From Solirubrobacter deserti (GTDB taxonomy: Bacteria; Actinomycetota; Thermoleophilia; Solirubrobacterales; Solirubrobacteraceae): a stretch of DNA of 64,000 bases. Under the pieces are notes generated by a model. That model worked only from the letters and a program-made list of their open reading frames with translations. It did no database searches and was not told the DNA's origin. The stretch spans positions 682,001 through 746,000 of the forward strand of contig NZ_QPKJ02000006.1 in the NCBI RefSeq assembly GCF_003344625.1, in the 5' to 3' direction. The translations under genes were made by a program, and so were the position numbers. Below are positions 1-64,000 of this stretch, piece after piece (position 1 is the stretch's first letter; each line of letters starts with the position of its first letter).

Positions 1-473
<473 letters not shown>

Positions 474-490
474 CTAAGGCGCGCTGCGCA

Positions 491-529
491 CCGGCGCCCG
501 CGAGCGTGACCAAGGGTCGCGGGCGCCGG
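491..529. repeat. 13-bp perfect inverted repeat in the intergenic gap
   Basis: The arms at 491-503 and 517-529 are exact reverse complements (CCGGCGCCCGCGA / TCGCGGGCGCCGG) around a 13-nt loop. It lies in the 135-bp gap between the glucosidase start and the exporter stop. It could be a second terminator of the exporter or a leader structure of the glucosidase mRNA. There is no T-run. Confidence 0.55.
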
Positions 530-569
530 CCGCTCGAGGCGGGCGGAGGCGATGACCCGCCGAGCGGGC

Positions 570-590
570 GGGCCGCTCCGCGAGCGGCCC
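570..590 (-). terminator. Putative terminator of the MFS exporter gene
   Basis: A 9-bp perfect stem, GGGCCGCTC / GAGCGGCCC, with a CGC loop begins 10 nt past the exporter stop codon. There is no U-tract, as is common in high-GC actinobacteria. Confidence 0.5.
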
Positions 591-599
591 GGCGCAGCC

Positions 600-2006
600 T
601 TAGGCGGCGGCGCCCTCCGGCGCCGCCGCAGGGACGGAGCCACGCGGGCCCCGGAAGAGGTACAGCGCCGCGATCGCGCCCACCGCGCCGATCGCCCCGC
701 CGACGAGGAACAGCGTCTGCAGGCTGCCGACGTAGTCCGTGGACGAGATCAACGTGCCGAGCGCCGCGATGCCGACCGCGATCCCCGTCTGGCGGGCCGT
801 GTCGTGAATGCCGGTCGCCAGGCCGGCCTGGTGCTCGGGGACGTCGAGGGCGGCCTCGCTCACGGCCGGGTTGAACAGGCCCGTGCCGATCATCGCGATC
901 ACCAGGCCGACCTGCAGCTGCAGCCAGGACGCGTCCGCGGTGATCGTGAAGGCGCTGATCACCATGCCGATCGCCGCCAGGCCGAGGCCGCCCGCGATCA
1001 GCACGACCGGCTCCACACGCTTGCCGAGCTGGGCCGTGGCCGCCGCGCAGAACAGGTTGAACATCGTGCCGGGCACGAGGAACAGCCCGGCCTCGATGGG
1101 CGAGTACCCGCGCATCTCCTGCAGGTAGACCATGATGTAGATGAACGTCGAGAACAGGCCCGCGGAGATCGCCAGCGCGGCGATCTGCGCGCCGGCGAAG
1201 CGCCGGTCGCGGAACATGCCGAGCGGGACCATCGGGTTGCGCGAGGTGGCCTCGATCGTGATGAACGCGGTCATCAGGCCGGCGCCCGCCGCGAGCGCGA
1301 CGATCACGTGCGGCGCGCTCCAGCCGTCCTCGGCCGCGTTGAGCAGGCCGTAGACGAGCCCGAACAGGCCGCCGACGAGCGTGACCTGGCCGGGGATGTC
1401 GATCTTCGGGGGGTTCGGGTCGCTCGACTCGACGAGCTTGGACGCGGTGATCGCGAGCAGCACGACGCCGATCGGGACGTTGAGCAGGAACACCCACTCC
1501 CACCCCGCCCACTCCGTCAGCACGCCGCCCACGAACGGGCCGAGCGCGAAGGACGCGCCGATCGTGGCGCCGTAGGCGGCGAACGCCTGCGTGCGCTCGG
1601 CGGGCGAGCGGAACGCGTTGCTGAGCAGCGCGAGCGAGACGGCGAACATCAGCGCCGCGCCGAGCCCCTGCACGGCGCGGGCGGCGATCAGGAACTCGAT
1701 CGAGCCCGAGAACGCGGCGGCCGCCGAGGAGACGGTGAAGACGGCGACGCCGACGGCGAACAGCTTGCGGCGCCCGTAGCGGTCGGCCAGCGAGCCCGCC
1801 GTCAGCACGACGCTCGCGAGCGCCAGCGTGTAGGCGTCCAGGACCCACTTGAGCGCGTGCAGGTCGGTGTTGAGGTCGATCTGCAGCGTCGGCAGCGCGG
1901 TGTTCACCACCGCGATGTCGAGCATCAGGATCGCGGTGGCGGCGAGTACGGCGGCGAGCGTCCACCGCTGGATGACGCTCGTCGGTTGGGAGTCGGTGGC
2001 TGGCAT
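600..2006 (-). CDS. MFS transporter, DHA2 (14-TM drug:H+ antiporter) family
   Basis: A 468-residue integral membrane exporter of the DHA2/EmrB-QacA branch, expected to expel drugs or other hydrophobic compounds using the proton gradient. Seen in the sequence: many hydrophobic segments from residue 20 on, the MFS motif A as GSLADRYGRRK after the second helix, the RAVQGLGAA segment, and an antiporter-type motif C region (GASFALGPFVGG). The chosen start gives MPATDSQPTSVIQRW, directly before the first helix; the longer frame would add 25 residues unlike a membrane protein leader. It is transcribed away from the small basic protein gene at 2166. No adjacent TetR or MarR gene points to a substrate. 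Confidence 0.9.
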   Translation of the reverse strand: MPATDSQPTSVIQRWTLAAVLAATAILMLDIAVVNTALPTLQIDLNTDLHALKWVLDAYTLALASVVLTAGSLADRYGRRKLFAVGVAVFTVSSAAAAFSGSIEFLIAARAVQGLGAALMFAVSLALLSNAFRSPAERTQAFAAYGATIGASFALGPFVGGVLTEWAGWEWVFLLNVPIGVVLLAITASKLVESSDPNPPKIDIPGQVTLVGGLFGLVYGLLNAAEDGWSAPHVIVALAAGAGLMTAFITIEATSRNPMVPLGMFRDRRFAGAQIAALAISAGLFSTFIYIMVYLQEMRGYSPIEAGLFLVPGTMFNLFCAAATAQLGKRVEPVVLIAGGLGLAAIGMVISAFTITADASWLQLQVGLVIAMIGTGLFNPAVSEAALDVPEHQAGLATGIHDTARQTGIAVGIAALGTLISSTDYVGSLQTLFLVGGAIGAVGAIAALYLFRGPRGSVPAAAPEGAAA

Positions 2007-2165
2007 GTCATCCAGGTTGCAGGCGCGGCGTTGCCCCGTCCTTGCCGCTACCTTGTCAATGCGGGTGCGGCTATCCGACATTTAGTTGCGGCCGCTACTG
2101 TGTGTGGTCTCCTCCCGCGCGGACTGACCTTGCGCGGCCTAAAAACGACGAAGGGATGGACCTGT

Positions 2166-2381
2166 ATGGCGTCCAGCTCAAAGAAGCGAACGACTTTCGC
2201 CAAGCTCAACCGTGAGCAGAAGGTGCGCGAGAAGCGCGCCGAGAAGAACGCCCGTCGCGCGGCCCGCAAAGACGAGCCCATCGGCGCTGGCAGCATCGAA
2301 ATCGGTGCCCCGAACGACGTCGGCCTCGATCACGACGTCGATCTCGACAAGCACCCCGCCGTCACCGGCGAGCAGATCTAG
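2166..2381 (+). CDS. Small basic conserved hypothetical protein
   Basis: A 71-residue protein. The first half is strongly charged and lysine/arginine rich (KKRTTFAKLNREQKVREKR, then KNARRAARK) and probably helical. The second half is acidic (GLDHDVDLDKHP). A GAAGGGATGG purine stretch precedes the ATG at a suitable distance, and the composition is unlike an accidental GC-rich frame. The basic half could bind nucleic acid or the ribosome, but I do not recognise the family and assign no function. It is divergent from the exporter and convergent with the LysR gene, 23 nt away. Confidence 0.7.
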   Translation: MASSSKKRTTFAKLNREQKVREKRAEKNARRAARKDEPIGAGSIEIGAPNDVGLDHDVDLDKHPAVTGEQI

Positions 2382-2404
2382 ACGACTCCTCAGCTCGCGG
2401 GCGG

Positions 2405-3334
2405 TCAGCCCACGAGCTGCAGCTGCGGGCGGCGGCTCTCATAGCGAGCCGCAACGCCCTGCAGGATCTCCAGCATCGCCTGCGTGGCGGGCGTACGGTG
2501 CGCGTCCGTGGCGGTCGCGGCGTAGATCTGCCGCAACGGCGTCTCGCGGCCGAGTGCGCGGATCACGATGTCGTCGCGCACGCTCGTGAGCCCCAGCTCG
2601 GCGATCAGGCAGACGCCGACGCCCGCGGCCACGAAGCCCTGCATGGCCGTGTAGTCGTCGGTCTGGAACGCGATCCGCGGCTCGAAGCCCGCGACCGCGC
2701 ACGCGCGGTTGACCAGGCGGTTGCACTCGCAGTCGGCGACGCTGCCGATCCACGGGTCGTCCGCGAGGTCGGCGAGCCGGAGCGTGCGCTTGTGCACGAG
2801 CGGATGGTCGGCCGGCATGGCGACGAACATCGGGTCCGACAGCAGCTGGTGGCGCGTGATGCCGTCCGCCTCGGTGCGGACGCGCGAGTCGTAGCCCAGC
2901 GCAAGGTCCAGCTCACCGCTCTTGAGCAGCGGCGCCGCGTCCTCCGGCTCGGTGATGATCATCGACAGCTCCACGCCGGGATGCTGCTCCCGGAAGGCGG
3001 CGATCGCGAGCGGCATCAGCGACGCCGACGCGGACTCGAACGCCGCCAGGCGCAGGCGCCCGCCGCGCACGCCGGCGATCGCCTCCAGCTCGGCCTCCGC
3101 CTCCGACAGCCGGGCGAGGATCGCATCCGTGTGGCGCACGAGCGCCTCGCCCGCCTCGGTCAGGCGGATGCCGCGCGCGTTGCGCTGCACGAGCTTGGTG
3201 CCGGCCTCGCGCTCGAGCGCGGCGATCTGCTGGCTGACGGCGCTCTGCGTGAAGGACAGCGCTTCGGCGGCGGAGCTGAACGAGCCGCGGACGGCGACCT
3301 CCCTGAGCACCCGCATGCGGCGAACGTCAAGCAT
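2405..3334 (-). CDS. LysR-family transcriptional regulator
   Basis: A 309-residue LysR-type regulator. An N-terminal winged helix-turn-helix occupies residues 1-60, with the recognition region SFTQSAVSQQIAALE and the wing KLVQRNARGIRLTEAG. A linker helix follows, then a periplasmic-binding-protein-like effector domain (RLAAFESASASLMP, then DLALGYDSRVR). It probably controls the divergent GNAT-like/EamA exporter pair that begins 109 bp away, the usual LysR arrangement. The effector cannot be read from the sequence. Full length, no defects seen. Confidence 0.92.
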   Translation of the reverse strand: MLDVRRMRVLREVAVRGSFSSAAEALSFTQSAVSQQIAALEREAGTKLVQRNARGIRLTEAGEALVRHTDAILARLSEAEAELEAIAGVRGGRLRLAAFESASASLMPLAIAAFREQHPGVELSMIITEPEDAAPLLKSGELDLALGYDSRVRTEADGITRHQLLSDPMFVAMPADHPLVHKRTLRLADLADDPWIGSVADCECNRLVNRACAVAGFEPRIAFQTDDYTAMQGFVAAGVGVCLIAELGLTSVRDDIVIRALGRETPLRQIYAATATDAHRTPATQAMLEILQGVAARYESRRPQLQLVG

Positions 3335-3338
3335 CAGT

Positions 3339-3352
3339 GGTTCTTATACCAC
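3339..3352 (-). promoter_or_regulatory. Candidate LysR-gene promoter and operator
   Basis: TGGT-N6-ACCA is an imperfect dyad that contains a TATAAG -10 element on the minus strand (3343-3348), just upstream of the LysR start. The spacing implies an almost leaderless message. Autoregulation through this dyad is an inference. Confidence 0.4.
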
Positions 3353-3442
3353 GCCCAGCGAAAGGTCATTTGAACTGATGCAGTGTGGCCCGCAAGATGT
3401 ACCTCACACCCCGCCTCTCTCCCCCGTTTCAGGAGTCAAGCC

Positions 3443-3703
3443 ATGTCCGCTCTCGCCACCCACCTCGCCCCTACAGTCGTCATTCGCGCCGCCCGCGGCT
3501 CTGACGGCCCCGCCCTGCGCCGCCTTGCCGAGCTCGACTCGCGCGAAGTCCCCACCGGCGACGTCCTCATCGCCGAGGCCGACGACGAGCTCGTCGCGGC
3601 GCTGTCGGTCGACACCGGCGAGAAGGTCGCCGATCCGTTCCGCCGCACGGCGGACGTCGTCGACCTGCTGGCCTACCGTGCGCGGGGGCTTCGAACCTCG
3701 TGA
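3443..3703 (+). CDS. Small GNAT-N-terminus-like protein
   Basis: An 86-residue protein. It looks like the first strands of a GNAT acetyltransferase: VVIRAARGSDGPALRRLAELD followed by DVLIAEADDELVAALSV. It ends before the acetyl-CoA-binding loop that a working enzyme needs, so catalysis is unlikely. Its GTGA stop/start overlap with the EamA transporter gene suggests translational coupling. It may be a small accessory or stand-alone domain, or a remnant of a longer acetyltransferase. It belongs to the unit divergent from the LysR regulator. Confidence 0.7.
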   Translation: MSALATHLAPTVVIRAARGSDGPALRRLAELDSREVPTGDVLIAEADDELVAALSVDTGEKVADPFRRTADVVDLLAYRARGLRTS

Positions 3704-4638
3704 CGGCTGTGAACGCCTCGGCCGGGGAGGTCGTCCCCACCTCCTCGGCCGAGGCCGCTCCACCCTGGAAGATCTGGTCGGCGCTCTGGATCGTCTACAT
3801 CGTCTGGGGCTCGACCTACCTCGCCATCGCGCTGATGGTCGAGACCATCCCGCCCCTGCTCGGGGCGGGCGCTCGCTTCATGGCCGTCGGCCTGCTCCTG
3901 CTGCCGATCCTCGCGTGGCGGCGCGGCGGGCACGTGTGGCGCCCGACCCGCGCCGAGCTGCTCTCGGCCGGCTTCGTCGGCCTGATGCTGCCGGGCGCGA
4001 ACGCCGTCATCTCCGTGGCGCAGCAGACCGTGCCCTCGGGTCTGGCCGCGCTGCTGGTCGCGTCCATCCCGCTGTTCGTGATCCTCCTGCGCCGCCTCAC
4101 CGGCGAGTCGATCTCCTGGCAGTCGCTGGTCGCGACGCTGATCGGCTTCGGCGGCCTCGTGCTCCTGCTCAACCCCGAGGGCGAGGCGACGCTGATCGGC
4201 CTGCTCGCGTGCGTGTTCGCCGCGTTCATGTGGGCGCTCGGCTCGTTCTCCTCACCGCGCATCTCGCTTCCGCGCGACCCGCTCGTCTCCACCGCCTGGC
4301 AGAGCCTGCTGGGCGGCATCGCCGTGTTCACGACCGGCGTGCTGACGGGCGAGCTGCCCGACGTGCACTTCGGCGAGTTCTCGGGGCGCTCGATCGGCGG
4401 CCTGCTCTACCTGATCACGTTCGGCTCGCTGCTGGCCTTCACGTCTTACGCGTGGCTGCTGCAGAACGCGCCGATCTCCAAGGTCTCCACGTACGCGTAC
4501 GTGAACCCGGTGGTCGCGATCGCGCTGGGTTGGCTCGTGCTCAACGAGTCCATAACCCCAACCACGCTTTTGGGCGCTGGAATCATCGTGGCGTCGGTGG
4601 CGCTCGTGATTCGCGTCGAGTCGCCCAAGAAACCGTAG
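3700..4638 (+). CDS. EamA/DMT-family metabolite exporter (RhaT/YedA-like)
   Basis: A 312-residue membrane protein of the drug/metabolite transporter superfamily. It has ten predicted helices arranged as two EamA repeats. The first repeat opens with WIVYIVWGSTYLAIALMVE and the second ends with YVNPVVAIALGWLVLNESI, the typical PVVAxxLGxxxLxE signature. It starts at a GTG that overlaps the stop of the preceding small gene. Such proteins export amino acids or other small metabolites. The divergent LysR gene is the likely regulator. Substrate unknown. Confidence 0.9.
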   Translation: MTAVNASAGEVVPTSSAEAAPPWKIWSALWIVYIVWGSTYLAIALMVETIPPLLGAGARFMAVGLLLLPILAWRRGGHVWRPTRAELLSAGFVGLMLPGANAVISVAQQTVPSGLAALLVASIPLFVILLRRLTGESISWQSLVATLIGFGGLVLLLNPEGEATLIGLLACVFAAFMWALGSFSSPRISLPRDPLVSTAWQSLLGGIAVFTTGVLTGELPDVHFGEFSGRSIGGLLYLITFGSLLAFTSYAWLLQNAPISKVSTYAYVNPVVAIALGWLVLNESITPTTLLGAGIIVASVALVIRVESPKKP

Positions 4639-4720
4639 GTCCCGACCGGGCCCACGAGGGGCGCGGGGTCTTCGTCCTGCTGGCGCAACGAAGGCTCCGC
4701 CCCCACCCTCTTCCCCGATA

Positions 4721-4741
4721 CGAACGTACGTTCGCTATAGT
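4721..4741 (+). promoter_or_regulatory. SOS (LexA) box and -10 element of the alkB-like gene
   Basis: CGAACGTACGTTCG at 4721-4734 is a perfect 14-bp palindrome. It fits the Gram-positive/actinobacterial LexA box core GAAC-N4-GTTC exactly. It directly abuts a -10-like TATAGT (4736-4741). The GTG start of the downstream gene is 8 nt further, so transcription would give a leaderless or nearly leaderless mRNA. LexA bound here would block RNA polymerase. Confidence 0.85.
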
Positions 4742-4748
4742 TCGCGGC

Positions 4749-5435
4749 GTGCCCCTCGTGGTGCAACCGTCGCTGTTCGGCTCGTCGGGTCAGCCTGGCG
4801 TGGCCGCCCTGGGCGCCGCCGTGGAGCGCCGGGTGCTGTCCGACGGGGCGTGGCTGGATGTGCGACCGGGGTTCATCACGGCGGCCGACGAGCTGTTCGA
4901 CGCCTTGGCCGCCGGCGTCCCGTGGCAGGAGGAACGCATGCGCATGTACGACAACACGGTGCGCGTCCCGCGGCTGCTCGCCCGCTACCGGCAGGGCGAA
5001 GCGCTGCCCCACCCCGTCCTCGACGAGGCGCGCTCGGCACTGAACGCCCACTACGCCGACGAGGTCGGCGGGCCCTTCGTCAGCGCCGGGCTCTGCCTGT
5101 ACCGCGATGGCAACGACAGCGTCGCGTGGCACGGGGACCGCATCGCCCGCGAGAGCCCCACCGACACGATGGTCGCGATCCTCTCGCTCGGCGCCGTGCG
5201 GCCCTTCGCGCTGCGCCCGACGTCGGGCGGCCCCGGCCTGCGCCTTCAGATCGGCCACGGTGACCTGTTGGTCATGGGCGGCAGCTGCCAGCGCACCTGG
5301 CTGCACGCGATCCCGAAGACCGCCCGCTGCCTCGGAGCTCGCATCAGCGTGCAGTTCCGTCCGGACTGGGGCAACCACCTCGGCGGCCGGCCCGCTGCGC
5401 CTTCGCCCGCGGTGCGAGCCCGCCCGGCCGCCTGA
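4749..5435 (+). CDS. alkB: AlkB-like Fe(II)/2-oxoglutarate-dependent DNA repair dioxygenase
   Basis: A 228-residue member of the AlkB family, which oxidatively removes methyl groups from bases such as 1-methyladenine and 3-methylcytosine. The iron ligands are visible as WHGDR (H-x-D) near residue 131 and the later His in TWLHAIPKT. The 2-oxoglutarate-binding Arg follows in GARISVQFR, and the substrate-loop region contains MRMYDNTVRVPR. The GTG start is chosen because an SOS box and a TATAGT element end 8 nt before it. The gene stands alone. Induction by DNA damage through LexA is inferred from the operator. Confidence 0.9.
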   Translation: MPLVVQPSLFGSSGQPGVAALGAAVERRVLSDGAWLDVRPGFITAADELFDALAAGVPWQEERMRMYDNTVRVPRLLARYRQGEALPHPVLDEARSALNAHYADEVGGPFVSAGLCLYRDGNDSVAWHGDRIARESPTDTMVAILSLGAVRPFALRPTSGGPGLRLQIGHGDLLVMGGSCQRTWLHAIPKTARCLGARISVQFRPDWGNHLGGRPAAPSPAVRARPAA

Positions 5436-5576
5436 CGGCGCCGCGTCACGGCACCGGCAGGGCGTCTTCGACGCGCTTGCGTTCGCGCCCGGGCGCGGGC
5501 GCCACGATCATCGCTGAGCCTTCGGGGCGCGGGCAGCGCCTCCCTGCGCGGGCCCTCGACCTAGTCTCTGGGTCCA

Positions 5577-6404
5577 ATGCGCGTAGGCATCCAACTTCCT
5601 GAGGTCGAGCGCGAGGTGCGCTGGCCCGAGTACCTCGCCATGGCGAAGGCCGCCGACGAGGTCGGCTTCGACTCCGTCTGGGTCGGCGACCACCTGCTCT
5701 ACGACGGGCCGGAACGGGCGCCGTGGGAGGTGTGGACGCTGATGAGCGCGCTCGCGGCGTCCACCGAGCGGGTGCGGATCGGCCCGCTGGTCGCGTGCGC
5801 CGGCTTCCACCCGCCGGGGCTGATCGCGAAGATGGCGGCGACGATCGACGAGGTGTCGGGCGGGCGCTTCACGCTCGGGCTCGGCTCGGGCTGGAACCGG
5901 CGCGAGTTCGACGCGTTCGGCATCCCGTACGACAAGCGCGTGTCGCGCTTCGAGGAGGCGTTCACGATCATCCGCGGGCTGCTGGCCGGCGAGCGCGTGA
6001 CGTTCGACGGCGAGTTCCACCGTGCCGACGACGTGGTGCTGCTCCCGAAGCCGGCGCGGCCCGTGCCGTTGATGATCGGCTCCAACGGGCCGCGGATGCT
6101 GTCCATCGCGGCGCCGCACTGCACGGTGTGGAACACCTGGTGGGCCGACTACGGCAACACGCCGGAGGGGTTCGCGGAGCTGCAGGCGAAGATCCCACCG
6201 CACCTGGAGCGCAGCGCGTGCGTGCTGGTGCAGATGCCGGGGGAAGCCGTCGAGCGCGAGCCGACCGCTGCGCCCGTGGCGCCCGACGACCTCGCCGAGC
6301 ACCTGCGGGCGCTGGGCGCAGACGAGGCGATCCTCGTCTGCAGCCCGATCACGGAGAAGACGATCCGGGCGCTAGGCGACCGGCTCGGCGACCTTCTCGT
6401 CTGA
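5577..6404 (+). CDS. LLM-class (luciferase-like) flavin/F420-dependent oxidoreductase
   Basis: A 275-residue TIM-barrel oxidoreductase of the bacterial luciferase superfamily. It starts MRVGIQLPE and carries VGFDSVWVGDHLL, the LGLGSGWN motif near residue 101 and the PVPLMIGSNGPRML strand, all typical of the actinobacterial F420-dependent branch. Substrate and cofactor cannot be settled from the sequence. A TAGTCT -10-like element about 10 nt upstream of the ATG suggests a leaderless transcript. Its last 33 bp overlap the convergent desaturase gene. Confidence 0.88.
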   Translation: MRVGIQLPEVEREVRWPEYLAMAKAADEVGFDSVWVGDHLLYDGPERAPWEVWTLMSALAASTERVRIGPLVACAGFHPPGLIAKMAATIDEVSGGRFTLGLGSGWNRREFDAFGIPYDKRVSRFEEAFTIIRGLLAGERVTFDGEFHRADDVVLLPKPARPVPLMIGSNGPRMLSIAAPHCTVWNTWWADYGNTPEGFAELQAKIPPHLERSACVLVQMPGEAVEREPTAAPVAPDDLAEHLRALGADEAILVCSPITEKTIRALGDRLGDLLV

Positions 6405-7322
6405 CTCGGCCGGCTTCTTCTTCTTGACCGGCTTCTCGGCGCCGATCAGCTTCTGCGCCTGACGCTCCGGCGTGATGGTGACGACGTCCCAGGCGAGGCC
6501 GAGGCGCTTCATCAGGTTGATGACCATCTGCGACGGGTCGATCTCCCACCACTTGAGGCCGTGCGCGGCCGAGCGCGGGAAGGCGTGGTGGTTGTGGTGC
6601 CAGGACTCGCCGAAGGACGGGATGGCGAGCCAGAAGACGTTGGTCGACTTGTCCTCGATGTCGAAGCGGCGGCGGCCGAAGAAGTGGCAGACCGAGTTGA
6701 CCGACCAGGTGACGTGGTGCTGGAGGAAGATGCGGACGAACCCGCCCCAGATGAGGCCGGTGAACGCGCCCTTCAGGCTCCACGAGAGCAGCCCGCCGAG
6801 AATCGTCGGGATCAGCAGCGAGCCGACCACGATCAGCGGGAACTTGCGGTTGAGGATGCGCATGGTGCGGTCCTCGACGAGGTCCTTGGCGTACTTGCGC
6901 GCGCTGGCCTCGCCGTGGGTCTCCCACAGCCAGCCGACGTGCGAGTGCCAAAGGCCCTTCAGTGCGCCGGACAAGCCGTCGCCGTGGCCGACGTGCGGCG
7001 AGTGCGGGTCGCCCTCGACGTCGGTGTGGGCGTGGTGCTTGCGGTGGTCGGCGACCCAGTCGATGACGGGTCCCTGCACCGAGAGCATGCCGAGATAGGC
7101 GAAGAAGTAGCGGGTGAAGTTGTGCGTCTGGAACGCGCGGTGCGTGAGCATCCGGTGGAAGCCCACGGTCACGCCGAGACCACTCAGCACGTACATGATT
7201 CCGAAGACGACGACGTCGGACCAGCCGATCCAGTCGCCCCAGAGGACAGCGATCGCGACGGCGGTGACGATGAACGGGATGAAGACTGCGGCCATGTTCA
7301 CACGGCGCTCGAGGCGGGTCAT
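6372..7322 (-). CDS. Acyl-CoA (delta-9 type) fatty acid desaturase
   Basis: A 316-residue membrane di-iron desaturase that introduces a cis double bond into a fatty acyl chain. The three histidine boxes are present: HRMLTH, HRKHH and HHNHH. Two pairs of membrane helices separate them. The C-terminus is lysine rich (EKPVKKKKPAE). The start MTRLERRVNMAA lies just before the first helix. The last 33 bp overlap, tail to tail, the end of the luciferase-like gene. No electron-donor gene is adjacent. An inverted repeat at 7356-7372 may carry regulation. Confidence 0.92.
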   Translation of the reverse strand: MTRLERRVNMAAVFIPFIVTAVAIAVLWGDWIGWSDVVVFGIMYVLSGLGVTVGFHRMLTHRAFQTHNFTRYFFAYLGMLSVQGPVIDWVADHRKHHAHTDVEGDPHSPHVGHGDGLSGALKGLWHSHVGWLWETHGEASARKYAKDLVEDRTMRILNRKFPLIVVGSLLIPTILGGLLSWSLKGAFTGLIWGGFVRIFLQHHVTWSVNSVCHFFGRRRFDIEDKSTNVFWLAIPSFGESWHHNHHAFPRSAAHGLKWWEIDPSQMVINLMKRLGLAWDVVTITPERQAQKLIGAEKPVKKKKPAESDEKVAEPVA

Positions 7323-7355
7323 GGAGAGCAGGCTATGCAGTCTTGGACCACAATT

Positions 7356-7372
7356 CTTGGGCGTACCCCAAG
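7356..7372. repeat. Inverted repeat upstream of the desaturase gene
   Basis: CTTGGG-CGTAC-CCCAAG is a perfect 6-bp dyad 34 bp upstream of the desaturase start and 24 bp before the end of the Lrp gene, which reads the same way. It could be a regulator site for membrane-lipid control, or part of the Lrp gene terminator. Confidence 0.4.
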
Positions 7373-7395
7373 GATTTGTGCGGTTGAATCTGTAG

Positions 7396-7836
7396 CTAGG
7401 CCTCAAAAGGGCGCTCGAACAGCGTGCTGAGCACGATCTGCGTCTGCGTCCGGGTCACGCCCGGGTGGTCGCGGATGCGCTCCAGCGTCTCCTCCAGGTG
7501 CGCGGTGTCCCGCGCGCGCACGTGCACGACCGCGCTCGCCTCACCCGCCACGGTGTAGGCCGACTCCACCTCCGGGTGGCGCTCGACGGCCTCGCGCACC
7601 TCGTGCGCCGGCATCCGTCCCTCGCAGAACAGCGCGACGATCGCGTGGGTGGTCCAGCCGAAGCGGACGGGGTCCACGCGTGAGGTGTAGCCGCGGATCA
7701 CGCCGTCGGCCTCGAGCCGGTCGACGCGGCGCTTGACGGCCGGCGCGGACAGCGAGACGCGCAGCCCGATGCTCTGGAACGAGCGCCGCGCGTCCTGGCG
7801 CAGCAGCGCAACGATCTGCCGGTCGATGTCGTCCAT
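7396..7836 (-). CDS. Lrp/AsnC-family transcriptional regulator
   Basis: A 146-residue regulator. It has an N-terminal AsnC-type helix-turn-helix (MDDIDRQIVALLRQDARRSF, then SAPAVKRRVDRLEADGVI) and a C-terminal RAM ligand domain with AYTVAGEASAVVHVRARD. The start is set at MDDIDRQIV because the family begins there; upstream codons belong to the promoter region. It is divergent from hppD (75-bp gap), so it is very probably the regulator of the tyrosine/homogentisate operon, perhaps sensing an aromatic amino acid. Confidence 0.92.
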   Translation of the reverse strand: MDDIDRQIVALLRQDARRSFQSIGLRVSLSAPAVKRRVDRLEADGVIRGYTSRVDPVRFGWTTHAIVALFCEGRMPAHEVREAVERHPEVESAYTVAGEASAVVHVRARDTAHLEETLERIRDHPGVTRTQTQIVLSTLFERPFEA

Positions 7837-7911
7837 CAGGCGCCCATGGTCCCACATGCGCGCAACGGATCGGGATTGAGCGTGCGGGACGAGAGGCGGA
7901 ACATTCCACCC

Positions 7912-9030
7912 ATGTCGACCCAGCCCATCGTCGCTCCGAGCAAGACCGAAGACTTCATGCCGCTGCACGGCATCGACCACGTCGAGTTCTTCGTCGGCAA
8001 CGCGCTGCAGGCCGCGTCGTTCTGGACGAAGGTGCTCGGCTTCAAGGAGGTGGCGTACGCCGGGCTCGAGACAGGCGTTCGCGACCGGGCGTCACACGTG
8101 CTCGAGCAGGGCCGGATCCGGATCGTGCTGACGGGCGCGCTGGTGCCCGGCCACGAGATCGGCGAGCACGTCGCGCGCCACGGCGACGGCGTGAAGGTGA
8201 TCGCGCTGGGCGTGCCGGACGTCGACCACGCCTACCGCGAGGCCACCGCGCGCGGCGCGCGTGGCGTCGAGGAGCCGCGTGATGTGAGCGACGAGCACGG
8301 CACGCTGCGCCGCGCGTCGATCGCCACCTACGGCGACACCATCCACACGTTCGTCGACCGCTCCCAGTACAAGGGCGCCTTCCACCCCGGGTTCGCGGCG
8401 CGGGACATCGACACGGGCGACACGGGCCTGCTCGCGATCGACCACATCGTCGGCAACGTCGAGCTCGGCCACATGGACGAGTGGGTCAAGTACTACGAGG
8501 ACGTCTTCGGGATGCGCGAGATGCTGCACTTCTCCGACGAGGACATCTCGACCGAGTACTCCGCGCTGATGTCGAAGGTCGTCACCAACGGCAACGGGCG
8601 CGTGAAGTTCCCGCTCAACGAGCCGGCCGAGGGCAAGCGCAAGTCGCAGATCGACGAGTACCTGGAGTACTACGGCGGCGCGGGCGCGCAGCACATCGCG
8701 GTCGCGACGCGCGACATCGTGCGCACCGTCGAGCAGTTGCAGGAGCGCGGCATCCAGTTCCTGCGCACGCCGGAGACCTACTACGACGACGTGCCCGAGC
8801 GCATCGGCGAGATCAACGAGGACCTCGAGGACCTCAAGCGGCTCGGCATCCTCGTCGACCGCGACGACGAGGGCTACCTGCTGCAGATCTTCACCAAGCC
8901 GATCGGCGACCGCCCGACCGTCTTCCTCGAGGTGATCGAGCGCCACGGCGCGCGTGGGTTCGGCGACGGCAACTTCAAGGCGCTGTTCGAGGCCATCGAG
9001 CGCGAGCAGGCCCTGCGCGGCAACCTGTAG
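7912..9030 (+). CDS. hppD: 4-hydroxyphenylpyruvate dioxygenase
   Basis: A 372-residue Fe(II) enzyme converting 4-hydroxyphenylpyruvate to homogentisate in tyrosine breakdown. It has two vicinal-oxygen-chelate domains. The three iron ligands can be placed in AIDHIVGNV, GAQHIAVATRD and VFLEVIERHG, and the family C-terminal signature GFGDGNFKALFEAIE is intact. The ATG follows a GAGAGGCGGA ribosome-binding stretch. It is the first gene of an operon with a serpin gene (3-nt gap), hmgA and a maleylacetate-reductase-like gene. Confidence 0.97.
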   Translation: MSTQPIVAPSKTEDFMPLHGIDHVEFFVGNALQAASFWTKVLGFKEVAYAGLETGVRDRASHVLEQGRIRIVLTGALVPGHEIGEHVARHGDGVKVIALGVPDVDHAYREATARGARGVEEPRDVSDEHGTLRRASIATYGDTIHTFVDRSQYKGAFHPGFAARDIDTGDTGLLAIDHIVGNVELGHMDEWVKYYEDVFGMREMLHFSDEDISTEYSALMSKVVTNGNGRVKFPLNEPAEGKRKSQIDEYLEYYGGAGAQHIAVATRDIVRTVEQLQERGIQFLRTPETYYDDVPERIGEINEDLEDLKRLGILVDRDDEGYLLQIFTKPIGDRPTVFLEVIERHGARGFGDGNFKALFEAIEREQALRGNL

Positions 9031-9033
9031 GAC

Positions 9034-9900
9034 ATGCTCCTGGACCAGCTCAGCGGTGATGTCGTCTTCTCGCCCTACGGCCTGCACCGTGCGCTGAGCG
9101 TGATCCGTGGGGGCGCGACGGGTGAGACCCGGCGCGCTCTCGAGCGGTTCGAGATGCCGCCCGAGGTGCCGGGCGTGGTGAGTGCCCAGGCGGCGTGGCT
9201 GCACGAGGACTACCGGCCGGGCCGGAAGCTCAGGCTCGACACCGGCCCGCTCGACCTCGAAGCGATCAACGCGTGGTCGAGCGAGCACACGCGCGGGATG
9301 ATCCCGCGCATCCTCGAGTCGCTCGACCCGGACGAGGTCTTCGTCCTCACCGACGCCGAGTACCTCGACGCGAAGTGGCAGCGCCCGTTCGAGGACACGC
9401 GCCCGGCCCCGTTCGAGGGCGTGGGCGACGTGCCGATGATGAGCGTCGAGGGCACGTTCGAGTACGCCGACGGCGCCGTCCGGCTGCCCTACTCCGAGCA
9501 CGACCTGCGCTTCGTGGCGACGCTCGGCGAGCCGGGCGAGCGGGACTGGGCGCGCGGGCACGGGACAGTTGAGCTGCCCCGGTTCACGGTCGAGAGCTCG
9601 ATCGACGTCAACGAGGTGCTCGGCTTGAGCTTCGAGACCGGGCACGACCTGGACGAGCTGATCGAAGGGCCGGGCGCGAAGGGGATCAGCCGGATCCTGC
9701 AGCGCGCGCGGGTCGACGTCGACGAGGAGGGCACCCGCGCCGCGGCCACCACCGCGGTGATGGCGCGCGCCGTCGCCTTCATCCAGCCGCAGTTCCACAT
9801 CGTCTTCGACCGGCCCTTCACGTGGGCCATCGAGCACGCGCCGACCGGCACGGTCCTGTTCGCCGGGCGCGTGGTGAACCCAGTGCAGAGGAGAGACTGA
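9034..9900 (+). CDS. Compact bacterial serpin inside the homogentisate operon
   Basis: A 288-residue serpin-family protein. The N-terminus shows the serpin helix region VVFSPYGLHRALSVIRGGAT. The C-terminus has the reactive-loop hinge VDEEGTRAAATTAVMARA followed by the closing strands IVFDRPFTWAIEH and GTVLFAGRVVNP. The hinge has small residues at P12-P9, as in inhibitory serpins. The protein is short against the usual 350-400 residues; the missing part lies between residues 45 and 110. No signal peptide is seen, so the protein should be cytoplasmic. It is tightly packed between hppD (3 nt) and hmgA (TGATG overlap). The target protease is unknown, and the P1 residue cannot be fixed. Confidence 0.88.
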   Translation: MLLDQLSGDVVFSPYGLHRALSVIRGGATGETRRALERFEMPPEVPGVVSAQAAWLHEDYRPGRKLRLDTGPLDLEAINAWSSEHTRGMIPRILESLDPDEVFVLTDAEYLDAKWQRPFEDTRPAPFEGVGDVPMMSVEGTFEYADGAVRLPYSEHDLRFVATLGEPGERDWARGHGTVELPRFTVESSIDVNEVLGLSFETGHDLDELIEGPGAKGISRILQRARVDVDEEGTRAAATTAVMARAVAFIQPQFHIVFDRPFTWAIEHAPTGTVLFAGRVVNPVQRRD

Positions 9901-11081
9901 TGCGCTACGTGTCACTCGGCCGCGTCCCCGCGAAGCGGCACGTCCAGTTCCGCGACCCCGACTCGTCGGCGAACGGGAACGCGCCGCTGCTCGTCGAGGA
10001 GGTCATGGGCTTCGAGGGCTTCTCCGGCAACGAGTCGATCCTCTACCACCTGTTCTCGCCCTGCCGGGTCAAGGAGGTCGGGGAGTTCACGCCGATCGAG
10101 CTCGAGGAGTGGGTGCCCGAGACGCACGTGCACCGCCTCACGCACACGATGGGCACCGAGGCCTTCGGGGACGCGGTGCTGGGACGGCGCGTGCTGCAGT
10201 ACAACGGGGACGTCGAGATCGCGATCTGCGTGCCCGAGCGCGAGGCCGACTACTTCTACCGCGACGGCGAGGGCGACGAGGTCATCTTCGTCCACGAGGG
10301 GTCGGGCGTCGTGGAGACCATCTTCGGGACGCTGCCCTACCGCAAGCACGACTACGTCGTGATCCCGCGCGGGACGACGTACCGCTTCCGCTTCGACGAG
10401 CCCCAGCGCTGGCTGACCTTCTACACCCCGGGCGAGATCGAGACGCCGAACCGCTACCGCAACCGCTACGGCCAGCTGCTCGAGCACGCGCCGTTCTCCC
10501 AGCGCGACTTCCATCCCCCGGCGGAGCTGGTCACGCACCGCGACCGCGCCGAGCACGACGTGAAGGTCCGCGTCCGCGGCGGCTACCAGGACTACGTGCT
10601 CGACTACCACCCGCTCGACGTGGTCGGCTGGGACGGCTACGTCTACCCGTACACGTTCAACATCCACGACTTCGAGCCCAAGGCCGGCCGCCTGCACCAG
10701 CCGCCGCCCGCGCACCAGACCTTCCAGGGCCCGAACTTCGTGATCTGTTCGTTCTGCCCGCGCATGCTCGACTGGGACCCGATGGCGGTCGCGCTGCCCT
10801 ATCACCACTCCAACGTGCAGAGCGAAGAGGTCATGTACTACGTCGACGGCGACTACGCCGCGCGCAAGGGCGTCGAGATCGGCTCGTTCACGCTGCATCC
10901 GAGCGGCCTGCCGCACGGCCCGCAGCCGGGCACCGTCGAGAAGTCGTTGGGCGTGAAGGAGACGTCCGAGCTCGCCGTGATGTGCGATACGTTCCGCCCC
11001 TTGAAGCTCACGACGCTCGCCCGCGACCTGGACGATCCGAGCTATGCGTACTCCTGGTACGAGGACCCCGTTGGCACGTAG
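9900..11081 (+). CDS. hmgA: Homogentisate 1,2-dioxygenase
   Basis: A 393-residue cupin-fold Fe(II) dioxygenase that opens the homogentisate ring to maleylacetoacetate. Family marks are LTHTMGTEAFGD, EVIFVHEGSGVVETIFG, PYHHSNVQSEEVMYYVDG (His and Glu iron ligands) and FTLHPSGLPHGPQPG (last His ligand). It is somewhat shorter than the roughly 440-residue eukaryotic enzyme, as in many actinobacteria. The start ATG overlaps the serpin stop. Maleylacetoacetate isomerase and fumarylacetoacetase genes are not in this window. Confidence 0.95.
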   Translation: MRYVSLGRVPAKRHVQFRDPDSSANGNAPLLVEEVMGFEGFSGNESILYHLFSPCRVKEVGEFTPIELEEWVPETHVHRLTHTMGTEAFGDAVLGRRVLQYNGDVEIAICVPEREADYFYRDGEGDEVIFVHEGSGVVETIFGTLPYRKHDYVVIPRGTTYRFRFDEPQRWLTFYTPGEIETPNRYRNRYGQLLEHAPFSQRDFHPPAELVTHRDRAEHDVKVRVRGGYQDYVLDYHPLDVVGWDGYVYPYTFNIHDFEPKAGRLHQPPPAHQTFQGPNFVICSFCPRMLDWDPMAVALPYHHSNVQSEEVMYYVDGDYAARKGVEIGSFTLHPSGLPHGPQPGTVEKSLGVKETSELAVMCDTFRPLKLTTLARDLDDPSYAYSWYEDPVGT

Positions 11082-12138
11082 CTTTCGCTGGCAGGACGGT
11101 GAACGGCTCATCGTCTTCGGCCGCGGCGCGCTGGACGACGCCGTCGACGCACTCGGCGGGCCGGGCTACACGCTGCTGACGACGCCGCGTGCGAAGGACG
11201 CCGCGCCGGGCATCGTGGCCGGCGCGGACGCATTCCACATCGTCGCGCCGGGCCACGTCGACCAGCTGGCCGTGGAGCTGCTGGACGCCGTCCGGGGCGA
11301 CCGGATCGTCGCGCTCGGCGGCGGCCGCGTCATCGACGTGGCGAAGGCGATCGTGGCCGCGCACGCCACACGCGTGGGTGGCGCCGCCACGGCCGGCTCG
11401 TCGCCGGCCGCCACCCCCGGCTCCTCGCCGGCCACCACCCCCGGCCGCGTCCCGCGCGCGATGGCGGTGCCCACGACCCTCTCGGGCGCGGAGATGACCC
11501 GCGTGCACCGGCACGCCGCCGGCGTCGCCGAGTCCACCCCGCGCGTGCGGCCCGCGGTCGTGGTCGTCGATCCCGCGCTCGCCGCCTCGCAGCCGCGCGC
11601 CGATCTCGCGGCCAGCTCCCTCAACGCGCTCGGCCACGCCGTCGAGGCGCCGTGCATGGTCAACGCCAACCCGGTCGCGACGCTCGTCGCGCACGAGGCC
11701 GCGCGGCTGCTGTTCGCCGGCTGGGTCGGGAGCGAGCCGGACCGCGACCTGCTCGCGCTCGGCTCGCTGCTGGCGGGCTACGCGCTCGACAACACGGGGC
11801 TCGCGCTGCACCACGTGCTCAGCCAAACGCTCGTGCGCGTCGCGGGCGTCGGCCACGGCCCGGCCAACGCGGCGATGCTCCCGCACACGATCGGCGCGCT
11901 CGAGTGGCGCTTCCCGAGCGTGATCGAGGCGCTCAACGCCGCGGTCGGCGAGGACGTCGTCGAGGTCGCCCTACGCATCCGCGCGTACACGGGCGCCGCG
12001 GGGCTGCGCGAGCTCGGCGTGGACCCGGCCGTGCTGCCCGAGTGCGCGGACGCCGCCGCAGCGCGGCCGCAACTGCAGCTCACGCCGCCGGCGGCCGACC
12101 GCGCGGAGATCCTCGCGCTCTACGAACGCGCGCTTTAG
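11071..12138 (+). CDS. Iron-ADH-fold dehydrogenase, maleylacetate-reductase-like
   Basis: About 355 residues of the iron-containing alcohol dehydrogenase fold. The nucleotide-binding loop is GDRIVALGGGRVIDVAKA, followed by AVPTTLSGAEMT. The segment SLNALGHAVEA has Asn where metal-dependent ADHs have Asp; this fits the maleylacetate reductase branch. LALHHVLSQTL and GHGPANAAMLPH carry the later histidines. The TTG at 11071 is preferred because GAGGA lies 5 nt upstream; an ATG at 11044 is the alternative and overlaps hmgA more. Residues near 109-124 are a low-complexity insertion. Its role in homogentisate breakdown is not obvious. The stop overlaps the convergent SnoaL gene by 4 bp. Confidence 0.85.
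   Translation: MARSFRWQDGERLIVFGRGALDDAVDALGGPGYTLLTTPRAKDAAPGIVAGADAFHIVAPGHVDQLAVELLDAVRGDRIVALGGGRVIDVAKAIVAAHATRVGGAATAGSSPAATPGSSPATTPGRVPRAMAVPTTLSGAEMTRVHRHAAGVAESTPRVRPAVVVVDPALAASQPRADLAASSLNALGHAVEAPCMVNANPVATLVAHEAARLLFAGWVGSEPDRDLLALGSLLAGYALDNTGLALHHVLSQTLVRVAGVGHGPANAAMLPHTIGALEWRFPSVIEALNAAVGEDVVEVALRIRAYTGAAGLRELGVDPAVLPECADAAAARPQLQLTPPAADRAEILALYERAL
11395..11442 (+). repeat. Tandem 24-bp duplication inside the reductase gene
   Basis: Two adjacent 24-bp copies (11395-11418 and 11419-11442) differ at two positions and encode GSSPAATP and GSSPATTP. They fall between the nucleotide-binding loop and the next conserved strand. Confidence 0.8.
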
Positions 12139-12476
12139 GCCGCTCGCAGCGGCGCCGTGTCGTGCACCTGCCGGATCCGGACGATCCGGCCGTCGCGCAC
12201 GGTGAAGTGCTCGGCCACGCGGAAGTCGCCCACGCCTTCGACGTCCATGTCGTACAGCAGCATCGCCTCGTCGCCGCCGCTCAGCGCCGACCGCAGCTCG
12301 ACCGCGCGTGCCAGGGCGCCGAACCCGGCGACCGCCTCCGCGAACGACGCCTTCGTCGGATACGCGTTGATCGGCACCTCCACCTGCAGGTCGTCGTCGA
12401 GCAGCTCCGCGGCGCGGGCGTAGTCCCCGCCGGTCCAGGCGTCGTGATACCGGCGCACCGTCGTCATCGTGTCCAT
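12135..12476 (-). CDS. SnoaL-like / nuclear-transport-factor-2-fold protein
   Basis: A 113-residue protein with the NTF2/SnoaL pattern: MDTMTTVRRYHDAWTGGDYARAAELLDDDL, a middle strand region (MLLYDMDVEG) and the closing FTVRDGRIVRIRQVHD. These folds serve as small enzymes or ligand-binding proteins, and no catalytic residues can be assigned. It is divergent from the ArsR gene and shares its 53-bp operator region, so it is probably under the same repressor. Confidence 0.8.
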   Translation of the reverse strand: MDTMTTVRRYHDAWTGGDYARAAELLDDDLQVEVPINAYPTKASFAEAVAGFGALARAVELRSALSGGDEAMLLYDMDVEGVGDFRVAEHFTVRDGRIVRIRQVHDTAPLRAA

Positions 12477-12490
12477 TTTCACAAGCTACC

Positions 12491-12519
12491 ACTTGTACAA
12501 GTAAGCGACTGTGTACACT
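12491..12519. promoter_or_regulatory. Double palindromic operator between the SnoaL and arsR-type genes
   Basis: ACTTGTACAAGT (12491-12502) is a perfect 12-bp palindrome. GTGTACAC (12511-12518) is a second palindrome with the same TGTACA-type core, centred 18 bp away. A TACACT -10-like hexamer (12514-12519) overlaps the second, and TTGTAC in the first could serve as -35. The layout suits autorepression by the ArsR protein. Confidence 0.6.
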
Positions 12520-12529
12520 GGTTCGGCAC

Positions 12530-12832
12530 ATGAGCGAAGCGGCGCTTCAGGCGATCGCCGAGCCGCGCCGGCGCGAGATCCTGCGCCTCGTGCGCGACCG
12601 GCCCCATTCGGTCAACGAGATCGCCGAGCGGTTCGACATTTCCCAGCAGGCGGTCTCCCAGCACCTGAAGGTCCTGCGTGAGGCCGGGCTCGTCACGGTG
12701 CAGCCGAGCGGCCAACGGCGCCTGTACGCGATTCGCACCGAAGGCTTGGAGTCGGTGCGCGAGCTGTTGGCCGAGCTGTGGCCGGCCCGGCTGGCCGAGC
12801 TCAAGCGCGTGGTGGAGGACGATCGGTGCTGA
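12530..12832 (+). CDS. ArsR-family transcriptional regulator
   Basis: A 100-residue winged-helix repressor of the ArsR type, with LQAIAEPRRREILRLVRD, the recognition helix region ISQQAVSQHLKVLREAGLV and the wing PSGQRRLYAI. No cysteine pair for metal sensing is visible. This matches the ArsR group that pairs with SRPBCC proteins rather than arsenic sensors. Its stop overlaps the GTG start of the SRPBCC gene (GTGCTGA). Confidence 0.93.
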   Translation: MSEAALQAIAEPRRREILRLVRDRPHSVNEIAERFDISQQAVSQHLKVLREAGLVTVQPSGQRRLYAIRTEGLESVRELLAELWPARLAELKRVVEDDRC

Positions 12833-13293
12833 CCGAGGCGGTCGAGATCGACGCGCCGCCGGAGGTGGTGTTCGAGTACTTCACCCGCCCCGAGTTGATC
12901 GTGCGCTGGATGGGCGAGTGGGCGGAGCTCGAGCCGGAGCCCGGCGGGCGCTTCGCTCTCGACATCACCGGCCACCCCGTGCGCGGCCGGTACGTCGCGC
13001 TCGAGCCGCCCCACCGGCTTGTCTTCACCTGGGGCTACGCCGGCAGCGACGACGTGCCCCCGGGATCCACCTCGGTCGAGGTCCGGCTCGTCGCGATCGA
13101 CGGCGGTACCCGGGTCGAGCTCGAGCACCGCGGACTTCCGGCTGCACGCGAGCGCGAGCACCACATCGGCTGGCAGCACTACCTCGCGCGGCTGGCACGC
13201 GACGACGCGTCACCGGACCCCGGCATGCCCAGCGCCCGAGGGGCGAATTCCCCGCTCTTTGCGCCCGACCCCCCAACCCCTACCAGAAAGTAG
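12826..13293 (+). CDS. SRPBCC (AHSA1-like) domain protein
   Basis: A 155-residue START-like protein of the Aha1/SRPBCC type. It opens EAVEIDAPPEVVFEYFTRPE, followed by VRWMGEWAELEPEPGG and the HRLVFTWGY strand typical of this group. Such proteins bind hydrophobic ligands; the function here is unknown. The GTG start overlaps the ArsR stop, a very common pairing. The last 25 residues are proline rich and probably disordered. Confidence 0.9.
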   Translation: MLTEAVEIDAPPEVVFEYFTRPELIVRWMGEWAELEPEPGGRFALDITGHPVRGRYVALEPPHRLVFTWGYAGSDDVPPGSTSVEVRLVAIDGGTRVELEHRGLPAAREREHHIGWQHYLARLARDDASPDPGMPSARGANSPLFAPDPPTPTRK

Positions 13294-13318
13294 GGTTTAG
13301 AAATCGTCCGATCGGTCG

Positions 13319-13537
13319 ATGACCGGGTCAACCATGCACATCGTCGGGGATTCAGACGCCTGGTCCTGGCCGCCCGTCGGCGAGGTGGAAGAACCGCTGC
13401 GCACGCCGCTGTGGCTCATCCGCACGCTCGCCGACGCGCTGGCGGAGGAGGACCAGCCCAGCATCGAGCATCGCCAGCACGTGGCGCGCCAGATCGCGCG
13501 CACCGCTGAGGAGCTCGAGCGCTCCCTGATGAACTAG
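13319..13537 (+). CDS. Small acidic hypothetical protein
   Basis: A 72-residue reading frame with a plausible soluble composition: DSDAWSWPPVGEVEEPLRTP followed by a long amphipathic helix (LADALAEEDQPSIEHRQHVA, then RTAEELERSL). The start may instead be the ATG at 13334. I do not recognise a family. The antisense frame over the same stretch looks like a composition artefact. It ends 19 bp before the convergent secG gene. Confidence 0.5.
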   Translation: MTGSTMHIVGDSDAWSWPPVGEVEEPLRTPLWLIRTLADALAEEDQPSIEHRQHVARQIARTAEELERSLMN

Positions 13538-13556
13538 TCGGCGCGCCGCGCCGGCT

Positions 13557-13781
13557 CTAGAGCATCAGGATGGCCATGGTGTTCACGACGAACAGCACGG
13601 CGAAGACCACGGTCCAGCGATCCAGGTTCTTCTCCATCAGCGAGCCGCCCGAGGTGCCGCCCGCGACGCCGACGCCGAACGCGCCGGACATGCCCGCGTC
13701 CTTGCCCGAGTGCAGCAGCACCAGGAAGATGACGCCGAGCGAGAGGACGACCTGAATGACGCTGAGAACCGTGTTGACCAT
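13557..13781 (-). CDS. secG: Preprotein translocase subunit SecG
   Basis: A 74-residue SecG, the small stabilising subunit of the SecYEG channel in the cytoplasmic membrane. Two transmembrane helices flank the conserved cytoplasmic loop: VLSVIQVVLSLGVIFLVLL, then GVGVAGGTSGGSL, then WTVVFAVLFVVNTMAILML. It lies 10 nt downstream of the CcmI-like gene, so it may be cotranscribed with the cytochrome maturation genes. The usual actinobacterial neighbour tpiA is 22 kb away. Confidence 0.93.
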   Translation of the reverse strand: MVNTVLSVIQVVLSLGVIFLVLLHSGKDAGMSGAFGVGVAGGTSGGSLMEKNLDRWTVVFAVLFVVNTMAILML

Positions 13782-13791
13782 GATCGGCGGC

Positions 13792-14070
13792 TTAGGGTAG
13801 CGGCTCGAGTTGGTCGAGACGCTTGAGGATCTCGACGGCTTCGGCACGAAGCGTGCGGTCGAGCGTCTTCCAGTCCGTCTCGCTGAGCTTGCCGGTCCGA
13901 TAGTCCAGCTCGGCGTCGCGGATCTCCTGGTACTTCGCCTCCTTGAGCGCGTCGAGTTCGGCACGCTCAGCCTCCAGGCGCTCGTCGGACTCGCGGGCGG
14001 AGCCGCGCAGCGGACCGGCCACGGCCAGGATCGCGCCGCCGACCACCGCGAGGATCACCAGGAACTCCAT
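13792..14070 (-). CDS. CcmI-like cytochrome c maturation small membrane protein
   Basis: A 92-residue protein: one N-terminal transmembrane helix (MEFLVILAVVGGAILAV) and a charged helical tail containing ALKEAKYQEIRDAELDYRTG and KLSETDWKTLD. That tail resembles the first cytoplasmic segment of CcmI, which helps apocytochrome c handling at the heme lyase. The start overlaps the ccmF stop as TGATG. It lacks the TPR region of proteobacterial CcmI, so only the membrane-anchor portion is present. Confidence 0.7.
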   Translation of the reverse strand: MEFLVILAVVGGAILAVAGPLRGSARESDERLEAERAELDALKEAKYQEIRDAELDYRTGKLSETDWKTLDRTLRAEAVEILKRLDQLEPLP

Positions 14071-16253
14071 CAGGCGGGAACGCTCTCGGGCTCGCGGACG
14101 TCCTTGCCCACGCGCGCGGCGTACTTGGCGGACGCGATCTTCGTCAGGCCCCGGCGCGTCGGCCAGCCGGCGAGGATGCCGCCGAGCACCGCGATCAGCG
14201 AGCCGATCCAGATCCACGTCACGAGCGGGTTGACCTCGAAGCGGAAGCGGGCCGGCGGCGGCGCGTCGGCGTACCCGTCGACGAGCCCGCGCAACGCGAC
14301 GCCGAGGAACTCGTTCGCCTGATCCTCGGTGAGCTCGTCGGCCGCGTTGGCGAAGACCTTGTCGCCCTCTTCGATCCGCGGACGCAGCTTGTTGATGTCA
14401 GGCGCCACGGCGGCCCAGGTGTCCTTGCCGAGCGTCGCGTTCAGCGCCACCTCGGTCGTGGCCTCGCCGTCGAAGAAGCGCGAGACCGGCCCGAGCGAGG
14501 TGTCCTGGGACGGGAAGTAGTCCTTGGACGTGTGCATCGTGCGGCCCTCGACGCGCAGCTCGGCGCCGAACTGGATCTTCTCCAGCCGCCCGTTGGGCGC
14601 CGCCACCAGCTCGCTCGTCGGCTTGACGTAGGTGAACTCCTTGCCGCCGACGGTCGCCGACTCGCCCGGCCGCAGCGCGACGTCCTGGATGTCCTTGAAG
14701 GACGAGGACGCGGCCACGCCGACGAACAGGACGATGATCCCGACATGTACGAGGTAGCCGCCGTAGCGGCGCCGGTTGCGCTTGACGAGCTGGAGCAGCG
14801 CGACCGGCACGGCCTCCTTGGCCGCGGCTCGCCGCGCGCGGGTCCCGCGCCAGAACTCCTGCACGACCGTCCCCACGACGAACCCGGCGAGCGTGAACAT
14901 GATCAGCGCGGTCACGGACTCCGTCACGCCCAGCGCGAGCAGCGCGACGAGCACGACCACGCCGAACAGCGCCGGCTTGCCGAGGTTGCGCTTGAGGTTG
15001 GCGCCCGTCGCGCGGCGCCACGCGATCACCGGGCCGACCGCGGACAGCAGCACGAGGATCAGCGCCAGCGGCACGATGAAGCGCTCGTAGACGGGCGGGC
15101 CGATGTTGCGCTGGCGGCCCGTGAACGCCTCGGCGATCAGCGGGAAGAACGTGCCCCAGAAGACGACGAAGCACATCGCCACGAGCACGAAGTTGTTGAG
15201 CACGAACATCGCCTCGCGCGAGAGCAGTGAGTCGAGCCGCTTGTCGGACTTCAGCGACTCCTGGCGGCTCGTGACCAGGTAGATCGAACCGGCGATCATC
15301 ACCGCCAGCAGGATCAGGAACGGCACGCCGAGCGTCGACGCGCCGAACGCGTGGATCGAGTTCAACACGCCGGACCGCACGAGGAACGTGCCGAGGATCG
15401 AGAGCACGCCGGTGGCCAGCACCAGCGACACGTTCCAGGTCCGCAGGAGCCCGCGCCGCTCCTGGATCATCACGCTGTGCAGGAACGCGGTGGCCGTCAG
15501 CCACGGCATCAGCGACGCGTTCTCGACCGGGTCCCACATCCAGTAGCCGCCCCAGTCGAGCTCGTGGTAGCTCCAGCGGGCGCCGAGCACGATGCCGAAC
15601 CCGAGCGCGCACCAAGCGGCGAGCGTGAACGGGCGCGTGGAGCGGATCCACTCCGCGTCCAGCCGGCGCGTGATCAGCGCCGCGATCCCGAACGCGAACG
15701 GCACCGCGAACAGCGTGTAGCCGCTGTAGAGCATCGGCGGGTGGATCATCATCCCCGGGTCGCGCAGCAGCGGGTTCAGGCCGGCGCCCTCGGCCACGAC
15801 GCGGTCCGCGCGGATGAACGGCGACTCCGCGAACAGCATCACGCCCGCGAAGAACGCGGCGAAGCCGAGCAGGACGGCCGTCGCGTAGGGCGCCAGCGCG
15901 CGCAGCTTGTGCCGGGTGAGGAAAAGGATAAGGCTCGACCAGAGCCCGAGGCTGAACAGCCACAGCAGCAGCGAGCCCTCCTGCGAGGACCACATGGCGG
16001 TCAGCCGGTAGAAGAGCGGCGTCGTGGTCGACGAGTGGGAGGCGACGACCGCGTACTCGAAGTCCGAGCGCACGAACGCGGCCTCCAGCAGCACGAACGC
16101 GACCGTGGTGGCACCCGCCATCGCGTAGACGGCGCGGCGACCGGACGCGACGAAGTCACGCCGCTTGGCCCGCGCGCCGTAGATCGAGGCCGCGATCCCG
16201 TAGAGCGCGGACGCGAACGCGACGATCAGGCAGGCATGACCTGCGGCAATCAC
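14070..16253 (-). CDS. ccmF: Heme lyase CcmF (cytochrome c maturation, System I)
   Basis: A 727-residue polytopic membrane protein of the heme-handling family, the heme lyase subunit that attaches heme to apocytochrome c outside the membrane. It carries the WWD signature as WGGYWMWDPVENAS near residue 235, PPMLYSGY, and the conserved LGTFLVRSGVLNSIHAF. Family histidines flank the WWD loop. A soluble C-terminal region (residues about 530-680) precedes the last helix. ccmE sits immediately upstream (1-nt gap). CcmA, B, C and D are not in this window. Confidence 0.96.
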   Translation of the reverse strand: MIAAGHACLIVAFASALYGIAASIYGARAKRRDFVASGRRAVYAMAGATTVAFVLLEAAFVRSDFEYAVVASHSSTTTPLFYRLTAMWSSQEGSLLLWLFSLGLWSSLILFLTRHKLRALAPYATAVLLGFAAFFAGVMLFAESPFIRADRVVAEGAGLNPLLRDPGMMIHPPMLYSGYTLFAVPFAFGIAALITRRLDAEWIRSTRPFTLAAWCALGFGIVLGARWSYHELDWGGYWMWDPVENASLMPWLTATAFLHSVMIQERRGLLRTWNVSLVLATGVLSILGTFLVRSGVLNSIHAFGASTLGVPFLILLAVMIAGSIYLVTSRQESLKSDKRLDSLLSREAMFVLNNFVLVAMCFVVFWGTFFPLIAEAFTGRQRNIGPPVYERFIVPLALILVLLSAVGPVIAWRRATGANLKRNLGKPALFGVVVLVALLALGVTESVTALIMFTLAGFVVGTVVQEFWRGTRARRAAAKEAVPVALLQLVKRNRRRYGGYLVHVGIIVLFVGVAASSSFKDIQDVALRPGESATVGGKEFTYVKPTSELVAAPNGRLEKIQFGAELRVEGRTMHTSKDYFPSQDTSLGPVSRFFDGEATTEVALNATLGKDTWAAVAPDINKLRPRIEEGDKVFANAADELTEDQANEFLGVALRGLVDGYADAPPPARFRFEVNPLVTWIWIGSLIAVLGGILAGWPTRRGLTKIASAKYAARVGKDVREPESVPA

Positions 16254-16254
16254 G

Positions 16255-16659
16255 TCAGGTGTTGCTCTTGTCCGCCGTGAACTTCGACGGGCACTTCGTG
16301 ATCAGGGTGCCGACCTGGCCGACGTACGTGTCGCCCTGCTTGACGACGTCGATGACGATCTCCCGGTCGGCGCGGAACGGGTCAGGGAGGCGACCGGCGT
16401 AGGTGACGGGAACCGACACCGTGCCATCGCGATCGCGCACGCGGAAGTGGGTCGTGTCGCCCTTGGTCTCATAGCCCTTGACGACCTTGCCGACGAGCTG
16501 GTACTTGGCGCCGGGTGTCTGCTCGGCGTTGACCAGCTCGGACGGCTGGCGGGCCTCCGTCGACGCGGAGAAGCTGGTGAGGGCCAGGGCACCGGCGAGC
16601 AGAACGGCGGCGCTCAAGGCGACGACAAAGCGGATCGTGCGCTTCCTTGACGGGTCCAC
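16255..16659 (-). CDS. ccmE: Heme chaperone CcmE, CxxxF variant
   Basis: A 134-residue periplasm-facing heme chaperone: a short cytoplasmic start, one membrane anchor (IRFVVALSAAVLLAGALAL) and an OB-fold domain with the strand VTYAGRLPDPFRADREIVID. In the usual protein the heme-binding motif is HxxxY. Here the aligned segment reads TKCPSKFTA, so Cys replaces the His and Phe the Tyr. CxxxY versions are known from archaea and some sulphate reducers; the Phe makes this one more unusual. GTG start at the codon for VDPSRKRTI. Confidence 0.88.
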   Translation of the reverse strand: MDPSRKRTIRFVVALSAAVLLAGALALTSFSASTEARQPSELVNAEQTPGAKYQLVGKVVKGYETKGDTTHFRVRDRDGTVSVPVTYAGRLPDPFRADREIVIDVVKQGDTYVGQVGTLITKCPSKFTADKSNT

Positions 16660-16759
16660 CCCTGCAGTATGGCGTGACGTGCGGAGAACGGCGCTAACGA
16701 ATCTCAACACCGGAACCTGAAACCTCGGGGAAGCCCCGTCGTTAAGAGCTTCGAGAGAG

Positions 16760-16966
16760 ATGCAGCTGACGACTTCACTGACACTTCCGCGGCGCCGCTC
16801 GCGCAAGCGGGCCAAGACCGCCACCAGCCCCGGGCGCGAGCGCAATCAGCGCGCCAACGTCAACCAGGACGCCGCCCTCTACAGCTGCTCCTGCGGTTAC
16901 GTCTTCAAGGCGGCCGTGACGACCAGCGTCGGCTGTCCGCACTGCGGCTCCGCGCAGGCCTGGTAG
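16760..16966 (+). CDS. Small zinc-ribbon protein
   Basis: A 68-residue protein: a basic N-terminal half (RRRSRKRAKTATSPGRERNQ) and a C-terminal zinc ribbon, CSCGYVFKAAVTTSVGCPHCG, with two cysteine pairs (CxC and CxxC) 15 residues apart. This small ribbon type is common in actinobacteria with no established function. The basic arm could contact nucleic acid. It is divergent from ccmE. Confidence 0.75.
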   Translation: MQLTTSLTLPRRRSRKRAKTATSPGRERNQRANVNQDAALYSCSCGYVFKAAVTTSVGCPHCGSAQAW

Positions 16967-17071
16967 TGCGCGCTCCGTAAGACGGCGCGACCCCGCTCGG
17001 GAGCGTCCTCCGGGACGAGCATTCCGGTTACCGCTGGCGGATCGCGCGGGAACCGGGTATTGATTCCGCTG

Positions 17072-17563
17072 ATGAGCGCTCAGACGCCGTTTCCAGAAGG
17101 TTCTTCCGATTGGCCCTACGGGGCCCCCCAACAGACCGGCGCGCGACCGTTCGCCGGCTGGTGGAGCCGTGTTGCAGCGCAGCTGATCGACTCGATCATC
17201 GTGTCGATCCTCCCGCTGATCCTGTACTTCGTGGTGCTGTCGTCCAACGAGTCCGCCGCCGGGCTCGTGATCGGCGGCGCGAGCCTCGTAGTGGGCCTCG
17301 TGTACTACGCCGTGACGATCGGGCGCAGCGGGCCGAACAACGGCCAGACGCTCGGCAAGCAGCTCCTGAACATCCGCATCGTCCGTGAGACGGGCGAGCC
17401 GATGTCCGCGGGCACCGCGATCCTGCGCGAGACCCTGATCAAGGGCATCCTGATGAGCATCTGCGTCATCGTGCTGATCCTCGACTACCTCGCGCCGCTG
17501 TGGGACAGCCGCAACCAGGCCTGGCACGACAAGATCGTCAACACGCTGGTCGTGCAAGCCTGA
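17072..17563 (+). CDS. RDD-family membrane protein
   Basis: A 163-residue protein with an RDD domain. A proline/glutamine-rich cytoplasmic start precedes AGWWSRVAAQLIDSIIVSI (family R and D residues in the first helix). It ends with the family motif around QTLGKQLLNIRIVRETGEP and WDSRNQAWHDKIVNTLVV. RDD proteins are poorly characterised; some act as sodium/proton antiporters. The ATG at 17072 follows a possible TTG at 17060. It lies 4 nt before the thiamine-binding gene, so the two are probably cotranscribed. Confidence 0.88.
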   Translation: MSAQTPFPEGSSDWPYGAPQQTGARPFAGWWSRVAAQLIDSIIVSILPLILYFVVLSSNESAAGLVIGGASLVVGLVYYAVTIGRSGPNNGQTLGKQLLNIRIVRETGEPMSAGTAILRETLIKGILMSICVIVLILDYLAPLWDSRNQAWHDKIVNTLVVQA

Positions 17564-17567
17564 GGCG

Positions 17568-17879
17568 GTGGCGACCGCCGACCTGACCGTGATCTCGCTC
17601 GGGCGCGCTGAAGTCAGCGCGTCCGGGTACATCGCCGCCATCCAGCGCAAGCTCGCCGCGCAGGATCGCGTCAAGTACGTCATGCACGCGATGGGGACCT
17701 CGCTCGAGGGGTCCACCGCGGACATCCTCGCGCTGGTGGGCGAGCTGCATGCGGTGCCGTTCGAGCTCGGCATCCCGCGGGTCTACACGGTCCTCAAGCT
17801 GGATGAGCGCCGCGACCGCGAGCAGACGCTCGAGGACAAGGTCGCGTCCGTCGAGCGACTGCTGGCCGAGGGGAGCTAG
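17568..17879 (+). CDS. MTH1187-family thiamine-binding protein
   Basis: A 103-residue protein of the UPF0045/MTH1187 family, a ferredoxin-like fold that binds thiamine. Typical segments are VSASGYIAAIQRKLA, KYVMHAMGTSLEGSTADIL and PRVYTVLKLDERRDREQTLEDKV (broken here after DER). It starts at a GTG close behind the RDD gene. The physiological role, perhaps thiamine salvage or buffering, is unproven, and no TPP riboswitch is visible upstream. Confidence 0.88.
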   Translation: MATADLTVISLGRAEVSASGYIAAIQRKLAAQDRVKYVMHAMGTSLEGSTADILALVGELHAVPFELGIPRVYTVLKLDERRDREQTLEDKVASVERLLAEGS

Positions 17880-18034
17880 CCGTACCGCACGGCGCCGCGG
17901 AGCGCGTATCCTTCGAGGCCGTGACGCACCGCCTCCACATCTTCGCCACGACCGCCTGAACGGGCTCCGGGCCGCCGCGCCTGGTGCCCGCACCGCGTCG
18001 TGTCCTTCTTGCGAATTGATGTGGAGATCCTCCG

Positions 18035-18976
18035 TTGCAATCCGAACTCACCCGTGCGCGGGTGCTTGCGCAGTACCGCGGCCACTGGCTGGTCGCGTCC
18101 GATGACGACAACCGCCTGGTGACGGCCCGCGGGCGGCTGACCGAGACGCCCGTCACAGGGGACTGGGTCGGTGTCGACGAGGGCGGCGCGATCGCGCACG
18201 TCTTCGAGCGGTCGGGCACCGTGATCCGGCGCGCGCCCGGCGAGCAGGGCAAGCCCGCGTCCGCCCAGGTGCTCGCGGCCAATGTCGACCTGGCGCTGGT
18301 GACCGAGCCGCTGCCCGAGCCCAAGGCGCGCCGGCTGGAGCGCTTCGCGGCGCTGGCGGCGTCCGGCGGGGTGCCGGTCGCGCTCGTCCTGACCAAGGCC
18401 GACCTCGACGAGCTCGGCTACGAGACCGCCGCGGCGCTGGCGCGGCGCATGGGCGTCACCGACGCCGTAGCCGTGAGCGCGGTGACCGGAGAGGGCATGG
18501 GCGTCGTGCGCTCGTGGCTGACGCCTGGCACCACCGCGGTGCTGCTGGGCGCGTCCGGCACGGGCAAGTCGACGCTCGTGAACGCGCTGCTCGGCGAGGA
18601 ACGCATGAAGACGGGCGAGGTGCGCGCGTCCGACCTGCGCGGGCGCCACACGACGGTCACGCGCGAGCTGCTGGCCCTCCCCGGCGGCGCGTTCCTGATC
18701 GACACGCCGGGGATCCGGGTCGCCGGACTGTGGGACGGCACCGGCGAGTCGTTCGCCGACGTCGACTCGCTGGCGCTGCAGTGCCGCTTCGCCGACTGCG
18801 CGCACGACACCGAGCCCGGCTGCGCGGTGCGCGAAGCGGTGGACGCCGAGCGCCTGGCCGCGTGGCGCAAGCTCCAGCGCGAGCTGGCCTGGGTCGAGGA
18901 CCGCCGCGCCGCCCAGCGGGCCCGCGACGCGTTCCACAAGCAGATCACGCGCGAGCTGCGGCTGCGCGAGCGCTGA
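18035..18976 (+). CDS. rsgA: Ribosome biogenesis GTPase RsgA
   Basis: A 313-residue circularly permuted GTPase that checks maturation of the 30S ribosomal subunit. An OB-fold occupies residues 1-75. The G motifs run in permuted order: G4 as TKAD, G1 as GASGTGKST, and G3 as DTPG. The C-terminal zinc knuckle is QCRFADCAHDTEPGC. The TTG start is supported by GGAG 8 nt upstream. It ends at a strong hairpin shared with the convergent tRNA gene. Confidence 0.95.
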   Translation: MQSELTRARVLAQYRGHWLVASDDDNRLVTARGRLTETPVTGDWVGVDEGGAIAHVFERSGTVIRRAPGEQGKPASAQVLAANVDLALVTEPLPEPKARRLERFAALAASGGVPVALVLTKADLDELGYETAAALARRMGVTDAVAVSAVTGEGMGVVRSWLTPGTTAVLLGASGTGKSTLVNALLGEERMKTGEVRASDLRGRHTTVTRELLALPGGAFLIDTPGIRVAGLWDGTGESFADVDSLALQCRFADCAHDTEPGCAVREAVDAERLAAWRKLQRELAWVEDRRAAQRARDAFHKQITRELRLRER

Positions 18977-18983
18977 AACGAGC

Positions 18984-19009
18984 GAGGGCCCCGCTCGCGC
19001 GGGGCCCTC
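18984..19009. terminator. Bidirectional terminator between rsgA and tRNA-Gly
   Basis: GAGGGCCCCGC and GCGGGGCCCTC form an 11-bp perfect stem around a TCGC loop. It lies 7 nt after the rsgA stop and 6 nt beyond the 3' end of the oppositely oriented tRNA, so it can serve both. Confidence 0.8.
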
Positions 19010-19015
19010 GATCCA

Positions 19016-19087
19016 AGCGGGTGAGGGGAATCGAACCCCCATTTTTGGCTTGGGAAGCCAACGTCTTAGCCATTGGACAACACCCGC
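19016..19087 (-). tRNA. tRNA-Gly, anticodon CCC
   Basis: On the minus strand this folds into a standard cloverleaf. The acceptor stem GCGGGTG pairs with CACCCGC. The anticodon stem TTGGC/GCCAA carries the loop TTCCCAA, giving anticodon CCC (glycine, codon GGG). The T arm contains GGTTCGATTCC. The discriminator base is U, as in bacterial tRNA-Gly, and no CCA is encoded. A TACACT -10-like element on the minus strand at 19099-19104 is correctly placed for its promoter and lies back to back with the ccmG promoter region. Confidence 0.96.
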
Positions 19088-19135
19088 GCGGAGCGGAGAG
19101 TGTACTCGACTCCCAGTACCCTAGCCAGGGTGCGG

Positions 19136-19675
19136 ATGCGCGTGTTCTGGCCGGTGACCCTCGCGGCCGCTCTACTGGTCGGCCTGCTCGCGTACGGCGT
19201 GTTCTCCAAGGGTGGGAACACGACGCTCGACGAGGCGGTCGGCCGGGGCGAGCGGCCGGCGGCCCCCGTGGCTTCGCTGCCGGTGCTCGGCGCCGACGGC
19301 AACCAGTCGCTGGCCGACTACAAGGGCAAGGTCGTCGTGCTCAACCTGTGGGCCTCGTGGTGTGAGCCGTGTCTGGAGGAGATGCCGCTCCTGCAGCAGA
19401 CGCACGAGAAGATCTCATCTCGAGGTGGGATCGTCCTGGGCGTGAACACGCAGGACGTGTCCAGCAAGGCGCTCGAGTTCCTCGACGAGATCAAGGCGAC
19501 GTTCCCGAGCCTGCGCGACCGCGACCGCGAGTACGGCCGCCGGTTCGGCGCGACCGGCTACCCCGAGACGTTCATCATCGACCGTAAAGGCCGGGTTGCG
19601 GCGATGCAACGCTTCCCGGTCGACCAGGCTTGGCTGGACAAGTACCTGCCCAAGCTGCTAGCAGAAGAAGCGTGA
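19136..19675 (+). CDS. ccmG: CcmG/DsbE thiol:disulfide oxidoreductase
   Basis: A 179-residue membrane-anchored thioredoxin-like protein that keeps the CxxCH cysteines of apocytochrome c reduced. The N-terminal anchor is FWPVTLAAALLVGLLAYGVF. The active site is WASWCEPC, and the family cis-Pro region reads GYPETFIID. The ATG start is chosen just before the anchor; a GTG six nucleotides upstream is possible. Its stop overlaps the GTG of ccmH, forming the ccmG-ccmH-ccdA operon. Confidence 0.93.
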   Translation: MRVFWPVTLAAALLVGLLAYGVFSKGGNTTLDEAVGRGERPAAPVASLPVLGADGNQSLADYKGKVVVLNLWASWCEPCLEEMPLLQQTHEKISSRGGIVLGVNTQDVSSKALEFLDEIKATFPSLRDRDREYGRRFGATGYPETFIIDRKGRVAAMQRFPVDQAWLDKYLPKLLAEEA

Positions 19676-20109
19676 AAGCCGTCCTCGTCGCACTCCTGGC
19701 CGTGCTCGCCCTCGCCGCGCCGGCCTACGCCCAGCAAGCGTCCCTGCCCGATCTCGAGGACGAGGTCATGTGCGTGGAGTGCGGCACGGTCCTGAGCGTC
19801 AGCAACTCGCCGGTCGCCCAGCAGGAGCGCCAGTTCATCCGCGACCAGATCGCGCAGGGCAAGACCAAGGACGAGATCAAGGCCGCGCTCGTGGCCGAGT
19901 ACGGCGAGGACGTCCTCGCCGACCCCGGCACCGGCGGCTTCAACCTCACGCTGTGGGTGGTGCCGATCCTGGCCGCGCTCGCGGCGCTCGCCGGGATCCT
20001 GCTCGCCGTCCGCACGTGGCGCCGGCGCGCGCCGGCCGTGGAGGCCGAACCGCCTCCGCCGCTGAGCGCCGAGGATGCGCGGCGCCTGGACGCGGAGCTG
20101 AGCCGCTGA
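19672..20109 (+). CDS. ccmH: CcmH-type apocytochrome c thiol oxidoreductase
   Basis: A 145-residue secreted, membrane-anchored protein. A signal peptide (LLAVLALAAPAYA) is followed by the CcmH redox domain. Its CxxC is CVEC in EDEVMCVECGTVLSVSNSP, where the family usually has RCxxCQNxSIxDS. The helix QQERQFIRDQIAQGKTKDEI and the segment VAEYGEDVLADP are well conserved. One transmembrane helix and a short cytoplasmic tail end the protein. It overlaps ccmG (GTGA) and ccdA (TGATG). Confidence 0.92.
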   Translation: MKAVLVALLAVLALAAPAYAQQASLPDLEDEVMCVECGTVLSVSNSPVAQQERQFIRDQIAQGKTKDEIKAALVAEYGEDVLADPGTGGFNLTLWVVPILAALAALAGILLAVRTWRRRAPAVEAEPPPPLSAEDARRLDAELSR

Positions 20110-20855
20110 TGACCGGCGGCGTGGACACCACGGTGATCGCGGCCTTCGCGGTCGGCTTCATCTCCTTCATCTCGCCCTGCGTGCTGCCGCTCGTCCCGGG
20201 CTACTTGAGCGCCGTCTCCGGCTACAGCCTCGCCGACATGAAGTCCGGCGACCGCGGCCTGGCGAAGATCCTCGTGCCCGCGCTCGTGTTCTGCCTGAGC
20301 TTCACGACCGTGTTCGTCGCGCTCGGCATGACCGCCACCGGGCTCGGCAGCACCCTCCAGGGCGCGGGCGGCACGCTCGACAAGATCGCGGGCGCCGTGA
20401 TCATCGCGCTCGGCGTGTTCTTCCTGCTCACGCCGTTCATCCCGCGCCTGAACAAGGAGTGGCGCCCGGACGCGCTGATCAGCCGCGCCGGCAGCGGCGG
20501 GCCGCTGATCGCCGGCGCCGCGTTCGCCGTGGCCTGGACGCCATGCGTCGGCCCGACGCTCGGCTCGATCCTGAGCGCGGCCGCCACGCAGGACACGGTC
20601 GGCCAGGGCGGCATCCTGCTCGCGTTCTACTCGCTCGGGCTCGCGGTGCCGTTCCTGCTCACGGCCGTGGCCTTCACGCGCGCCACCAGCGCCTTCCGCT
20701 GGCTGCGCGACCACTACCTGATCATCACCGCCATCTCCGGCGTGATCCTGATCACCATGGGTCTGATGCTGTTCACGGGCGAGCTCGAGCAGCTCAACAT
20801 CAAGGCCCAGGAATGGCTCGACGACCTGGGCGTGAACTTCTTCAAGTCCGTCTAG
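20109..20855 (+). CDS. ccdA: CcdA-type transmembrane thiol-disulfide carrier
   Basis: A 248-residue six-helix protein that passes electrons from cytoplasmic thioredoxin across the membrane to CcmG. The two pseudo-symmetric redox cysteines are in SFISPCVLPLVPGYL and AVAWTPCVGPTLGSIL. The protein ends in a short amphipathic tail. It is the last gene of ccmG-ccmH-ccdA. Its final bases overlap the stop of the convergent copper protein gene. Confidence 0.93.
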   Translation: MTGGVDTTVIAAFAVGFISFISPCVLPLVPGYLSAVSGYSLADMKSGDRGLAKILVPALVFCLSFTTVFVALGMTATGLGSTLQGAGGTLDKIAGAVIIALGVFFLLTPFIPRLNKEWRPDALISRAGSGGPLIAGAAFAVAWTPCVGPTLGSILSAAATQDTVGQGGILLAFYSLGLAVPFLLTAVAFTRATSAFRWLRDHYLIITAISGVILITMGLMLFTGELEQLNIKAQEWLDDLGVNFFKSV

Positions 20856-22204
20856 CGGACGCGCACCGTCTGGCTCATCGTGGTCGGGTGGATCAGGCAC
20901 GTGAGCTTGTACGTGCCCGCGACGGTCGGCGTGAACGAGTAGCGCCCGCGCGTGATGCCGAGGTAGTTGGAGGAGAAGCCGCGCGGGCCGTTGGCCACGG
21001 TCACGCTGTGCGGCTCGGAGCCGCGGAACTCCCACGTGATCCGCTCGCCCACCTTCGCCGTCAGCCGCTGCGGCCTGAACCACTGGTCGCCGACCGGGAT
21101 CGGCTTGCCGTCGAACGCCTTCCACGCGCCGCGTGGCGCCAGCAGCTGCGGCACGAGCCGGTCGAAGACGAACGGCGCCGCCGTGTCGTAGCGCTCCGGC
21201 ACGGTCACCTCGTGCACGTCGTCGGGCAGCGGCGCGCACGGCGTGACGGAGTCGTCGCGCACGAACGGCAGCACCCAGAAGCCCATCGCGGCCACGTGCA
21301 ACTCCTCGTTGGAGTGCACGGCCTCGCGCTCGAGCACCTCCCCGGCGCTGACCGGGATGCCCGCCGCTGACCGGAACGTCCCGTTCGCGATCGGCCCCGG
21401 CTCGTGCAGGATCGGGCGGATCGTGTTGTACGGGTGGTCGGGGGCGCCGTAGTAGGCCTTGGCGTCGAAGAGCTGGCGCCCGCAGGTCACGCTGCGCAAC
21501 GTCTGCCGCAGCGCGCCGCCATGGTGGTGCGAGCCGCCGCCGAGGATGCGACCGTTGAAGGGCACGGTCCACGTCGAGCGATCGACGAACGTCCCGCCGT
21601 CGCCCGGCACGTCGTAGGCCATGCCGTTGCCGATGTGCGCGCAGTTGCCGACCGTGAGCGGGTACACCTGCTCGCGCGGCTCGGTCGTGTACCAGACCTT
21701 CGTGCGCACGAAGAAGCGCTTGGGCTTCTTGTAGTGGTTCATGACCATCGTCATGAGGCTCCACTCCGGCGCGCGGCCGTCGGGTGTCGCGTTGCGGATG
21801 CCGTAGCGCGCGCGCTGCTCGGGCGGCCACATCGCGTCGAAGCGCCCGCTCGGATGCTCCTCCCCGCGCCCGCCGATGAACCCGTCCCCCAGACACCCGC
21901 CCGGTCCGCGGTCGACGCGCCCGTTGGCGTAGTAGAGGAAGTGGTGGATCATCATCTTGTCCACCGGCAGCGGCTTTGCGTCCGGGCGCTTGGAGTCCAC
22001 GAGCGCCATCTCCTGGAAGCCGAGAATGGAGCCGGGCTGCGCGGGCGCCTGGCGCCCGTCGGGCTTGAGCGTGACGAACTCCGAGCGGTGCACGTACGGC
22101 AGCGACTGGATCGCCGGGGAGTAGAGCGTCAGCAGCTGCTCGGCCGCGCTCGCGGGCGCCGCGTACAGCAGCACCGCCACGACCGCGAGCAGCGCCGGCC
22201 TCAT
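20852..22204 (-). CDS. Secreted copper protein: PHM-like monooxygenase domains plus C-terminal cupredoxin
   Basis: A 450-residue exported protein. The signal peptide is LLAVVAVLLYAAPASA. The body shows a pattern like the ascorbate-dependent copper monooxygenases (PHM/DBH): a His pair in DKMMIHHFLYYANG, CAHIGNGM, an HxH site in GGGSHHHGGALRQTL, and a Met in EELHVAAMGFWVLPF. The last 100 residues form a cupredoxin with type 1 ligands: PHSVTV (His) and LTCLIHPTTM (Cys, His, Met). The enzymatic activity is an inference from ligand spacing. The gene is translationally coupled (ATGA) to the small upstream gene and argS. Confidence 0.75.
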   Translation of the reverse strand: MRPALLAVVAVLLYAAPASAAEQLLTLYSPAIQSLPYVHRSEFVTLKPDGRQAPAQPGSILGFQEMALVDSKRPDAKPLPVDKMMIHHFLYYANGRVDRGPGGCLGDGFIGGRGEEHPSGRFDAMWPPEQRARYGIRNATPDGRAPEWSLMTMVMNHYKKPKRFFVRTKVWYTTEPREQVYPLTVGNCAHIGNGMAYDVPGDGGTFVDRSTWTVPFNGRILGGGSHHHGGALRQTLRSVTCGRQLFDAKAYYGAPDHPYNTIRPILHEPGPIANGTFRSAAGIPVSAGEVLEREAVHSNEELHVAAMGFWVLPFVRDDSVTPCAPLPDDVHEVTVPERYDTAAPFVFDRLVPQLLAPRGAWKAFDGKPIPVGDQWFRPQRLTAKVGERITWEFRGSEPHSVTVANGPRGFSSNYLGITRGRYSFTPTVAGTYKLTCLIHPTTMSQTVRVR

Positions 22205-22503
22205 CGCGCGCCGATCGCCTCGCGGACCGCGTTGAAGTCCGCTTCGCTGACGGTCACCGACAGCAGCTGGTCCTGCGTGCCGACGTAGAGCGTCACCTCG
22301 CCGCCGTCGCGATAGCCGCCGACGACGTGCGTCGCCTGGCTGCGCGTCGCGCGCCCCTCCTCGGCGATGATCGCGAACGTCTCGGCGGCGAAGCGCAGCT
22401 GGGACGCGGGGACGAACGCGCACTGCGGCCCGTTGCAGAGCACGAGCCCGCGGTTGTCGGCGTGGATGTAGGGCGCCGGCTGCTGGGCGCGGACCGTGAT
22501 CAC
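22201..22503 (-). CDS. Hypothetical 100-residue protein coupled to argS
   Basis: A 100-residue protein with no family I recognise. It contains two cysteines in LVLCNGPQCAFVPASQL, a helix, and strand-like segments HVVGGYRDGGEVTLYVGT and QLLSVTVSEADF. No signal peptide or membrane segment is seen. The GTG start overlaps the argS stop (GTGA), and its own stop overlaps the copper protein start (ATGA), so all three are read from one message. Confidence 0.75.
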   Translation of the reverse strand: MITVRAQQPAPYIHADNRGLVLCNGPQCAFVPASQLRFAAETFAIIAEEGRATRSQATHVVGGYRDGGEVTLYVGTQDQLLSVTVSEADFNAVREAIGAR

Positions 22504-24125
22504 ATCTGCTCCGGGGCGGACACACCGAGGAGCGTAAGGGCTGCGGCGAGCGTGCGTCGCGTTGCCACGCTCAGCCCGATCCGGAACGACTGCACGGCCT
22601 CGTCGGGCTCGTCGCGCACGGGCGAGTCGCGGTAGAAGGCCGCGAACGCCTGGCCGAGCTCCAGCGCGTAGCTCGCGATCCGGTGCGGCGCGCGCCGCGC
22701 GACCGCCTCGTGCACCTCGTGCGGGAACGCCAGCACCTTGCGGATCAGCTCGCGCTCGGCGTCGTTGAGCGCGACGTCCGCCGGCACCGCCGCGTCCACC
22801 CGCCCCTCCGGGAGCCGGCGGAAGATGCCCGCGATCCGCGCGTGCATCATCTGCACGTAGTAGACCGGGTTCTCGGGGTCCTGCTTGGCGGCCAGGTCGA
22901 GGTCGAGGTCGATCGTGGAGTCGTGCGAGCGGCTGAGCATGAACCAGCGGGTCGCGTCCACGCCGATGCGCTCGATCAGCTCCGTGAGCGTCACGAAGTC
23001 GCCCGCGCGCTTGGACATCTTCGCCTTCTCGCCACCCTCGACGATGTGCACGAACTGCAGGATCGGCACCTCGACGCGCTCCGGGTCCTCCCCCAGCGAG
23101 CTCGCGATCGCCTTCAGCCGCGCGATGTAGCCGTGGTGGTCGGCGCCGAGCACGTAGATCGCCTTGTCGAACCCGCGCCGGAACTTGTCCTCCTGGTAGG
23201 CGACGTCGGCCGCGAAGTAGGTCGGCGCGCCGGTGGAGCGCTTGAGCACGCGGTCCTTGTCGTCGCCGAACTCGGTCGTGCGCAGCCACAGCGCGCCCTC
23301 GGACTCGTACAGGTGCGCCCGCTCGCGCAGCCGGTGCAGCGCCCGGTCGATCGGCGACGGGTCGCCCTCGTGGAGCGAGCCCTCGAGGAAGTAGGTGTCG
23401 AAGTCCACCCGGTAGGCGTGCAGCGTCTCCCGGATGCCCTCCGTGATCAGCCGCGACGCCTCCGCGCCCAGGTCCTCCGCGCTGCGCTCGGCGGCTTGCG
23501 GGATGGTGCGCGCCAGGTCGGCGACGTAGTCGCCCTTGTAGCCGTCCTCGGGCACCGGCTCGTGGCGGGCGAGCGCACGCACGGACGCGCCGAGCCGGTC
23601 GATCTGCCCGCCCGCGTTGTTGAAGTAGTACTCGCGGCTGACGGTGTGGCCGGCGAGCTCGAGCATGCGGGCGAGCGCGTCGCCGTACGCGGCGTGGCGG
23701 GCGCTGGCCGCCGTCATCGGGCCGGTCGGGTTGGCCGAGACGTACTCGACGTTGACGTTGAGCGGCTGCTCGGGCGTCGCGCGGCCCCAGTCGTCGCCGG
23801 CGGCGAGCACGTCGCGCACCGCGTTCAGGTACCAGGCATCGGCGAGGAAGAGGTTGAGGAACCCCGGCCCGGCGACTTCGACGCGCTCGACGTTGTCCCC
23901 CAGCCGCTCGGTGACCCGAGCGCCGAGCCGCTCGGCGATCTCACGCGGCGGCGCGCCCAGCGCGGGCGCCAGCAGCATCGCCGCGTTGGTCGAGTAGTCG
24001 CCGAACCCGGCCTTCTTCGGGCGCTCGAAGCTCAGCCGGCCCTTGGGCGCGGGGTCGCCGTTGCGGAGGTCTCCGGCGGCCGCCTCGACCGCCGCCCGCA
24101 GCTCGTCGATGGGGTGCACGGGCAT
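22500..24125 (-). CDS. argS: Arginyl-tRNA synthetase with degenerate HIGH box
   Basis: A 541-residue class I synthetase charging tRNA-Arg. The order is an N-terminal tRNA D-loop-binding domain, the Rossmann fold, KMSKRAGDF near residue 365 (intact KMSK), and an anticodon-binding DALR-type domain ending with ASYALELGQAFAAFYRDSPV. The place of the HIGH motif after SANPTGP reads MTAASARHAAYGD, where most bacterial ArgRS have LHxGHxRGAxxGD. Both histidines are missing. The gene is otherwise full length and undisturbed. The RTX-repeat pseudogene lies 4 nt upstream. Confidence 0.94.
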   Translation of the reverse strand: MPVHPIDELRAAVEAAAGDLRNGDPAPKGRLSFERPKKAGFGDYSTNAAMLLAPALGAPPREIAERLGARVTERLGDNVERVEVAGPGFLNLFLADAWYLNAVRDVLAAGDDWGRATPEQPLNVNVEYVSANPTGPMTAASARHAAYGDALARMLELAGHTVSREYYFNNAGGQIDRLGASVRALARHEPVPEDGYKGDYVADLARTIPQAAERSAEDLGAEASRLITEGIRETLHAYRVDFDTYFLEGSLHEGDPSPIDRALHRLRERAHLYESEGALWLRTTEFGDDKDRVLKRSTGAPTYFAADVAYQEDKFRRGFDKAIYVLGADHHGYIARLKAIASSLGEDPERVEVPILQFVHIVEGGEKAKMSKRAGDFVTLTELIERIGVDATRWFMLSRSHDSTIDLDLDLAAKQDPENPVYYVQMMHARIAGIFRRLPEGRVDAAVPADVALNDAERELIRKVLAFPHEVHEAVARRAPHRIASYALELGQAFAAFYRDSPVRDEPDEAVQSFRIGLSVATRRTLAAALTLLGVSAPEQM

Positions 24126-24129
24126 GACG

Positions 24130-24983
24130 TTAGAGGAGGCGGAACCTTGTCGGCTCCTGCTCGCCGTCGGGTTCCACGAGCACCGTCGTGGGCCGTCGCA
24201 GGGGCACCCGTACGCCGTTCGTGCGCTGCAGGGTCGTCACCCGCTCGCCGACGGCGACGCGCACACCGCTCGGACGCGGGAACTCGTCCGTGTCCCAGCT
24301 CAGGACCAGGTGGTCGCGCGCGAGCCGCAGCCGTGTGCCCTGGTGGACGAGCCGCTCGCAGTCCCGCGCACGCCCGTGTCGCCGAACAGGTAGATGGCGT
24401 CGATGCGGTCGCGACCGCTGCCGCAGCGGACGACGCCGTCCCCGGTGAACGACAGGCCGATGCCGTCGTTCCCGGGCCCGCCGTCGAGGCGATCGTTGCC
24501 GTGCATGGCCTCGAGCGTGTCGTTCCCGGCGCCGCCGAGCACGCGGTCGTGGCCGCGACCACCGTCGAGCTGGTCCGGGCCGCCGCGTCCGCGGATGTGG
24601 TCGTCTCCCGGGCCGCCCTCGATGTCGTTGCGCTCGGCGTCGCCGAGCAGCAGGTCATCGCCGGCGCCGCCGTCGACGGCCACGAGCGCCGTGCCCCGGG
24701 CCTCGACACGGTCGTCGCCGTCCCCCGCCCGCACGGTCATGAGCACGGCGCCGGTGCAGATGACGGCGTCCGGGCCGTCCGCCGGACAGCCCGTCGGCGC
24801 GACGGCGGTGTCGCGCAGCCGTACGCCGCCGGGCACGGACTCGACGGTGATCCGGTTGCGCTCGCCGGGCGCGGCGGTGAACACCCACGTGCGGTCCTCG
24901 AGGGTGATCGTGCCCGCGTGCGCGGGCGCCGCGACGACGAGGCTAGTGGTGATAAGGCTCGTTGCCCAGGATCTTGTGCGCAC
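24130..24983 (-). pseudogene. Secreted RTX/hemolysin-type calcium-repeat protein, frameshifted
   Basis: A GTG start opens a signal peptide (LITTSLVVAAPAHA). Tandem nonapeptide-like repeats follow: VDGGAGDDLLLGDAERNDI, GGPGDDHIRGRGGPDQLDGG, GGAGNDTL and DGGPGNDGIGL, typical of Ca2+-binding RTX repeats. The frame then breaks near 24361-24366. The starting frame ends at 24300, while a shifted frame reads on as CERLVHQGTRLRLARDHLVL to a TAA at 24130. One missing base (or two extra) would join them into a protein of about 284 residues. Either a true mutation or a sequencing error is possible. The start overlaps the rlmH end. Confidence 0.75.
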
Positions 24984-25353
24984 GGTAGAGCTGCTCCAGC
25001 AGTACAACGCGCGCGAGCATGTGGGGGAGCGTCATTGGTCCGAAGGACAGCTTGTGGTGCGCCTGCGGCAGCTCGATCCCGAACGCGCCGCCGATCACGA
25101 AGCACACGTCCAGGCCCCCCTGGCGGCGCTCCTCCACCCACTCGCTGAAGGCCTCGCTGGTGTGGGTGCGGCCGCGGCTGTCGAGCAGGCAGACGTACGC
25201 GCGCTCGGGGATGCGGCGGCGCAGCGCATCGTCGTCGGCGACCTCGATGACGTCCACGCGGGCGTAGCGGGTGAGCAGCTTCGCGTAGTGCGCCAGGGGC
25301 TCCGCGTACGGCGTGCCCTTCGATCTCCCAACGGCAACCACGGTGTACCGCAC
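24943..25353 (-). CDS. rlmH: 23S rRNA (pseudouridine1915-N3)-methyltransferase RlmH
   Basis: A 136-residue SPOUT methyltransferase. It modifies pseudouridine 1915 in helix 69 of 23S rRNA of the assembled 70S ribosome. Family signatures are VICFVIGGAFGIE-like CFVIGGAFGIELPQAHHKLS (the knot and AdoMet loop) and the C-terminal LLEQLYRAHKILGNEPYHH. It heads the operon with the RTX pseudogene and argS and is divergent from the DUF3467 gene. Confidence 0.95.
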   Translation of the reverse strand: MRYTVVAVGRSKGTPYAEPLAHYAKLLTRYARVDVIEVADDDALRRRIPERAYVCLLDSRGRTHTSEAFSEWVEERRQGGLDVCFVIGGAFGIELPQAHHKLSFGPMTLPHMLARVVLLEQLYRAHKILGNEPYHH

Positions 25354-25373
25354 GGTGTGGGATGCTAGGCGCG

Positions 25374-25682
25374 ATGGCCTCAGACGACCGCGAACGGCAC
25401 TTCAACCTCCACACCACCCCGGAAGTGATGGCGGGCGTGTACGCGAACTTCGCGACCGTCTCGCACTCCGACTACGAGTTCACGCTGACGTTCTCGCGCG
25501 TGGACCACGAGGTCGAGGCCGACGAGGTGCCGGGGGTCGTGGTGTCGCGCATCTCGCTCTCCGCCCAGGCGATGCGCGAGCTGATCGACGCGATGGAGGA
25601 CAACTGGTCCAAGTGGTCGGTGCGGGAGGGCATCAAGCGCCTCCCGGAGACCCGCCCGGACTTCAGGGACGACCAGCAGTAA
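25374..25682 (+). CDS. DUF3467 family protein
   Basis: A 102-residue soluble protein with the DUF3467 pattern: VYANFATVSHSDYEFTLTF in the first half and VSRISLSAQAMRELIDAMED in the second. The family is widespread and uncharacterised, often encoded singly. The ATG at 25374 is taken as start since upstream codons overlap the rlmH promoter region. It is divergent from rlmH, with a 20-bp gap. Confidence 0.85.
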   Translation: MASDDRERHFNLHTTPEVMAGVYANFATVSHSDYEFTLTFSRVDHEVEADEVPGVVVSRISLSAQAMRELIDAMEDNWSKWSVREGIKRLPETRPDFRDDQQ

Positions 25683-25721
25683 CGCCCGCCAACTCGAGTA
25701 CGACGGATTCTGGCGGGCCCC

Positions 25722-25748
25722 GCCCGCCGCTGCCGGCACCCGGCGGGC
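25722..25748. terminator. Putative bidirectional terminator
   Basis: GCCCGCCG (25722-25729) and CGGCGGGC (25741-25748) form an 8-bp stem with an 11-nt loop in the gap between the convergent DUF3467 and M48 protease genes. Confidence 0.4.
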
Positions 25749-25823
25749 ACCAACGGACCACCAGTACGCCCGCGCCCACCGTGCACCGGCAGCGACGACC
25801 GTTGCTGCCACCAGCGATCCGCC

Positions 25824-27008
25824 CTACTCGAGCTGACGGGCGAGCGCGGCCCCGATCCGCTCCATCGTGGTGGGGTGGGTCGCCAGCAGCAGCTGCTGCC
25901 AGCGGGGCGGGTCCGGATCGCCGACGTTCTTGACGGTGATCCGCCGCTCGAAGCCGATCATCGCCTCCGGCTCGTTCGTGAGCTCGAGCGCGAAGGCGTC
26001 CGCGCGGCGCTCGATCGCACGCGAGAGCTGGTTGGAGATGGCGGTGAGGACGGGCGCGACGAGCGCGAGGGCGAGCACGGTGGCGGGGACCGCGGTGGCG
26101 CCCGGCTTGGTGAGGCGTTCGGCCACGCGGGCCACGACGAGCGTCCCGAACGGTGCGACGAGCGCCAGCCACAGCAGGCCGCCGGGGACGTCCTTGTGCT
26201 TGACGTGGCCGAGCTCGTGCGCGACGACGAGCCGCGTCTCGGCCGGCGTGAAGTCCTTGAGCAGCGTGTCGTAGAGCACGACCCGCTTGGTCGTGCCGAG
26301 CCCGGTGACGTACGCGTTGGCGGCCGTGGTGCGCCGTGACGCGTCCACCTCGTAGACCTCGCCGACGTCGACTCCGGCCTTGCGTGCGAGCTCGAGGACG
26401 TCGTCGCGGGTCTCGCCCGCCGGGAGCGGCTCGAACCGGTTGAAGATCGGGTCGAGCGCGACCGGGCCGAGGTAGCTGAACACGACCGCGAAGCCGGCGA
26501 CGGCGGCCGCGCCGGGCGCCCACCAGTCGCGGCCGAAGCGCCGCAGCCCGACGACCAGCAGCGCGCCGCCGCCCGCCGCGAAGACGCTCGTGATCGCGGT
26601 CGACTTGGCCGTGTCCGCCGCCCAGCCGCCCCACGACTGGGTGATGAGCCCGACGTCCTTGGCGCGCTGGCGCGCGGCGGCGCGCAGCGGGAGCGCGGCC
26701 GTGGTGGTGGCCAGCGTGAGCGCGACGGCCGCCGCGGCGCCGGTCACGACCGGCCGCTTCCCGGCGCGGGGCGCGAACTTGACGGCGCCGATCAGGACGG
26801 CCAGCTCGACCGCCGTGCGGGCGCCGAACAGCCACAGCTGGCCGGAACGGAAGTCGACCGCGCGCTGCAACTCGGTCGCGCTGAAGTAGGCTCGCGGATC
26901 TGCCTCCACCACCGGGTAGCGCTCCTTGGGCCGCAGCAGGAGCACCGCAGCCTCCGCGATGACGATTGCGGCGACCACTGCGGCGGGAAGGCGGAGCCTC
27001 TGCGGCAC
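25824..27008 (-). CDS. M48-family (Ste24/CAAX-type) membrane metalloprotease
   Basis: A 394-residue integral membrane zinc protease. Several helices (first: AAVVAAIVIAEAAVLLL) precede the catalytic motif LVVAHELGHVKHKD near residue 265. The third zinc ligand lies in RAIERRADAFALE. The family degrades or trims membrane proteins. The C-terminal part ends with the TTMERIGAAL segment typical of Ste24-like enzymes. The GTG start at VPQRLRLP is preferred, as it immediately precedes the first helix. It is divergent from the phosphoesterase gene (17 bp). Confidence 0.9.
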   Translation of the reverse strand: MPQRLRLPAAVVAAIVIAEAAVLLLRPKERYPVVEADPRAYFSATELQRAVDFRSGQLWLFGARTAVELAVLIGAVKFAPRAGKRPVVTGAAAAVALTLATTTAALPLRAAARQRAKDVGLITQSWGGWAADTAKSTAITSVFAAGGGALLVVGLRRFGRDWWAPGAAAVAGFAVVFSYLGPVALDPIFNRFEPLPAGETRDDVLELARKAGVDVGEVYEVDASRRTTAANAYVTGLGTTKRVVLYDTLLKDFTPAETRLVVAHELGHVKHKDVPGGLLWLALVAPFGTLVVARVAERLTKPGATAVPATVLALALVAPVLTAISNQLSRAIERRADAFALELTNEPEAMIGFERRITVKNVGDPDPPRWQQLLLATHPTTMERIGAALARQLE

Positions 27009-27025
27009 CGAATAGACGCTACGCC

Positions 27026-27757
27026 ATGCAGGTCGCCATCTGTACCGACATCCACGGGAACCGCCACGCCTTCGAGGCCGTGATCGCCGCTGCCCAGGCG
27101 GCGGGGGCCGAGGCGATGTGGTGCCTGGGCGACCTCGTCGGGTACGGCGCCGAGCCGGACGCCTGCGTGGCGCTGGCGCGTGAGCACTGCTCGATCGTGC
27201 TCGCCGGCAACCACGACCTGGCGGTGACCGGCGCGCTCTCGCTCGAGGACTTCTCCAAGGGCGCCGCGCTGGCGGCCCAGTGGACGCAGCGGACGATCTC
27301 CGAAGAGACGATGGCCTGGCTGAGCGAGCTCGAGCCGGCGGACGAGAGCCACGGCTACGGGCTCTTCCACGCCTCGCCACGCGATCCGGTGTGGGAGTAC
27401 GTGCTGTCGCCGCACACGGCCGAGGGCTGCTTTCGCGCGACCGACTTCCCGGTCTCGTTCGTCGGGCACTCGCACGTCGCGCTCTCGTTCTCCTGGTTGG
27501 AGGGGGAGCCGGTGAGCGGGACGGCGCGCCGCGACGGCACCGAGCTCGACCTGAGCGTCGGGCGCTGGCTGATCAACCCCGGCGGGACGGGTCAGCCGCG
27601 CGACGGTGACCCGCGGGCCGCCTGGCTGCTGCTGGACACGGAGGACGCGCGCGCCTCCTACCGGCGCGCCGAGTACGACATCGCGGGCGCGCAGGCCGCG
27701 ATCCGGGCCACGGAGCTGCCCGCCTCACTGGCCGACCGTCTGCAGTACGGGCAGTAA
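27026..27757 (+). CDS. Calcineurin-like metallophosphoesterase
   Basis: A 243-residue cytoplasmic phosphoesterase with the complete metal-site series: TDIHGN (D-x-H), CLGDLVGYG (GD), LAGNHD (GNHD), LFHASP and FVGHSHVAL (GHxH). It resembles the YfcE/ApaH-like group that acts on phosphodiesters or nucleotides; the substrate is unknown. It lies 14 nt upstream of the lipoprotein gene and may be cotranscribed with the kinase pair. Confidence 0.92.
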   Translation: MQVAICTDIHGNRHAFEAVIAAAQAAGAEAMWCLGDLVGYGAEPDACVALAREHCSIVLAGNHDLAVTGALSLEDFSKGAALAAQWTQRTISEETMAWLSELEPADESHGYGLFHASPRDPVWEYVLSPHTAEGCFRATDFPVSFVGHSHVALSFSWLEGEPVSGTARRDGTELDLSVGRWLINPGGTGQPRDGDPRAAWLLLDTEDARASYRRAEYDIAGAQAAIRATELPASLADRLQYGQ

Positions 27758-27771
27758 CCTCGATACGTCGA

Positions 27772-28277
27772 ATGAGACGCGCGCTGCCCCTCTTCGTCGC
27801 GGCCGTCGCCTTTCTGGCGGGCTGCGGACAGTCCAACCCGGAGCTGATCCCGCAGTCCGACGCCGAGACCATGCTCGCCGCGGCCGACAAGATCACCGCG
27901 GCCTGCGACGCCGAGGACCGCAGCGAGGTCCGCCGCCAGCTGCGGATCATCGACCGCGAGATCGACGGGCTGCCGCGCGCGACCGACGACGCGCTGCGCG
28001 AGAACCTGCAGGCGTGGGCGGACCGCATCGAGGAGCGCGTGACCGACGACTGCCGGGCTCAAGAGCAGGACACGCCGACGCCGACGCCGACCGAGACGGC
28101 CACCGAGGAGCCGACGGAGACGCCCACGGAGACGCCGACCGAGACGTCAACGCCGCAGGACACGCCGACGCCGACGCCGACCGAAGCGCCGACCGAGGAG
28201 CCGACGCCCGAGCCGACACAGACGCCCGCGCCGACCGAGCCGCCCGTGGAGCCGACCGTCACGCCGGAGGTGCCGTA

Positions 28278-28278
<1 letters not shown>
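27772..28278 (+). CDS. Lipoprotein with Thr/Pro-rich tail, coupled to a PknB kinase
   Basis: A 168-residue putative lipoprotein. The signal and lipobox read LFVAAVAFLAGCGQ, with acylation at the Cys. A small helical domain (residues 22-98) contains two cysteines (TAACDAEDR and VTDDCRAQ). The final 70 residues are a Thr/Pro/Glu-rich low-complexity tail of PTPTPTE type, likely extended through the cell wall. Its stop overlaps the kinase GTG (TAGTG). A sensory or scaffold role for the kinase is possible but unproven. Confidence 0.8.
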
Positions 28279-29474
<1,196 letters not shown>

Positions 29475-29484
29475 CGGCGCGGCG

Positions 29485-30474
29485 CTAGAGCGTGCGGCGC
29501 AGCGCTTCCAGCCCGCTGTAGCGCGGGTTCCATCCGAGCTCGCGACGGGCCTTGCCGGCGTCCATGATCGCCGGGCGGCTGATCGCCTCGGCCCACTCGG
29601 CGAACGGCGGCGCGAACGGCAGGCCGGCCACCGCCCGCGCGCCGGCCTGGACCACGCGCCGCGGTGCCGGCAGCGGCGCCAGCCCGAGCTCGCGCGCGAC
29701 GTCGTGGGCGGTCAGGACGCCTTCGCCCGCGAGGTTGTAGGCGCCCGGCGGGCCCGCGCCCAGCACGCTCAGCAGCAGCGCCTGCCCGACGTCGTCCTCG
29801 TCGACGAACTGCACCGGAAGCTCGGGGACGGCCACCGGCAGCGGCACGGGCGACCGGCGCAGCAGCGCGCCGACACCGCGGGCGAGCGGCGCGAGCGGCC
29901 CGGGGAGCAGGTCCTTGGCGCCGATCGCGTGCGGGCCGAGGACGATCGGCGGGCGCAGCAGGTACAGGCCGAGCTCCGGGCGCCGGCTCGCCTCCATCGT
30001 GAGCTCGCGCTCGATCTCGGCCTTCTCCTGAGCGTAGAAGAGGTGCGACGCCGGGCGCACGGGCCAGGCCTCCGTCAGCGGCTGCGGGTTCTCGGGGTGG
30101 AAGCCGTAGGCCGCCACCGAGGAGGCATACACGAACCGCCGGGCGCCGGCCGCGGCCGCCGCGCGGAAGGCGTTCAGCGTCCCCTCGACGTTGATCGCGC
30201 GGATCGTCGCGCGCGGCGCGGTGCCGGTGATCATGAACGCGAGGTGGACGACCACGTCGGCGCCGGCGAACGCGTCCTCGAGCGCCGCGCGGTCGCGGAC
30301 GTCGCCGCGCCGGTACTCGAGCTTCGTCCAGCCGCGCGCGGCCGGGTCGAACGGCCGGCGGGCGATGCCGACCACGTGGCGCACGCGCGCTTCCGTCTCC
30401 AGCAGGGGCAGCAGCCCGAAGCCGAACGTCCCGGTCGGACCGGTCACCGCCACCGTCAGTGCCGCCTCGCTCAT
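29485..30474 (-). CDS. NAD-dependent epimerase/dehydratase (SDR extended)
   Basis: A 329-residue extended short-chain dehydrogenase/reductase. The Rossmann glycine motif is VTGPTGTFGFGLLP. The catalytic region shows YASSVAAYG with the downstream YAQEK (YxxxK). C-terminal residues 200-329 form the substrate cap. It acts on nucleotide sugars or related substrates; specificity is not readable. The start overlaps the methyltransferase stop (ATGA), so the two form a unit with tgt. Confidence 0.88.
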   Translation of the reverse strand: MSEAALTVAVTGPTGTFGFGLLPLLETEARVRHVVGIARRPFDPAARGWTKLEYRRGDVRDRAALEDAFAGADVVVHLAFMITGTAPRATIRAINVEGTLNAFRAAAAAGARRFVYASSVAAYGFHPENPQPLTEAWPVRPASHLFYAQEKAEIERELTMEASRRPELGLYLLRPPIVLGPHAIGAKDLLPGPLAPLARGVGALLRRSPVPLPVAVPELPVQFVDEDDVGQALLLSVLGAGPPGAYNLAGEGVLTAHDVARELGLAPLPAPRRVVQAGARAVAGLPFAPPFAEWAEAISRPAIMDAGKARRELGWNPRYSGLEALRRTL

Positions 30475-31316
30475 GGCTCCTGCACTACCCACGCGACGAG
30501 GATGGTGAGCGGCAGCGCGTAGCCGGCGGCGGTCCGGTAGGGCTCGGCGAGAGCTTCGAGCCGCGCGCGGTGCTCGTCCGTCGCGTGCTCGATCCGGGCG
30601 GCCGTGCGGACCGTGCCGCCACGGGCGCCGTCCCACAGCGCGTCGAGCGAGTCGACGTGGAGCGTGTCGCGCACCGTTGTGACCGTCGCGTCGCCACCGA
30701 GCAGCGCCGCGAGCCGGTCCGGGTGCGCGTAGAGCTCGGAGTCCGGCCCGTCGGGCACGCCGCCGAGGCCGCTCACGGCCCGCGAGGGGAGGTCGAGGAA
30801 CGCGACCTCCTCCGCGGGCCCCCACGCGGCGAGCGCGACGGTGCGCGCCACCCGCTTGAGCTCCGCGACCGCGGCGCGCGCGTCGGGAGTGTGGTTGACC
30901 AGGAACGCGCCGAGCGCGACGTCGAACGCCCCGTCCTCGAACGGCAGCCGCTCGGCGTCGGCCTCGACGAAGCTCAGGTCCGGGTGGCGCCGGCGCGCCT
31001 CGGCGATCATGCCGGGCGCGAGATCGACGCCGGTGACGTCCGCGCCCTTGGCCGCCGCCGCGGCCGCGAGCGTCCCCGGCCCGCACCCGACGTCCACCAC
31101 CCGGTCGCCGGCCTTGACGTGCGCGAGCAGCGCGGGATGGGCGAACGCGGTCGCGCGCGCCGTGAGCGCGTCGTACGTGCCCGCGCGCGCCGACCAGCCG
31201 GCGGCTTCAAAGGACTTGAACGCGGCCGCCTCGCCGCCCGCCGCCGCGGCCTCGCCGTCCGCCGCCGCGGCCTCGCCGCCCGCCGCGGCCTCGTCGCGGC
31301 CGCCCGCGCCGCTCAT
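30471..31316 (-). CDS. Class I SAM-dependent methyltransferase
   Basis: A 281-residue methyltransferase of the UbiE/Methyltransf_11 type. Motif I is DRVVDVGCGPGTLAAAAA, motif II the acidic end of VTGVDLAPGM, and motif IV LPFEDGAFDVALGAFL. It may methylate a lipid, quinone or other small molecule. The N-terminal 30 residues are a repetitive Ala/Gly/Glu stretch encoded by 21-bp repeats and not part of the fold. The ATG start overlaps the tgt stop; a later start after the repeat cannot be excluded. Confidence 0.88.
   Translation of the reverse strand: MSGAGGRDEAAAGGEAAAADGEAAAAGGEAAAFKSFEAAGWSARAGTYDALTARATAFAHPALLAHVKAGDRVVDVGCGPGTLAAAAAAKGADVTGVDLAPGMIAEARRRHPDLSFVEADAERLPFEDGAFDVALGAFLVNHTPDARAAVAELKRVARTVALAAWGPAEEVAFLDLPSRAVSGLGGVPDGPDSELYAHPDRLAALLGGDATVTTVRDTLHVDSLDALWDGARGGTVRTAARIEHATDEHRARLEALAEPYRTAAGYALPLTILVAWVVQEP
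31230..31289 (-). repeat. 21-bp tandem repeat in the methyltransferase 5' end
   Basis: Two full 21-bp copies (31230-31250 and 31251-31271, one mismatch) and an 18-bp third copy (31272-31289) encode GEAAAAG/D-type heptapeptides at the protein N-terminus. Copy number may vary between strains. Confidence 0.75.
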
Positions 31317-32533
31317 CGCGCCGCCGCGAGCTCCCACGGCGCGGCCCCGTCGCGCACGGCCCTCGCCGCCGCGGGCAGGCGGTTCTCGTCGATCGCGTCG
31401 CGCAGCTCGGCCATCAGGCGCTGCAGGTAGGCGAGGTTGTGGATCGTGAGCAGGCGCATCGCGGTCTGCTCCTGAGCCTTGAACAGGTAGTGGATGTAGG
31501 CACGCGAGTAGCCCGGCTCGCAGGCCGGGCACGGGCAGCCCTCGCACAGCGGCTCTTCGGACTGCTTCCAGCGGGCCTTGGCGAGGTCGACGCGCCAGCG
31601 CTTGGCCGGGTCGGGGACGACGGCCATGCCGTGGCGGCCGATCCGCGTCGGCATCGCGCAGTCGAAGGTGTCGATGCCGAGCTCGACGCCGCGCACGAGA
31701 TCGTCGACCTCACCGATCCCGAGCAGGTGGCGGGGCTTGGCCTCCGGCAGCTCCTCGATCGTCCACTCGACGACGGTGAACATCTGGTCCTTGGTCTCGC
31801 CGAGCGTGCCGCCGATGGCGATGCCGCCGAGGTACTCGCGCGCGGCGACCGCCTGGGCGGAGGCGCGGCGCAGGTCCTCCTCCACCCCGCCCTGGACGAT
31901 TCCGTACACAGTCTGACCCTCAGGTCCATGCTTAGAGTGCCAGTCGATGCAGCGGTCCAGCCATCGGTGCGTGCGCTCCGTGGAGCGGGCGGTGTAGTCG
32001 CGGCCGCCGTGGAAGGGCGTGCACTCGTCGAACACGAGCGCGATGTCGCTGCGCAGCGCGGCCTGGACCTCCATCGAGGTCTCCGGCCCCATGAACTGCG
32101 TCGAGCCGTCGAGGTAGGAGCGGAACGTCACGCCCTCCTCCTCGATCTTGAGGATCGCGCCGGAGCGCTCGCCGACGAACTGCGCCTGGCGACCCTTGAT
32201 CTCGTCGGCCACGGTGCCGTGGCCCATCGAGAAGACCTGGAACCCGCCGGAGTCGGTGATGATCGGCTTGTCCCAGCGCTGGAACTCGTGCAGGCCGCCG
32301 AAGCGCTTGATCAGCTCGTGGCCGGGCGTCAGGAACAGGTGGAACGTGTTCCCGAGCACCATGTCGTAGCCGAGCTCGGCGGCCTCGCGCACTTCGAGGG
32401 TCTTGACGACGGCCTTGGTGGCCAGCGGCACGAACGCCGGGGTGCGGACCTCACCGTGCGCGAGGCGAAGGGTGCCGGTACGGGCGTAGGAGCCCGGATC
32501 TCTGGTGCGGATGGAGAACACGAGGGCGGCCAC
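31313..32533 (-). CDS. tgt: tRNA-guanine(34) transglycosylase
   Basis: A 406-residue TIM-barrel enzyme that exchanges guanine-34 of tRNA for the queuine precursor preQ1. Conserved elements are DSGGFQVFSMG (substrate pocket with catalytic Asp), YGIVQGG, the nucleophile region ELGIDTFDCAMPTR, and the zinc site CPCPACEPGYSRAYIHYLF. It is followed immediately by the methyltransferase (ATGA). Other queuosine genes are not in the window. GTG start as shown; no in-frame ATG nearby. Confidence 0.95.
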   Translation of the reverse strand: MAALVFSIRTRDPGSYARTGTLRLAHGEVRTPAFVPLATKAVVKTLEVREAAELGYDMVLGNTFHLFLTPGHELIKRFGGLHEFQRWDKPIITDSGGFQVFSMGHGTVADEIKGRQAQFVGERSGAILKIEEEGVTFRSYLDGSTQFMGPETSMEVQAALRSDIALVFDECTPFHGGRDYTARSTERTHRWLDRCIDWHSKHGPEGQTVYGIVQGGVEEDLRRASAQAVAAREYLGGIAIGGTLGETKDQMFTVVEWTIEELPEAKPRHLLGIGEVDDLVRGVELGIDTFDCAMPTRIGRHGMAVVPDPAKRWRVDLAKARWKQSEEPLCEGCPCPACEPGYSRAYIHYLFKAQEQTAMRLLTIHNLAYLQRLMAELRDAIDENRLPAAARAVRDGAAPWELAAAR

Positions 32534-32566
32534 GTTAGCGCCGCCCTCGCGGGGTGTGACTGAGCC

Positions 32567-33055
32567 TTACGCGGAGGCCGGCTCGGCGTCGGAGGACTTG
32601 GCCTCGATCGTCTTCGGGGCGATCGAGATCTTGCGCGGCTTGGGCTGCTCGGGCTTCGGGATGCGGACCTCGAGCACGCCGCGGTCGAAGCTGGCCTCCA
32701 CGGCCTCCGGCTTGATGCCCTCGGGCAGCGTCAGCGAGCGCGAGAAGGAGCCGAACGCGCGCTCGACGCGGTGGAAGCCGTCCTTCGTCACCTCGTGCGT
32801 GGCCTTGCGCTCACCCGAGACGGTGAGGACGCGGTCCTCGACCTCGATGTTGACGTCCTCCTCCGACAGCCCGGGCAGGTCGGCGGTCAGGACGAAGTGG
32901 CCCTCGGTCTCGACGAGGTCCATGGCCGGCATCCAGCGGCGCATCGTGCCGCCGTTGCCCTGCACCGGCGCGTCGAACACGGTGCCGAACAGGCGGTTCA
33001 TCTCGTTCTGCAGCGTCGCGAACTCACGAAGCGGTTCCCAGCGAACGATGGCCAT
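32567..33055 (-). CDS. Hsp20 / alpha-crystallin small heat shock protein
   Basis: A 162-residue small heat shock protein, an ATP-independent holdase. The alpha-crystallin domain spans residues about 45-140. It contains DLVETEGHFVLTADLPGL, FGSFSRSLTLPEGI, and the closing FDRGVLEVRIPKPE; the C-terminal anchor is IPKPEQPKPRKISI. The N-terminus (WEPLREFATLQNEMNRLF) is standard. GGAGGA lies 10 nt before the ATG, and a good sigma-70-like promoter with a HAIR-like operator lies about 45-75 bp upstream. Confidence 0.95.
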   Translation of the reverse strand: MAIVRWEPLREFATLQNEMNRLFGTVFDAPVQGNGGTMRRWMPAMDLVETEGHFVLTADLPGLSEEDVNIEVEDRVLTVSGERKATHEVTKDGFHRVERAFGSFSRSLTLPEGIKPEAVEASFDRGVLEVRIPKPEQPKPRKISIAPKTIEAKSSDAEPASA

Positions 33056-33099
33056 ATCTCGATCCTCCACGTGACTCGGCGTGAAACCTGATGGCCGCA

Positions 33100-33130
33100 A
33101 GTATAGAAATCTCAGTCGATGTCTATCAAG
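33100..33130 (-). promoter_or_regulatory. hsp20 promoter with HspR (HAIR)-like operator
   Basis: On the minus strand TTGATA (33124-33129) and TATACT (33100-33105) are separated by 18 bp, a near-consensus housekeeping promoter. 33110-33130 reads CTTGATA-N7-ACTGAGA, matching 9 of 14 positions of the HspR-associated inverted repeat CTTGAGT-N7-ACTCAAG with the correct spacer. HspR control is an inference. Confidence 0.6.
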
Positions 33131-33162
33131 TCTGGGAGGCTAAAAGATTCCTTAAACGACGA

Positions 33163-33182
33163 GAGCCGCCCGAAGGCGGCTC
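33163..33182 (-). terminator. Terminator of the marR-type gene
   Basis: GAGCCGCC / GGCGGCTC is an 8-bp perfect stem with a 4-nt loop, 27 nt past the MarR stop. It is followed on the minus strand by TCGTCGTTT. Confidence 0.6.
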
Positions 33183-33208
33183 GTCCCGGCAGAGCGGTCG
33201 GCGGCGGG

Positions 33209-33679
33209 TCAGTCGGTGGCGGCAGCGCCGGGCAGCACGCGCTCCCAGGCGCCGGCGAAGGTGCGCAGCTCGTCCTCGGAGAAGTGCGACAAAAAGCGCT
33301 GGCGCACGCCCTCGAGGTGGGTCGGGCGGGCGCGCTCGAGCAGCTCCGCGCCCTTGTCGGTGAGCACCGCGAAGCAGCCGCGGCCGTCGTCGGTGCACGT
33401 GTCGCGCACCAGCAGCTCCTCCTTCTCGAGCCGGTCGACGAGGCGCGTCATCCCGGAACGCGAGAGCAGCACGGAGTCGGCCAGCTCAGCCATCCGGCGC
33501 TTGCGGTCCGGCGCGGACTCCAGGGTGATCAGCACTTCATACGAGCTCAGCGGAAGGTCGTGCGCGGCAGCCAACTCCGCGTCCAGCGCCTTCACCAGGG
33601 CCGTGTGCACTCGCAGCAGCCCCCGCCAGGCCGCAAGCTCCGTCTCCGTCAGGTCTACGCGTGTCTCTGGTACCGCCAT
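33209..33679 (-). CDS. MarR-family transcriptional regulator
   Basis: A 156-residue MarR-type dimeric repressor. The winged helix contains LSSYEVLITLESAPDRKRRM, the recognition region LLSRSGMTRLVDRLEKEELL, and the wing TCTDDGRGCFAVLTDKG. The N- and C-terminal helices make the dimer interface. Two cysteines flank the wing (TCTDDGRGC) and could in principle sense oxidants; this is speculative. No obvious divergent target gene. Confidence 0.92.
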   Translation of the reverse strand: MAVPETRVDLTETELAAWRGLLRVHTALVKALDAELAAAHDLPLSSYEVLITLESAPDRKRRMAELADSVLLSRSGMTRLVDRLEKEELLVRDTCTDDGRGCFAVLTDKGAELLERARPTHLEGVRQRFLSHFSEDELRTFAGAWERVLPGAAATD

Positions 33680-33724
33680 GTCAAGGGAGTGTAGCGGCGC
33701 CTAGTTGCGCGGACAACCGACACG

Positions 33725-34096
33725 CTATCCGGGCCGGCGCGCGCGTGCGACGATCGTGCGCGCCGCCACACCCGCCAATGCCAGCAGCGCCGCGGGCGGC
33801 AGCAGCAGGATCAGGCTGCCGAGGAAGCCTATGCCGCAGCTGGGGTCGCACCCACCGGGCGGGTCCGGAGGTGAGCCCCAAGTGCCGTTGACCGCCGTGA
33901 AGGCCACGAGCGGGATCGCGGCCGCGACCACGCCCAAAGCGGCCCCGGGCAGCCCTCCGAGCCAGCCCAGCAGCGGGAACGACACTCCCACCCCCAACGC
34001 GATCATGACCGTCCACGGAGGCCCGGGCTCGGTCAGCCAGTAGGCGAGCCCGAGCCCCGTGGAGATCAGGAACAGCGTCAGCGCCCTCCGGCTCAT
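33725..34096 (-). CDS. Small hypothetical membrane protein
   Basis: A 123-residue protein with about four hydrophobic helices (ALTLFLISTGLGLAYWL, VMIALGVGVSFPLLGWL, ALGVVAAAIPLVAF and ILLLPPAALLALAGV). A short loop, PDPPGGCDPSCGIG, contains two cysteines. The family is not recognised. It lies 20 bp downstream of gpmI and may be cotranscribed with the glycolytic operon. Confidence 0.65.
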   Translation of the reverse strand: MSRRALTLFLISTGLGLAYWLTEPGPPWTVMIALGVGVSFPLLGWLGGLPGAALGVVAAAIPLVAFTAVNGTWGSPPDPPGGCDPSCGIGFLGSLILLLPPAALLALAGVAARTIVARARRPG

Positions 34097-34116
34097 CCGC
34101 TGCCGCGTCCGCTCGC

Positions 34117-35604
34117 TCAGCCCAGCAGCGAGCGGCCCGTCATCTCCGCCGGTGGCTCGATCCCCAGCAGCTCGAGCGCCGTCGGCGCCACGTCCGCCAG
34201 GATGCCCTCGCCGTCCAGGGACGACGCGCCCGCGGTGACGATGAACGGCACCGGGTTCAGCGAGTGGGCCGTGTTCGGCGAGCCGTCCTCGTTGAGCATG
34301 TGGTCGCAGTTGCCGTGATCGGCGGTGACGATGCAGGCGCCGCCCGCGGCGTGAACCGCCTCCACCACGCGCCCGAGCTGGGTGTCGACCGTCTCGACGG
34401 CCTTCACCGCCGCCTCGATCACGCCCGTGTGCCCGACCATGTCCGGATTCGCGAAGTTGATGATCGCGAACGCGGGCTTGTCCTCGGAGAAGTGCTTGAC
34501 GAAGGCGTCCGCGGCCTCGACCGCCGCCATCTCCGGCTTGTGGTCGTAGGTGGGCACGTCGCGCGGGGACGGCACGAGCTCGCGCACCTCACCCTCGTAC
34601 GGCTTCTCCTCGCCGCCGTTGAAGAAGTACGTCACGTGCGGGTACTTCTCGGTCTCGGCGACGTGCAGCTGTCCGAGGCCGGCGCCGGCGATCACCGAGC
34701 CGATCGTGACCTCCGGCCGCTTGGGCGGGAACACGACCGGATAGTTCCAGTCCTCGTCGTACTCGGCGAGGGTGATGTAGCGGTCGATCACCTGCGCCCC
34801 GCCCCGGTCGATCTCGGAGAACTCCGGTTCGCACAGCGCGAGCGTGATCTCGCGCATCCGGTCGGGCCGGAAGTTGAACGCGATCACCGAGTCGCCGGGA
34901 CGGATGCGGGTCTCGTCGCCGTCGCCGACGATCGTCGCCGTGATGAACTCGTCCGTCTCCTCGCGCTCGTAGGCGGCCGTGGCCGCTTCCGCCGCGGAGT
35001 TCACGTGGTGCTCGGCCTTGCCGTGCACGAGCAGGTCGTAGGCCTTCTGCACGCGGTCCCAGCGCTTGTCGCGGTCCATGGCGAAGTAGCGCCCGATCAC
35101 GGATCCCACGCGCCCGCCCCACGACTCCACGTCGGCGAGGTACTTCGCGCCGCCCTTGGGCGACGTGTCGCGCCCGTCGGTGAAGGCGTGCACGATCACG
35201 CCCTCACCCGCCAGCTCGATCAGCGCCTTCAGGTGCCGGTCGCTGGAGTGCACGCCGCCGTCGCTCACGAGCCCGATGAGATGGACTCGCGGAGCGTCAC
35301 GCAGCGCCGCCTGCAGCACGTCGTTCTCCGCGAGCGACCCGTCGGACACCGCCGTGTCGATGCGCGCGAGGTCCTGCGGCACGATCGCGCCCGCGCCGAG
35401 GTTCAGGTGACCGACCTCGGAGTTGCCCATCTGCCCCTCGGGCAGCCCGACGCTCGGCCCCATCGCGGTCAGCTGCGTGTGCGGCTTGGACGACCACAGC
35501 TCGTCGAACACCGGCGTCTTCGCCAGCGACACGGCGTTGCCCGGACCGTCGGGGGCGAGCCCCCAGCCGTCCAGGACGATGAGCGCGACGTGCGGGACGG
35601 TCAT
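34117..35604 (-). CDS. gpmI: 2,3-bisphosphoglycerate-independent phosphoglycerate mutase
   Basis: A 495-residue Mn-dependent mutase interconverting 3- and 2-phosphoglycerate. It has the alkaline-phosphatase-like core: LIVLDGWGLAPDGPGNAV at the start, the catalytic Ser in GQMGNSEVGHLNLGAG, TDGRDTSPKGG, FNFRPDRMREIT, NFANPDMVGHTG and IVTADHGNCD. The start overlaps the tpiA stop (ATGA). It is the last glycolytic gene of gap-pgk-tpiA-gpmI. Confidence 0.97.
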   Translation of the reverse strand: MTVPHVALIVLDGWGLAPDGPGNAVSLAKTPVFDELWSSKPHTQLTAMGPSVGLPEGQMGNSEVGHLNLGAGAIVPQDLARIDTAVSDGSLAENDVLQAALRDAPRVHLIGLVSDGGVHSSDRHLKALIELAGEGVIVHAFTDGRDTSPKGGAKYLADVESWGGRVGSVIGRYFAMDRDKRWDRVQKAYDLLVHGKAEHHVNSAAEAATAAYEREETDEFITATIVGDGDETRIRPGDSVIAFNFRPDRMREITLALCEPEFSEIDRGGAQVIDRYITLAEYDEDWNYPVVFPPKRPEVTIGSVIAGAGLGQLHVAETEKYPHVTYFFNGGEEKPYEGEVRELVPSPRDVPTYDHKPEMAAVEAADAFVKHFSEDKPAFAIINFANPDMVGHTGVIEAAVKAVETVDTQLGRVVEAVHAAGGACIVTADHGNCDHMLNEDGSPNTAHSLNPVPFIVTAGASSLDGEGILADVAPTALELLGIEPPAEMTGRSLLG

Positions 35605-36359
35605 GCGCGCGCGGCCTCGACGATCGCGGCGAACGACTCGGCGTCCAGCGACGCGCCGCCCACCAGGGCCCCGTCGATGTCCGGCTGCGACAGGATCTCG
35701 GCCGCGTTGTCGGGCTTCAGCGAGCCGCCGTAGAGCACGCGCACCTGGTTGCCGGCCTCCTTGTCGAAGCCCTGCACCAGCGCCCGGACGAAGCCGCACG
35801 TCTCCTGCGCCTGCTCGGTCGTGGCCGCCAGGCCCGTGCCGATGGCCCACACGGGCTCATAGGCCACGACGACCTCGTGCAGCCGCTCGACCGGCACCTT
35901 CTCCAGTCCCTCCTGGACCTGGTGACGGAGGCGCCGCTCCGTGTCGCCCTGCTCGCGCTCCTCCTCGGTCTCACCGACGCAGAGGATCGGGATCAGCCCC
36001 GCCTCCAGCGCCCGCGGGACCTTCAGCTGGAGCGCTCGGTCGGTCTCGCCGAAGTACTGCCGGCGCTCGGAGTGGCCGACGATCACCCCGGCGACGTCGA
36101 TCTCGGCCAGCATCGGGGCCGACACCTCGCCGGTGAACGCGCCCGAGTCCTTCTCGTGCATGTTCTGCGCGTAGACCTGCACGGCGCTCCCGCGAGCGCT
36201 GTCCACGACCGCCGACAGCGCCAGGAACGACGGCGCCACGACGACGTCGACGTCCTCGACGGCGCCGACCCGGGGCAGCAGCGCCTGGATCAGCTCCTCC
36301 GCCTCGGCGATCGTGTTGTTCAGCTTCCAGTTGCCCGCGATGAACGGTTTACGGCTCAT
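35601..36359 (-). CDS. tpiA: Triosephosphate isomerase
   Basis: A 252-residue TIM-barrel enzyme interconverting dihydroxyacetone phosphate and glyceraldehyde 3-phosphate. Catalytic residues are visible in FIAGNWKLN (Lys), IVGHSERRQYF (His) and VVAYEPVWAIGTG (Glu); the phosphate-binding end is VLYGGSLKPDNA and ALVGGASL. It lies 67 bp downstream of pgk and is coupled to gpmI. Confidence 0.97.
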   Translation of the reverse strand: MSRKPFIAGNWKLNNTIAEAEELIQALLPRVGAVEDVDVVVAPSFLALSAVVDSARGSAVQVYAQNMHEKDSGAFTGEVSAPMLAEIDVAGVIVGHSERRQYFGETDRALQLKVPRALEAGLIPILCVGETEEEREQGDTERRLRHQVQEGLEKVPVERLHEVVVAYEPVWAIGTGLAATTEQAQETCGFVRALVQGFDKEAGNQVRVLYGGSLKPDNAAEILSQPDIDGALVGGASLDAESFAAIVEAARA

Positions 36360-36426
36360 GGGCGACCACCGCCACTCGCGGCGAGGGCCGGCTTGGCGGT
36401 CGCTTTCAGCATCGCTTCGCGGATTC

Positions 36427-38584
<2,158 letters not shown>

Positions 38585-38599
38585 CTACCGAACGCGGCG

Positions 38600-39586
38600 T
38601 TATGACCCCGGGACGATCACAACCTTTCCATGGAATCCGCCCGCCTCGGCGAAGCGCAGCGCCTCGGCGGCCTGCTCGAGCGGGTAGCGGGCGGCGATCT
38701 GCGGCTCGATCACGCCGTCGCGCAGCAACTCGAACACGGTGATCAGGTCGGCGCGCAGCCGGGCGCGGAAGCGGTCACGCCGGCGATACCCCGCCCAGAG
38801 GTTGAAGAAGGTCGCGCGACGCCCGTTTGGCAGGGCGTTCCAAACCTGCAGCTTGGCGATCAGCTTCAGCACCGGGAGCGCGGGATTGCCCGGCACGTCG
38901 CGGGTCGAGGCGGTGCCGTAGGAGACCAGCGTGCCGCCCTTGCCCAGCATCCGCCAGGAGTCGTCGATGCCCGCCCCGCCGACGTGGTCGAAGACGGCCG
39001 CGACGCCGTTCGGCGCGAGCGCGCGCACGCGGGCCGCGACGTCCTCGTTGCGGTGGTCGATCACGGTCGCGCCCATGGCGCGGACCTGCTCGAGCTGCTT
39101 CGGGCCGGACGTGCCGATGACCTCGATGCCGGCGTGTCTCGCCAGCTGGACGAGCGTCGTGCCGACGCCGCCCGACGCGCCGAGCACGACGATCGTCTGG
39201 CCGCGCTTGACCTTGGCCACCTGGTGCAGCATCCGGTAGGCCGTGAGGCCGTTGACGACGACGGTCTCCGCCGCCTCGGCGCTCACGCCGTCCGGCACCG
39301 GGACCAGATCGGCGCGGTCGAGCACGACGTGGTCGGCCCAGCCGCCGACCTTGGTGAGCGCCGCCACGCGTCGTCCCTCCGCCATGCCGACCAGGTCATA
39401 ACCCGGCACGAACGGGAACTTCGGCTGGTCGTAGTACTTGCCGCGGCGCATCTGCTGCTCGGCGAACGAGACGCCGCTCGCCTCCACCCGCACCAGCACC
39501 TGATCCGGTCGGGGCGCGGGCAGCTCGCGCGTCCGGGCCTGCGGGAACTCGCCCCTCGCCGCCATCTCCATCTGCAGTGCCTGCAT
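38600..39586 (-). CDS. Zinc-type medium-chain dehydrogenase, quinone oxidoreductase-like
   Basis: A 328-residue medium-chain dehydrogenase/reductase of the QOR type, NADPH dependent. The N-terminal GroES-like domain has VRVEASGVSFAEQQMRRG and PFVPGYDLVG. The Rossmann loop is IVVLGASGGVGTTLVQLA, and VIDHRNEDVAARVR follows. Structural zinc cysteines are absent, as in zeta-crystallin-like members. It is divergent from a TetR gene and probably repressed by it. A GGAGG ribosome-binding site precedes the ATG. Confidence 0.9.
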   Translation of the reverse strand: MQALQMEMAARGEFPQARTRELPAPRPDQVLVRVEASGVSFAEQQMRRGKYYDQPKFPFVPGYDLVGMAEGRRVAALTKVGGWADHVVLDRADLVPVPDGVSAEAAETVVVNGLTAYRMLHQVAKVKRGQTIVVLGASGGVGTTLVQLARHAGIEVIGTSGPKQLEQVRAMGATVIDHRNEDVAARVRALAPNGVAAVFDHVGGAGIDDSWRMLGKGGTLVSYGTASTRDVPGNPALPVLKLIAKLQVWNALPNGRRATFFNLWAGYRRRDRFRARLRADLITVFELLRDGVIEPQIAARYPLEQAAEALRFAEAGGFHGKVVIVPGS

Positions 39587-39603
39587 GTCGTCGCCTCCGT
39601 GTT

Positions 39604-39634
39604 ATATGCTCTAACTGATGTTAGAGACTCTAAC
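39604..39634. promoter_or_regulatory. Triple half-site operator for the TetR protein
   Basis: Three alternating half-sites, CTCTAAC (39609-39615), GTTAGAG (39620-39626) and CTCTAAC (39628-39634), form two overlapping perfect palindromes (4-nt and 1-nt spacers). A TATGCT -10-like element lies at 39604-39609. The site covers the tetR start codon at 39618 and sits 18-48 bp from the divergent oxidoreductase start, so it can control both. Confidence 0.75.
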
Positions 39635-40136
39635 CAACGATCGCGGCGAACAGGTACGGGCAGCCGTAAAGCGCGTCGCGCTGACGCAGCTGAAGTCGGG
39701 CGGGCCGGCGGCGGTGGCGCTCAACGCGATCGCGCGCGAGCTCGGCGTGAGCGGCCCGGCGCTCTACCGCTACTTCTCCAGCCGGGACGCGCTGCTGACC
39801 GCGCTCGTCGTCGACGCGTACGACGACCTCGCGGACGTGCTCGAGCCGGCGACCGATCTCGAAACCCTCGCGCGCGCGTATCGCGCGTGGGCGCGCGCGC
39901 AACCACACCGCTACCGGCTGCTGTTCAGCGCACCATGGCCGGGCTACGACCCGCACCAGCCGTCGCTGGTCGCCGCCGCCAAGCGGTCGATGGACGTCCT
40001 GCTCCGCTACGTGGACGCCGAACGCGCCGTGACGCTGTGGTCACGGATGCACGGCCACGTGCTGCTGGAGATCGAGGGCAACTTCGCGTCGATGGGCCTC
40101 GACGCGGACAAGCTGTTCGAAGCCGTCACCGCTTGA
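39618..40136 (+). CDS. TetR-family transcriptional regulator
   Basis: A 172-residue TetR repressor. The N-terminal helix-turn-helix contains ALNAIARELGVSGPALYRYF, and the C-terminal ligand domain ends with the WHG-type segment LWSRMHGHVLLEIEGNF. The ATG start lies inside the operator, and no usable start follows within the DNA-binding domain, so the message is probably leaderless. It is divergent from the quinone oxidoreductase gene. The 3' end overlaps rapZ, tail to tail, by 11 bp. Confidence 0.92.
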   Translation: MLETLTNDRGEQVRAAVKRVALTQLKSGGPAAVALNAIARELGVSGPALYRYFSSRDALLTALVVDAYDDLADVLEPATDLETLARAYRAWARAQPHRYRLLFSAPWPGYDPHQPSLVAAAKRSMDVLLRYVDAERAVTLWSRMHGHVLLEIEGNFASMGLDADKLFEAVTA

Positions 40137-41055
40137 TCGGCAAGCGGTCGACGTCGCGGTGCGCGACCTCGACGAAGTACTCCGGCCGGTCCCGGAAGTG
40201 CGCGGCCAGGTGCTCGGTGATCGCCACGGAGCGGTGGCGGCCGCCCGTGCAGCCGATCGCGACCATCAGGTGCGCCTTGCCCTCGGTCACGTACTGCGGG
40301 AGCAGGAACTCGAGCAGCGGCTTGACGTAGCCGTAGAACTCCTCCAGGCGGCCGTCGCGGCCGACGTAGTCCACGATCCGCTGGTCGAAGCCCGTCAGCG
40401 GCCGCAGGTCGGCGTCGTAGTGCGGGTTCGGGAGGAAGCGCACGTCGAACGCGAGATCGGCGTCGCGCGGCGGGCCGTGCTTGTGCCCGAACGACGTGAA
40501 GGTGACCGCGAGCTTGCCCGGCGTGGAGGGCTCCAGCAGCTCGTCGGCGACCTTGCGCCGCAGCGCCGCGGCGCTCAGCCCGCTCGTGTCGATCACGATG
40601 TCCGCGCGCTGGCGCACGGGCTCGAGCAGCTCGAGCTCGGCGCGGATGCCGTCCACGACGCTGCCGTGCGGGGACAGCGGGTGGCGCCGGCGCGTCTCCT
40701 TGTAGCGCGTGACGAGCGCCTGCTCGTCCGCGGTGAGGAACACGACGCGGTGCACGACGCCGGCTTCGGCGAGCTGGTCGATCACCCCCGCGAGCTCGGC
40801 GAGGTACTCACCGCCGCGTGAGTCGCACACCACCGCGGCGCGCTCCACCTTCGAGCCCTCGTGCATGAACAGCTCCGACAGCGAGCGGATCATCGACGCG
40901 GGGAGGTTGTCCACGCAGAAGTAGCCCGCGTCCTCGAACACGTTCATCGCGCTCGACTTGCCGGCGCCCGAGAGGCCGGAGATGACCACCAGGTCCTCGA
41001 GGTTCGACCCGGGCCGGCGGCCGTCCAGCCTCTGGTCGCGAACGGCGTTGGCCAC
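40126..41055 (-). CDS. rapZ: RapZ-family nucleotide-binding protein (YvcJ)
   Basis: A 309-residue P-loop protein. The Walker A is VVISGLSGAGKSSAM, followed by FCVDNLPASMI. The C-terminal domain contains SFGHKHGPPRDADLAFDVRF and VAIGCTGGRHRSV. In enterobacteria RapZ directs RNase E to a small RNA; in actinobacteria the homologue sits with uvrC, as here, and its role is less clear. It lies 3 nt downstream of the uvrC stop. Confidence 0.96.
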   Translation of the reverse strand: MANAVRDQRLDGRRPGSNLEDLVVISGLSGAGKSSAMNVFEDAGYFCVDNLPASMIRSLSELFMHEGSKVERAAVVCDSRGGEYLAELAGVIDQLAEAGVVHRVVFLTADEQALVTRYKETRRRHPLSPHGSVVDGIRAELELLEPVRQRADIVIDTSGLSAAALRRKVADELLEPSTPGKLAVTFTSFGHKHGPPRDADLAFDVRFLPNPHYDADLRPLTGFDQRIVDYVGRDGRLEEFYGYVKPLLEFLLPQYVTEGKAHLMVAIGCTGGRHRSVAITEHLAAHFRDRPEYFVEVAHRDVDRLPIKR

Positions 41056-41058
41056 GGG

Positions 41059-42939
41059 TCAGCGTCCCGTCTTGTTGAGGTGGGCGTACAGGTCGCGCGC
41101 GACCTTCTGTGGGAATCCCGGCACTTGTTCCAGATCCTCTCGCGAGGCACCGAGCACCGCCTCGGGCGACCCGAAGTGTTTCAGCAGCGCACGCTTGCGT
41201 GCCGGGCCGATGCCCGGGAGCTCGTCCATGATCGACTCGGTCATCGCCTTGTCACGCCGGATGCGGTGATGGGTGATGGCGAAGCGGTGCGCCTCGTCCC
41301 GGATGCGCTGGAGCAGCTGCAGCTCCGGCGTCTCGTGGGCCATCAGCACGGGATTCGGCACGCCCGGGAGGAAGACCTCCTCGATCCGCTTGGCCAATGA
41401 GACCACCGCCACGCCGCGGTCGCGGAAGCCCTGCAGCGGCGGCAGGCCCGCGCTCAGCTGGCCCTTGCCGCCGTCGATCACCACGAGGTTCGGCAGGGCG
41501 GCGAACGACGCGTCGCGATCCGCGTCGTAGGGCGACTTCTCGTTCTGCTTCTCCCACTGCGCGTACCGCCGCCCCAGGACCTCGTTCATCGAGGCAAAAT
41601 CGTCGTTGCCGTCGTGCGAGCGGATCGTGAAGCGCCGGTAATCGCTCTTCTTCGGCGCGCCGCCCTCGAACACGACCATCGAGGCCACGGTGTGCGTGCC
41701 GCCGACGTGCGAGATGTCGAAGCACTCGATGCGCACGGGGATCGCGCTCAGGTCCAGCGCGCTCTGAAGCCCGTTGAGCGAGTCCACGCGCTGCTGGCGC
41801 TTGCGCTCGGCCTTGAGCTTCTCCTGGTCGAGCGCGAGCTTGGCGTTGCGCTCGGCCAGATCGAGGATGCGGCGCTTGCCGCCGCGCTCGGACGCGCGGA
41901 TCTCGACGTTGCTGCCCCGTCGCTCGCCGAGCAGCTGGCCGAGCACGCCGAGCTCGGAGCCCTCGGCCATGAACCCGGGCACGACGATCAGCGACGGGAT
42001 GCTCAGCGCGCTCGCGTAGAACTGGAGCATGAACTCCTCGGTGACGATCGCCGGGTCCTGCTCGGCCTGGTTGTCCAGGTAGAAGGACTGGCGGTCGCTC
42101 AGCACGCCGTCGCGCACCTGGAAGACCTGCGCGTTGGCCTCGGTGCCCTCGACGGCGACCGCGACCGCGTCATAGGTGCCGGCGCCGCCCTCGGCCACGC
42201 GCTGGCGCTCCAGCAGCGCCTTGACGGCCTGCAGGCGGTTGCGCTCGATCGTCGCCTGCTCGTAGTCCTGCTCGCCCGCCGCGAAGTACATCTTCTTCTC
42301 GAGGTCGCGCTCGATCTGCTTGAAACGGCCCGACAGGAACGCGACCACGCCGTCGATCCCCTCGCGGTACTCCTCCTTGGAGACGTAGCCCACGCAGGGT
42401 GCTCCGCAGCGCTTGATGTAGTAGTCCAGGCACGGCGAGCCGGAGTGGCGGCCGGGCTCGGGGCCCTCGCAGGAACGGAACAGGAAGATCTTGCCGAGCA
42501 GGTCGAGCGTGTTGCGCACGCGCTTGGCCGACGAGTACGGGCCGAAGTAGGCGCGCTTGCTCTTGTGCTTCTCGCGGGTGAAGTAGACGCGCGGAAAGTC
42601 CTCGTCGAGGCTGATCGCGATGTACGGGTACGACTTGTCGTCGCGCAGCCGGATGTTGAACTTCGGCTTGTACTGCTTGATGAAGTTCTGCTCGGTGAGC
42701 AGCGCCTCGGACTCGGTCACGACGACGAGGGGCTGGATGTCGGCGATCTCCGACGTCAGCGCCGTCGTCCCGTACATCGTCGGGTTCGAGAAGTGGCTCG
42801 CGACGCGCTTGCGGATCGACTTGGCCTTGCCGACGTAGATGACCTTGCCGCGTTGGTCGCGGAACACGTACACGCCGGGCTGATCCGGCAGCGACAGGCG
42901 CTGCTCGCGAAGGCGTTCGGATTCCGTTTGAACTGCCAT
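41059..42939 (-). CDS. uvrC: Excinuclease ABC subunit C
   Basis: A 626-residue nuclease making the 3' and 5' incisions in nucleotide excision repair. Domains: GIY-YIG near residues 15-95 (LPDQPGVYVFRD, KVIYVGKAKSIRKRV), a Cys-rich segment (PCLDYYIKRCGAPC), the UVR motif in the middle, the RNase-H-like C-terminal nuclease (IECFDISHVGGTHTVASMVV, LVVIDGGKGQLSAG), and helix-hairpin-helix motifs (LPGIGPARKRALLKHFGS). The ATG at 42939 gives the family start. No SOS box was found upstream, unlike the alkB gene. Confidence 0.97.
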   Translation of the reverse strand: MAVQTESERLREQRLSLPDQPGVYVFRDQRGKVIYVGKAKSIRKRVASHFSNPTMYGTTALTSEIADIQPLVVVTESEALLTEQNFIKQYKPKFNIRLRDDKSYPYIAISLDEDFPRVYFTREKHKSKRAYFGPYSSAKRVRNTLDLLGKIFLFRSCEGPEPGRHSGSPCLDYYIKRCGAPCVGYVSKEEYREGIDGVVAFLSGRFKQIERDLEKKMYFAAGEQDYEQATIERNRLQAVKALLERQRVAEGGAGTYDAVAVAVEGTEANAQVFQVRDGVLSDRQSFYLDNQAEQDPAIVTEEFMLQFYASALSIPSLIVVPGFMAEGSELGVLGQLLGERRGSNVEIRASERGGKRRILDLAERNAKLALDQEKLKAERKRQQRVDSLNGLQSALDLSAIPVRIECFDISHVGGTHTVASMVVFEGGAPKKSDYRRFTIRSHDGNDDFASMNEVLGRRYAQWEKQNEKSPYDADRDASFAALPNLVVIDGGKGQLSAGLPPLQGFRDRGVAVVSLAKRIEEVFLPGVPNPVLMAHETPELQLLQRIRDEAHRFAITHHRIRRDKAMTESIMDELPGIGPARKRALLKHFGSPEAVLGASREDLEQVPGFPQKVARDLYAHLNKTGR

Positions 42940-43057
42940 CAGGTCCTGCAACAGATCGTACGAGGGCCGCGCTATATGCCCGCGGCCGGCTTCGCCGGGC
43001 GCGTGGTCATCGCGGCATGGTCCGCAACTCGACGTGCTGCTAGTGGTTGGTGACCGT

Positions 43058-43996
43058 ATGCACCGAACGAGAACGACACTCGTCGTCGCCGCGATCGCGG
43101 CCCTCGCCATGTGCGCTCCGGCTTCCGCCAACTACCGGGTCGGTCTGAGTGAGCAGAATGCAGCGGTCTTCAGCCAGCCTTCGTGGCAGGCGTTGAAGCT
43201 CAAGCGCATCCGCTACATCGTCCCGTGGGACTACGCCTCCGAGCCCGCGCAGAAGGCGGAGGTCGAACACTTCCTGGCCACCGCGCGTGCCGCGAACCAG
43301 GACGTCCTCCTGATGTTCACCGCCCGCCGCGGCTGCTGGAACGGCCGGACCTACTCCAAGTCGTCCGCCTGCCGCGCGCCCTCGACGAGCGCCTACAGGA
43401 AGGCGGTCTCCACGTTCCGCCGCGAGCACTCGTGGATCAAGACCTACGCGCCCTGGAACGAGGCCAACCACGTCTCGCAGCCGACCGCCAAGAGCCCGAA
43501 GCGCGCCGCCCAGTACTACTCGACCCTGCGCAGCGTGTGCGGGTCCAAGTGCAAGGTGATGGCCGCCGACGTGCTCGACCAGAGCACGGTCAAGAAGTGG
43601 CTGACCGACTTCATCCGCTACTCCAAGAACAAGGGGCGGATCTGGGGCCTGCACAACTACAAGGACGTCAACCGCCGCCAGTCCAAGGGCCTGACGACCG
43701 TCCTGAAGACCGTCCCCGGCGAGGTCTGGCTGACCGAGACGGGCGGCATCACGACGTTCGCGCCGGACTTCCCGACGAGCGCCACGCGCGCCGCGTCCTC
43801 CACCAAGTACATGTTCACGCTGGCCGACCGCTACGACGCGAAGAAGCGCGGCTACAAGTCCAAGCTCACGCGCCTGTACGTCTACCGCTGGTTCGGTGAG
43901 ACGGGCAACTGGGACTCCGGCCTGGTGAACCCGGACGGCTCGCCGCGCCCCGCGCTCGAGCAGTTCCAGAAGTACGCCGCGAAGCGCCTCAAGTAG
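43058..43996 (+). CDS. Secreted glycoside hydrolase, clan A-like TIM barrel
   Basis: A 312-residue exported protein. The signal peptide is LVVAAIAALAMCAPASA. The barrel begins NYRVGLSEQNAAVF. Likely acid/base and nucleophile glutamates are in the WNEANH motif near residue 137 and VWLTETGGI near residue 230, the Asn-Glu ... Glu pattern of clan GH-A enzymes. The C-terminal part (YVYRWFGET) is typical of uncharacterised actinobacterial members. Substrate unknown; no carbohydrate-binding domain is seen. It is divergent from uvrC. Confidence 0.82.
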   Translation: MHRTRTTLVVAAIAALAMCAPASANYRVGLSEQNAAVFSQPSWQALKLKRIRYIVPWDYASEPAQKAEVEHFLATARAANQDVLLMFTARRGCWNGRTYSKSSACRAPSTSAYRKAVSTFRREHSWIKTYAPWNEANHVSQPTAKSPKRAAQYYSTLRSVCGSKCKVMAADVLDQSTVKKWLTDFIRYSKNKGRIWGLHNYKDVNRRQSKGLTTVLKTVPGEVWLTETGGITTFAPDFPTSATRAASSTKYMFTLADRYDAKKRGYKSKLTRLYVYRWFGETGNWDSGLVNPDGSPRPALEQFQKYAAKRLK

Positions 43997-44006
43997 TTTC
44001 CAGGGC

Positions 44007-45035
44007 TTGGCCCTGGTCAACCTGTACTCAGACACGCAGACCCGTCCGACCTCCGCCATGCGCACCGCCATGGCGGAGGCGGAAGTGGGTGACGAGCAGC
44101 GCTTCGAGGATCCGCAGGTCACGGAGCTGTGCTCACGGGTCGCTGCCCTGCTGGGCATGGAAGCGGCCGTCTTCCTGCCGTCCGGAACGATGTGCAACGA
44201 GATCGCGTTCCGGCTCCACATCCGTCCCGGAGGCGACGAGGCGATCCTGCATCGCCGGTCGCACCCGATCATCGCCGAGGCCGGCGGGCCGGCGGCGTTC
44301 GCGGGCGCGATGATGTACCCGCTGGACACGCCGTTGGGCATGTTCACGGGCGAAGACGTGCGCCGCGCGCTGCGGCGGCCCGGCGATCGCTACGCGCCGC
44401 GGTCACGTCTCGTGTGCGTCGAGCAGACGACGAACATGTCCGGCGGGCGCGTGTGGCCGCTCGAGCAGCTGCGGGACGTCGTCGAGGCGGCGCGCGACGC
44501 CGGCCTGCGGCTGCACATGGACGGCGCGCGGCTGATGAACGCGGTCGTCGCCTCGGGCGTGCCCGCGGCGGAGATGACGCGCGGGTTCGACACCGCGTGG
44601 CTGGACTTCACGAAGGGTCTCGGAGCGCCGCTGGGCGCCGTGCTGGCGGGGTCGGCGGAGCTGATCGACGAGGCGTGGCGGTACAAGCAGATGCTCGGCG
44701 GCGCGCTGCGCCAGGCGGGGATCGTCGCGGCGGGCGCGCTGTACGCGCTCGACCATCACGTGGACCGGCTGGCCGAGGATCACGCGCGCGCCCGACGGCT
44801 TGCCGAGGGGCTCGCGGCGCTGCCGGGCGTGACGATCGACCCGTCGACGGTCGAGACCAACATCGTCATCTTCGAGCACGACGATCCCGGAGGGCTGTGC
44901 GCCAAGTTGGAGGCGCACGAGGTGCGCATGGGCGCCGTGGGGCCGCGGCAGGTGCGCGCGGTCACGCACCTGGACGTCGACGACGACGGAATACAACGGG
45001 CGCTCGACGCGCTAGAACGTGTCAGCGCGCGATGA
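44007..45035 (+). CDS. PLP-dependent threonine aldolase / beta-eliminating lyase family enzyme
   Basis: A 342-residue fold-type I PLP enzyme. Signature segments: LYSDTQTRPTSAMRTAMAEA at the start, VFLPSGTMCNEIAFRLH, HMDGARLMNAVVASG, and the PLP lysine in DFTKGLGAPLGAVLAG. The family cleaves L-threonine or related beta-hydroxy amino acids to glycine and an aldehyde. The TTG start is only 10 nt after the hydrolase stop. The stop overlaps the next gene (ATGA), suggesting joint expression with the dioxygenase. Confidence 0.9.
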   Translation: MALVNLYSDTQTRPTSAMRTAMAEAEVGDEQRFEDPQVTELCSRVAALLGMEAAVFLPSGTMCNEIAFRLHIRPGGDEAILHRRSHPIIAEAGGPAAFAGAMMYPLDTPLGMFTGEDVRRALRRPGDRYAPRSRLVCVEQTTNMSGGRVWPLEQLRDVVEAARDAGLRLHMDGARLMNAVVASGVPAAEMTRGFDTAWLDFTKGLGAPLGAVLAGSAELIDEAWRYKQMLGGALRQAGIVAAGALYALDHHVDRLAEDHARARRLAEGLAALPGVTIDPSTVETNIVIFEHDDPGGLCAKLEAHEVRMGAVGPRQVRAVTHLDVDDDGIQRALDALERVSAR

Positions 45036-45967
45036 AGCTCGAAGGCATTCATCACATCACCGCGATCACCGGCGACGCGCCCCGCAACGTCGACTTCTAC
45101 GTCCGGCTGCTGGGCCTCCGCTTGGTCAAGAAGTCCGTCAACCAGGACGATCCGACGGTCTACCACCTGTTCTACGCCGACGAGCACGGCTCGGCCGGAT
45201 CGGACCTGACGTTCTTCGAGTACCCGAACGCCCGCCCCGGGCGGGCGGGGGCCGGGATGGTCCACCGCATCGTGCACCGGGTCGCCTCGGCGGACACGCT
45301 GGCGTTCTGGGAGGACCGCTTCGGGTCCGAGGGCGTCGAGTGCACGCGCGTGGAAAGCGGGCTGCGGTTCGCGGACTTCGAAGGCCTCCAGCACGAGCTG
45401 CGCGTCGTCGAGGTGCCGGACCCGCCGCTGGCCGCCGGCTCCACCGAGGTGCCGGCCGAGCACGCGCTGCTCGGCTTCCACGAGGTGCACGCGGCGGTCG
45501 CCGATCCGCGCAAGTCCGAGAAGCACCTGCGGGAGACGCTGGCGTTCGAGGAGGTCGGCGAGCACGCCTTCGAGGCGCGCGGCGCCGCCCGCGGCGGATC
45601 GATCGTCTTCGAGCCGTCGCCGGGTCGTGGATTCGGGGGCGCGGGCACGGTCCATCACATCGCATGGGCCTCCCCGATGGACGACCACGAGGCCTGGCGG
45701 GCGCGGATCGCCGACTCCGGCCTGCAGGTCACGCCCGTGATCGACCGCTTCTACTTCCGCTCGATCTACTCGCGCGAGCCGGGCGGGATCCTGTACGAGA
45801 TCGCGACCATCGGGCCCGGGTTCGCCACGGATGAGTCCGCGTCGTCGCTGGGCGAGTCGCTGGCGCTGCCGCCCGAGTTCGAGCACCTGCGCGCGCAGGT
45901 CGAGCCGCTGCTCACGCCGCTGCCGGACGTGCGGCAGTGGCGTCCGTCGGCGGCGGAAGCCTCGTAG
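45032..45967 (+). CDS. Ring-cleaving dioxygenase / glyoxalase (MhqO-LinE type VOC protein)
   Basis: A 311-residue protein with paired vicinal-oxygen-chelate domains. The metal ligands are suggested by LEGIHHITAITGD, TVHHIAWASPMDDH and ILYEIATIGPGF, and RFYFRSIYSREPGG is the family motif of MhqO/LinE-like hydroquinone dioxygenases. It would open hydroquinone-type rings or detoxify quinones. It is coupled to the threonine-aldolase-like gene and ends at a strong hairpin. Confidence 0.9.
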   Translation: MKLEGIHHITAITGDAPRNVDFYVRLLGLRLVKKSVNQDDPTVYHLFYADEHGSAGSDLTFFEYPNARPGRAGAGMVHRIVHRVASADTLAFWEDRFGSEGVECTRVESGLRFADFEGLQHELRVVEVPDPPLAAGSTEVPAEHALLGFHEVHAAVADPRKSEKHLRETLAFEEVGEHAFEARGAARGGSIVFEPSPGRGFGGAGTVHHIAWASPMDDHEAWRARIADSGLQVTPVIDRFYFRSIYSREPGGILYEIATIGPGFATDESASSLGESLALPPEFEHLRAQVEPLLTPLPDVRQWRPSAAEAS

Positions 45968-45974
45968 CCCGCGG

Positions 45975-46002
45975 CACGGCGCCGGTGAAGACCGGCGCCG
46001 TG
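45975..46002. terminator. Bidirectional terminator
   Basis: CACGGCGCCGGT and ACCGGCGCCGTG make a 12-bp perfect stem with a GAAG loop in the gap between the convergent dioxygenase and secreted-protein genes. Confidence 0.75.
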
Positions 46003-46012
46003 GCGCGTGCCG

Positions 46013-46546
46013 CTACAGCACGACGGGCTTGAGGACGAACTCGTTCATGCCGCTGTTCGCGCGCAGCTCGAACGGCAGCGAGTAGCCGACGCCCTTGTAG
46101 GTGAGCTTGCGGTGGGGGGAGAGGCGGTTCGTGATCGTGCTGGTGTTGCTGCCGGGCACCGGGGTGATCTTCCACTGCTGCGACTCGCTCCCGTCGAACA
46201 CCGAGGTGCCGGCGAACGAGCCCTCGCCGGCGTCCGCCGGCCCCGGGGGCTCCGTGTGCGTGTTCTGGGAGTCGAGGACCTGTTCGCCGTTGGCGAGCCA
46301 GTGGCCGTTGCGGATGGTCACGTAGCCGTCCGACGCCGGCACGATCCGCCAGACCTCGGCGGTCGTGATGTGGGACGAGTCGCGCGGCGCGGTCTGGAAG
46401 TAGATGCCCTGCGCCATGTCGACCTTCGGCGCCACCTTCGGGATGATGGCCACGCCGTTGGCCGCGGCGGTTCCGCCGCTGCCGAGGGCGGCGCCCAGGG
46501 CGACGACGGCGATCGCGAGCGTGCGGTGCGTGCGAGGTGTCTTCAT
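46013..46546 (-). CDS. Secreted protein with beta-trefoil-like repeats
   Basis: A 177-residue exported protein (signal peptide ending LGSGGTAAA). Repeated segments such as EVWRIVPASDGYVTIRNG and SQQWKITPVPGSNTSTITNR resemble the QxW-type repeats of ricin-like beta-trefoils, which bind sugars. Only about three repeats are recognisable, so the assignment is tentative. It is divergent from the large LuxR-type regulator, which might control it. Confidence 0.65.
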   Translation of the reverse strand: MKTPRTHRTLAIAVVALGAALGSGGTAAANGVAIIPKVAPKVDMAQGIYFQTAPRDSSHITTAEVWRIVPASDGYVTIRNGHWLANGEQVLDSQNTHTEPPGPADAGEGSFAGTSVFDGSESQQWKITPVPGSNTSTITNRLSPHRKLTYKGVGYSLPFELRANSGMNEFVLKPVVL

Positions 46547-46648
46547 GGTGCGAGAGACGCCCGATCCTGAGCGCTTGCTCCGGGACGCCTGTCCCGCCAC
46601 TGTCCCCCGCGCGGGAATGCCCGGCGCCGCGCCGACGTCTGTGACGGC

Positions 46649-49375
46649 ATGGACGTCGTCGGGCGCGAGGCGGAGCTGAGGATGTTCGCGACCGCCGCCG
46701 CGGAGGTCGACGACGGCCAGACGCGGCTGGTCGGCGTGGTCGGCGAGGCCGGGATCGGCAAGACCGCCGTGCTGGCCGAGACCGCGCGCCGGGCACGCGG
46801 CGACGGGTTCCTGGTGCTGGAGGGCCGCGGCGCCGAGCACGAACGCGACGTCCCGTTCGGGATCGTGATCGACGCGCTCGACGACCACGTCGCCGGCCTG
46901 GCGCCGGAGGATCTCGCCGCCGTCGGCTCAGGGCTGGGCGCCGTGCTGCCCGCGGCCGGGGCGTCCAGCACCACGGAGCGCTTCCTGCAGCTGCGGGCGC
47001 TGCGGGCGCTGATCGAGCTGGTGGCGCGCGAGCAGCCGCTGACGCTGCTGCTCGACGACCTGCACTGGGCGGACGCGGCGTCGTTCGAGTTCGTGCTGCA
47101 CCTGCTGCGCCGTCCCCCACGCGCGCCGTGCCTGCTCGCGTTCGCGTTGCGCCCGGGCACGCGGGCGACGCAGCTGCTGGCCGCGGCGCGGGCGACGCCC
47201 GGCTTCACGCACCTGGCGCTCGGCCCGCTCGCGGACGACGCCGCGTACGCGATGCTGGCCGCGGTGGACCCGAAGCAGCGCGCGCGCCTCGCCGCCGAAG
47301 CCGCCGGCAACCCCCTGTTCCTGCGCGAGCTCGCCCGCCACGCCGGGCAGGCGGCGCTGCCGGCGACCCTGAGCGCCGCGGTCGCGCTGGAGCTGGAGAC
47401 GCTCGCGCCGGAGGCACGGACGCTGGCCGCGGGCGCGGCCGTGGTGGGCGATCCGTTCGAGCCGGAGCTGGCGGCCGCCGCGGCGGGGGTCGACTCCGCC
47501 GCGGCGCGGGTCGACTCCGCCGCGGCGCTCGACGCCCTGGCCGCCGCGGAGCTGGTCACCGCGACCGGGGGCAGGCGGACGTTCGCGTTCCGCCATCCGC
47601 TCGTCCGCCGCGCGATCTACGAGCAGACCCCGCCCGGGTGGCGGATGCAGGCGCACCAGCGGGTCGCGGACGCGCTCGCGCGGCGTGGCGCCGGGCCCGC
47701 GGCGCGCGCCTACCACGTGACGCGCTTCGCGCAGGCCGGGGATCGCGCGGCGGTCGCGGTGCTCACCGCGGCGGGCGAGCATGCCGCCGCGACCTCGCCG
47801 GCGACAGCCGCCCAGTGGTACGGCGCGGCGCTGGAGCTGCTGCCCGCGGACGCGCGCGGGCCGCTGCTGGCGCCCGCGGCGCGGGCCTACGCGAACGCGG
47901 GGCAGCTCGAGGAGAGCCGCGCCTGTCTGGTCGAGGCGCTGGAGGCGGACGACGCGCCGCTCGAGCTCGTCAGCGCCTGCGCGCAGGCGGAGATCGCGCT
48001 CGGCCGGCACGCGCGGGCGCGGGCTCGTCTGTCAGAAGCGCTGCGGGTGGCCCCGCCGGCCGCCCAGGCGGCGCTCGCGTTCGAGCTGGCGTGTGACGCC
48101 ATGACGCAGGGGCGCAGCGACGAGCTGCGCCGGTGGGCCGAGCACGCCGCCGCCACGGCGGACGACCGCGTCCTGCGGATCGGCGCGCAGGCGCTGGCGC
48201 GGCTCGGGGCGATCTGGACCGGCGAGCGCTCGCCCACGGACCTGGCCGGCCGGCTCGCCGAGCTCGACGACCGGGAGCTGAGCGCGCAGGTCGCCGCGCT
48301 GCCGCAGATCGGGCGTGCCCTGCTGCGGCTCGGTCACTACCGCCAGGCGTCGTCGATCGTCGCGCGCGGGCTCGCGATCTGCCGCGAGACGCCGCACGAG
48401 CAGGTGCTGGTGTGGCTGCGCGTCGTGCACGTGTGGACGCTCGCGCTGCTGCTCGACTTCGACGCGGCGTTGACCGAGGTGGAGGCCGCGGAGGAAGCGG
48501 TGCGCCTGCAGGCGTCGCCGCACCCGCTGCTGCTCGTGCTGTGCAAGCGCATCCTCGTGCACCACCACCGCGGCGACGCGGTGGCCGCCGAGCGCGCCGC
48601 GGAGGAAGCGTGCGAGCTGGCCGCGACCCTGGAGCCGAGCGCGTTCACCGCACACGCCGTGTGCCACGCCGCCGAGCTGCGGCTCGAACGCGACCCGGAG
48701 CGTTGCATCCACGACCTTCAAGCGGCCGCGGGTCCGGCGGTCGACCTCACCGACCCGTCGCTGTCGAGCTGGACCCGCCTCCAGCTCGTGCGGGCCGCGG
48801 TCGCCGCCGGCCGGCTCGCCGACGCGGACCGCTGGGCCGACGAAGCCGCCGCGCGCGCCGAGCATCTCCGGCTGCCCGTGGTCAGCGTGCGTGCCGACTG
48901 CGCGCGCGCCGAGGCGTCGCTCGCGCGCGGCGACGCGCCCGCCGCGGCGCCGCTGGCGCTGGCCGCCGCCGCGGCCGCTGACCGGATCCCCGCCCCGCTG
49001 GACGCGGCGAAGGCGCGCTTGCTCACCGGCCGCGCGTTCGCCGCGGCGGGTGAGAGCGAGAGCGCGAAGGCGGCGCTGCAGCAGGTCGCCGCCGACGCGA
49101 GCCGCGGCGGCGCGCTGCTCCTGCGCGACGCCGCCGCCCGCGAGCTGCGCCGCCTCGGCACGCGCGTGGCGACCCGTCATGACGCGCGGGAGCCGCTGAC
49201 CGAGCGTGAGCGGTGCATCGCCGATCTCGTCGCCGGCGGGCACTCCAACAAGCAGATCGCGGCGACGCTGTTCCTCAGCGAGAAGACGGTCCGCAACGCG
49301 CTCACCCGCGTGTACGCGAAGCTCGGCGTGCGCTCGCGCACGCAGCTGGCGCGGGCGGTGGCTACGAGAAGGTGA
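46649..49375 (+). CDS. LAL-family LuxR transcriptional regulator with AAA ATPase
   Basis: A 908-residue large ATP-binding regulator of the MalT/LAL type. The N-terminal ATPase has VGREAEL, Walker A GEAGIGKTAVL (about residues 31-41) and Walker B LLLDDLHWADAASFE. A long helical, TPR-like and Ala-rich middle region follows. The C-terminal LuxR helix-turn-helix is ERERCIADLVAGGHSNKQIA with LFLSEKTVRNALTRVYAKLG. It probably responds to a small ligand or protein signal. Targets unknown; the secreted trefoil gene is divergent from it. The 3' end overlaps the lipoprotein gene by 14 bp. Confidence 0.93.
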   Translation: MDVVGREAELRMFATAAAEVDDGQTRLVGVVGEAGIGKTAVLAETARRARGDGFLVLEGRGAEHERDVPFGIVIDALDDHVAGLAPEDLAAVGSGLGAVLPAAGASSTTERFLQLRALRALIELVAREQPLTLLLDDLHWADAASFEFVLHLLRRPPRAPCLLAFALRPGTRATQLLAAARATPGFTHLALGPLADDAAYAMLAAVDPKQRARLAAEAAGNPLFLRELARHAGQAALPATLSAAVALELETLAPEARTLAAGAAVVGDPFEPELAAAAAGVDSAAARVDSAAALDALAAAELVTATGGRRTFAFRHPLVRRAIYEQTPPGWRMQAHQRVADALARRGAGPAARAYHVTRFAQAGDRAAVAVLTAAGEHAAATSPATAAQWYGAALELLPADARGPLLAPAARAYANAGQLEESRACLVEALEADDAPLELVSACAQAEIALGRHARARARLSEALRVAPPAAQAALAFELACDAMTQGRSDELRRWAEHAAATADDRVLRIGAQALARLGAIWTGERSPTDLAGRLAELDDRELSAQVAALPQIGRALLRLGHYRQASSIVARGLAICRETPHEQVLVWLRVVHVWTLALLLDFDAALTEVEAAEEAVRLQASPHPLLLVLCKRILVHHHRGDAVAAERAAEEACELAATLEPSAFTAHAVCHAAELRLERDPERCIHDLQAAAGPAVDLTDPSLSSWTRLQLVRAAVAAGRLADADRWADEAAARAEHLRLPVVSVRADCARAEASLARGDAPAAAPLALAAAAAADRIPAPLDAAKARLLTGRAFAAAGESESAKAALQQVAADASRGGALLLRDAAARELRRLGTRVATRHDAREPLTERERCIADLVAGGHSNKQIAATLFLSEKTVRNALTRVYAKLGVRSRTQLARAVATRR

Positions 49376-50558
49376 CCAGCGGGCCTTCCATGCTCTTGAC
49401 GCCCGCGACGCACTCGCGGCGCGCCTGGGGCGTGGAGAGCTCGGGGCAGCCCGTGGTGCGGAACTTGCCGTCGCTGATGACGCCGAGCGTCTTGCCCAGC
49501 CAGCGGTGACAGGCGGAGGCGAGCCCGCCGCGGAAGATCTCGCCGCACTGCTTGATCAAGTCGGTCTTCATCTCGTCCGGGTACTGCATGAGGTTCTGGA
49601 CCTTGGTGCCGCGGATGCACGCCACGACGTCGCTCTCGGCCTCGAGACCTGAGCAGACCGCGAGCTGGTTGACCGGGTCGGGCGGGCCGATGACGCTCGC
49701 ACCGGTGACGCAGGCGGCGCGCTGGAGGCCTTCGAGGCCGGAGCAGGCCTCGTCGATCTGCTCGCCGGACTCCATCCGCGTGCCCTTCGCGGTCTCCACG
49801 AACGAGCGGTACCAGCACACGCGCACGAACTCCTCGGGCTGGGCGCCGCACAGCTCGCGCGGGTCGGTGACGAGCTTGGCCGGCTTCTTCGTGGCGTCGA
49901 TGCCGTTCACCGCGAACCAGTAGTCGTGGTAGATGCCCTGGGAGCAGTCGGCGGCCGCGTCGCTGCCAAGCTCCTCGCACATCTGCAGCGACGGAGCGAT
50001 GGCCTCGTTGTTGAGGCGCATGAACGCGTGGCCGAAGCCGTGCGTGCACGAGTAGCGCTGGTAGCGCGTCTCGGAGTTCGCGCACAGGCGGTTCGCGACC
50101 TTCGGCCCCGCGCGCTCGATCTCCGGCGCGACCGCCGTGACGAGGCCGTGCGCGTAGCCCGCGGAGCAGCCCGGGTCGTTCGTGCGCGGCAGGCTGTCCA
50201 TCAGCTTGTCGAGCTTGAGCCCGGTGCGCAGCGCGTACTCGCGCGCGACAGTGTGCATGATCCCGTGGCAGTTGGCGAGCAGGAAGCCGCCCTGGTCGGC
50301 GTACGCGGCCTGCGTGATGCCCTCCACCGCGGCGAGCGGGTCGCCGGCGCCGTTGACGATCGCCGCCAGCTCGCGCGAGTAGCAGGCGCGCCCCTCGTCC
50401 TGGATCAGGCCCGAGCAGGTGTTCAGGTCGCCGGTGGCGGTCGGCTCGGACGTCGCGACGCCGTCCCTGGGCTCGGGCGTGCTCGCCGGCTGCTGCGGAT
50501 CGCTGCCGCCGCAGCCGATCATGACGGCCGCGAGCGCGGCCACGAGCAGGCGCTTCAC
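49362..50558 (-). CDS. Lipoprotein with repeated Cys/Gly/His motifs
   Basis: A 398-residue lipoprotein (lipobox AAVMIGCGG). The outer domain has at least 16 cysteines and a series of similar motifs: NCHGIMHTVA, GCSAGYAHGLV, SCTHGFGHAFM and DCSQGIYHDYWF, that is C-x2-G-x2-H with small variations. Outer segments (NTCSGLIQDEGRACYSREL, VCSGLEAESDVVACIRG) resemble each other too. The pattern suggests disulfides with possible metal or heme binding. I do not recognise the family. GTG start overlapping the stop of the upstream gene (GTGA). Confidence 0.75.
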   Translation of the reverse strand: MKRLLVAALAAVMIGCGGSDPQQPASTPEPRDGVATSEPTATGDLNTCSGLIQDEGRACYSRELAAIVNGAGDPLAAVEGITQAAYADQGGFLLANCHGIMHTVAREYALRTGLKLDKLMDSLPRTNDPGCSAGYAHGLVTAVAPEIERAGPKVANRLCANSETRYQRYSCTHGFGHAFMRLNNEAIAPSLQMCEELGSDAAADCSQGIYHDYWFAVNGIDATKKPAKLVTDPRELCGAQPEEFVRVCWYRSFVETAKGTRMESGEQIDEACSGLEGLQRAACVTGASVIGPPDPVNQLAVCSGLEAESDVVACIRGTKVQNLMQYPDEMKTDLIKQCGEIFRGGLASACHRWLGKTLGVISDGKFRTTGCPELSTPQARRECVAGVKSMEGPLVTFS

Positions 50559-50983
50559 TGCGCGACCCAGGTCGTCCAAGAGGCCTTGGTCGCGTCGGTC
50601 GCGCCGACACGGATGTGCAGGTCGCACAGCAGCGCGGCCGTGTCGGCGGCCGCGAAGGTCACGGTGCTGCTCGCGCTGGCGGCCAGCGCGCGCGGTGCGC
50701 CTCCGCCGGCCGCGGCGAGCTCCCGCCCGACTTCCCGCGCGTAGCACGCGCGCGCCGGCTCACCGGTGAGCGCGGCGCACGTGCGCACGTTCCCGCCCGC
50801 GGCCGCGGTGGACCCCTCGCTGCGGCCGAAGGCCAGCACGACGAACGCGCCGAAGGCGATCAACGCCCCAGCGGTGACCCAGCGACGTGACGGTGACGAA
50901 AGGAACCGCAACAAGACCGTTTCCAGCGTACTCGGGGGTGGTTCGCGCCCTTCCCCCAAAGGGTTGGGTGCCTGACCGGCCAC
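50555..50983 (-). CDS. Membrane-anchored small protein paired with the Cys/His lipoprotein
   Basis: Up to 142 residues: a cytoplasmic start, one transmembrane helix (VTAGALIAFGAFVVLAF) and an external domain. Its TCAALTGEPARACYAREV is clearly related to TCSGLIQDEGRACYSREL of the next protein, so the two share a domain. The GTG at 50983 lies inside a terminator-like hairpin, and a TTG at 50914 is a realistic alternative start. It is coupled to the lipoprotein gene by GTGA. Confidence 0.65.
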   Translation of the reverse strand: MAGQAPNPLGEGREPPPSTLETVLLRFLSSPSRRWVTAGALIAFGAFVVLAFGRSEGSTAAAGGNVRTCAALTGEPARACYAREVGRELAAAGGGAPRALAASASSTVTFAAADTAALLCDLHIRVGATDATKASWTTWVAQ

Positions 50984-51012
50984 CCGCTGGCCTTGGCCGA
51001 GCGGGTGGCCGG
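50976..51012 (-). terminator. Terminator of the M14 carboxypeptidase gene
   Basis: CCGGCCACCCGCT (50976-50988) and AGCGGGTGGCCGG (51000-51012) form a 13-bp perfect stem with an 11-nt loop, 16 nt past the carboxypeptidase stop. No U-tract. Confidence 0.75.
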
Positions 51013-51028
51013 AGCGGACAGGCGCTCC

Positions 51029-53107
51029 CTACGGGTTCGTGGTGGAGAGCGTGAACGTCAGCGTCTTGCTGTACGTCCCCGTCCGCAGTGGGTCGCCGGC
51101 GCCGATGGCCTGCTTGAAGGCCACCGTCACCGGGTCGTTGCTGACCGGACCGGACCAGGTCAGCAGAGGTGTGGAGGCACCCACCGGGACGGGCGCGGCG
51201 CCGGCGCCGGCGGCCGGGCTCGACGCGGCCGCGCGCAGCGGCTGCGCGAGCGCGAACGCGCCGTTGACGAGCTTGCCGGTGTTGACCGGGTCGGCGTCGC
51301 CGACGCTCAGCGTGGCGTCGCCCGCCGTGCTGATCACGTCCGCGTGCGTGCTGGCGTCGTACTCCTGCGCGACGCCCGGCACGAACGGCGGGAACGCCGC
51401 CGCACCCTTGAGCGTGAGCGAGAGCGTCGCGGGCACCGTGCCGCCGACGCCGCCGGCCGTGCACAGGCTGCGGTTGGCCATCTGGCCGCGCGCGATCTTC
51501 AGGGTCGTGCGCTCGAGCACCGTCCCGTCCGGCGCGGCGCACACGAGGTCGTACGCCTCGTCGAGGTGCGCCGCGTCGTACTGGCTGGCGCGCAGCGACG
51601 GGTTGATGTGCCACTCGAACTTCCCGCTCGCTCCGACCGTGATCGTCTGCGCGATCGCGTTCGGGAACGCGCGCACCTGCGCGGGCTGGCCCGTCTCCCA
51701 CACGAGGCTCGAGCTGTCCAGCAGCGTCGACTTCGAGAGCGTGAGCTTGGTGCCCGCGGGCGCGGTGCCGGTGAGCACCGAGTGCAGCTTGGCCTCCGTC
51801 GCCGCCTCGAAGGCGTCGTAATAGAGGCCGCGCATCGTCTGGCCGGCGTAGCGCGTTCCCGTGCCCAGGTAGTTGTCGATCACGTTCTGGTACGGCGGGT
51901 GGAACGTCTGCGGGGCGCTGAAGCCCGGCGTCGCCTCGGGCGTGAAGCCGAACGCGCCGTACGCGTAGTACGCCTGCTGCTCGGCGGTCGAGGACGCTTC
52001 GTAGTAGACGTCGGTCCACGGGCCCGCGGGCCAGCCCGGCAGGTTCTTGGCCAGCCGCTGCAGCAGCTCCTCGTAGACGACCTCGTCCGCGACGACCTCC
52101 GGCTCGTTCGAGGAGCTGGGCGCGCGCAGCAGGCGCTGGTCGGGCGTGTGGTTGTTGATCGCGACCGTGACGTTGCTCTTGTTGAGCAGGTCGATCATGC
52201 CGCGGTTCTCGGGCTCGGACGCGGGCGCCGAGCCGCGGTGGTTGGACGCGGTGGCGTTCGAGGACGAGCCCGGACCGCCCCAGAACGGGATGTAGTTGCG
52301 GTTGTTGTCGACGCCGCGGTTGACGTTCGCCGCCGCGGTGCAGTCGGCGAGCGTCGGGGTGGCGCCGGCCGTGATGCGGCAGTTCTTGCGCTTCTGCTCG
52401 TTCTGAAGGCTGCGGCTGAGCTCGTAGCCGTCGGGGTTGACGACGGGGACGGCGATCAGCTTGCCCTTGCTGAGCAGCGCGTTGGCGTCGTCGCCGGGCT
52501 TGTCGTTGAGCAGCAGGTCCCACACGAACTCGAGCGTGAACTCGGCGGTCGGCCACTCGCGCGCGTGGTGGACGCCCGACAGCAGGAACGACGGCTTGGC
52601 GCCGGCGTTCGCGACGTCATGGCTGACCTCGACGCCGTAGATCGGCTTGCCGAGCAGCGAGGGCTCGCTCAGCGTGAACAGCTTGACCTTGTCCGGGTAG
52701 GTCGTCGCGAGTTGCTGGAGCTCGGCGTTGATGTCGGTCAGGGTGCGGTACGCGACGCGGCCGGTCGGCAGCGTGGACAGCGGAGCGATCCCGCGCTCGA
52801 CGCGCTGCTGGCGCGCCTCCTCGGGCTCGAGGTAGTGGTCGTTGGCGCCCTCCAGGTCCTCGGTGAGGACCTTGTAGGCGTAGCCCGATTCGTCGAGGAT
52901 CTGCCGGTCCTCGGGGCCGTGCAGCATCACTTCGGTCCGCTGCTCGCCCTCGTACGTGACGTCGAGCCCGAGCGCCTCCAGATGATGCAGCGCGGCGTGG
53001 CTCGTCTCCTTGAGCTCGACGAGCGTCGTCTTCGCGTGCGCGACGCCCGGCGCGAACAGCGCAGTCGCTGCTGCGAGCCCGGCCACGAGCTTGGATCGTT
53101 GGAACAC
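51029..53107 (-). CDS. Secreted M14 zinc carboxypeptidase
   Basis: A 692-residue exported metallopeptidase. A signal peptide (LVAGLAAATALFAPGVAHA) and a propeptide-like region (residues 25-110) precede the M14 domain. Zinc ligands are in LSGVHHAREWPT (HxxE) and AINNHTPDQRLL (third His), with VNPDGYELSRS and NVNRGVDNNRNY in the core. The last 250 residues are a beta-rich extension. GTG at 53107 is preferred to the TTG at 53125 because AGAGGGGGGAA lies just upstream of it. It probably degrades peptides outside the cell. Monocistronic, ending at a hairpin. Confidence 0.92.
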   Translation of the reverse strand: MFQRSKLVAGLAAATALFAPGVAHAKTTLVELKETSHAALHHLEALGLDVTYEGEQRTEVMLHGPEDRQILDESGYAYKVLTEDLEGANDHYLEPEEARQQRVERGIAPLSTLPTGRVAYRTLTDINAELQQLATTYPDKVKLFTLSEPSLLGKPIYGVEVSHDVANAGAKPSFLLSGVHHAREWPTAEFTLEFVWDLLLNDKPGDDANALLSKGKLIAVPVVNPDGYELSRSLQNEQKRKNCRITAGATPTLADCTAAANVNRGVDNNRNYIPFWGGPGSSSNATASNHRGSAPASEPENRGMIDLLNKSNVTVAINNHTPDQRLLRAPSSSNEPEVVADEVVYEELLQRLAKNLPGWPAGPWTDVYYEASSTAEQQAYYAYGAFGFTPEATPGFSAPQTFHPPYQNVIDNYLGTGTRYAGQTMRGLYYDAFEAATEAKLHSVLTGTAPAGTKLTLSKSTLLDSSSLVWETGQPAQVRAFPNAIAQTITVGASGKFEWHINPSLRASQYDAAHLDEAYDLVCAAPDGTVLERTTLKIARGQMANRSLCTAGGVGGTVPATLSLTLKGAAAFPPFVPGVAQEYDASTHADVISTAGDATLSVGDADPVNTGKLVNGAFALAQPLRAAASSPAAGAGAAPVPVGASTPLLTWSGPVSNDPVTVAFKQAIGAGDPLRTGTYSKTLTFTLSTTNP

Positions 53108-53224
53108 CTTCCCCCCTCTGGTCAAGTCCCCTCCTGACCTTCTATCCGGCGTGGGAGGACGCTAGGGGAGCGGCGCCGAGGATGGAAACGGTTGGGTGTG
53201 GACATGTCTCAGCGCAGGAGCCGG

Positions 53225-54661
53225 TCACGACACCAGGCGAACTTCCAGCGCCGTGCCGTCGCCGGGCCCGATCGGCTGGCCCGCACCGCTCATCAGGCCC
53301 AGGATGCGGGCGACGTAGCCCTGCGTCTCGGGGATGTTCGGGACGCAGCCGCAGGCCTGCACCCGGCCCGGGCCCGCGTTGTAGGCGGCGAGCGCGAGCG
53401 GGACGCTGCCGAACTGGCGCAGCAGGTCGCGCATCATGTGCGCCTGGGCGTTGATCGCGCTCGTCGCGTCGAACGGGTCGTCGAGGCCGTACTGGCGCGC
53501 CGTCGCCGGCATGAACTGCGCGATGCCCTGGGCGCCGGCGGGGGACGTCACGAACGGGTTGAAGTTCGACTCGGCGTAGATCTGCGCGGCGAGCAGCGTG
53601 GCGGACACGTTCCAGCGCTGAGCGGCTTCGCGCAGCGCCGGCGCGAACCGTTGCGGGACGAAGCCGGGGACGCTGCCGCGGCCGAGGCCCGCGCGGCCGT
53701 CGCCGCCGCTGCTCGTCGACCGGGCATTGAGCGTGTACCCGTAGTGCCACGGCTCCCAGCTGTAGCGCTGCGTGAAGTGGAAGCGGCGCGCGTTGGCCGC
53801 CAGCCAGCCGTAGGCCGCGGGCGGGCCGAGGTCGAGCTCGGTGCCGTTGCGGTGCAGCGACTTCCCGGGCGGCGCCACCATTCGCGGGTCCGGGTTGCGC
53901 GCGAACAGGACCGCCTGCTCGGCGTCGGAGCGGTAGCCGCTCGTGATCGTGAGCGCGACGCCGTCCTGCTTGGCCGCCGCCTCCAGGCGATCGAAGGCCT
54001 GCGCGACGTCGGGGCGCATCGGCTTGCCCTGCCGGTACGCGAGCGGGCCGTCGTAGCCACCGCCTTCGGCGAAGCCGAGGTTCGCCGCGGCGCCGAGCTG
54101 CGCCTCGGCGGTGACGAGGATGCGCGCGCGTTCCTCATCGACCTCCACCGTGTCTCTCACGGCCACCTTGATCCGCACGGGCGCGATGGTGCGCTCGTCC
54201 GGGAAGCTGACCGTCGTGTGCGGCGCGCCGTTGGCGGCGGCCACGGCGCGCGCGGCGCTGCGGCCGAGGGCGAGATAGTCCGCCTTCGTCAGGTGCCGCG
54301 GGTTCGGCCGGCGGCGGGTGAGCGCGGGCTCGAACAGCCGCCCGTAGTTCGCGTGCATCGCCTTCGCCCCGGCGACCGCGGCGAGGTCCGCCGCGCGCTG
54401 GGCCGCCGCTTCCCGGCCCACGGCTCGGGCCAGCGCGCCGGCGATCACGACCGCGATCAGCACCCCGGCCAGACCGCCGATCAGGAGAATCGACGCCTGC
54501 CCGCGCTGCGAGTGGTCGTCTTCTCGGCCCAGCGCCGAGAGATCGAGCATTCGCGGGCGCATCGCCGCCCGTGCCCACCGCGCGTGTGCGAGGTTCGCCG
54601 CTCGCGGCCACCGAGGGCGGGCGCGGCCCCGACCCGTCCGTCGCATTGCGCGTGCGGTCAT
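53225..54661 (-). CDS. Tad-anchor + VanY (M15) peptidase + SLT lytic transglycosylase fusion
   Basis: A 478-residue three-part protein. After an Arg-rich start, residues about 52-100 are a Tad (TadE/G-like) anchor: GQASILLIGGLAGVLIAVVI with a following helix (RAADLAAVAGAKAMH). Residues about 190-320 form a VanY/M15B D,D-carboxypeptidase: TSGYRSDAEQAVLF, HRNGTELDLG (zinc H and D) and WEPWHYGY. The end is an SLT transglycosylase: IYAESNFNP (catalytic Glu), GAQGIAQFMPATA and LAAYNAGPGRV. It should cut both peptides and glycan of peptidoglycan at the outer membrane face. The start overlaps the upstream stop (ATGA) behind a GGGAGCAGGAG site. Confidence 0.88.
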   Translation of the reverse strand: MTARAMRRTGRGRARPRWPRAANLAHARWARAAMRPRMLDLSALGREDDHSQRGQASILLIGGLAGVLIAVVIAGALARAVGREAAAQRAADLAAVAGAKAMHANYGRLFEPALTRRRPNPRHLTKADYLALGRSAARAVAAANGAPHTTVSFPDERTIAPVRIKVAVRDTVEVDEERARILVTAEAQLGAAANLGFAEGGGYDGPLAYRQGKPMRPDVAQAFDRLEAAAKQDGVALTITSGYRSDAEQAVLFARNPDPRMVAPPGKSLHRNGTELDLGPPAAYGWLAANARRFHFTQRYSWEPWHYGYTLNARSTSSGGDGRAGLGRGSVPGFVPQRFAPALREAAQRWNVSATLLAAQIYAESNFNPFVTSPAGAQGIAQFMPATARQYGLDDPFDATSAINAQAHMMRDLLRQFGSVPLALAAYNAGPGRVQACGCVPNIPETQGYVARILGLMSGAGQPIGPGDGTALEVRLVS

Positions 54662-55695
54662 CTCCTGCTCCCCTCGTGCGCGTCGACGAGCGCACGGATC
54701 GGTCCGGCCGCGCGGATGCCGGCGCGCGACAGCTCGCGGGCCAGGCCGCGCTTGAGCGGACGGGTGGGCACGATGTGGCCGAGGCCCGCGCCCGCGGCCT
54801 GCGCCAGCGGGCCGTCGGGCTCCGTCGTCACCAGGACGGTGAGGTCCTGCTCGACGAGCGCGGCGTCGATCGCCGGCGTCCGCGGGGCCGTGACCGCGAG
54901 CACGACGGGCGCCGCGAGCAGCGCGACCTGCCAGACCAGGCTCGCCAGCTCCGGCGACGCCGGATCGAGCCGCACCCACACCAGCCGCCCCCGAACCCGC
55001 GGCTCGAGTCCGTGCGCTTCCAGCCGCGCCGCGACTCGCCGGCCCGCCCCTCCCCCACTGCTCGCCTCGGGCAGCGGCGGACCGACCACCGCGACCGTCG
55101 CGACCTTCGCGCGCGTCTCCCGCCGCAGCGCGAGCGCAAGCGCCGCCGCGACGGGCTCCGCCTCGCGCGGCCGCCCCAACACGGCCGCGCCCGTGAGGAC
55201 GCCCGCGTCGGCGATGAGCGCGGCCGGCGGCACGGCCGCCGCGACCGGGTTCCGCGCCCGCCGCTTGCGCCGAGTCCGTCCCGCGGGGCCCGCCGCGGAG
55301 GGCCGAGGCGAGCCCGGCGCGGCCGCGGCCGGCGAAGAAGGAGGCGCGGCGAGCGGCGGCAAGGGCACCGGGGGCGAGCCCGGCGCGACCACGGCGGACG
55401 CGAACGGCAGCCCCGGCACGAGCGCCGCGGGCGGCGGCGATGACGGGGCCGGCACGACCACGGCCGGCGCCAACGACGCGCCCGGCACACGCGCCGCGGG
55501 CGACGCCGACGACACGCCCGGCATGACCGCCGCGGGCGACGACGACGCGCCTGGCACGAGCGCCGCGGGCGGCGGCGATGACGGGGCCGGCACGACCACG
55601 GTCGGCGCCAACGGCGCGCCCGGCGTGGATCGGGAGCCGGCGGCGGAGGGCTCGGGCTCGGGTGGGGCGAGGAAGAAGTCGAGGGCGCGGCTCAT
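54658..55695 (-). CDS. Pro/Ala-rich protein of the Tad-like operon
   Basis: A 345-residue protein of unknown function. Residues 10-150 are a low-complexity Pro/Ala/Ser linker that contains a 46-residue in-frame duplication (VVVPAPSSPPPAALVPG occurs twice), closing with the basic GRTRRKRRARN. Residues 150-345 look folded, with alternating strands and helices (VATVAVVGPPLPEA, RLVWVRLDPASPELASLVWQ, LTVLVTTEPDGPLAQ). That part may be a degenerate P-loop/CpaE-like or receiver-like domain, but no Walker motif is visible. Coupled by ATGA on both sides. Confidence 0.7.
   Translation of the reverse strand: MSRALDFFLAPPEPEPSAAGSRSTPGAPLAPTVVVPAPSSPPPAALVPGASSSPAAVMPGVSSASPAARVPGASLAPAVVVPAPSSPPPAALVPGLPFASAVVAPGSPPVPLPPLAAPPSSPAAAAPGSPRPSAAGPAGRTRRKRRARNPVAAAVPPAALIADAGVLTGAAVLGRPREAEPVAAALALALRRETRAKVATVAVVGPPLPEASSGGGAGRRVAARLEAHGLEPRVRGRLVWVRLDPASPELASLVWQVALLAAPVVLAVTAPRTPAIDAALVEQDLTVLVTTEPDGPLAQAAGAGLGHIVPTRPLKRGLARELSRAGIRAAGPIRALVDAHEGSRR
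55415..55624 (-). repeat. Pair of 72-bp direct repeats, 138 bp apart
   Basis: 55415-55486 and 55553-55624 match at 70 of 72 positions. The 138-bp offset is 46 codons, so the coding frame is kept. It marks a recent in-frame duplication of the linker. Confidence 0.85.
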
Positions 55696-56102
55696 GGGGC
55701 GGACGGTCCGGCGTCGGCGTGGGCGGTTCCGGCGAGGCGGGCGGCGAGGCCCGGGATCGGCAGGGCGGTGCGGGGAAGGACGCGGACGCGCACGCGGCGA
55801 CCCGTGACGGTGATCGAGGCGCGGTTGCGGGTGGACGCCGGGAGCGCCTCGCGGGCCGCGCCGCGCGGGTCCGTCTCGCCCTGGAGGAGCGCGAGCGCGC
55901 CGGCCTGGGCGGCTTCACCGGCCTGTTCGGAGGCGGTGTAGGACGCGACGACGGTGAACCCGGCGAGCGCGAGGGCGAGGACCAGCGGCAGCAGGCCCAG
56001 GAGCTCGATCGAGGCCTGGCCGCGCTCGCCACCGGGGGTGTGTCGTTTGACTCTCGGAGAACGAGAGTCAAACGACACACCCGTGATCTCGGCCGCGCGC
56101 AT
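55692..56102 (-). CDS. TadE-like pseudopilin
   Basis: A 136-residue TadE-type minor pseudopilin. A type IV prepilin-like cleavage site, RGQASIELLGLLPLVLALAL (Gly, then Glu at +5), starts the single hydrophobic helix. The rest is an external domain (ASYTASEQAGEAAQAGALAL). The ATG overlaps the previous stop (TGATG). Codons about 8-22 consist of a perfect 21-bp hairpin that encodes VSFDSRSPRVKRHT, unusual for a TadE leader. The stop overlaps the next gene. Confidence 0.8.
   Translation of the reverse strand: MRAAEITGVSFDSRSPRVKRHTPGGERGQASIELLGLLPLVLALALAGFTVVASYTASEQAGEAAQAGALALLQGETDPRGAAREALPASTRNRASITVTGRRVRVRVLPRTALPIPGLAARLAGTAHADAGPSAP
56036..56082. repeat. Perfect 21-bp inverted repeat (REP-like hairpin) inside the tadE gene
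   Basis: GGGTGTGTCGTTTGACTCTC (plus G) at 56036-56056 is an exact reverse complement of 56062-56082 with a 5-nt loop (GAGAA). It is noticeably richer in A/T than its surroundings. It lies in the first 25 codons of a coding region. The structure resembles a repetitive extragenic palindrome or small mobile hairpin. Confidence 0.9.
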
Positions 56103-56698
56103 CACGTCTGCGGGCGGAAGTGGGAGGTGGCGCCGACCCGCCCGAGGCCCAGCGACGGCAGGATGGCCGGGACGCGGATCGACACGCGAACGTCGCCGCC
56201 CTCGCGCGTGGTGACCCGAAGGCCCCGCTCGAGTCCAGACGGGAGATGGCCGCGAGCGGCGCGTTCGGCGTCCGCGCCGACGGCGTGTGCGCGGGCGGCG
56301 GCGCGGGCCGCGACCCGCGCGTGCCAGACCGCCTGCGCCGCCAGCACGGCCTGCCAGGCCAGCGCGACGACGACGATCACGAGCGGGAGCACCGCGATGA
56401 GCTCGACGGACGCCTGGCCGCTCGCTGAACCGGCACGAGGGCCCCGCGCCCGTCGCCCGCGGACGCGCGGAAAGGCGACGCGCACGGGCCCGCGCCGCGA
56501 GGACGCGACGGAACCGGCGCCGCCCCGCGAGGACGCGACGGAACCGGCGGCGCGCGGCGGCGAGAAGGCGGCGCGGGCGGCATCGGGCGAGGGGCCTGGA
56601 GCGGCGGCGGCCCCCGTGCGAGACGTGAGCGGGTTCGGGCTCGCGGGTGGGGCGTGCGGGGCGGTCAGGCCTGCGGGGCGGACGGGGTGCGGCGGCAT
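56102..56698 (-). CDS. TadE-like pseudopilin with long low-complexity leader
   Basis: A 198-residue protein. The first 90 residues are Pro/Ala/Arg/Ser rich with a decapeptide repeat (GSVASSRGGA / GSVASSRRGP). The prepilin-like site SGQASVELIAVLPLVIVVVA (Glu at +5) and a following helix (AVWHARVAARAAARAHAVGA) define the TadE region, and a short external domain follows. The true start may lie closer to the cleavage site at one of several GTG codons. First gene of the four-gene operon. Confidence 0.75.
   Translation of the reverse strand: MPPHPVRPAGLTAPHAPPASPNPLTSRTGAAAAPGPSPDAARAAFSPPRAAGSVASSRGGAGSVASSRRGPVRVAFPRVRGRRARGPRAGSASGQASVELIAVLPLVIVVVALAWQAVLAAQAVWHARVAARAAARAHAVGADAERAARGHLPSGLERGLRVTTREGGDVRVSIRVPAILPSLGLGRVGATSHFRPQT
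56495..56549 (-). repeat. 30-bp period tandem repeat in the TadE leader
   Basis: 25 bp at 56495-56519 recur exactly at 56525-56549 (period 30 bp, 10 codons), encoding the repeated SVASSR segment. Confidence 0.8.
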
Positions 56699-56779
56699 GC
56701 CGACACTTTCCGTCTTGGCCCTGTTGTGGGTCTAGACGCAGGTGTTACAGAACTGTGCCGGCTTTGTGCCGACTTGGTT

Positions 56780-57151
56780 CTAGTAGGTGCGGTAGGAGCG
56801 CCAGACGCTGTAGATGGCCCAGCCGGCGGCGCCGAGCATGAGGAGCCAGAGCATGCCGCCGAGCAGGGCGAGCTCGTTCCAGAGGCGGCTGGTGGCGATC
56901 AGGGCGAAGAGTGCGAGGGCGGAGGCTCCGTAGAGCAGGCCGCGTTGGCGTTCTTCGAGCCCGAGGATGGTGTCGCGGTGCTCCATGTAGAGGCGGTAGC
57001 CGAAGAAGAACATGCCGCCGAGGAACAGCACCGAGAAGATGTTGCGGATCGTGTTCGCGCCGGTGCCGCCGCCTGGCACGAGCCAGACGGCAACGGCGAG
57101 AAGCAGGACGATGCCGAAGTTGCGGATATGTGCGTTGCGGTCCGGGCCCAC
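56780..57151 (-). CDS. Small hypothetical membrane protein
   Basis: A 123-residue protein with four hydrophobic helices (FGIVLLLAVAVWLVPGG, IFSVLFLGGMFFFGYRLY, LLYGASALALFALIA and LALLGGMLWLLMLGAAGWAI). No enzymatic motif is present. It lies just downstream of the response regulator gene (12-bp gap), so it may be cotranscribed. No function assigned. Confidence 0.75.
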   Translation of the reverse strand: MGPDRNAHIRNFGIVLLLAVAVWLVPGGGTGANTIRNIFSVLFLGGMFFFGYRLYMEHRDTILGLEERQRGLLYGASALALFALIATSRLWNELALLGGMLWLLMLGAAGWAIYSVWRSYRTY

Positions 57152-57163
57152 CGGACTTCAACT

Positions 57164-58012
57164 TTAGCCCGCGCGGGCGAAATCAGGCTCGGGAACCGTC
57201 ACCGGCTCCACGGCCGGCACCGGCACGTCACTCACGCCGGGCATCGCCTCCCCGAGGGCGGCGTCCTCGACGGGCTCGGCGGAGAAGCGGTAGCCGATGC
57301 CGAAGTGGGTGTGGATGTAGCGCCAGCTGGACGACGCCTTCTCGAGCTTCGAACGCAGCTTGCGCACGAAGACGTCGACGGAGCGGTCGCCGTGGACCAT
57401 CGCGTAGCCCCAGACGCGCTGGTAGATCTCCTCGCGCTGCAGGACCTGGCCCTCGGCCTCGGCCAGCAGCTGGATGAGCTCGAACTCGCGGCGGGTCAGC
57501 TCGACCGAGACGCCGTTCACGAAGGCCTGGAACTGGTCCGCGCGGATCTCCACCTCGCCGATGACGACGGGGCCCTTGTCGACGCGCACGTCGGCGCGCT
57601 TGCGGCGCCGGACGACGGCCTCGATGCGGGCGATGAGCTCCTCGGGGTGACAGGGCTTGGTGACCCAGTCGTCAGCGCCGAGCCGCAGGCCGCGGACGCG
57701 CTGGGCGACGGAGGACTGGCCCGTGCAGACGATCACGCCCAGCCCCGGGAGACGGGCGCAGAGCTTATCCAGGTACGTCCAGCCCTGCGGGCCGAGCACC
57801 GCGAGGTCGACCACGACCGCGTTCAGGCGCATGGCCACCATGGCGTCCAGCGGGACGGGGGACGCCAACACGCGGTACTGCCAACCCATTCCCTCCAGGC
57901 GCTTGCCGAGCACCTGCAGGAAACCGGTGTCGGAATCGATCACCGCGAGCCGGACGGCGGACTGACCACCCGGCGCGACGCCGGCGCGTCGCTCTTCGCT
58001 CATCGTCGTCAT
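57164..58012 (-). CDS. OmpR/PhoB-type response regulator of the phosphate locus
   Basis: A 282-residue response regulator. The receiver domain (residues 20-140) has VIDSDTG for the acidic pair, the phosphoacceptor Asp in AVVVDLAVLG and the Lys in DDWVTKPCHP. The winged-helix domain (150-250) shows VELTRREFELIQLLAEAEG, DRSVDVFVRKLRSKLE and HTHFGIGYRFS. An acidic/Pro tail follows. No kinase gene is adjacent. Next to phoU, and with 11-bp direct repeats in its own promoter, it is probably the PhoP/PhoB regulator of the pst genes. Confidence 0.9.
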   Translation of the reverse strand: MTTMSEERRAGVAPGGQSAVRLAVIDSDTGFLQVLGKRLEGMGWQYRVLASPVPLDAMVAMRLNAVVVDLAVLGPQGWTYLDKLCARLPGLGVIVCTGQSSVAQRVRGLRLGADDWVTKPCHPEELIARIEAVVRRRKRADVRVDKGPVVIGEVEIRADQFQAFVNGVSVELTRREFELIQLLAEAEGQVLQREEIYQRVWGYAMVHGDRSVDVFVRKLRSKLEKASSSWRYIHTHFGIGYRFSAEPVEDAALGEAMPGVSDVPVPAVEPVTVPEPDFARAG

Positions 58013-58043
58013 CTCGCCGGGAACAGTATCCAGAGGGAGGTTT

Positions 58044-58099
58044 GTTATCGAGGGATAAACCTGGCGGGTAACGACCTGGTTACAAACCGGAAACCGGAT
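58044..58099 (-). promoter_or_regulatory. PHO-box-like repeats and promoter of the response regulator gene
   Basis: On the minus strand GTTTCC, GTAACC and GTTACC recur at exactly 11-bp spacing (hexamers at 58089-58094, 58078-58083 and 58067-58072), the layout of actinobacterial PHO boxes. TCGATAAC with a -10-like GATAAC (58044-58049) follows, the same element found in front of pstS. Confidence 0.6.
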
Positions 58100-58163
58100 C
58101 CGCCGAGAACGCGGGCCAAACGTGGGCTTCTGTGACGCAGCTCCGCGCCCTCCCCCAAACGGG

Positions 58164-58841
58164 TCAGTTCACGTGCGACGCGTCCGAGAACTCCCGGAAC
58201 TGGCCGGTGACGACGAACGCCACCTGCTCGCCGATGTCGACCGCGTTGTCGCCGATGCGCTCGATCGCGCGCGCGACGAGCATCATCGACATCGCCCACT
58301 CGCGCCGGTCGGCATCGGTGCCGACTTCCACGGCGCGCGAGAACACGCACCGGTTCAGGCGGTTGATCTCCGCGTCCTGGCGCACCAGGTCCTCGGCGAC
58401 CGCGACGTCACGCAGCAGGAACGCCTGCTTGGACTGCTCGACCTCCGAGCGCGCGAGCTTGCCCATCTTGAAGATGTACTCGAGCATCTGCTCGTCCTTG
58501 GGCGGCTCGTAGCCGACCACGGGCAGCATCTTCGCGATGTTCACGCACTGGTCGCCCATCCGCTCCACGTGCTTGATCACGTGCAGCAGCGCGGCGACGA
58601 GCCGCAGGTCCGACGCGACGGGCGCCTGCAGCGCGAGCAGGGACAGGATCCCCTGCTGCACCTCCAGGTAGCGCCCGTCGATGCGATCGTCATCGTGGAT
58701 GACGATCGAAGCGAGCTCGATGTCCTGGTGCTCGAGCGCCTCGAGGGTCCGGTCCATGGTCTTGACGACCAGGTCGATCCCGCCGAGGGCCTGCACCTCG
58801 AGCTCGCGCAACTCCTCCTGAAAATGCTGACGACCGCCCAC
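58164..58841 (-). CDS. phoU: Phosphate signalling protein PhoU
   Basis: A 225-residue all-helical protein with two PhoU three-helix repeats that couples the Pst transporter to two-component signalling. Metal-binding/family motifs occur as HVERMGDQCVNIAK in repeat one and RAIERIGDNAVDIGEQ in repeat two. The GTG start has GGAGAGAG upstream and gives the expected length. It lies 25 bp behind pstB. Confidence 0.96.
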   Translation of the reverse strand: MGGRQHFQEELRELEVQALGGIDLVVKTMDRTLEALEHQDIELASIVIHDDDRIDGRYLEVQQGILSLLALQAPVASDLRLVAALLHVIKHVERMGDQCVNIAKMLPVVGYEPPKDEQMLEYIFKMGKLARSEVEQSKQAFLLRDVAVAEDLVRQDAEINRLNRCVFSRAVEVGTDADRREWAMSMMLVARAIERIGDNAVDIGEQVAFVVTGQFREFSDASHVN

Positions 58842-58866
58842 GATCTCTCTCCGAATCGGGGGGATG

Positions 58867-59673
58867 TCAGCCGAATCGGCCGCTGACGTAGTCCTCGGTC
58901 TCCTTGTGCGTCGGGTTGGAGAAGATCTTCTCCGTGGTGTCAACCTCGACGAGCCGGCCGGGCTTGCCCGTGCCCTCGATGTTGAAGAACGCCGTGTTGT
59001 CGCTCGCACGCGACGCCTGCTGCATGTTGTGCGTGACGATCACGATCGTGTACTCCTTCTTGAGCTCGGTGATCAGGTCCTCGATCGCGAGCGTGGAGAT
59101 CGGGTCGAGGGCCGAGGCGGGCTCGTCCATCAGCAGCACGTCCGGCTCGACGGCCGTCGCGCGGGCGATGCACAGGCGCTGCTGCTGGCCGCCGGACAGG
59201 CCCATGCCGGGCTTGCCGAGACGGTCCTTGACCTCGTCCCACAGATTCGCGCCGCGCAGCGCGCGCTCGACGATCGCGTCCAGGTCGGACTTCTTGATCT
59301 TGCGCGAGTTGAGCTTCAGGCCGGCCGCGACGTTGTCGTAGATCGACATCGTCGGGAACGGGTTCGGCGCCTGGAAGACCATGCCGATCTGGCGGCGGAC
59401 CTGGACGGGGTCGGCGTCGGCGGCGTAGATGTCGACGTCGTCGAGCAGGACCTCGCCGTCGGCGTACGCCCCCGGAACGAGCTCGTGCATGCGGTTCAGC
59501 GAGCGCAGGAACGTCGACTTGCCGCAGCCGGAGGAGCCGATGAGGGCCGTGACCTTGTTCGGCTCGATCGTGATGTTGACGCCCTTGACCGCCAGGAAGC
59601 TGCCGTAGTACAGGTCCAGGTCGGTGGCCGTGATGCTCTTGGCCTGGACGGGCGTGTGGGCGGGAGCGGTCAT
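58867..59673 (-). CDS. pstB: Phosphate ABC transporter ATP-binding protein PstB
   Basis: A 268-residue ABC ATPase energising phosphate import. Motifs: Walker [12 protein letters not shown]-loop [15 protein letters not shown], signature [15 protein letters not shown], Walker [13 protein letters not shown] and the switch His in [13 protein letters not shown]. The start overlaps the pstA stop (ATGA). Family-typical [12 protein letters not shown] confirms PstB rather than another importer. Confidence 0.98.
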
Positions 59674-60842
59674 CGGATCTCCGTGCCGAAGCGGCGGTAG
59701 ATGAAGCGAGCGGTGATGTTGAGCACCATGACGATCAGGATCAGCACGAGCGCGGCGGTCCACGCGCGATCGATCGACGGCTCAGGCGGCACGCCGGGGG
59801 ACTTGTAGGAGTTGAAGGCGAAGACCGCGAGGTTCTGCATGCGGCCGTCGAACGGGTTCACGTTCACGGACGAGACGACGCCCACGGTGATCAGCAGCGG
59901 CGCGGTCTCACCGATGATGCGGGCGACCGCGAGCACCACGCCGGTGACGATGCCGCCGAGCGCCGTCGGGAGCACGACCTTGACGATCGTGCGCCACTTG
60001 GACACGCCGAGGGCGTAGGACGCCTCGCGCAGCGAGTTCGGGACGATCCGCAGCATCTCCTCGGTGGAGCGCACGACGATCGGGATCATCAGCACCGACA
60101 GCGCGACCGAGCCCATGATGCCGAGGCGGATGCCCGGGCCGAAGAAGATCGAGAACAGCGAGAACGCGAACAGGCCGGCGACGATCGACGGGATGCCGGT
60201 CATGACGTCCACGAAGAACGTGAGCGCGCGCTTGAGGCGGCCCTGGCCGTATTCCTGCAGGTAGATCGCGGCGAGGATGCCGATCGGCACCGAGATCAGC
60301 GTCGCGCAGCCCGTGATGATCAGCGTGCCGTAGATGGCGTGGACCGCGCCGCCGCCCTCGCCGATGACGCCGCGCATCGACCACGTGAAGAACTCGCCGT
60401 CGAAGCGCGCGGCACCGCGCGAGACGACGGTGTAGAGCAGCGAGATGAGCGGCGCGAGCGCGAGCGCGAAGGCGGCGACGATGGCGTAGGTGAAGCCGCG
60501 GTCGGTGGCGCGGCGCTTGCCCTCGACGGCGCGCGAGACAACGTACTGCGCGGCACCGCCGACGACGACCGTGCCGACGACCCAGAGGGCCCAGTTCCAC
60601 CCGATGGCCGCGACGAGGCCCGCCATCACGACGGCGGTCGCGGCGACGATGCCCCACGGCGCCCACCCCGGGAGGACCTTGCCGGCCACCTGCACGGGCG
60701 GACGCACGCGCGCCGGCGCGGCGACCGTATGAGCGTCCTCGGCGTGCGCGTGGGCGTTGGACGCCAACGAGCCGAGCCCCGGCACGTCGGCGTTGGGGTC
60801 GGTGTCGGTCACGTCTTCCCGTTGAGTCGGTTCGGTGCTCAT
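59670..60842 (-). CDS. pstA: Phosphate ABC transporter permease PstA
   Basis: A 390-residue permease, longer than the usual 280-300 residues because of an extended N-terminus. Residues 1-50 are an acidic, His/Ala-rich cytoplasmic tail and 60-130 add two to three extra helices. The core has the EAA loop as [20 protein letters not shown] and the family segment [12 protein letters not shown]. It ends [12 protein letters not shown]. Coupled to pstB. Confidence 0.96.
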
Positions 60843-60843
60843 C

Positions 60844-61791
60844 TCAGATACGCATCTGTCGGTTGATCACCGTGCGCGCGGCCATGTTGACCACGAGCGT
60901 GACGGCGAAGAGGACAAGACCAGAGGCGATCAGGGCGTTGACCGCAAGACCGGAGGACTCGGGGAAGTCGAGCGCGATGTTGGCCGCGATGGTCGAGGGG
61001 TTGCCCGAGCCGATCAGGTCGAACGTGATCGCGCCGGAGACCGAGAGCACGATCGCAACGGCCATCGTCTCGCCGAGCGCGCGGCCGAGGCCGAGCATCG
61101 ACGCCGAGATGATCGCGGACTTGCCGAACGGCAGCACGGTGAGGCGGATCATCTCCCAGCGCGTGGCGCCGAGGGCGAGCGCGCCCTCCTGCAGCCGGCG
61201 CGGCGTCTGCTCGAACACCGAGCGCGTAACCGCCGTGATGATCGGCAGGATCATCACCGCCAGCACGGCGGCGACGACCAGCATCGTGCGCCCGGTGGCG
61301 GACGCGGGACCCTCGAAGAACGGAAGCCAGCCGAGGTTGTCCTCGAGCCAGCGCAGCAGGCCGACCGAGGCCGGGCCGAGCACCGCGATGCCCCAGAGGC
61401 CGTAGATGACGCTCGGGATCGCGGCCAGCAGGTCGATCAGGTAGCTCATCGGCTGCGCGATCCGCCGCGGGGCGATGTGGCTGATGAACAGCGCGACCGC
61501 GACCGACAGCGGCACCGCGATCACGATGGCGATCGTGGCCGCGATGATCGTGCCGAAGGTCAGCGGCCAGATGTAGGCGAGCAGGTTCTCGCCGCCCGGG
61601 AGATCCTCGGCACTGGCCGTGATGGCCGGCCAGGCGCGGACGATCAGGAAGAGGGCGACACCGGCGAGCGTGGCCAGGATGACCACGCCCGCTCCGGTCG
61701 CGAGGCCTCGAAAGACGCGGTCCCCGGCGCCGCCCCGGGCGGGCCCGCCGCGAACTACTGACTGCAGGTCGTCGACGTTGGTCGAACTCAC
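60844..61791 (-). CDS. pstC: Phosphate ABC transporter permease PstC
   Basis: A 315-residue permease. Motifs are YLIDLLAAIPSVIYGLWGI, RRLQEGALALGATRWEMIRL (EAA loop) and GRALGETMAVAIVLS. Six core helices are recognisable. GTG start at VSSTNVDDL. It lies 38 bp after pstS and 1 bp before pstA, within one operon. Confidence 0.97.
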   Translation of the reverse strand: MSSTNVDDLQSVVRGGPARGGAGDRVFRGLATGAGVVILATLAGVALFLIVRAWPAITASAEDLPGGENLLAYIWPLTFGTIIAATIAIVIAVPLSVAVALFISHIAPRRIAQPMSYLIDLLAAIPSVIYGLWGIAVLGPASVGLLRWLEDNLGWLPFFEGPASATGRTMLVVAAVLAVMILPIITAVTRSVFEQTPRRLQEGALALGATRWEMIRLTVLPFGKSAIISASMLGLGRALGETMAVAIVLSVSGAITFDLIGSGNPSTIAANIALDFPESSGLAVNALIASGLVLFAVTLVVNMAARTVINRQMRI

Positions 61792-61829
61792 GTCTATCTC
61801 AGCGCTCCTGTGCTTCTTCGGGTGGTGGG

Positions 61830-62948
61830 CTAGCTCGCGGCGATCGCGTCGACCGCGGGCTGCACCTTCTGGCGAACAGCATCGCTGATCGGGGCCGAGC
61901 CCGCGTTCGAGGCGGCCGCTTCCTGTCCCTCAGGGCTGATGATGTAGTTGATGAAGCCCTTGACGAGCGCGCCCTGGGCCGCGTCGTCGTACTGCGTGCA
62001 GGCCATAATGTAGGAGACGAGCACGATCGGGTACGTGCCGGCCTCGGTCGTCTCGCGGTTGAGGTCGTACGTGAACACGTGCGCACCCGGGTCGTCGGTC
62101 TCCTGGGACGCCTCGACGATCTTGGCCGCGGCCTCGGGCGTCGGGCCGACGAACTCCTCGCCGACCTTGATGCTGGCCGTGCCCAGCTCGCCGGCCTGAG
62201 AGGCGTCGGCGTAGCCGATGGCGCCCGCGCCGGCCTTGACGGCGTCCACGACGCCGGACGTGCCCTGCGCCGCCTCGCCGCCCTTGACGGGCCAATCGCC
62301 GCTGATCTCGAAGTCCCAGACGTCAGGGGCCACGGCGGCGAGGTACTCGACGAAGTTCTCCGTCGTGCCCGACTCGTCGGCGCGGTTGACCACCGTGATG
62401 CGGTCGCTCGGCAGCTGCGCGTCCGGGTTGTCGGCCTTGATGGCCGCGTCGTCCCAGGTCTTGATCTCCTGCTTGAAGATCTTCGCCACCGTCTCCGGCG
62501 AGAGCTGCAGGTTGTCGACGCCCTCGAGGTTGTAGATGACGGCGATCGGCGAGATGTAGGCCGGAATCTCGATCAGGTTGTCGGGGCCGCCGCAGCGCTC
62601 CTGGGCGCCGGTGAGCTCCTCGTCGGCGAGGTGCGCGTCGGTGCCGCCGAAGGCGGTGCCGCCGGCGACGAACTGCTCGCGACCGCCGCCCGAGCCCACC
62701 GGGTCGTAGGAGATGGTGGCGCCGGGGTTGGCCTCGCCGAAGCCGGCGATCCAGGCCTGCATGGCGGCTTCCTGCGAAGACGCACCGGCGCCGGCGATGT
62801 TGCCCTCGAGCTCCTCCGCCGCGGGCGTGCTCTCACCACCGGCAGCCGGGGTGTTGGTCGGCTCCTCCTCGTTGGAGGCACCGCAGGCAGCCAGCGTCAG
62901 CGCGGCGGCGAAGGCCACGCACGCCGGCATGAACCGCTTCGAAATCAT
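61830..62948 (-). CDS. pstS: Phosphate-binding lipoprotein PstS
   Basis: A 372-residue high-affinity phosphate-binding protein anchored by a lipobox (LTLAACGAS). Phosphate-contact segments include AGASSQEAAMQAWI, YDPVGSGGGREQFV, FGGTDAHLADEE and VNRADESGTTENFVEYL. It ends with IISPEGQEAAASNAGSAPI. It is the first gene of the pst operon, with 11-bp PHO-type repeats and a -10 element about 60-100 bp upstream. Confidence 0.97.
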   Translation of the reverse strand: MISKRFMPACVAFAAALTLAACGASNEEEPTNTPAAGGESTPAAEELEGNIAGAGASSQEAAMQAWIAGFGEANPGATISYDPVGSGGGREQFVAGGTAFGGTDAHLADEELTGAQERCGGPDNLIEIPAYISPIAVIYNLEGVDNLQLSPETVAKIFKQEIKTWDDAAIKADNPDAQLPSDRITVVNRADESGTTENFVEYLAAVAPDVWDFEISGDWPVKGGEAAQGTSGVVDAVKAGAGAIGYADASQAGELGTASIKVGEEFVGPTPEAAAKIVEASQETDDPGAHVFTYDLNRETTEAGTYPIVLVSYIMACTQYDDAAQGALVKGFINYIISPEGQEAAASNAGSAPISDAVRQKVQPAVDAIAAS

Positions 62949-63007
62949 CGAACCCTTCCTTCTGTATCCATGAGCCGGCGACCCTGGCAGGCCGTCGGCG
63001 CAAGTCT

Positions 63008-63046
63008 GTTATCGAGACGTTTCCGACCTGTGAAAAGGATGTGAAG
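63008..63046 (-). promoter_or_regulatory. PHO box and promoter of the pst operon, inside the upstream regulator gene
   Basis: On the minus strand TTCACA occurs at 63040-63045 and again at 63029-63034, exactly 11 bp apart, as in actinobacterial PHO boxes (GTTCACC-type direct repeats). TCGATAAC with a -10-like GATAAC (63008-63013) follows. The repeats encode the last residues (SHPFHRS) of the upstream gene, and the -10 overlaps its stop codon. Confidence 0.7.
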
Positions 63047-63389
63047 GCTCCGGCTGGAACCGGTAGCCGAAGCCGAAGTGCGTGTGGATGAACCCCCACT
63101 CCGGCAACGCGGCTGCGAGCTTGGTCCTCAGCTTGTGCACGTACACATCCACGGACCGATCCTGTCCGCGTAGCGGCGCTCCCCACACCGTCTCGTACAG
63201 CTCCTCGCGCGCCACGATCCGCCCCTCACGCCGCGCCAGCGCGGCCAGCAACTCCAGCTCGCGGACGGACAGCGACAGCGTGCGACCGCGGGCCCGGGCC
63301 AGGTGCTCTGAGGGTCGAATCTCCAGGTCCCCGGCAACCAAGACTTCGATCGGCTCACTTGTCTGCACGAGCCGTACCTTGTGCGGCAA
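63009..63389 (-). CDS. Stand-alone OmpR-type winged-helix DNA-binding protein (no receiver)
   Basis: A 126-residue protein consisting of little more than the OmpR/PhoB C-terminal DNA-binding domain: SLSVRELELLAALARREG, IVAREELYETVWG, DRSVDVYVHKLRTKLA and HTHFGFGYRF. It closely matches the domain of the response regulator at 57164 (DRSVDVFVRKLRSKLE, HTHFGIGYRF). There is no receiver domain, and upstream sequence belongs to the HD gene. The TTG start has GGAG 8 nt upstream; a GTG at 63368 is an alternative. A direct role at the pst promoter, which its own 3' end contains, is inferred. Confidence 0.88.
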   Translation of the reverse strand: MPHKVRLVQTSEPIEVLVAGDLEIRPSEHLARARGRTLSLSVRELELLAALARREGRIVAREELYETVWGAPLRGQDRSVDVYVHKLRTKLAAALPEWGFIHTHFGFGYRFQPEPSHPFHRSETSR

Positions 63390-63403
63390 GCGCCGCGCTC
63401 CGG

Positions 63404-64000
63404 TTACGCGGCCGTGAACTCGCTGTTATCAGGTTGTGAAGGCGGCAGCACGTCGAGCGCCCACAACTCGAACTCGAGCTGATCCACGAGCGCGAGGTCC
63501 TGCGTGCTCGCGCGCAGCATCTCCAGGCTGGCGCGGTAGTGCTCCAGTTTCCGGCCCAGCAGCTCGCTCGGGTCGCGGATGGCCTTCCCGCGCAGCTCGC
63601 GCACCTTGGCGACCTTGTCGGCGGCGTAGATCGCGCACGCGTCGCGACCGGCGGCGGCCACCTGGTCGCGCAGCGCGCTCTTGCGCGCCGCGTAGGCCTG
63701 GATGCTCGGGTTCTCGGTGACGGCGGCCACCAGCCGCGCCACCCGTGAGCCGAACCGCCGGTGCACGTCGTCGAGCGTGACGCTGGTGTTCTCGACGATG
63801 TCGTGCAGCACGCCCGCGGTCACCACGTCGTCGTCGAAGTCGCGCCCGTTGAGCAGCGACGCCACCTCCAGCGGGTGCAGGACGAACGGCGCCTGGTCCA
63901 CCTCCCGGCGCTGATCGGCATGCATGATCAGCGCCCACTCGACGGCGCGGCGGACGGGAGGACGGGTTTCGGCGAACGGCGGCAGGCGTGTTGTCAGCAC
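63404..64000 (-). CDS. HD-domain (MESH1/SpoT-hydrolase-like) phosphohydrolase, possibly 5'-truncated by the window
   Basis: At least 198 residues of an HD hydrolase. The family pattern is PFVLHPLEVASLL (first metal His), GVLHDIVENTSVT (HD plus the E-N pair seen as ED in SpoT), and KVAKVRELRGKAI downstream, close to small alarmone hydrolases of the MESH1 type that remove the 3'-pyrophosphate from ppGpp. The reading frame is open to the last base, where a GTG could be the start; the gene may extend further. Its 3' end lies 14 bp before the winged-helix gene, suggesting a common transcript with the phosphate regulator. Confidence 0.8.
   Translation of the reverse strand: MLTTRLPPFAETRPPVRRAVEWALIMHADQRREVDQAPFVLHPLEVASLLNGRDFDDDVVTAGVLHDIVENTSVTLDDVHRRFGSRVARLVAAVTENPSIQAYAARKSALRDQVAAAGRDACAIYAADKVAKVRELRGKAIRDPSELLGRKLEHYRASLEMLRASTQDLALVDQLEFELWALDVLPPSQPDNSEFTAA

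Follow-up and report, generated by a model that had tools for sequence, protein, structure and literature searches.

Our analysis of a 64,000-nucleotide window of the genome of the soil bacterium Solirubrobacter deserti identifies a conserved gene whose single product joins a prepilin-like N-terminus to two peptidoglycan enzyme domains, a VanY/M15 peptidase and an SLT lytic transglycosylase. On balance, and with some reserve, we favour the reading that this fusion protein is a TadG-like, tip-forming minor pilin whose VanY/LdcB-like and SLT end helps a Tad-family machine to cross the monoderm cell wall.

The fusion gene (53225-54661, 478 aa) is the largest and last of four minus-strand genes, preceded in order by TadE1 (56102-56698), TadE2 (55692-56105) and gene 3 (54658-55695, 345 aa). 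TadE1 and TadE2 are joined by GTGATG, and both TadE2 and gene 3 and gene 3 and the fusion gene by ATGA; coordinates, order and overlaps were thus borne out as first given. Two gene starts need comment. That of the fusion gene is uncertain, the database prediction of the identical protein (P0001) starting at 54550 and comprising 441 aa. In the case of TadE1, the best-matching open reading frame was measured in 28 relatives and has 113-126 aa in 19 of them and 108-147 aa in 26, so its first 71 codons are probably untranslated and the likely start is an in-frame GTG at 56485, yielding 127 aa. Upstream of TadE1, in the window as in most relatives read, lies C0 (56780-57151, minus strand, 123 aa), very hydrophobic and with no Pfam match, which is probably a membrane protein and possibly a further component of the system. 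A palindrome at 56021-56097 was considered as a dispersed repeat and rejected, its core occurring only once in the genome even when up to 3 mismatches are allowed.

Gene 3 had been described as a protein with a long Pro/Ala linker; the linker is present at the N-terminus, but some 180 residues of a predicted MinD/ParA-type fold follow behind it. Since the Walker A motif of MinD/ParA-type ATPases is absent, gene 3 was not accepted as a bona fide TadZ, and from the predicted fold it is at most a candidate degenerate TadZ/CpaE-like pseudo-ATPase. Among the loci read it is present in relatives of one family (f1) only.

Both enzyme domains of the fusion protein score well over their Pfam cut-offs (SLT, residues 343-435, 79.6 bits against 21.3; VanY, residues 215-310, 56.8 bits against 25), so their union in one 478-residue protein stands. 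The AF2 model of the single chain is of moderate overall confidence (pLDDT 74.7, pTM 0.52). It shows a long helix (52-110), a small alpha/beta head at good local confidence (111-191), a VanY/M15 domain (about 203-310), a low-confidence linker (313-329) and an SLT lytic transglycosylase domain (about 337-457), an outcome in line with the proposed architecture. In the PDB the two enzyme domains have counterparts with matching fold and catalytic residues, namely BaLdcB/VanYB and Slt (4mph, 5hnm, 5ohu); the VanY domain, at 91 profile positions, falls short of the 124 residues of VanYB (5hnm), and both enzymes are carried here by one pilin-like protein. The M15 VanY/LdcB zinc/catalytic motif consists of S-x-H-x6-D and E-x2-H, and in an alignment of 148 rows H270 and D277 are kept in every row, E303 and H306 in 147. 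The catalytic glutamate of the SLT domain, E364, is kept in all 148. By domain and residues the protein is thus a predicted M15 VanY/LdcB-type carboxypeptidase (D,D or L,D) and, equally, a predicted SLT lytic transglycosylase. The proposal that both main bonds of peptidoglycan could be cut is overstated, because enzymes of the VanY type shorten the stem peptide at its end and leave the cross-link uncut; the family assignment lends no support to cross-link cleavage.

At the N-terminus the Pfam evidence is weaker. The Tad domain of the fusion reaches 15.1 bits, under the curated cut-off of 22.3, so that of the two domains looked for VanY was found clearly and Tad only weakly; the NCBIfam model TIGR03816 (Rv3654c family TadE-like) matches residues 52-105 at 1.4e-6 with 28.4 bits, below its cut-off of 50.95, PF13400 is precomputed in 7 of 120 listed database entries, and a search of the N-terminal region alone against the PDB gave nothing below E 0.18. 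A prepilin-like site, G54|Q55, is nevertheless followed by a hydrophobic helix. Twenty-five of the 148 alignment rows have no residues at this site; of the remaining 123, 121 have G54 and 122 have Q55. All 123 carry one of L, V, P, M, A and F at position +5, and none has glutamate there. TadE1 (G|QASVE) and TadE2 (G|QASIE), beside it, carry glutamate at +5 in 28 of 29 and in all 28 listed rows, respectively; in six loci the two queries match one and the same open reading frame. Both are TadE-like minor pilins as had been suggested, but their Pfam TadE scores (17.2 and 16.6 bits) lie below the cut-off of 22.9, and the start of TadE1 was probably misplaced.

A hydrophobic residue at +5, large size and a position as last gene of the cluster mark the GspK-type first filament subunit (PMC5207764), and the fusion, large, last and flanked by Glu5 partners, fits this signature. 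What had been called a TadG-like anchor does possess a prepilin-like N-terminus and a weak Tad hit, but may be better described as a TadG-like tip minor pilin. From its signal the fusion is predicted to be processed by a prepilin peptidase. No TadV dedicated to the fusion or the Tad system was found in the genome; a single A24 peptidase came up, encoded on contig C93, and some 25 kb away from it are the T2SSE/T2SSF genes of a different pilus-type system.

Among 299 genomes sampled from the class Thermoleophilia, 109 hold a close relative of the fusion, with a single spanning match in 94 (in ten of which an in-match stop codon is listed), so the survey recovered the same architecture widely within the class. 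Wide spread beyond it was rejected: in 396 genomes of the phylum, every outside-class match at E ≤ 1e-20 is confined to the SLT part (residues 310-471), and none of 1391 matching records of a plasmid collection spans 80% of the protein. Most of 80 loci matched in a database search align with the SLT part only; of these, L121 and L127 were used. Loci were chosen for reading from high-scoring genomes and fusion-less controls, not at random, and three (L098, L100, L114) are truncated by contig ends. Of 30 relatives read, 28 have a TadE-like open reading frame upstream of the fusion gene and in the same orientation, in one case at only 17 bits.

The sequence-only reading had stated that tadA/B/C are not next to these genes. 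This holds: in the S. deserti genome they are on contig C1 and the window on C399, and none was found beside the fusion operon in the loci of the 30 relatives. Of the 27 fusion-bearing genomes that were read, 22 have tadABC at most about 5 kb upstream of mraZ-rsmH-ftsI, against 0 of 9 fusion-less controls; this linkage to the dcw cluster was seen in most of those 27 genomes. Distances were read from listed coordinates (for L083 and L106 from gene order), and Tad genes were located by a stop-to-stop search, a simple gene caller missing them in L078, L079 and L108. S. deserti has a candidate RcpC/CpaB-like SAF protein (SAF 32.7 bits, cut-off 21; RcpC 24.9 bits, under its cut-off of 28.8), and in many relatives such a protein is encoded close to HK and TadABC. 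A literature search for a tadA/mraZ linkage matched PMC4572677 and PMC9395523, the passages of the latter concerning the dye TADA.

Co-occurrence was scored at E ≤ 1e-36 for the fusion, 1e-40 for TadA, 1e-3 for TadC and 0.01 for Flp, with a Fisher test that ignores the relatedness of genomes. TadA and/or TadC is present in 97 of 109 fusion-bearing genomes. Seven fusion-less genomes of families f1-f5 have TadA at this threshold without Flp (G055, G067, G073, G119, G133, G224, G258). A recognisable Flp pilin was found in 8 of 109 fusion-bearing and 72 of 190 fusion-less genomes; S. deserti itself has none at E ≤ 0.01 with PF04964, nor any over the cut-off with PF14029 (best E 0.29). The genome may nevertheless encode a pilin that went unrecognised, since KilP, the major pilin of Kil, was likewise identified late (PMC12075869). 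The best reading is a Tad-family machine split between two loci and mostly Flp-less. Earlier, the genes had been taken as either a wall-remodelling module for pilus passage or a separate cell-wall machine; the data support a module for wall remodelling that is linked to a machine of the Tad type, and the genome does have a motor.

In the favoured reading, the fusion would assemble with TadE1 and TadE2 as the largest, tip minor pilin, and the TadA/TadB/TadC motor, encoded beside dcw, would push this tip outward. The SLT domain would cut glycan strands and the VanY domain trim stem peptides, so that a filament or pseudopilus could cross the thick monoderm wall. It is also conceivable, though we give it clearly less credit, that a type-4-filament machine is devoted to the cell's own wall, with a short TadE pseudopilus and no long pilus. 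We hold it just as tentatively that TadABC from the division/wall cluster, under control of a two-component pair, would then push the two-enzyme head through or along the wall.

A membrane-anchored growth or division enzyme that merely borrowed a TadE/TadG-like anchor, with the Tad motor unused, seems rather unlikely. Motor genes are missing nearby, and the neighbouring genes are mostly housekeeping (uvrC, rapZ, gap and pgk, assigned by sequence). Twelve of the 109 fusion-bearing genomes also have neither TadA at E ≤ 1e-40 nor TadC, but all twelve are drafts of at least 90 contigs, one (G155) with a weaker TadA match (6.9e-27), and the other 97 have a motor gene. Moreover, a plain anchor would not be expected to conserve G|Q and the +5 pattern or to keep two TadE-like partners in its operon.

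According to PMC12075869, TadE/TadF/TadG-type trimers form tips, TadG/KilN bearing a variable C-terminal domain, on the basis of structure prediction and, for Kil, genetics. CpaL, the TadG orthologue, is a predicted minor pilin with a vWA domain at the tip (PMC12607857). TadG as a minor pilin is itself a prediction (PMC12307814), one review places it in a membrane sub-complex (PMC10191384), and a 2025 paper states that wall-cutting enzymes of this sort had not been described with Tad (PMC12307814). TadG, KilN and CpaL share with the fusion a pilin-like N-terminus, the largest and last place in a TadE-TadE(F)-TadG-like set and an extra C-terminal domain, exposed at the tip if so placed. They differ in that this domain is a vWA or unknown domain instead of two peptidoglycan enzymes; the fusion also has a Tad score under the Pfam cut-off and motor genes at another locus. 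Compared with canonical Tad (type IVc), TadA and TadB/TadC are present in the genome, but the minor pilins are encoded apart from this motor, and no Flp was found. GspK/PulK of type II secretion is also larger, hydrophobic at +5 among Glu5 partners and encoded at the 3' end of its cluster, but has an inserted alpha domain (PMC5207764) where the fusion has enzymes. This likeness is one of signature, and no homology is claimed. Wall hydrolases for envelope-crossing machines are familiar from FlgJ of the flagellar rod and the VirB1/CwlT type of type IV secretion. These, too, provide a lytic transglycosylase or muramidase for a machine's passage, and CwlT pairs two wall enzymes, but they are not pilins, whereas the fusion carries its enzymes on a prepilin-like subunit.

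Kil of Myxococcus, a killing machine of the Tad type whose tips vary and whose genes are split between loci (PMC12075869, PMC8460266), would be the model for a contact-dependent weapon with tip enzymes directed against the walls of other bacteria. This we regard as improbable: Kil tips are variable, while the active sites and domain pair of the fusion hardly vary, and the motor genes adjoin the cell's own wall-synthesis cluster. To our knowledge these bacteria have no predatory habit. There is equally little to recommend a DNA-uptake filament whose enzymes open the wall for a competence pseudopilus; transformation dependent on Flp-pilus biogenesis is reported in an actinobacterium (PMC4322843), Micrococcus luteus (PMC6370729), but no competence gene is conspicuous among the neighbouring genes read. 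That assembly or gene calling, or a chance fusion, joined separate genes has a negligible probability and is rejected despite the weak Tad score, given the spanning match in 94 genomes, the identical protein in S. deserti CPCC 204708 and the presence of both VanY and SLT in all 120 listed database entries (P0001 being the window's own protein).

The fusion protein suggests how a pilus-type machine may pass the thick wall of the cell that makes it, and it would extend the idea of the functionalised tip from recognition domains to catalysis. A single gene offers the genetic handle, as active sites, pilin signal and motor are separable. The link between tadABC and dcw also points to a possible tie of a filament motor to the division and wall programme of these bacteria.

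The fusion is encoded on the minus strand at 54661-53225 of the window (contig C399 of a 7.55-Mb draft genome). It is the last of four overlapping genes, and each gene shares four bases with the next: those for the TadE-like minor pilins TadE1 (56698-56102) and TadE2 (56105-55692), then gene 3 (55695-54658), which encodes a protein with a Pro/Ala stretch, and finally the fusion itself. The SLT (1.7e-22) and VanY (2.7e-15) matches lie far over the Pfam cut-offs. The Tad match is weak and under its Pfam cut-off, and residues 52-105 match the NCBIfam Rv3654c-type TadE-like model at 1.4e-6, under that model's cut-off. In the predicted structure (pLDDT 74.7, pTM 0.52) a disordered stretch (1-50) is followed by a helix (52-110), a small alpha/beta head up to residue 191, the VanY domain, a low-confidence linker (313-329) and the SLT domain. 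The top Foldseek matches of the model are BaLdcB and VanYB, followed by VanXYc and Slt.

The pilin signatures separate the operon's products. A glycine followed by five residues ending in glutamate is found in 28 of 29 listed rows for TadE1 (the lone exception is the stretch L061) and in 28/28 for TadE2; in six loci both queries matched one identical ORF. The fusion retains the predicted cleavage site G|Q, and the fifth residue after it is L in 107, V in 8, P in 3, M in 2, A in 2 and F in 1 of the 123 rows with residues there. According to PMC5207764, the GspK-type first subunit is marked by a hydrophobic residue at this position, large size and a place as the cluster's last gene. The fusion has all three of these features.

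Several further features were observed at the locus. A short direct repeat (GGTTCCGTCGCGTCCTCGCGG, two copies) lies at 56495-56545, inside the 5' part of the TadE1 ORF, which is probably untranslated. The TadE1/TadE2 junction carries a long palindrome (56021-56097; perfect arms 56040-56056 and 56062-56078, 5-nt loop) with an RNA fold z-score of -7.4. It occurs once in the genome, was not found in the searched stretch of the congener L047, and may represent either a hairpin with a regulatory role or inserted sequence. A zinc carboxypeptidase gene (51029-53125; Peptidase_M14, 6.9e-38) comes directly after the fusion gene in the same orientation; among the contexts of relatives that were listed, L047 is the only one seen to have this gene.

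The fusion loci of 30 relatives were inspected together with as much as 20 kb of surrounding sequence. In 28 of them the fusion is preceded, on its own strand, by a TadE-like ORF (the match in L073 has just 17 bits), and uvrC was found in 27. The cluster includes C0, a conserved hydrophobic protein of 123 aa without Pfam match (window 56780-57151), in 26/30 loci, with matches also in L048 and L054; in the window its gene has a response regulator gene on one side and the TadE genes on the other. Gene 3, with a predicted MinD/ParA-like fold lacking Walker A, is restricted to relatives of family f1 among these loci; the named ones among its 104 relatives at E<=0.001 are all Solirubrobacter or Solirubrobacteraceae. 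None of the 30 stretches contains a TadA, TadB or TadC match.

Across genomes, TadA (E<=1e-40) is present in 91 and TadC (E<=1e-3) in 93 of 109 fusion-bearing genomes, and at least one of the two in 97; the 12 genomes with neither of them are all drafts of at least 90 contigs. The Flp pilin (E<=0.01) is rarer with the fusion (8/109 vs 72/190 other genomes; Fisher p 2e-9, kinship uncorrected) and was not detected at this threshold in the window's genome. For five of the eight fusion-bearing genomes with Flp (G065, G077, G087, G178, G280), the Flp gene shares its contig with a second, more distant Tad set. Seven fusion-less genomes of families f1-f5, which have TadA at E<=1e-40 without Flp, speak against a strict link. 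The sole detected prepilin peptidase of the window's genome is on contig C93, where a different pilus-type set of ATPase and platform genes lies some 25 kb away.

The tadA-tadB-tadC genes of the window's genome lie on contig C1 (L044, 7239-10122). Roughly 0.3 kb separates their end from mraZ, and rsmH, an ftsL-like gene and ftsI come next (whole span 7239-14224); genes for a histidine kinase and for a SAF protein resembling CpaB lie upstream of tadABC. The same arrangement, with tadABC shortly upstream of mraZ-rsmH-ftsL-ftsI, recurs in most of L077-L096, L106-L108 and L113, often preceded by the histidine kinase and CpaB-like genes (plus a response regulator in L082, L083 and L088). Among Tad loci inspected in 27 fusion-bearing genomes, 22 have a downstream mraZ of the same orientation no more than about 5 kb away; the distance is 8.2 kb in L093 and about 14 kb in L081 with L111, and the stretches L095, L109 and L114 (contig end) contain no mraZ. 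Nine Tad loci from genomes that lack the fusion (L097-L105, of which two are truncated at contig ends) showed neither mraZ nor a fusion-like ORF in the stretch. The dcw-linked tadABC is a Tad motor heading the cell-wall/division cluster. A prepilin scan of 11 such loci gave no convincing prepilin; the three of the nine fusion-less loci that were scanned all have Flp-like and TadE ORFs, two of the three Flp matches being under the Pfam cut-off. In G087 (L081, L111) two Tad sets precede the dcw cluster, the second, Flp-type one being located after the dcw-type tadABC and before mraZ.

The fusion's domains are already labelled in automatic annotation. In the records and passages retrieved by our search of the open-access literature, neither this fusion nor a linkage of tadABC to dcw is described. 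The RcpC paper (PMC12307814) states that for the Tad pilus neither a peptidoglycan hydrolase nor a lytic transglycosylase had been reported.

A fusion match at E<=1e-36 was found in 109/299 genomes sampled from class Thermoleophilia (families f1 39, f2 26, f3 11, f4 3, f5 30), as a single match from residue 60 or before to at least residue 455 in 94 and as partial matches, some at contig ends, in the remaining 15. In one of these 15, the one-contig genome G260 (L057), the gene is broken across three frames, by either decay or sequencing error. In a sample of 396 genomes of the phylum, any match at E<=1e-20 in a genome from another class is limited to the SLT part. Among 7995 scored protein-database candidates 7969 are relatives at E<=1e-20; an identical protein is present in Solirubrobacter deserti CPCC 204708. 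VanY and SLT are both carried by 120/120 relatives among the matches listed. The VanY residues H270 and D277 and the SLT residue E364 are kept in 148/148 aligned sequences, and VanY E303 and H306 in 147/148. Because the active-site residues and the domain pair are conserved, both enzyme parts of the fusion look, at the sequence level, as if they were maintained by selection.
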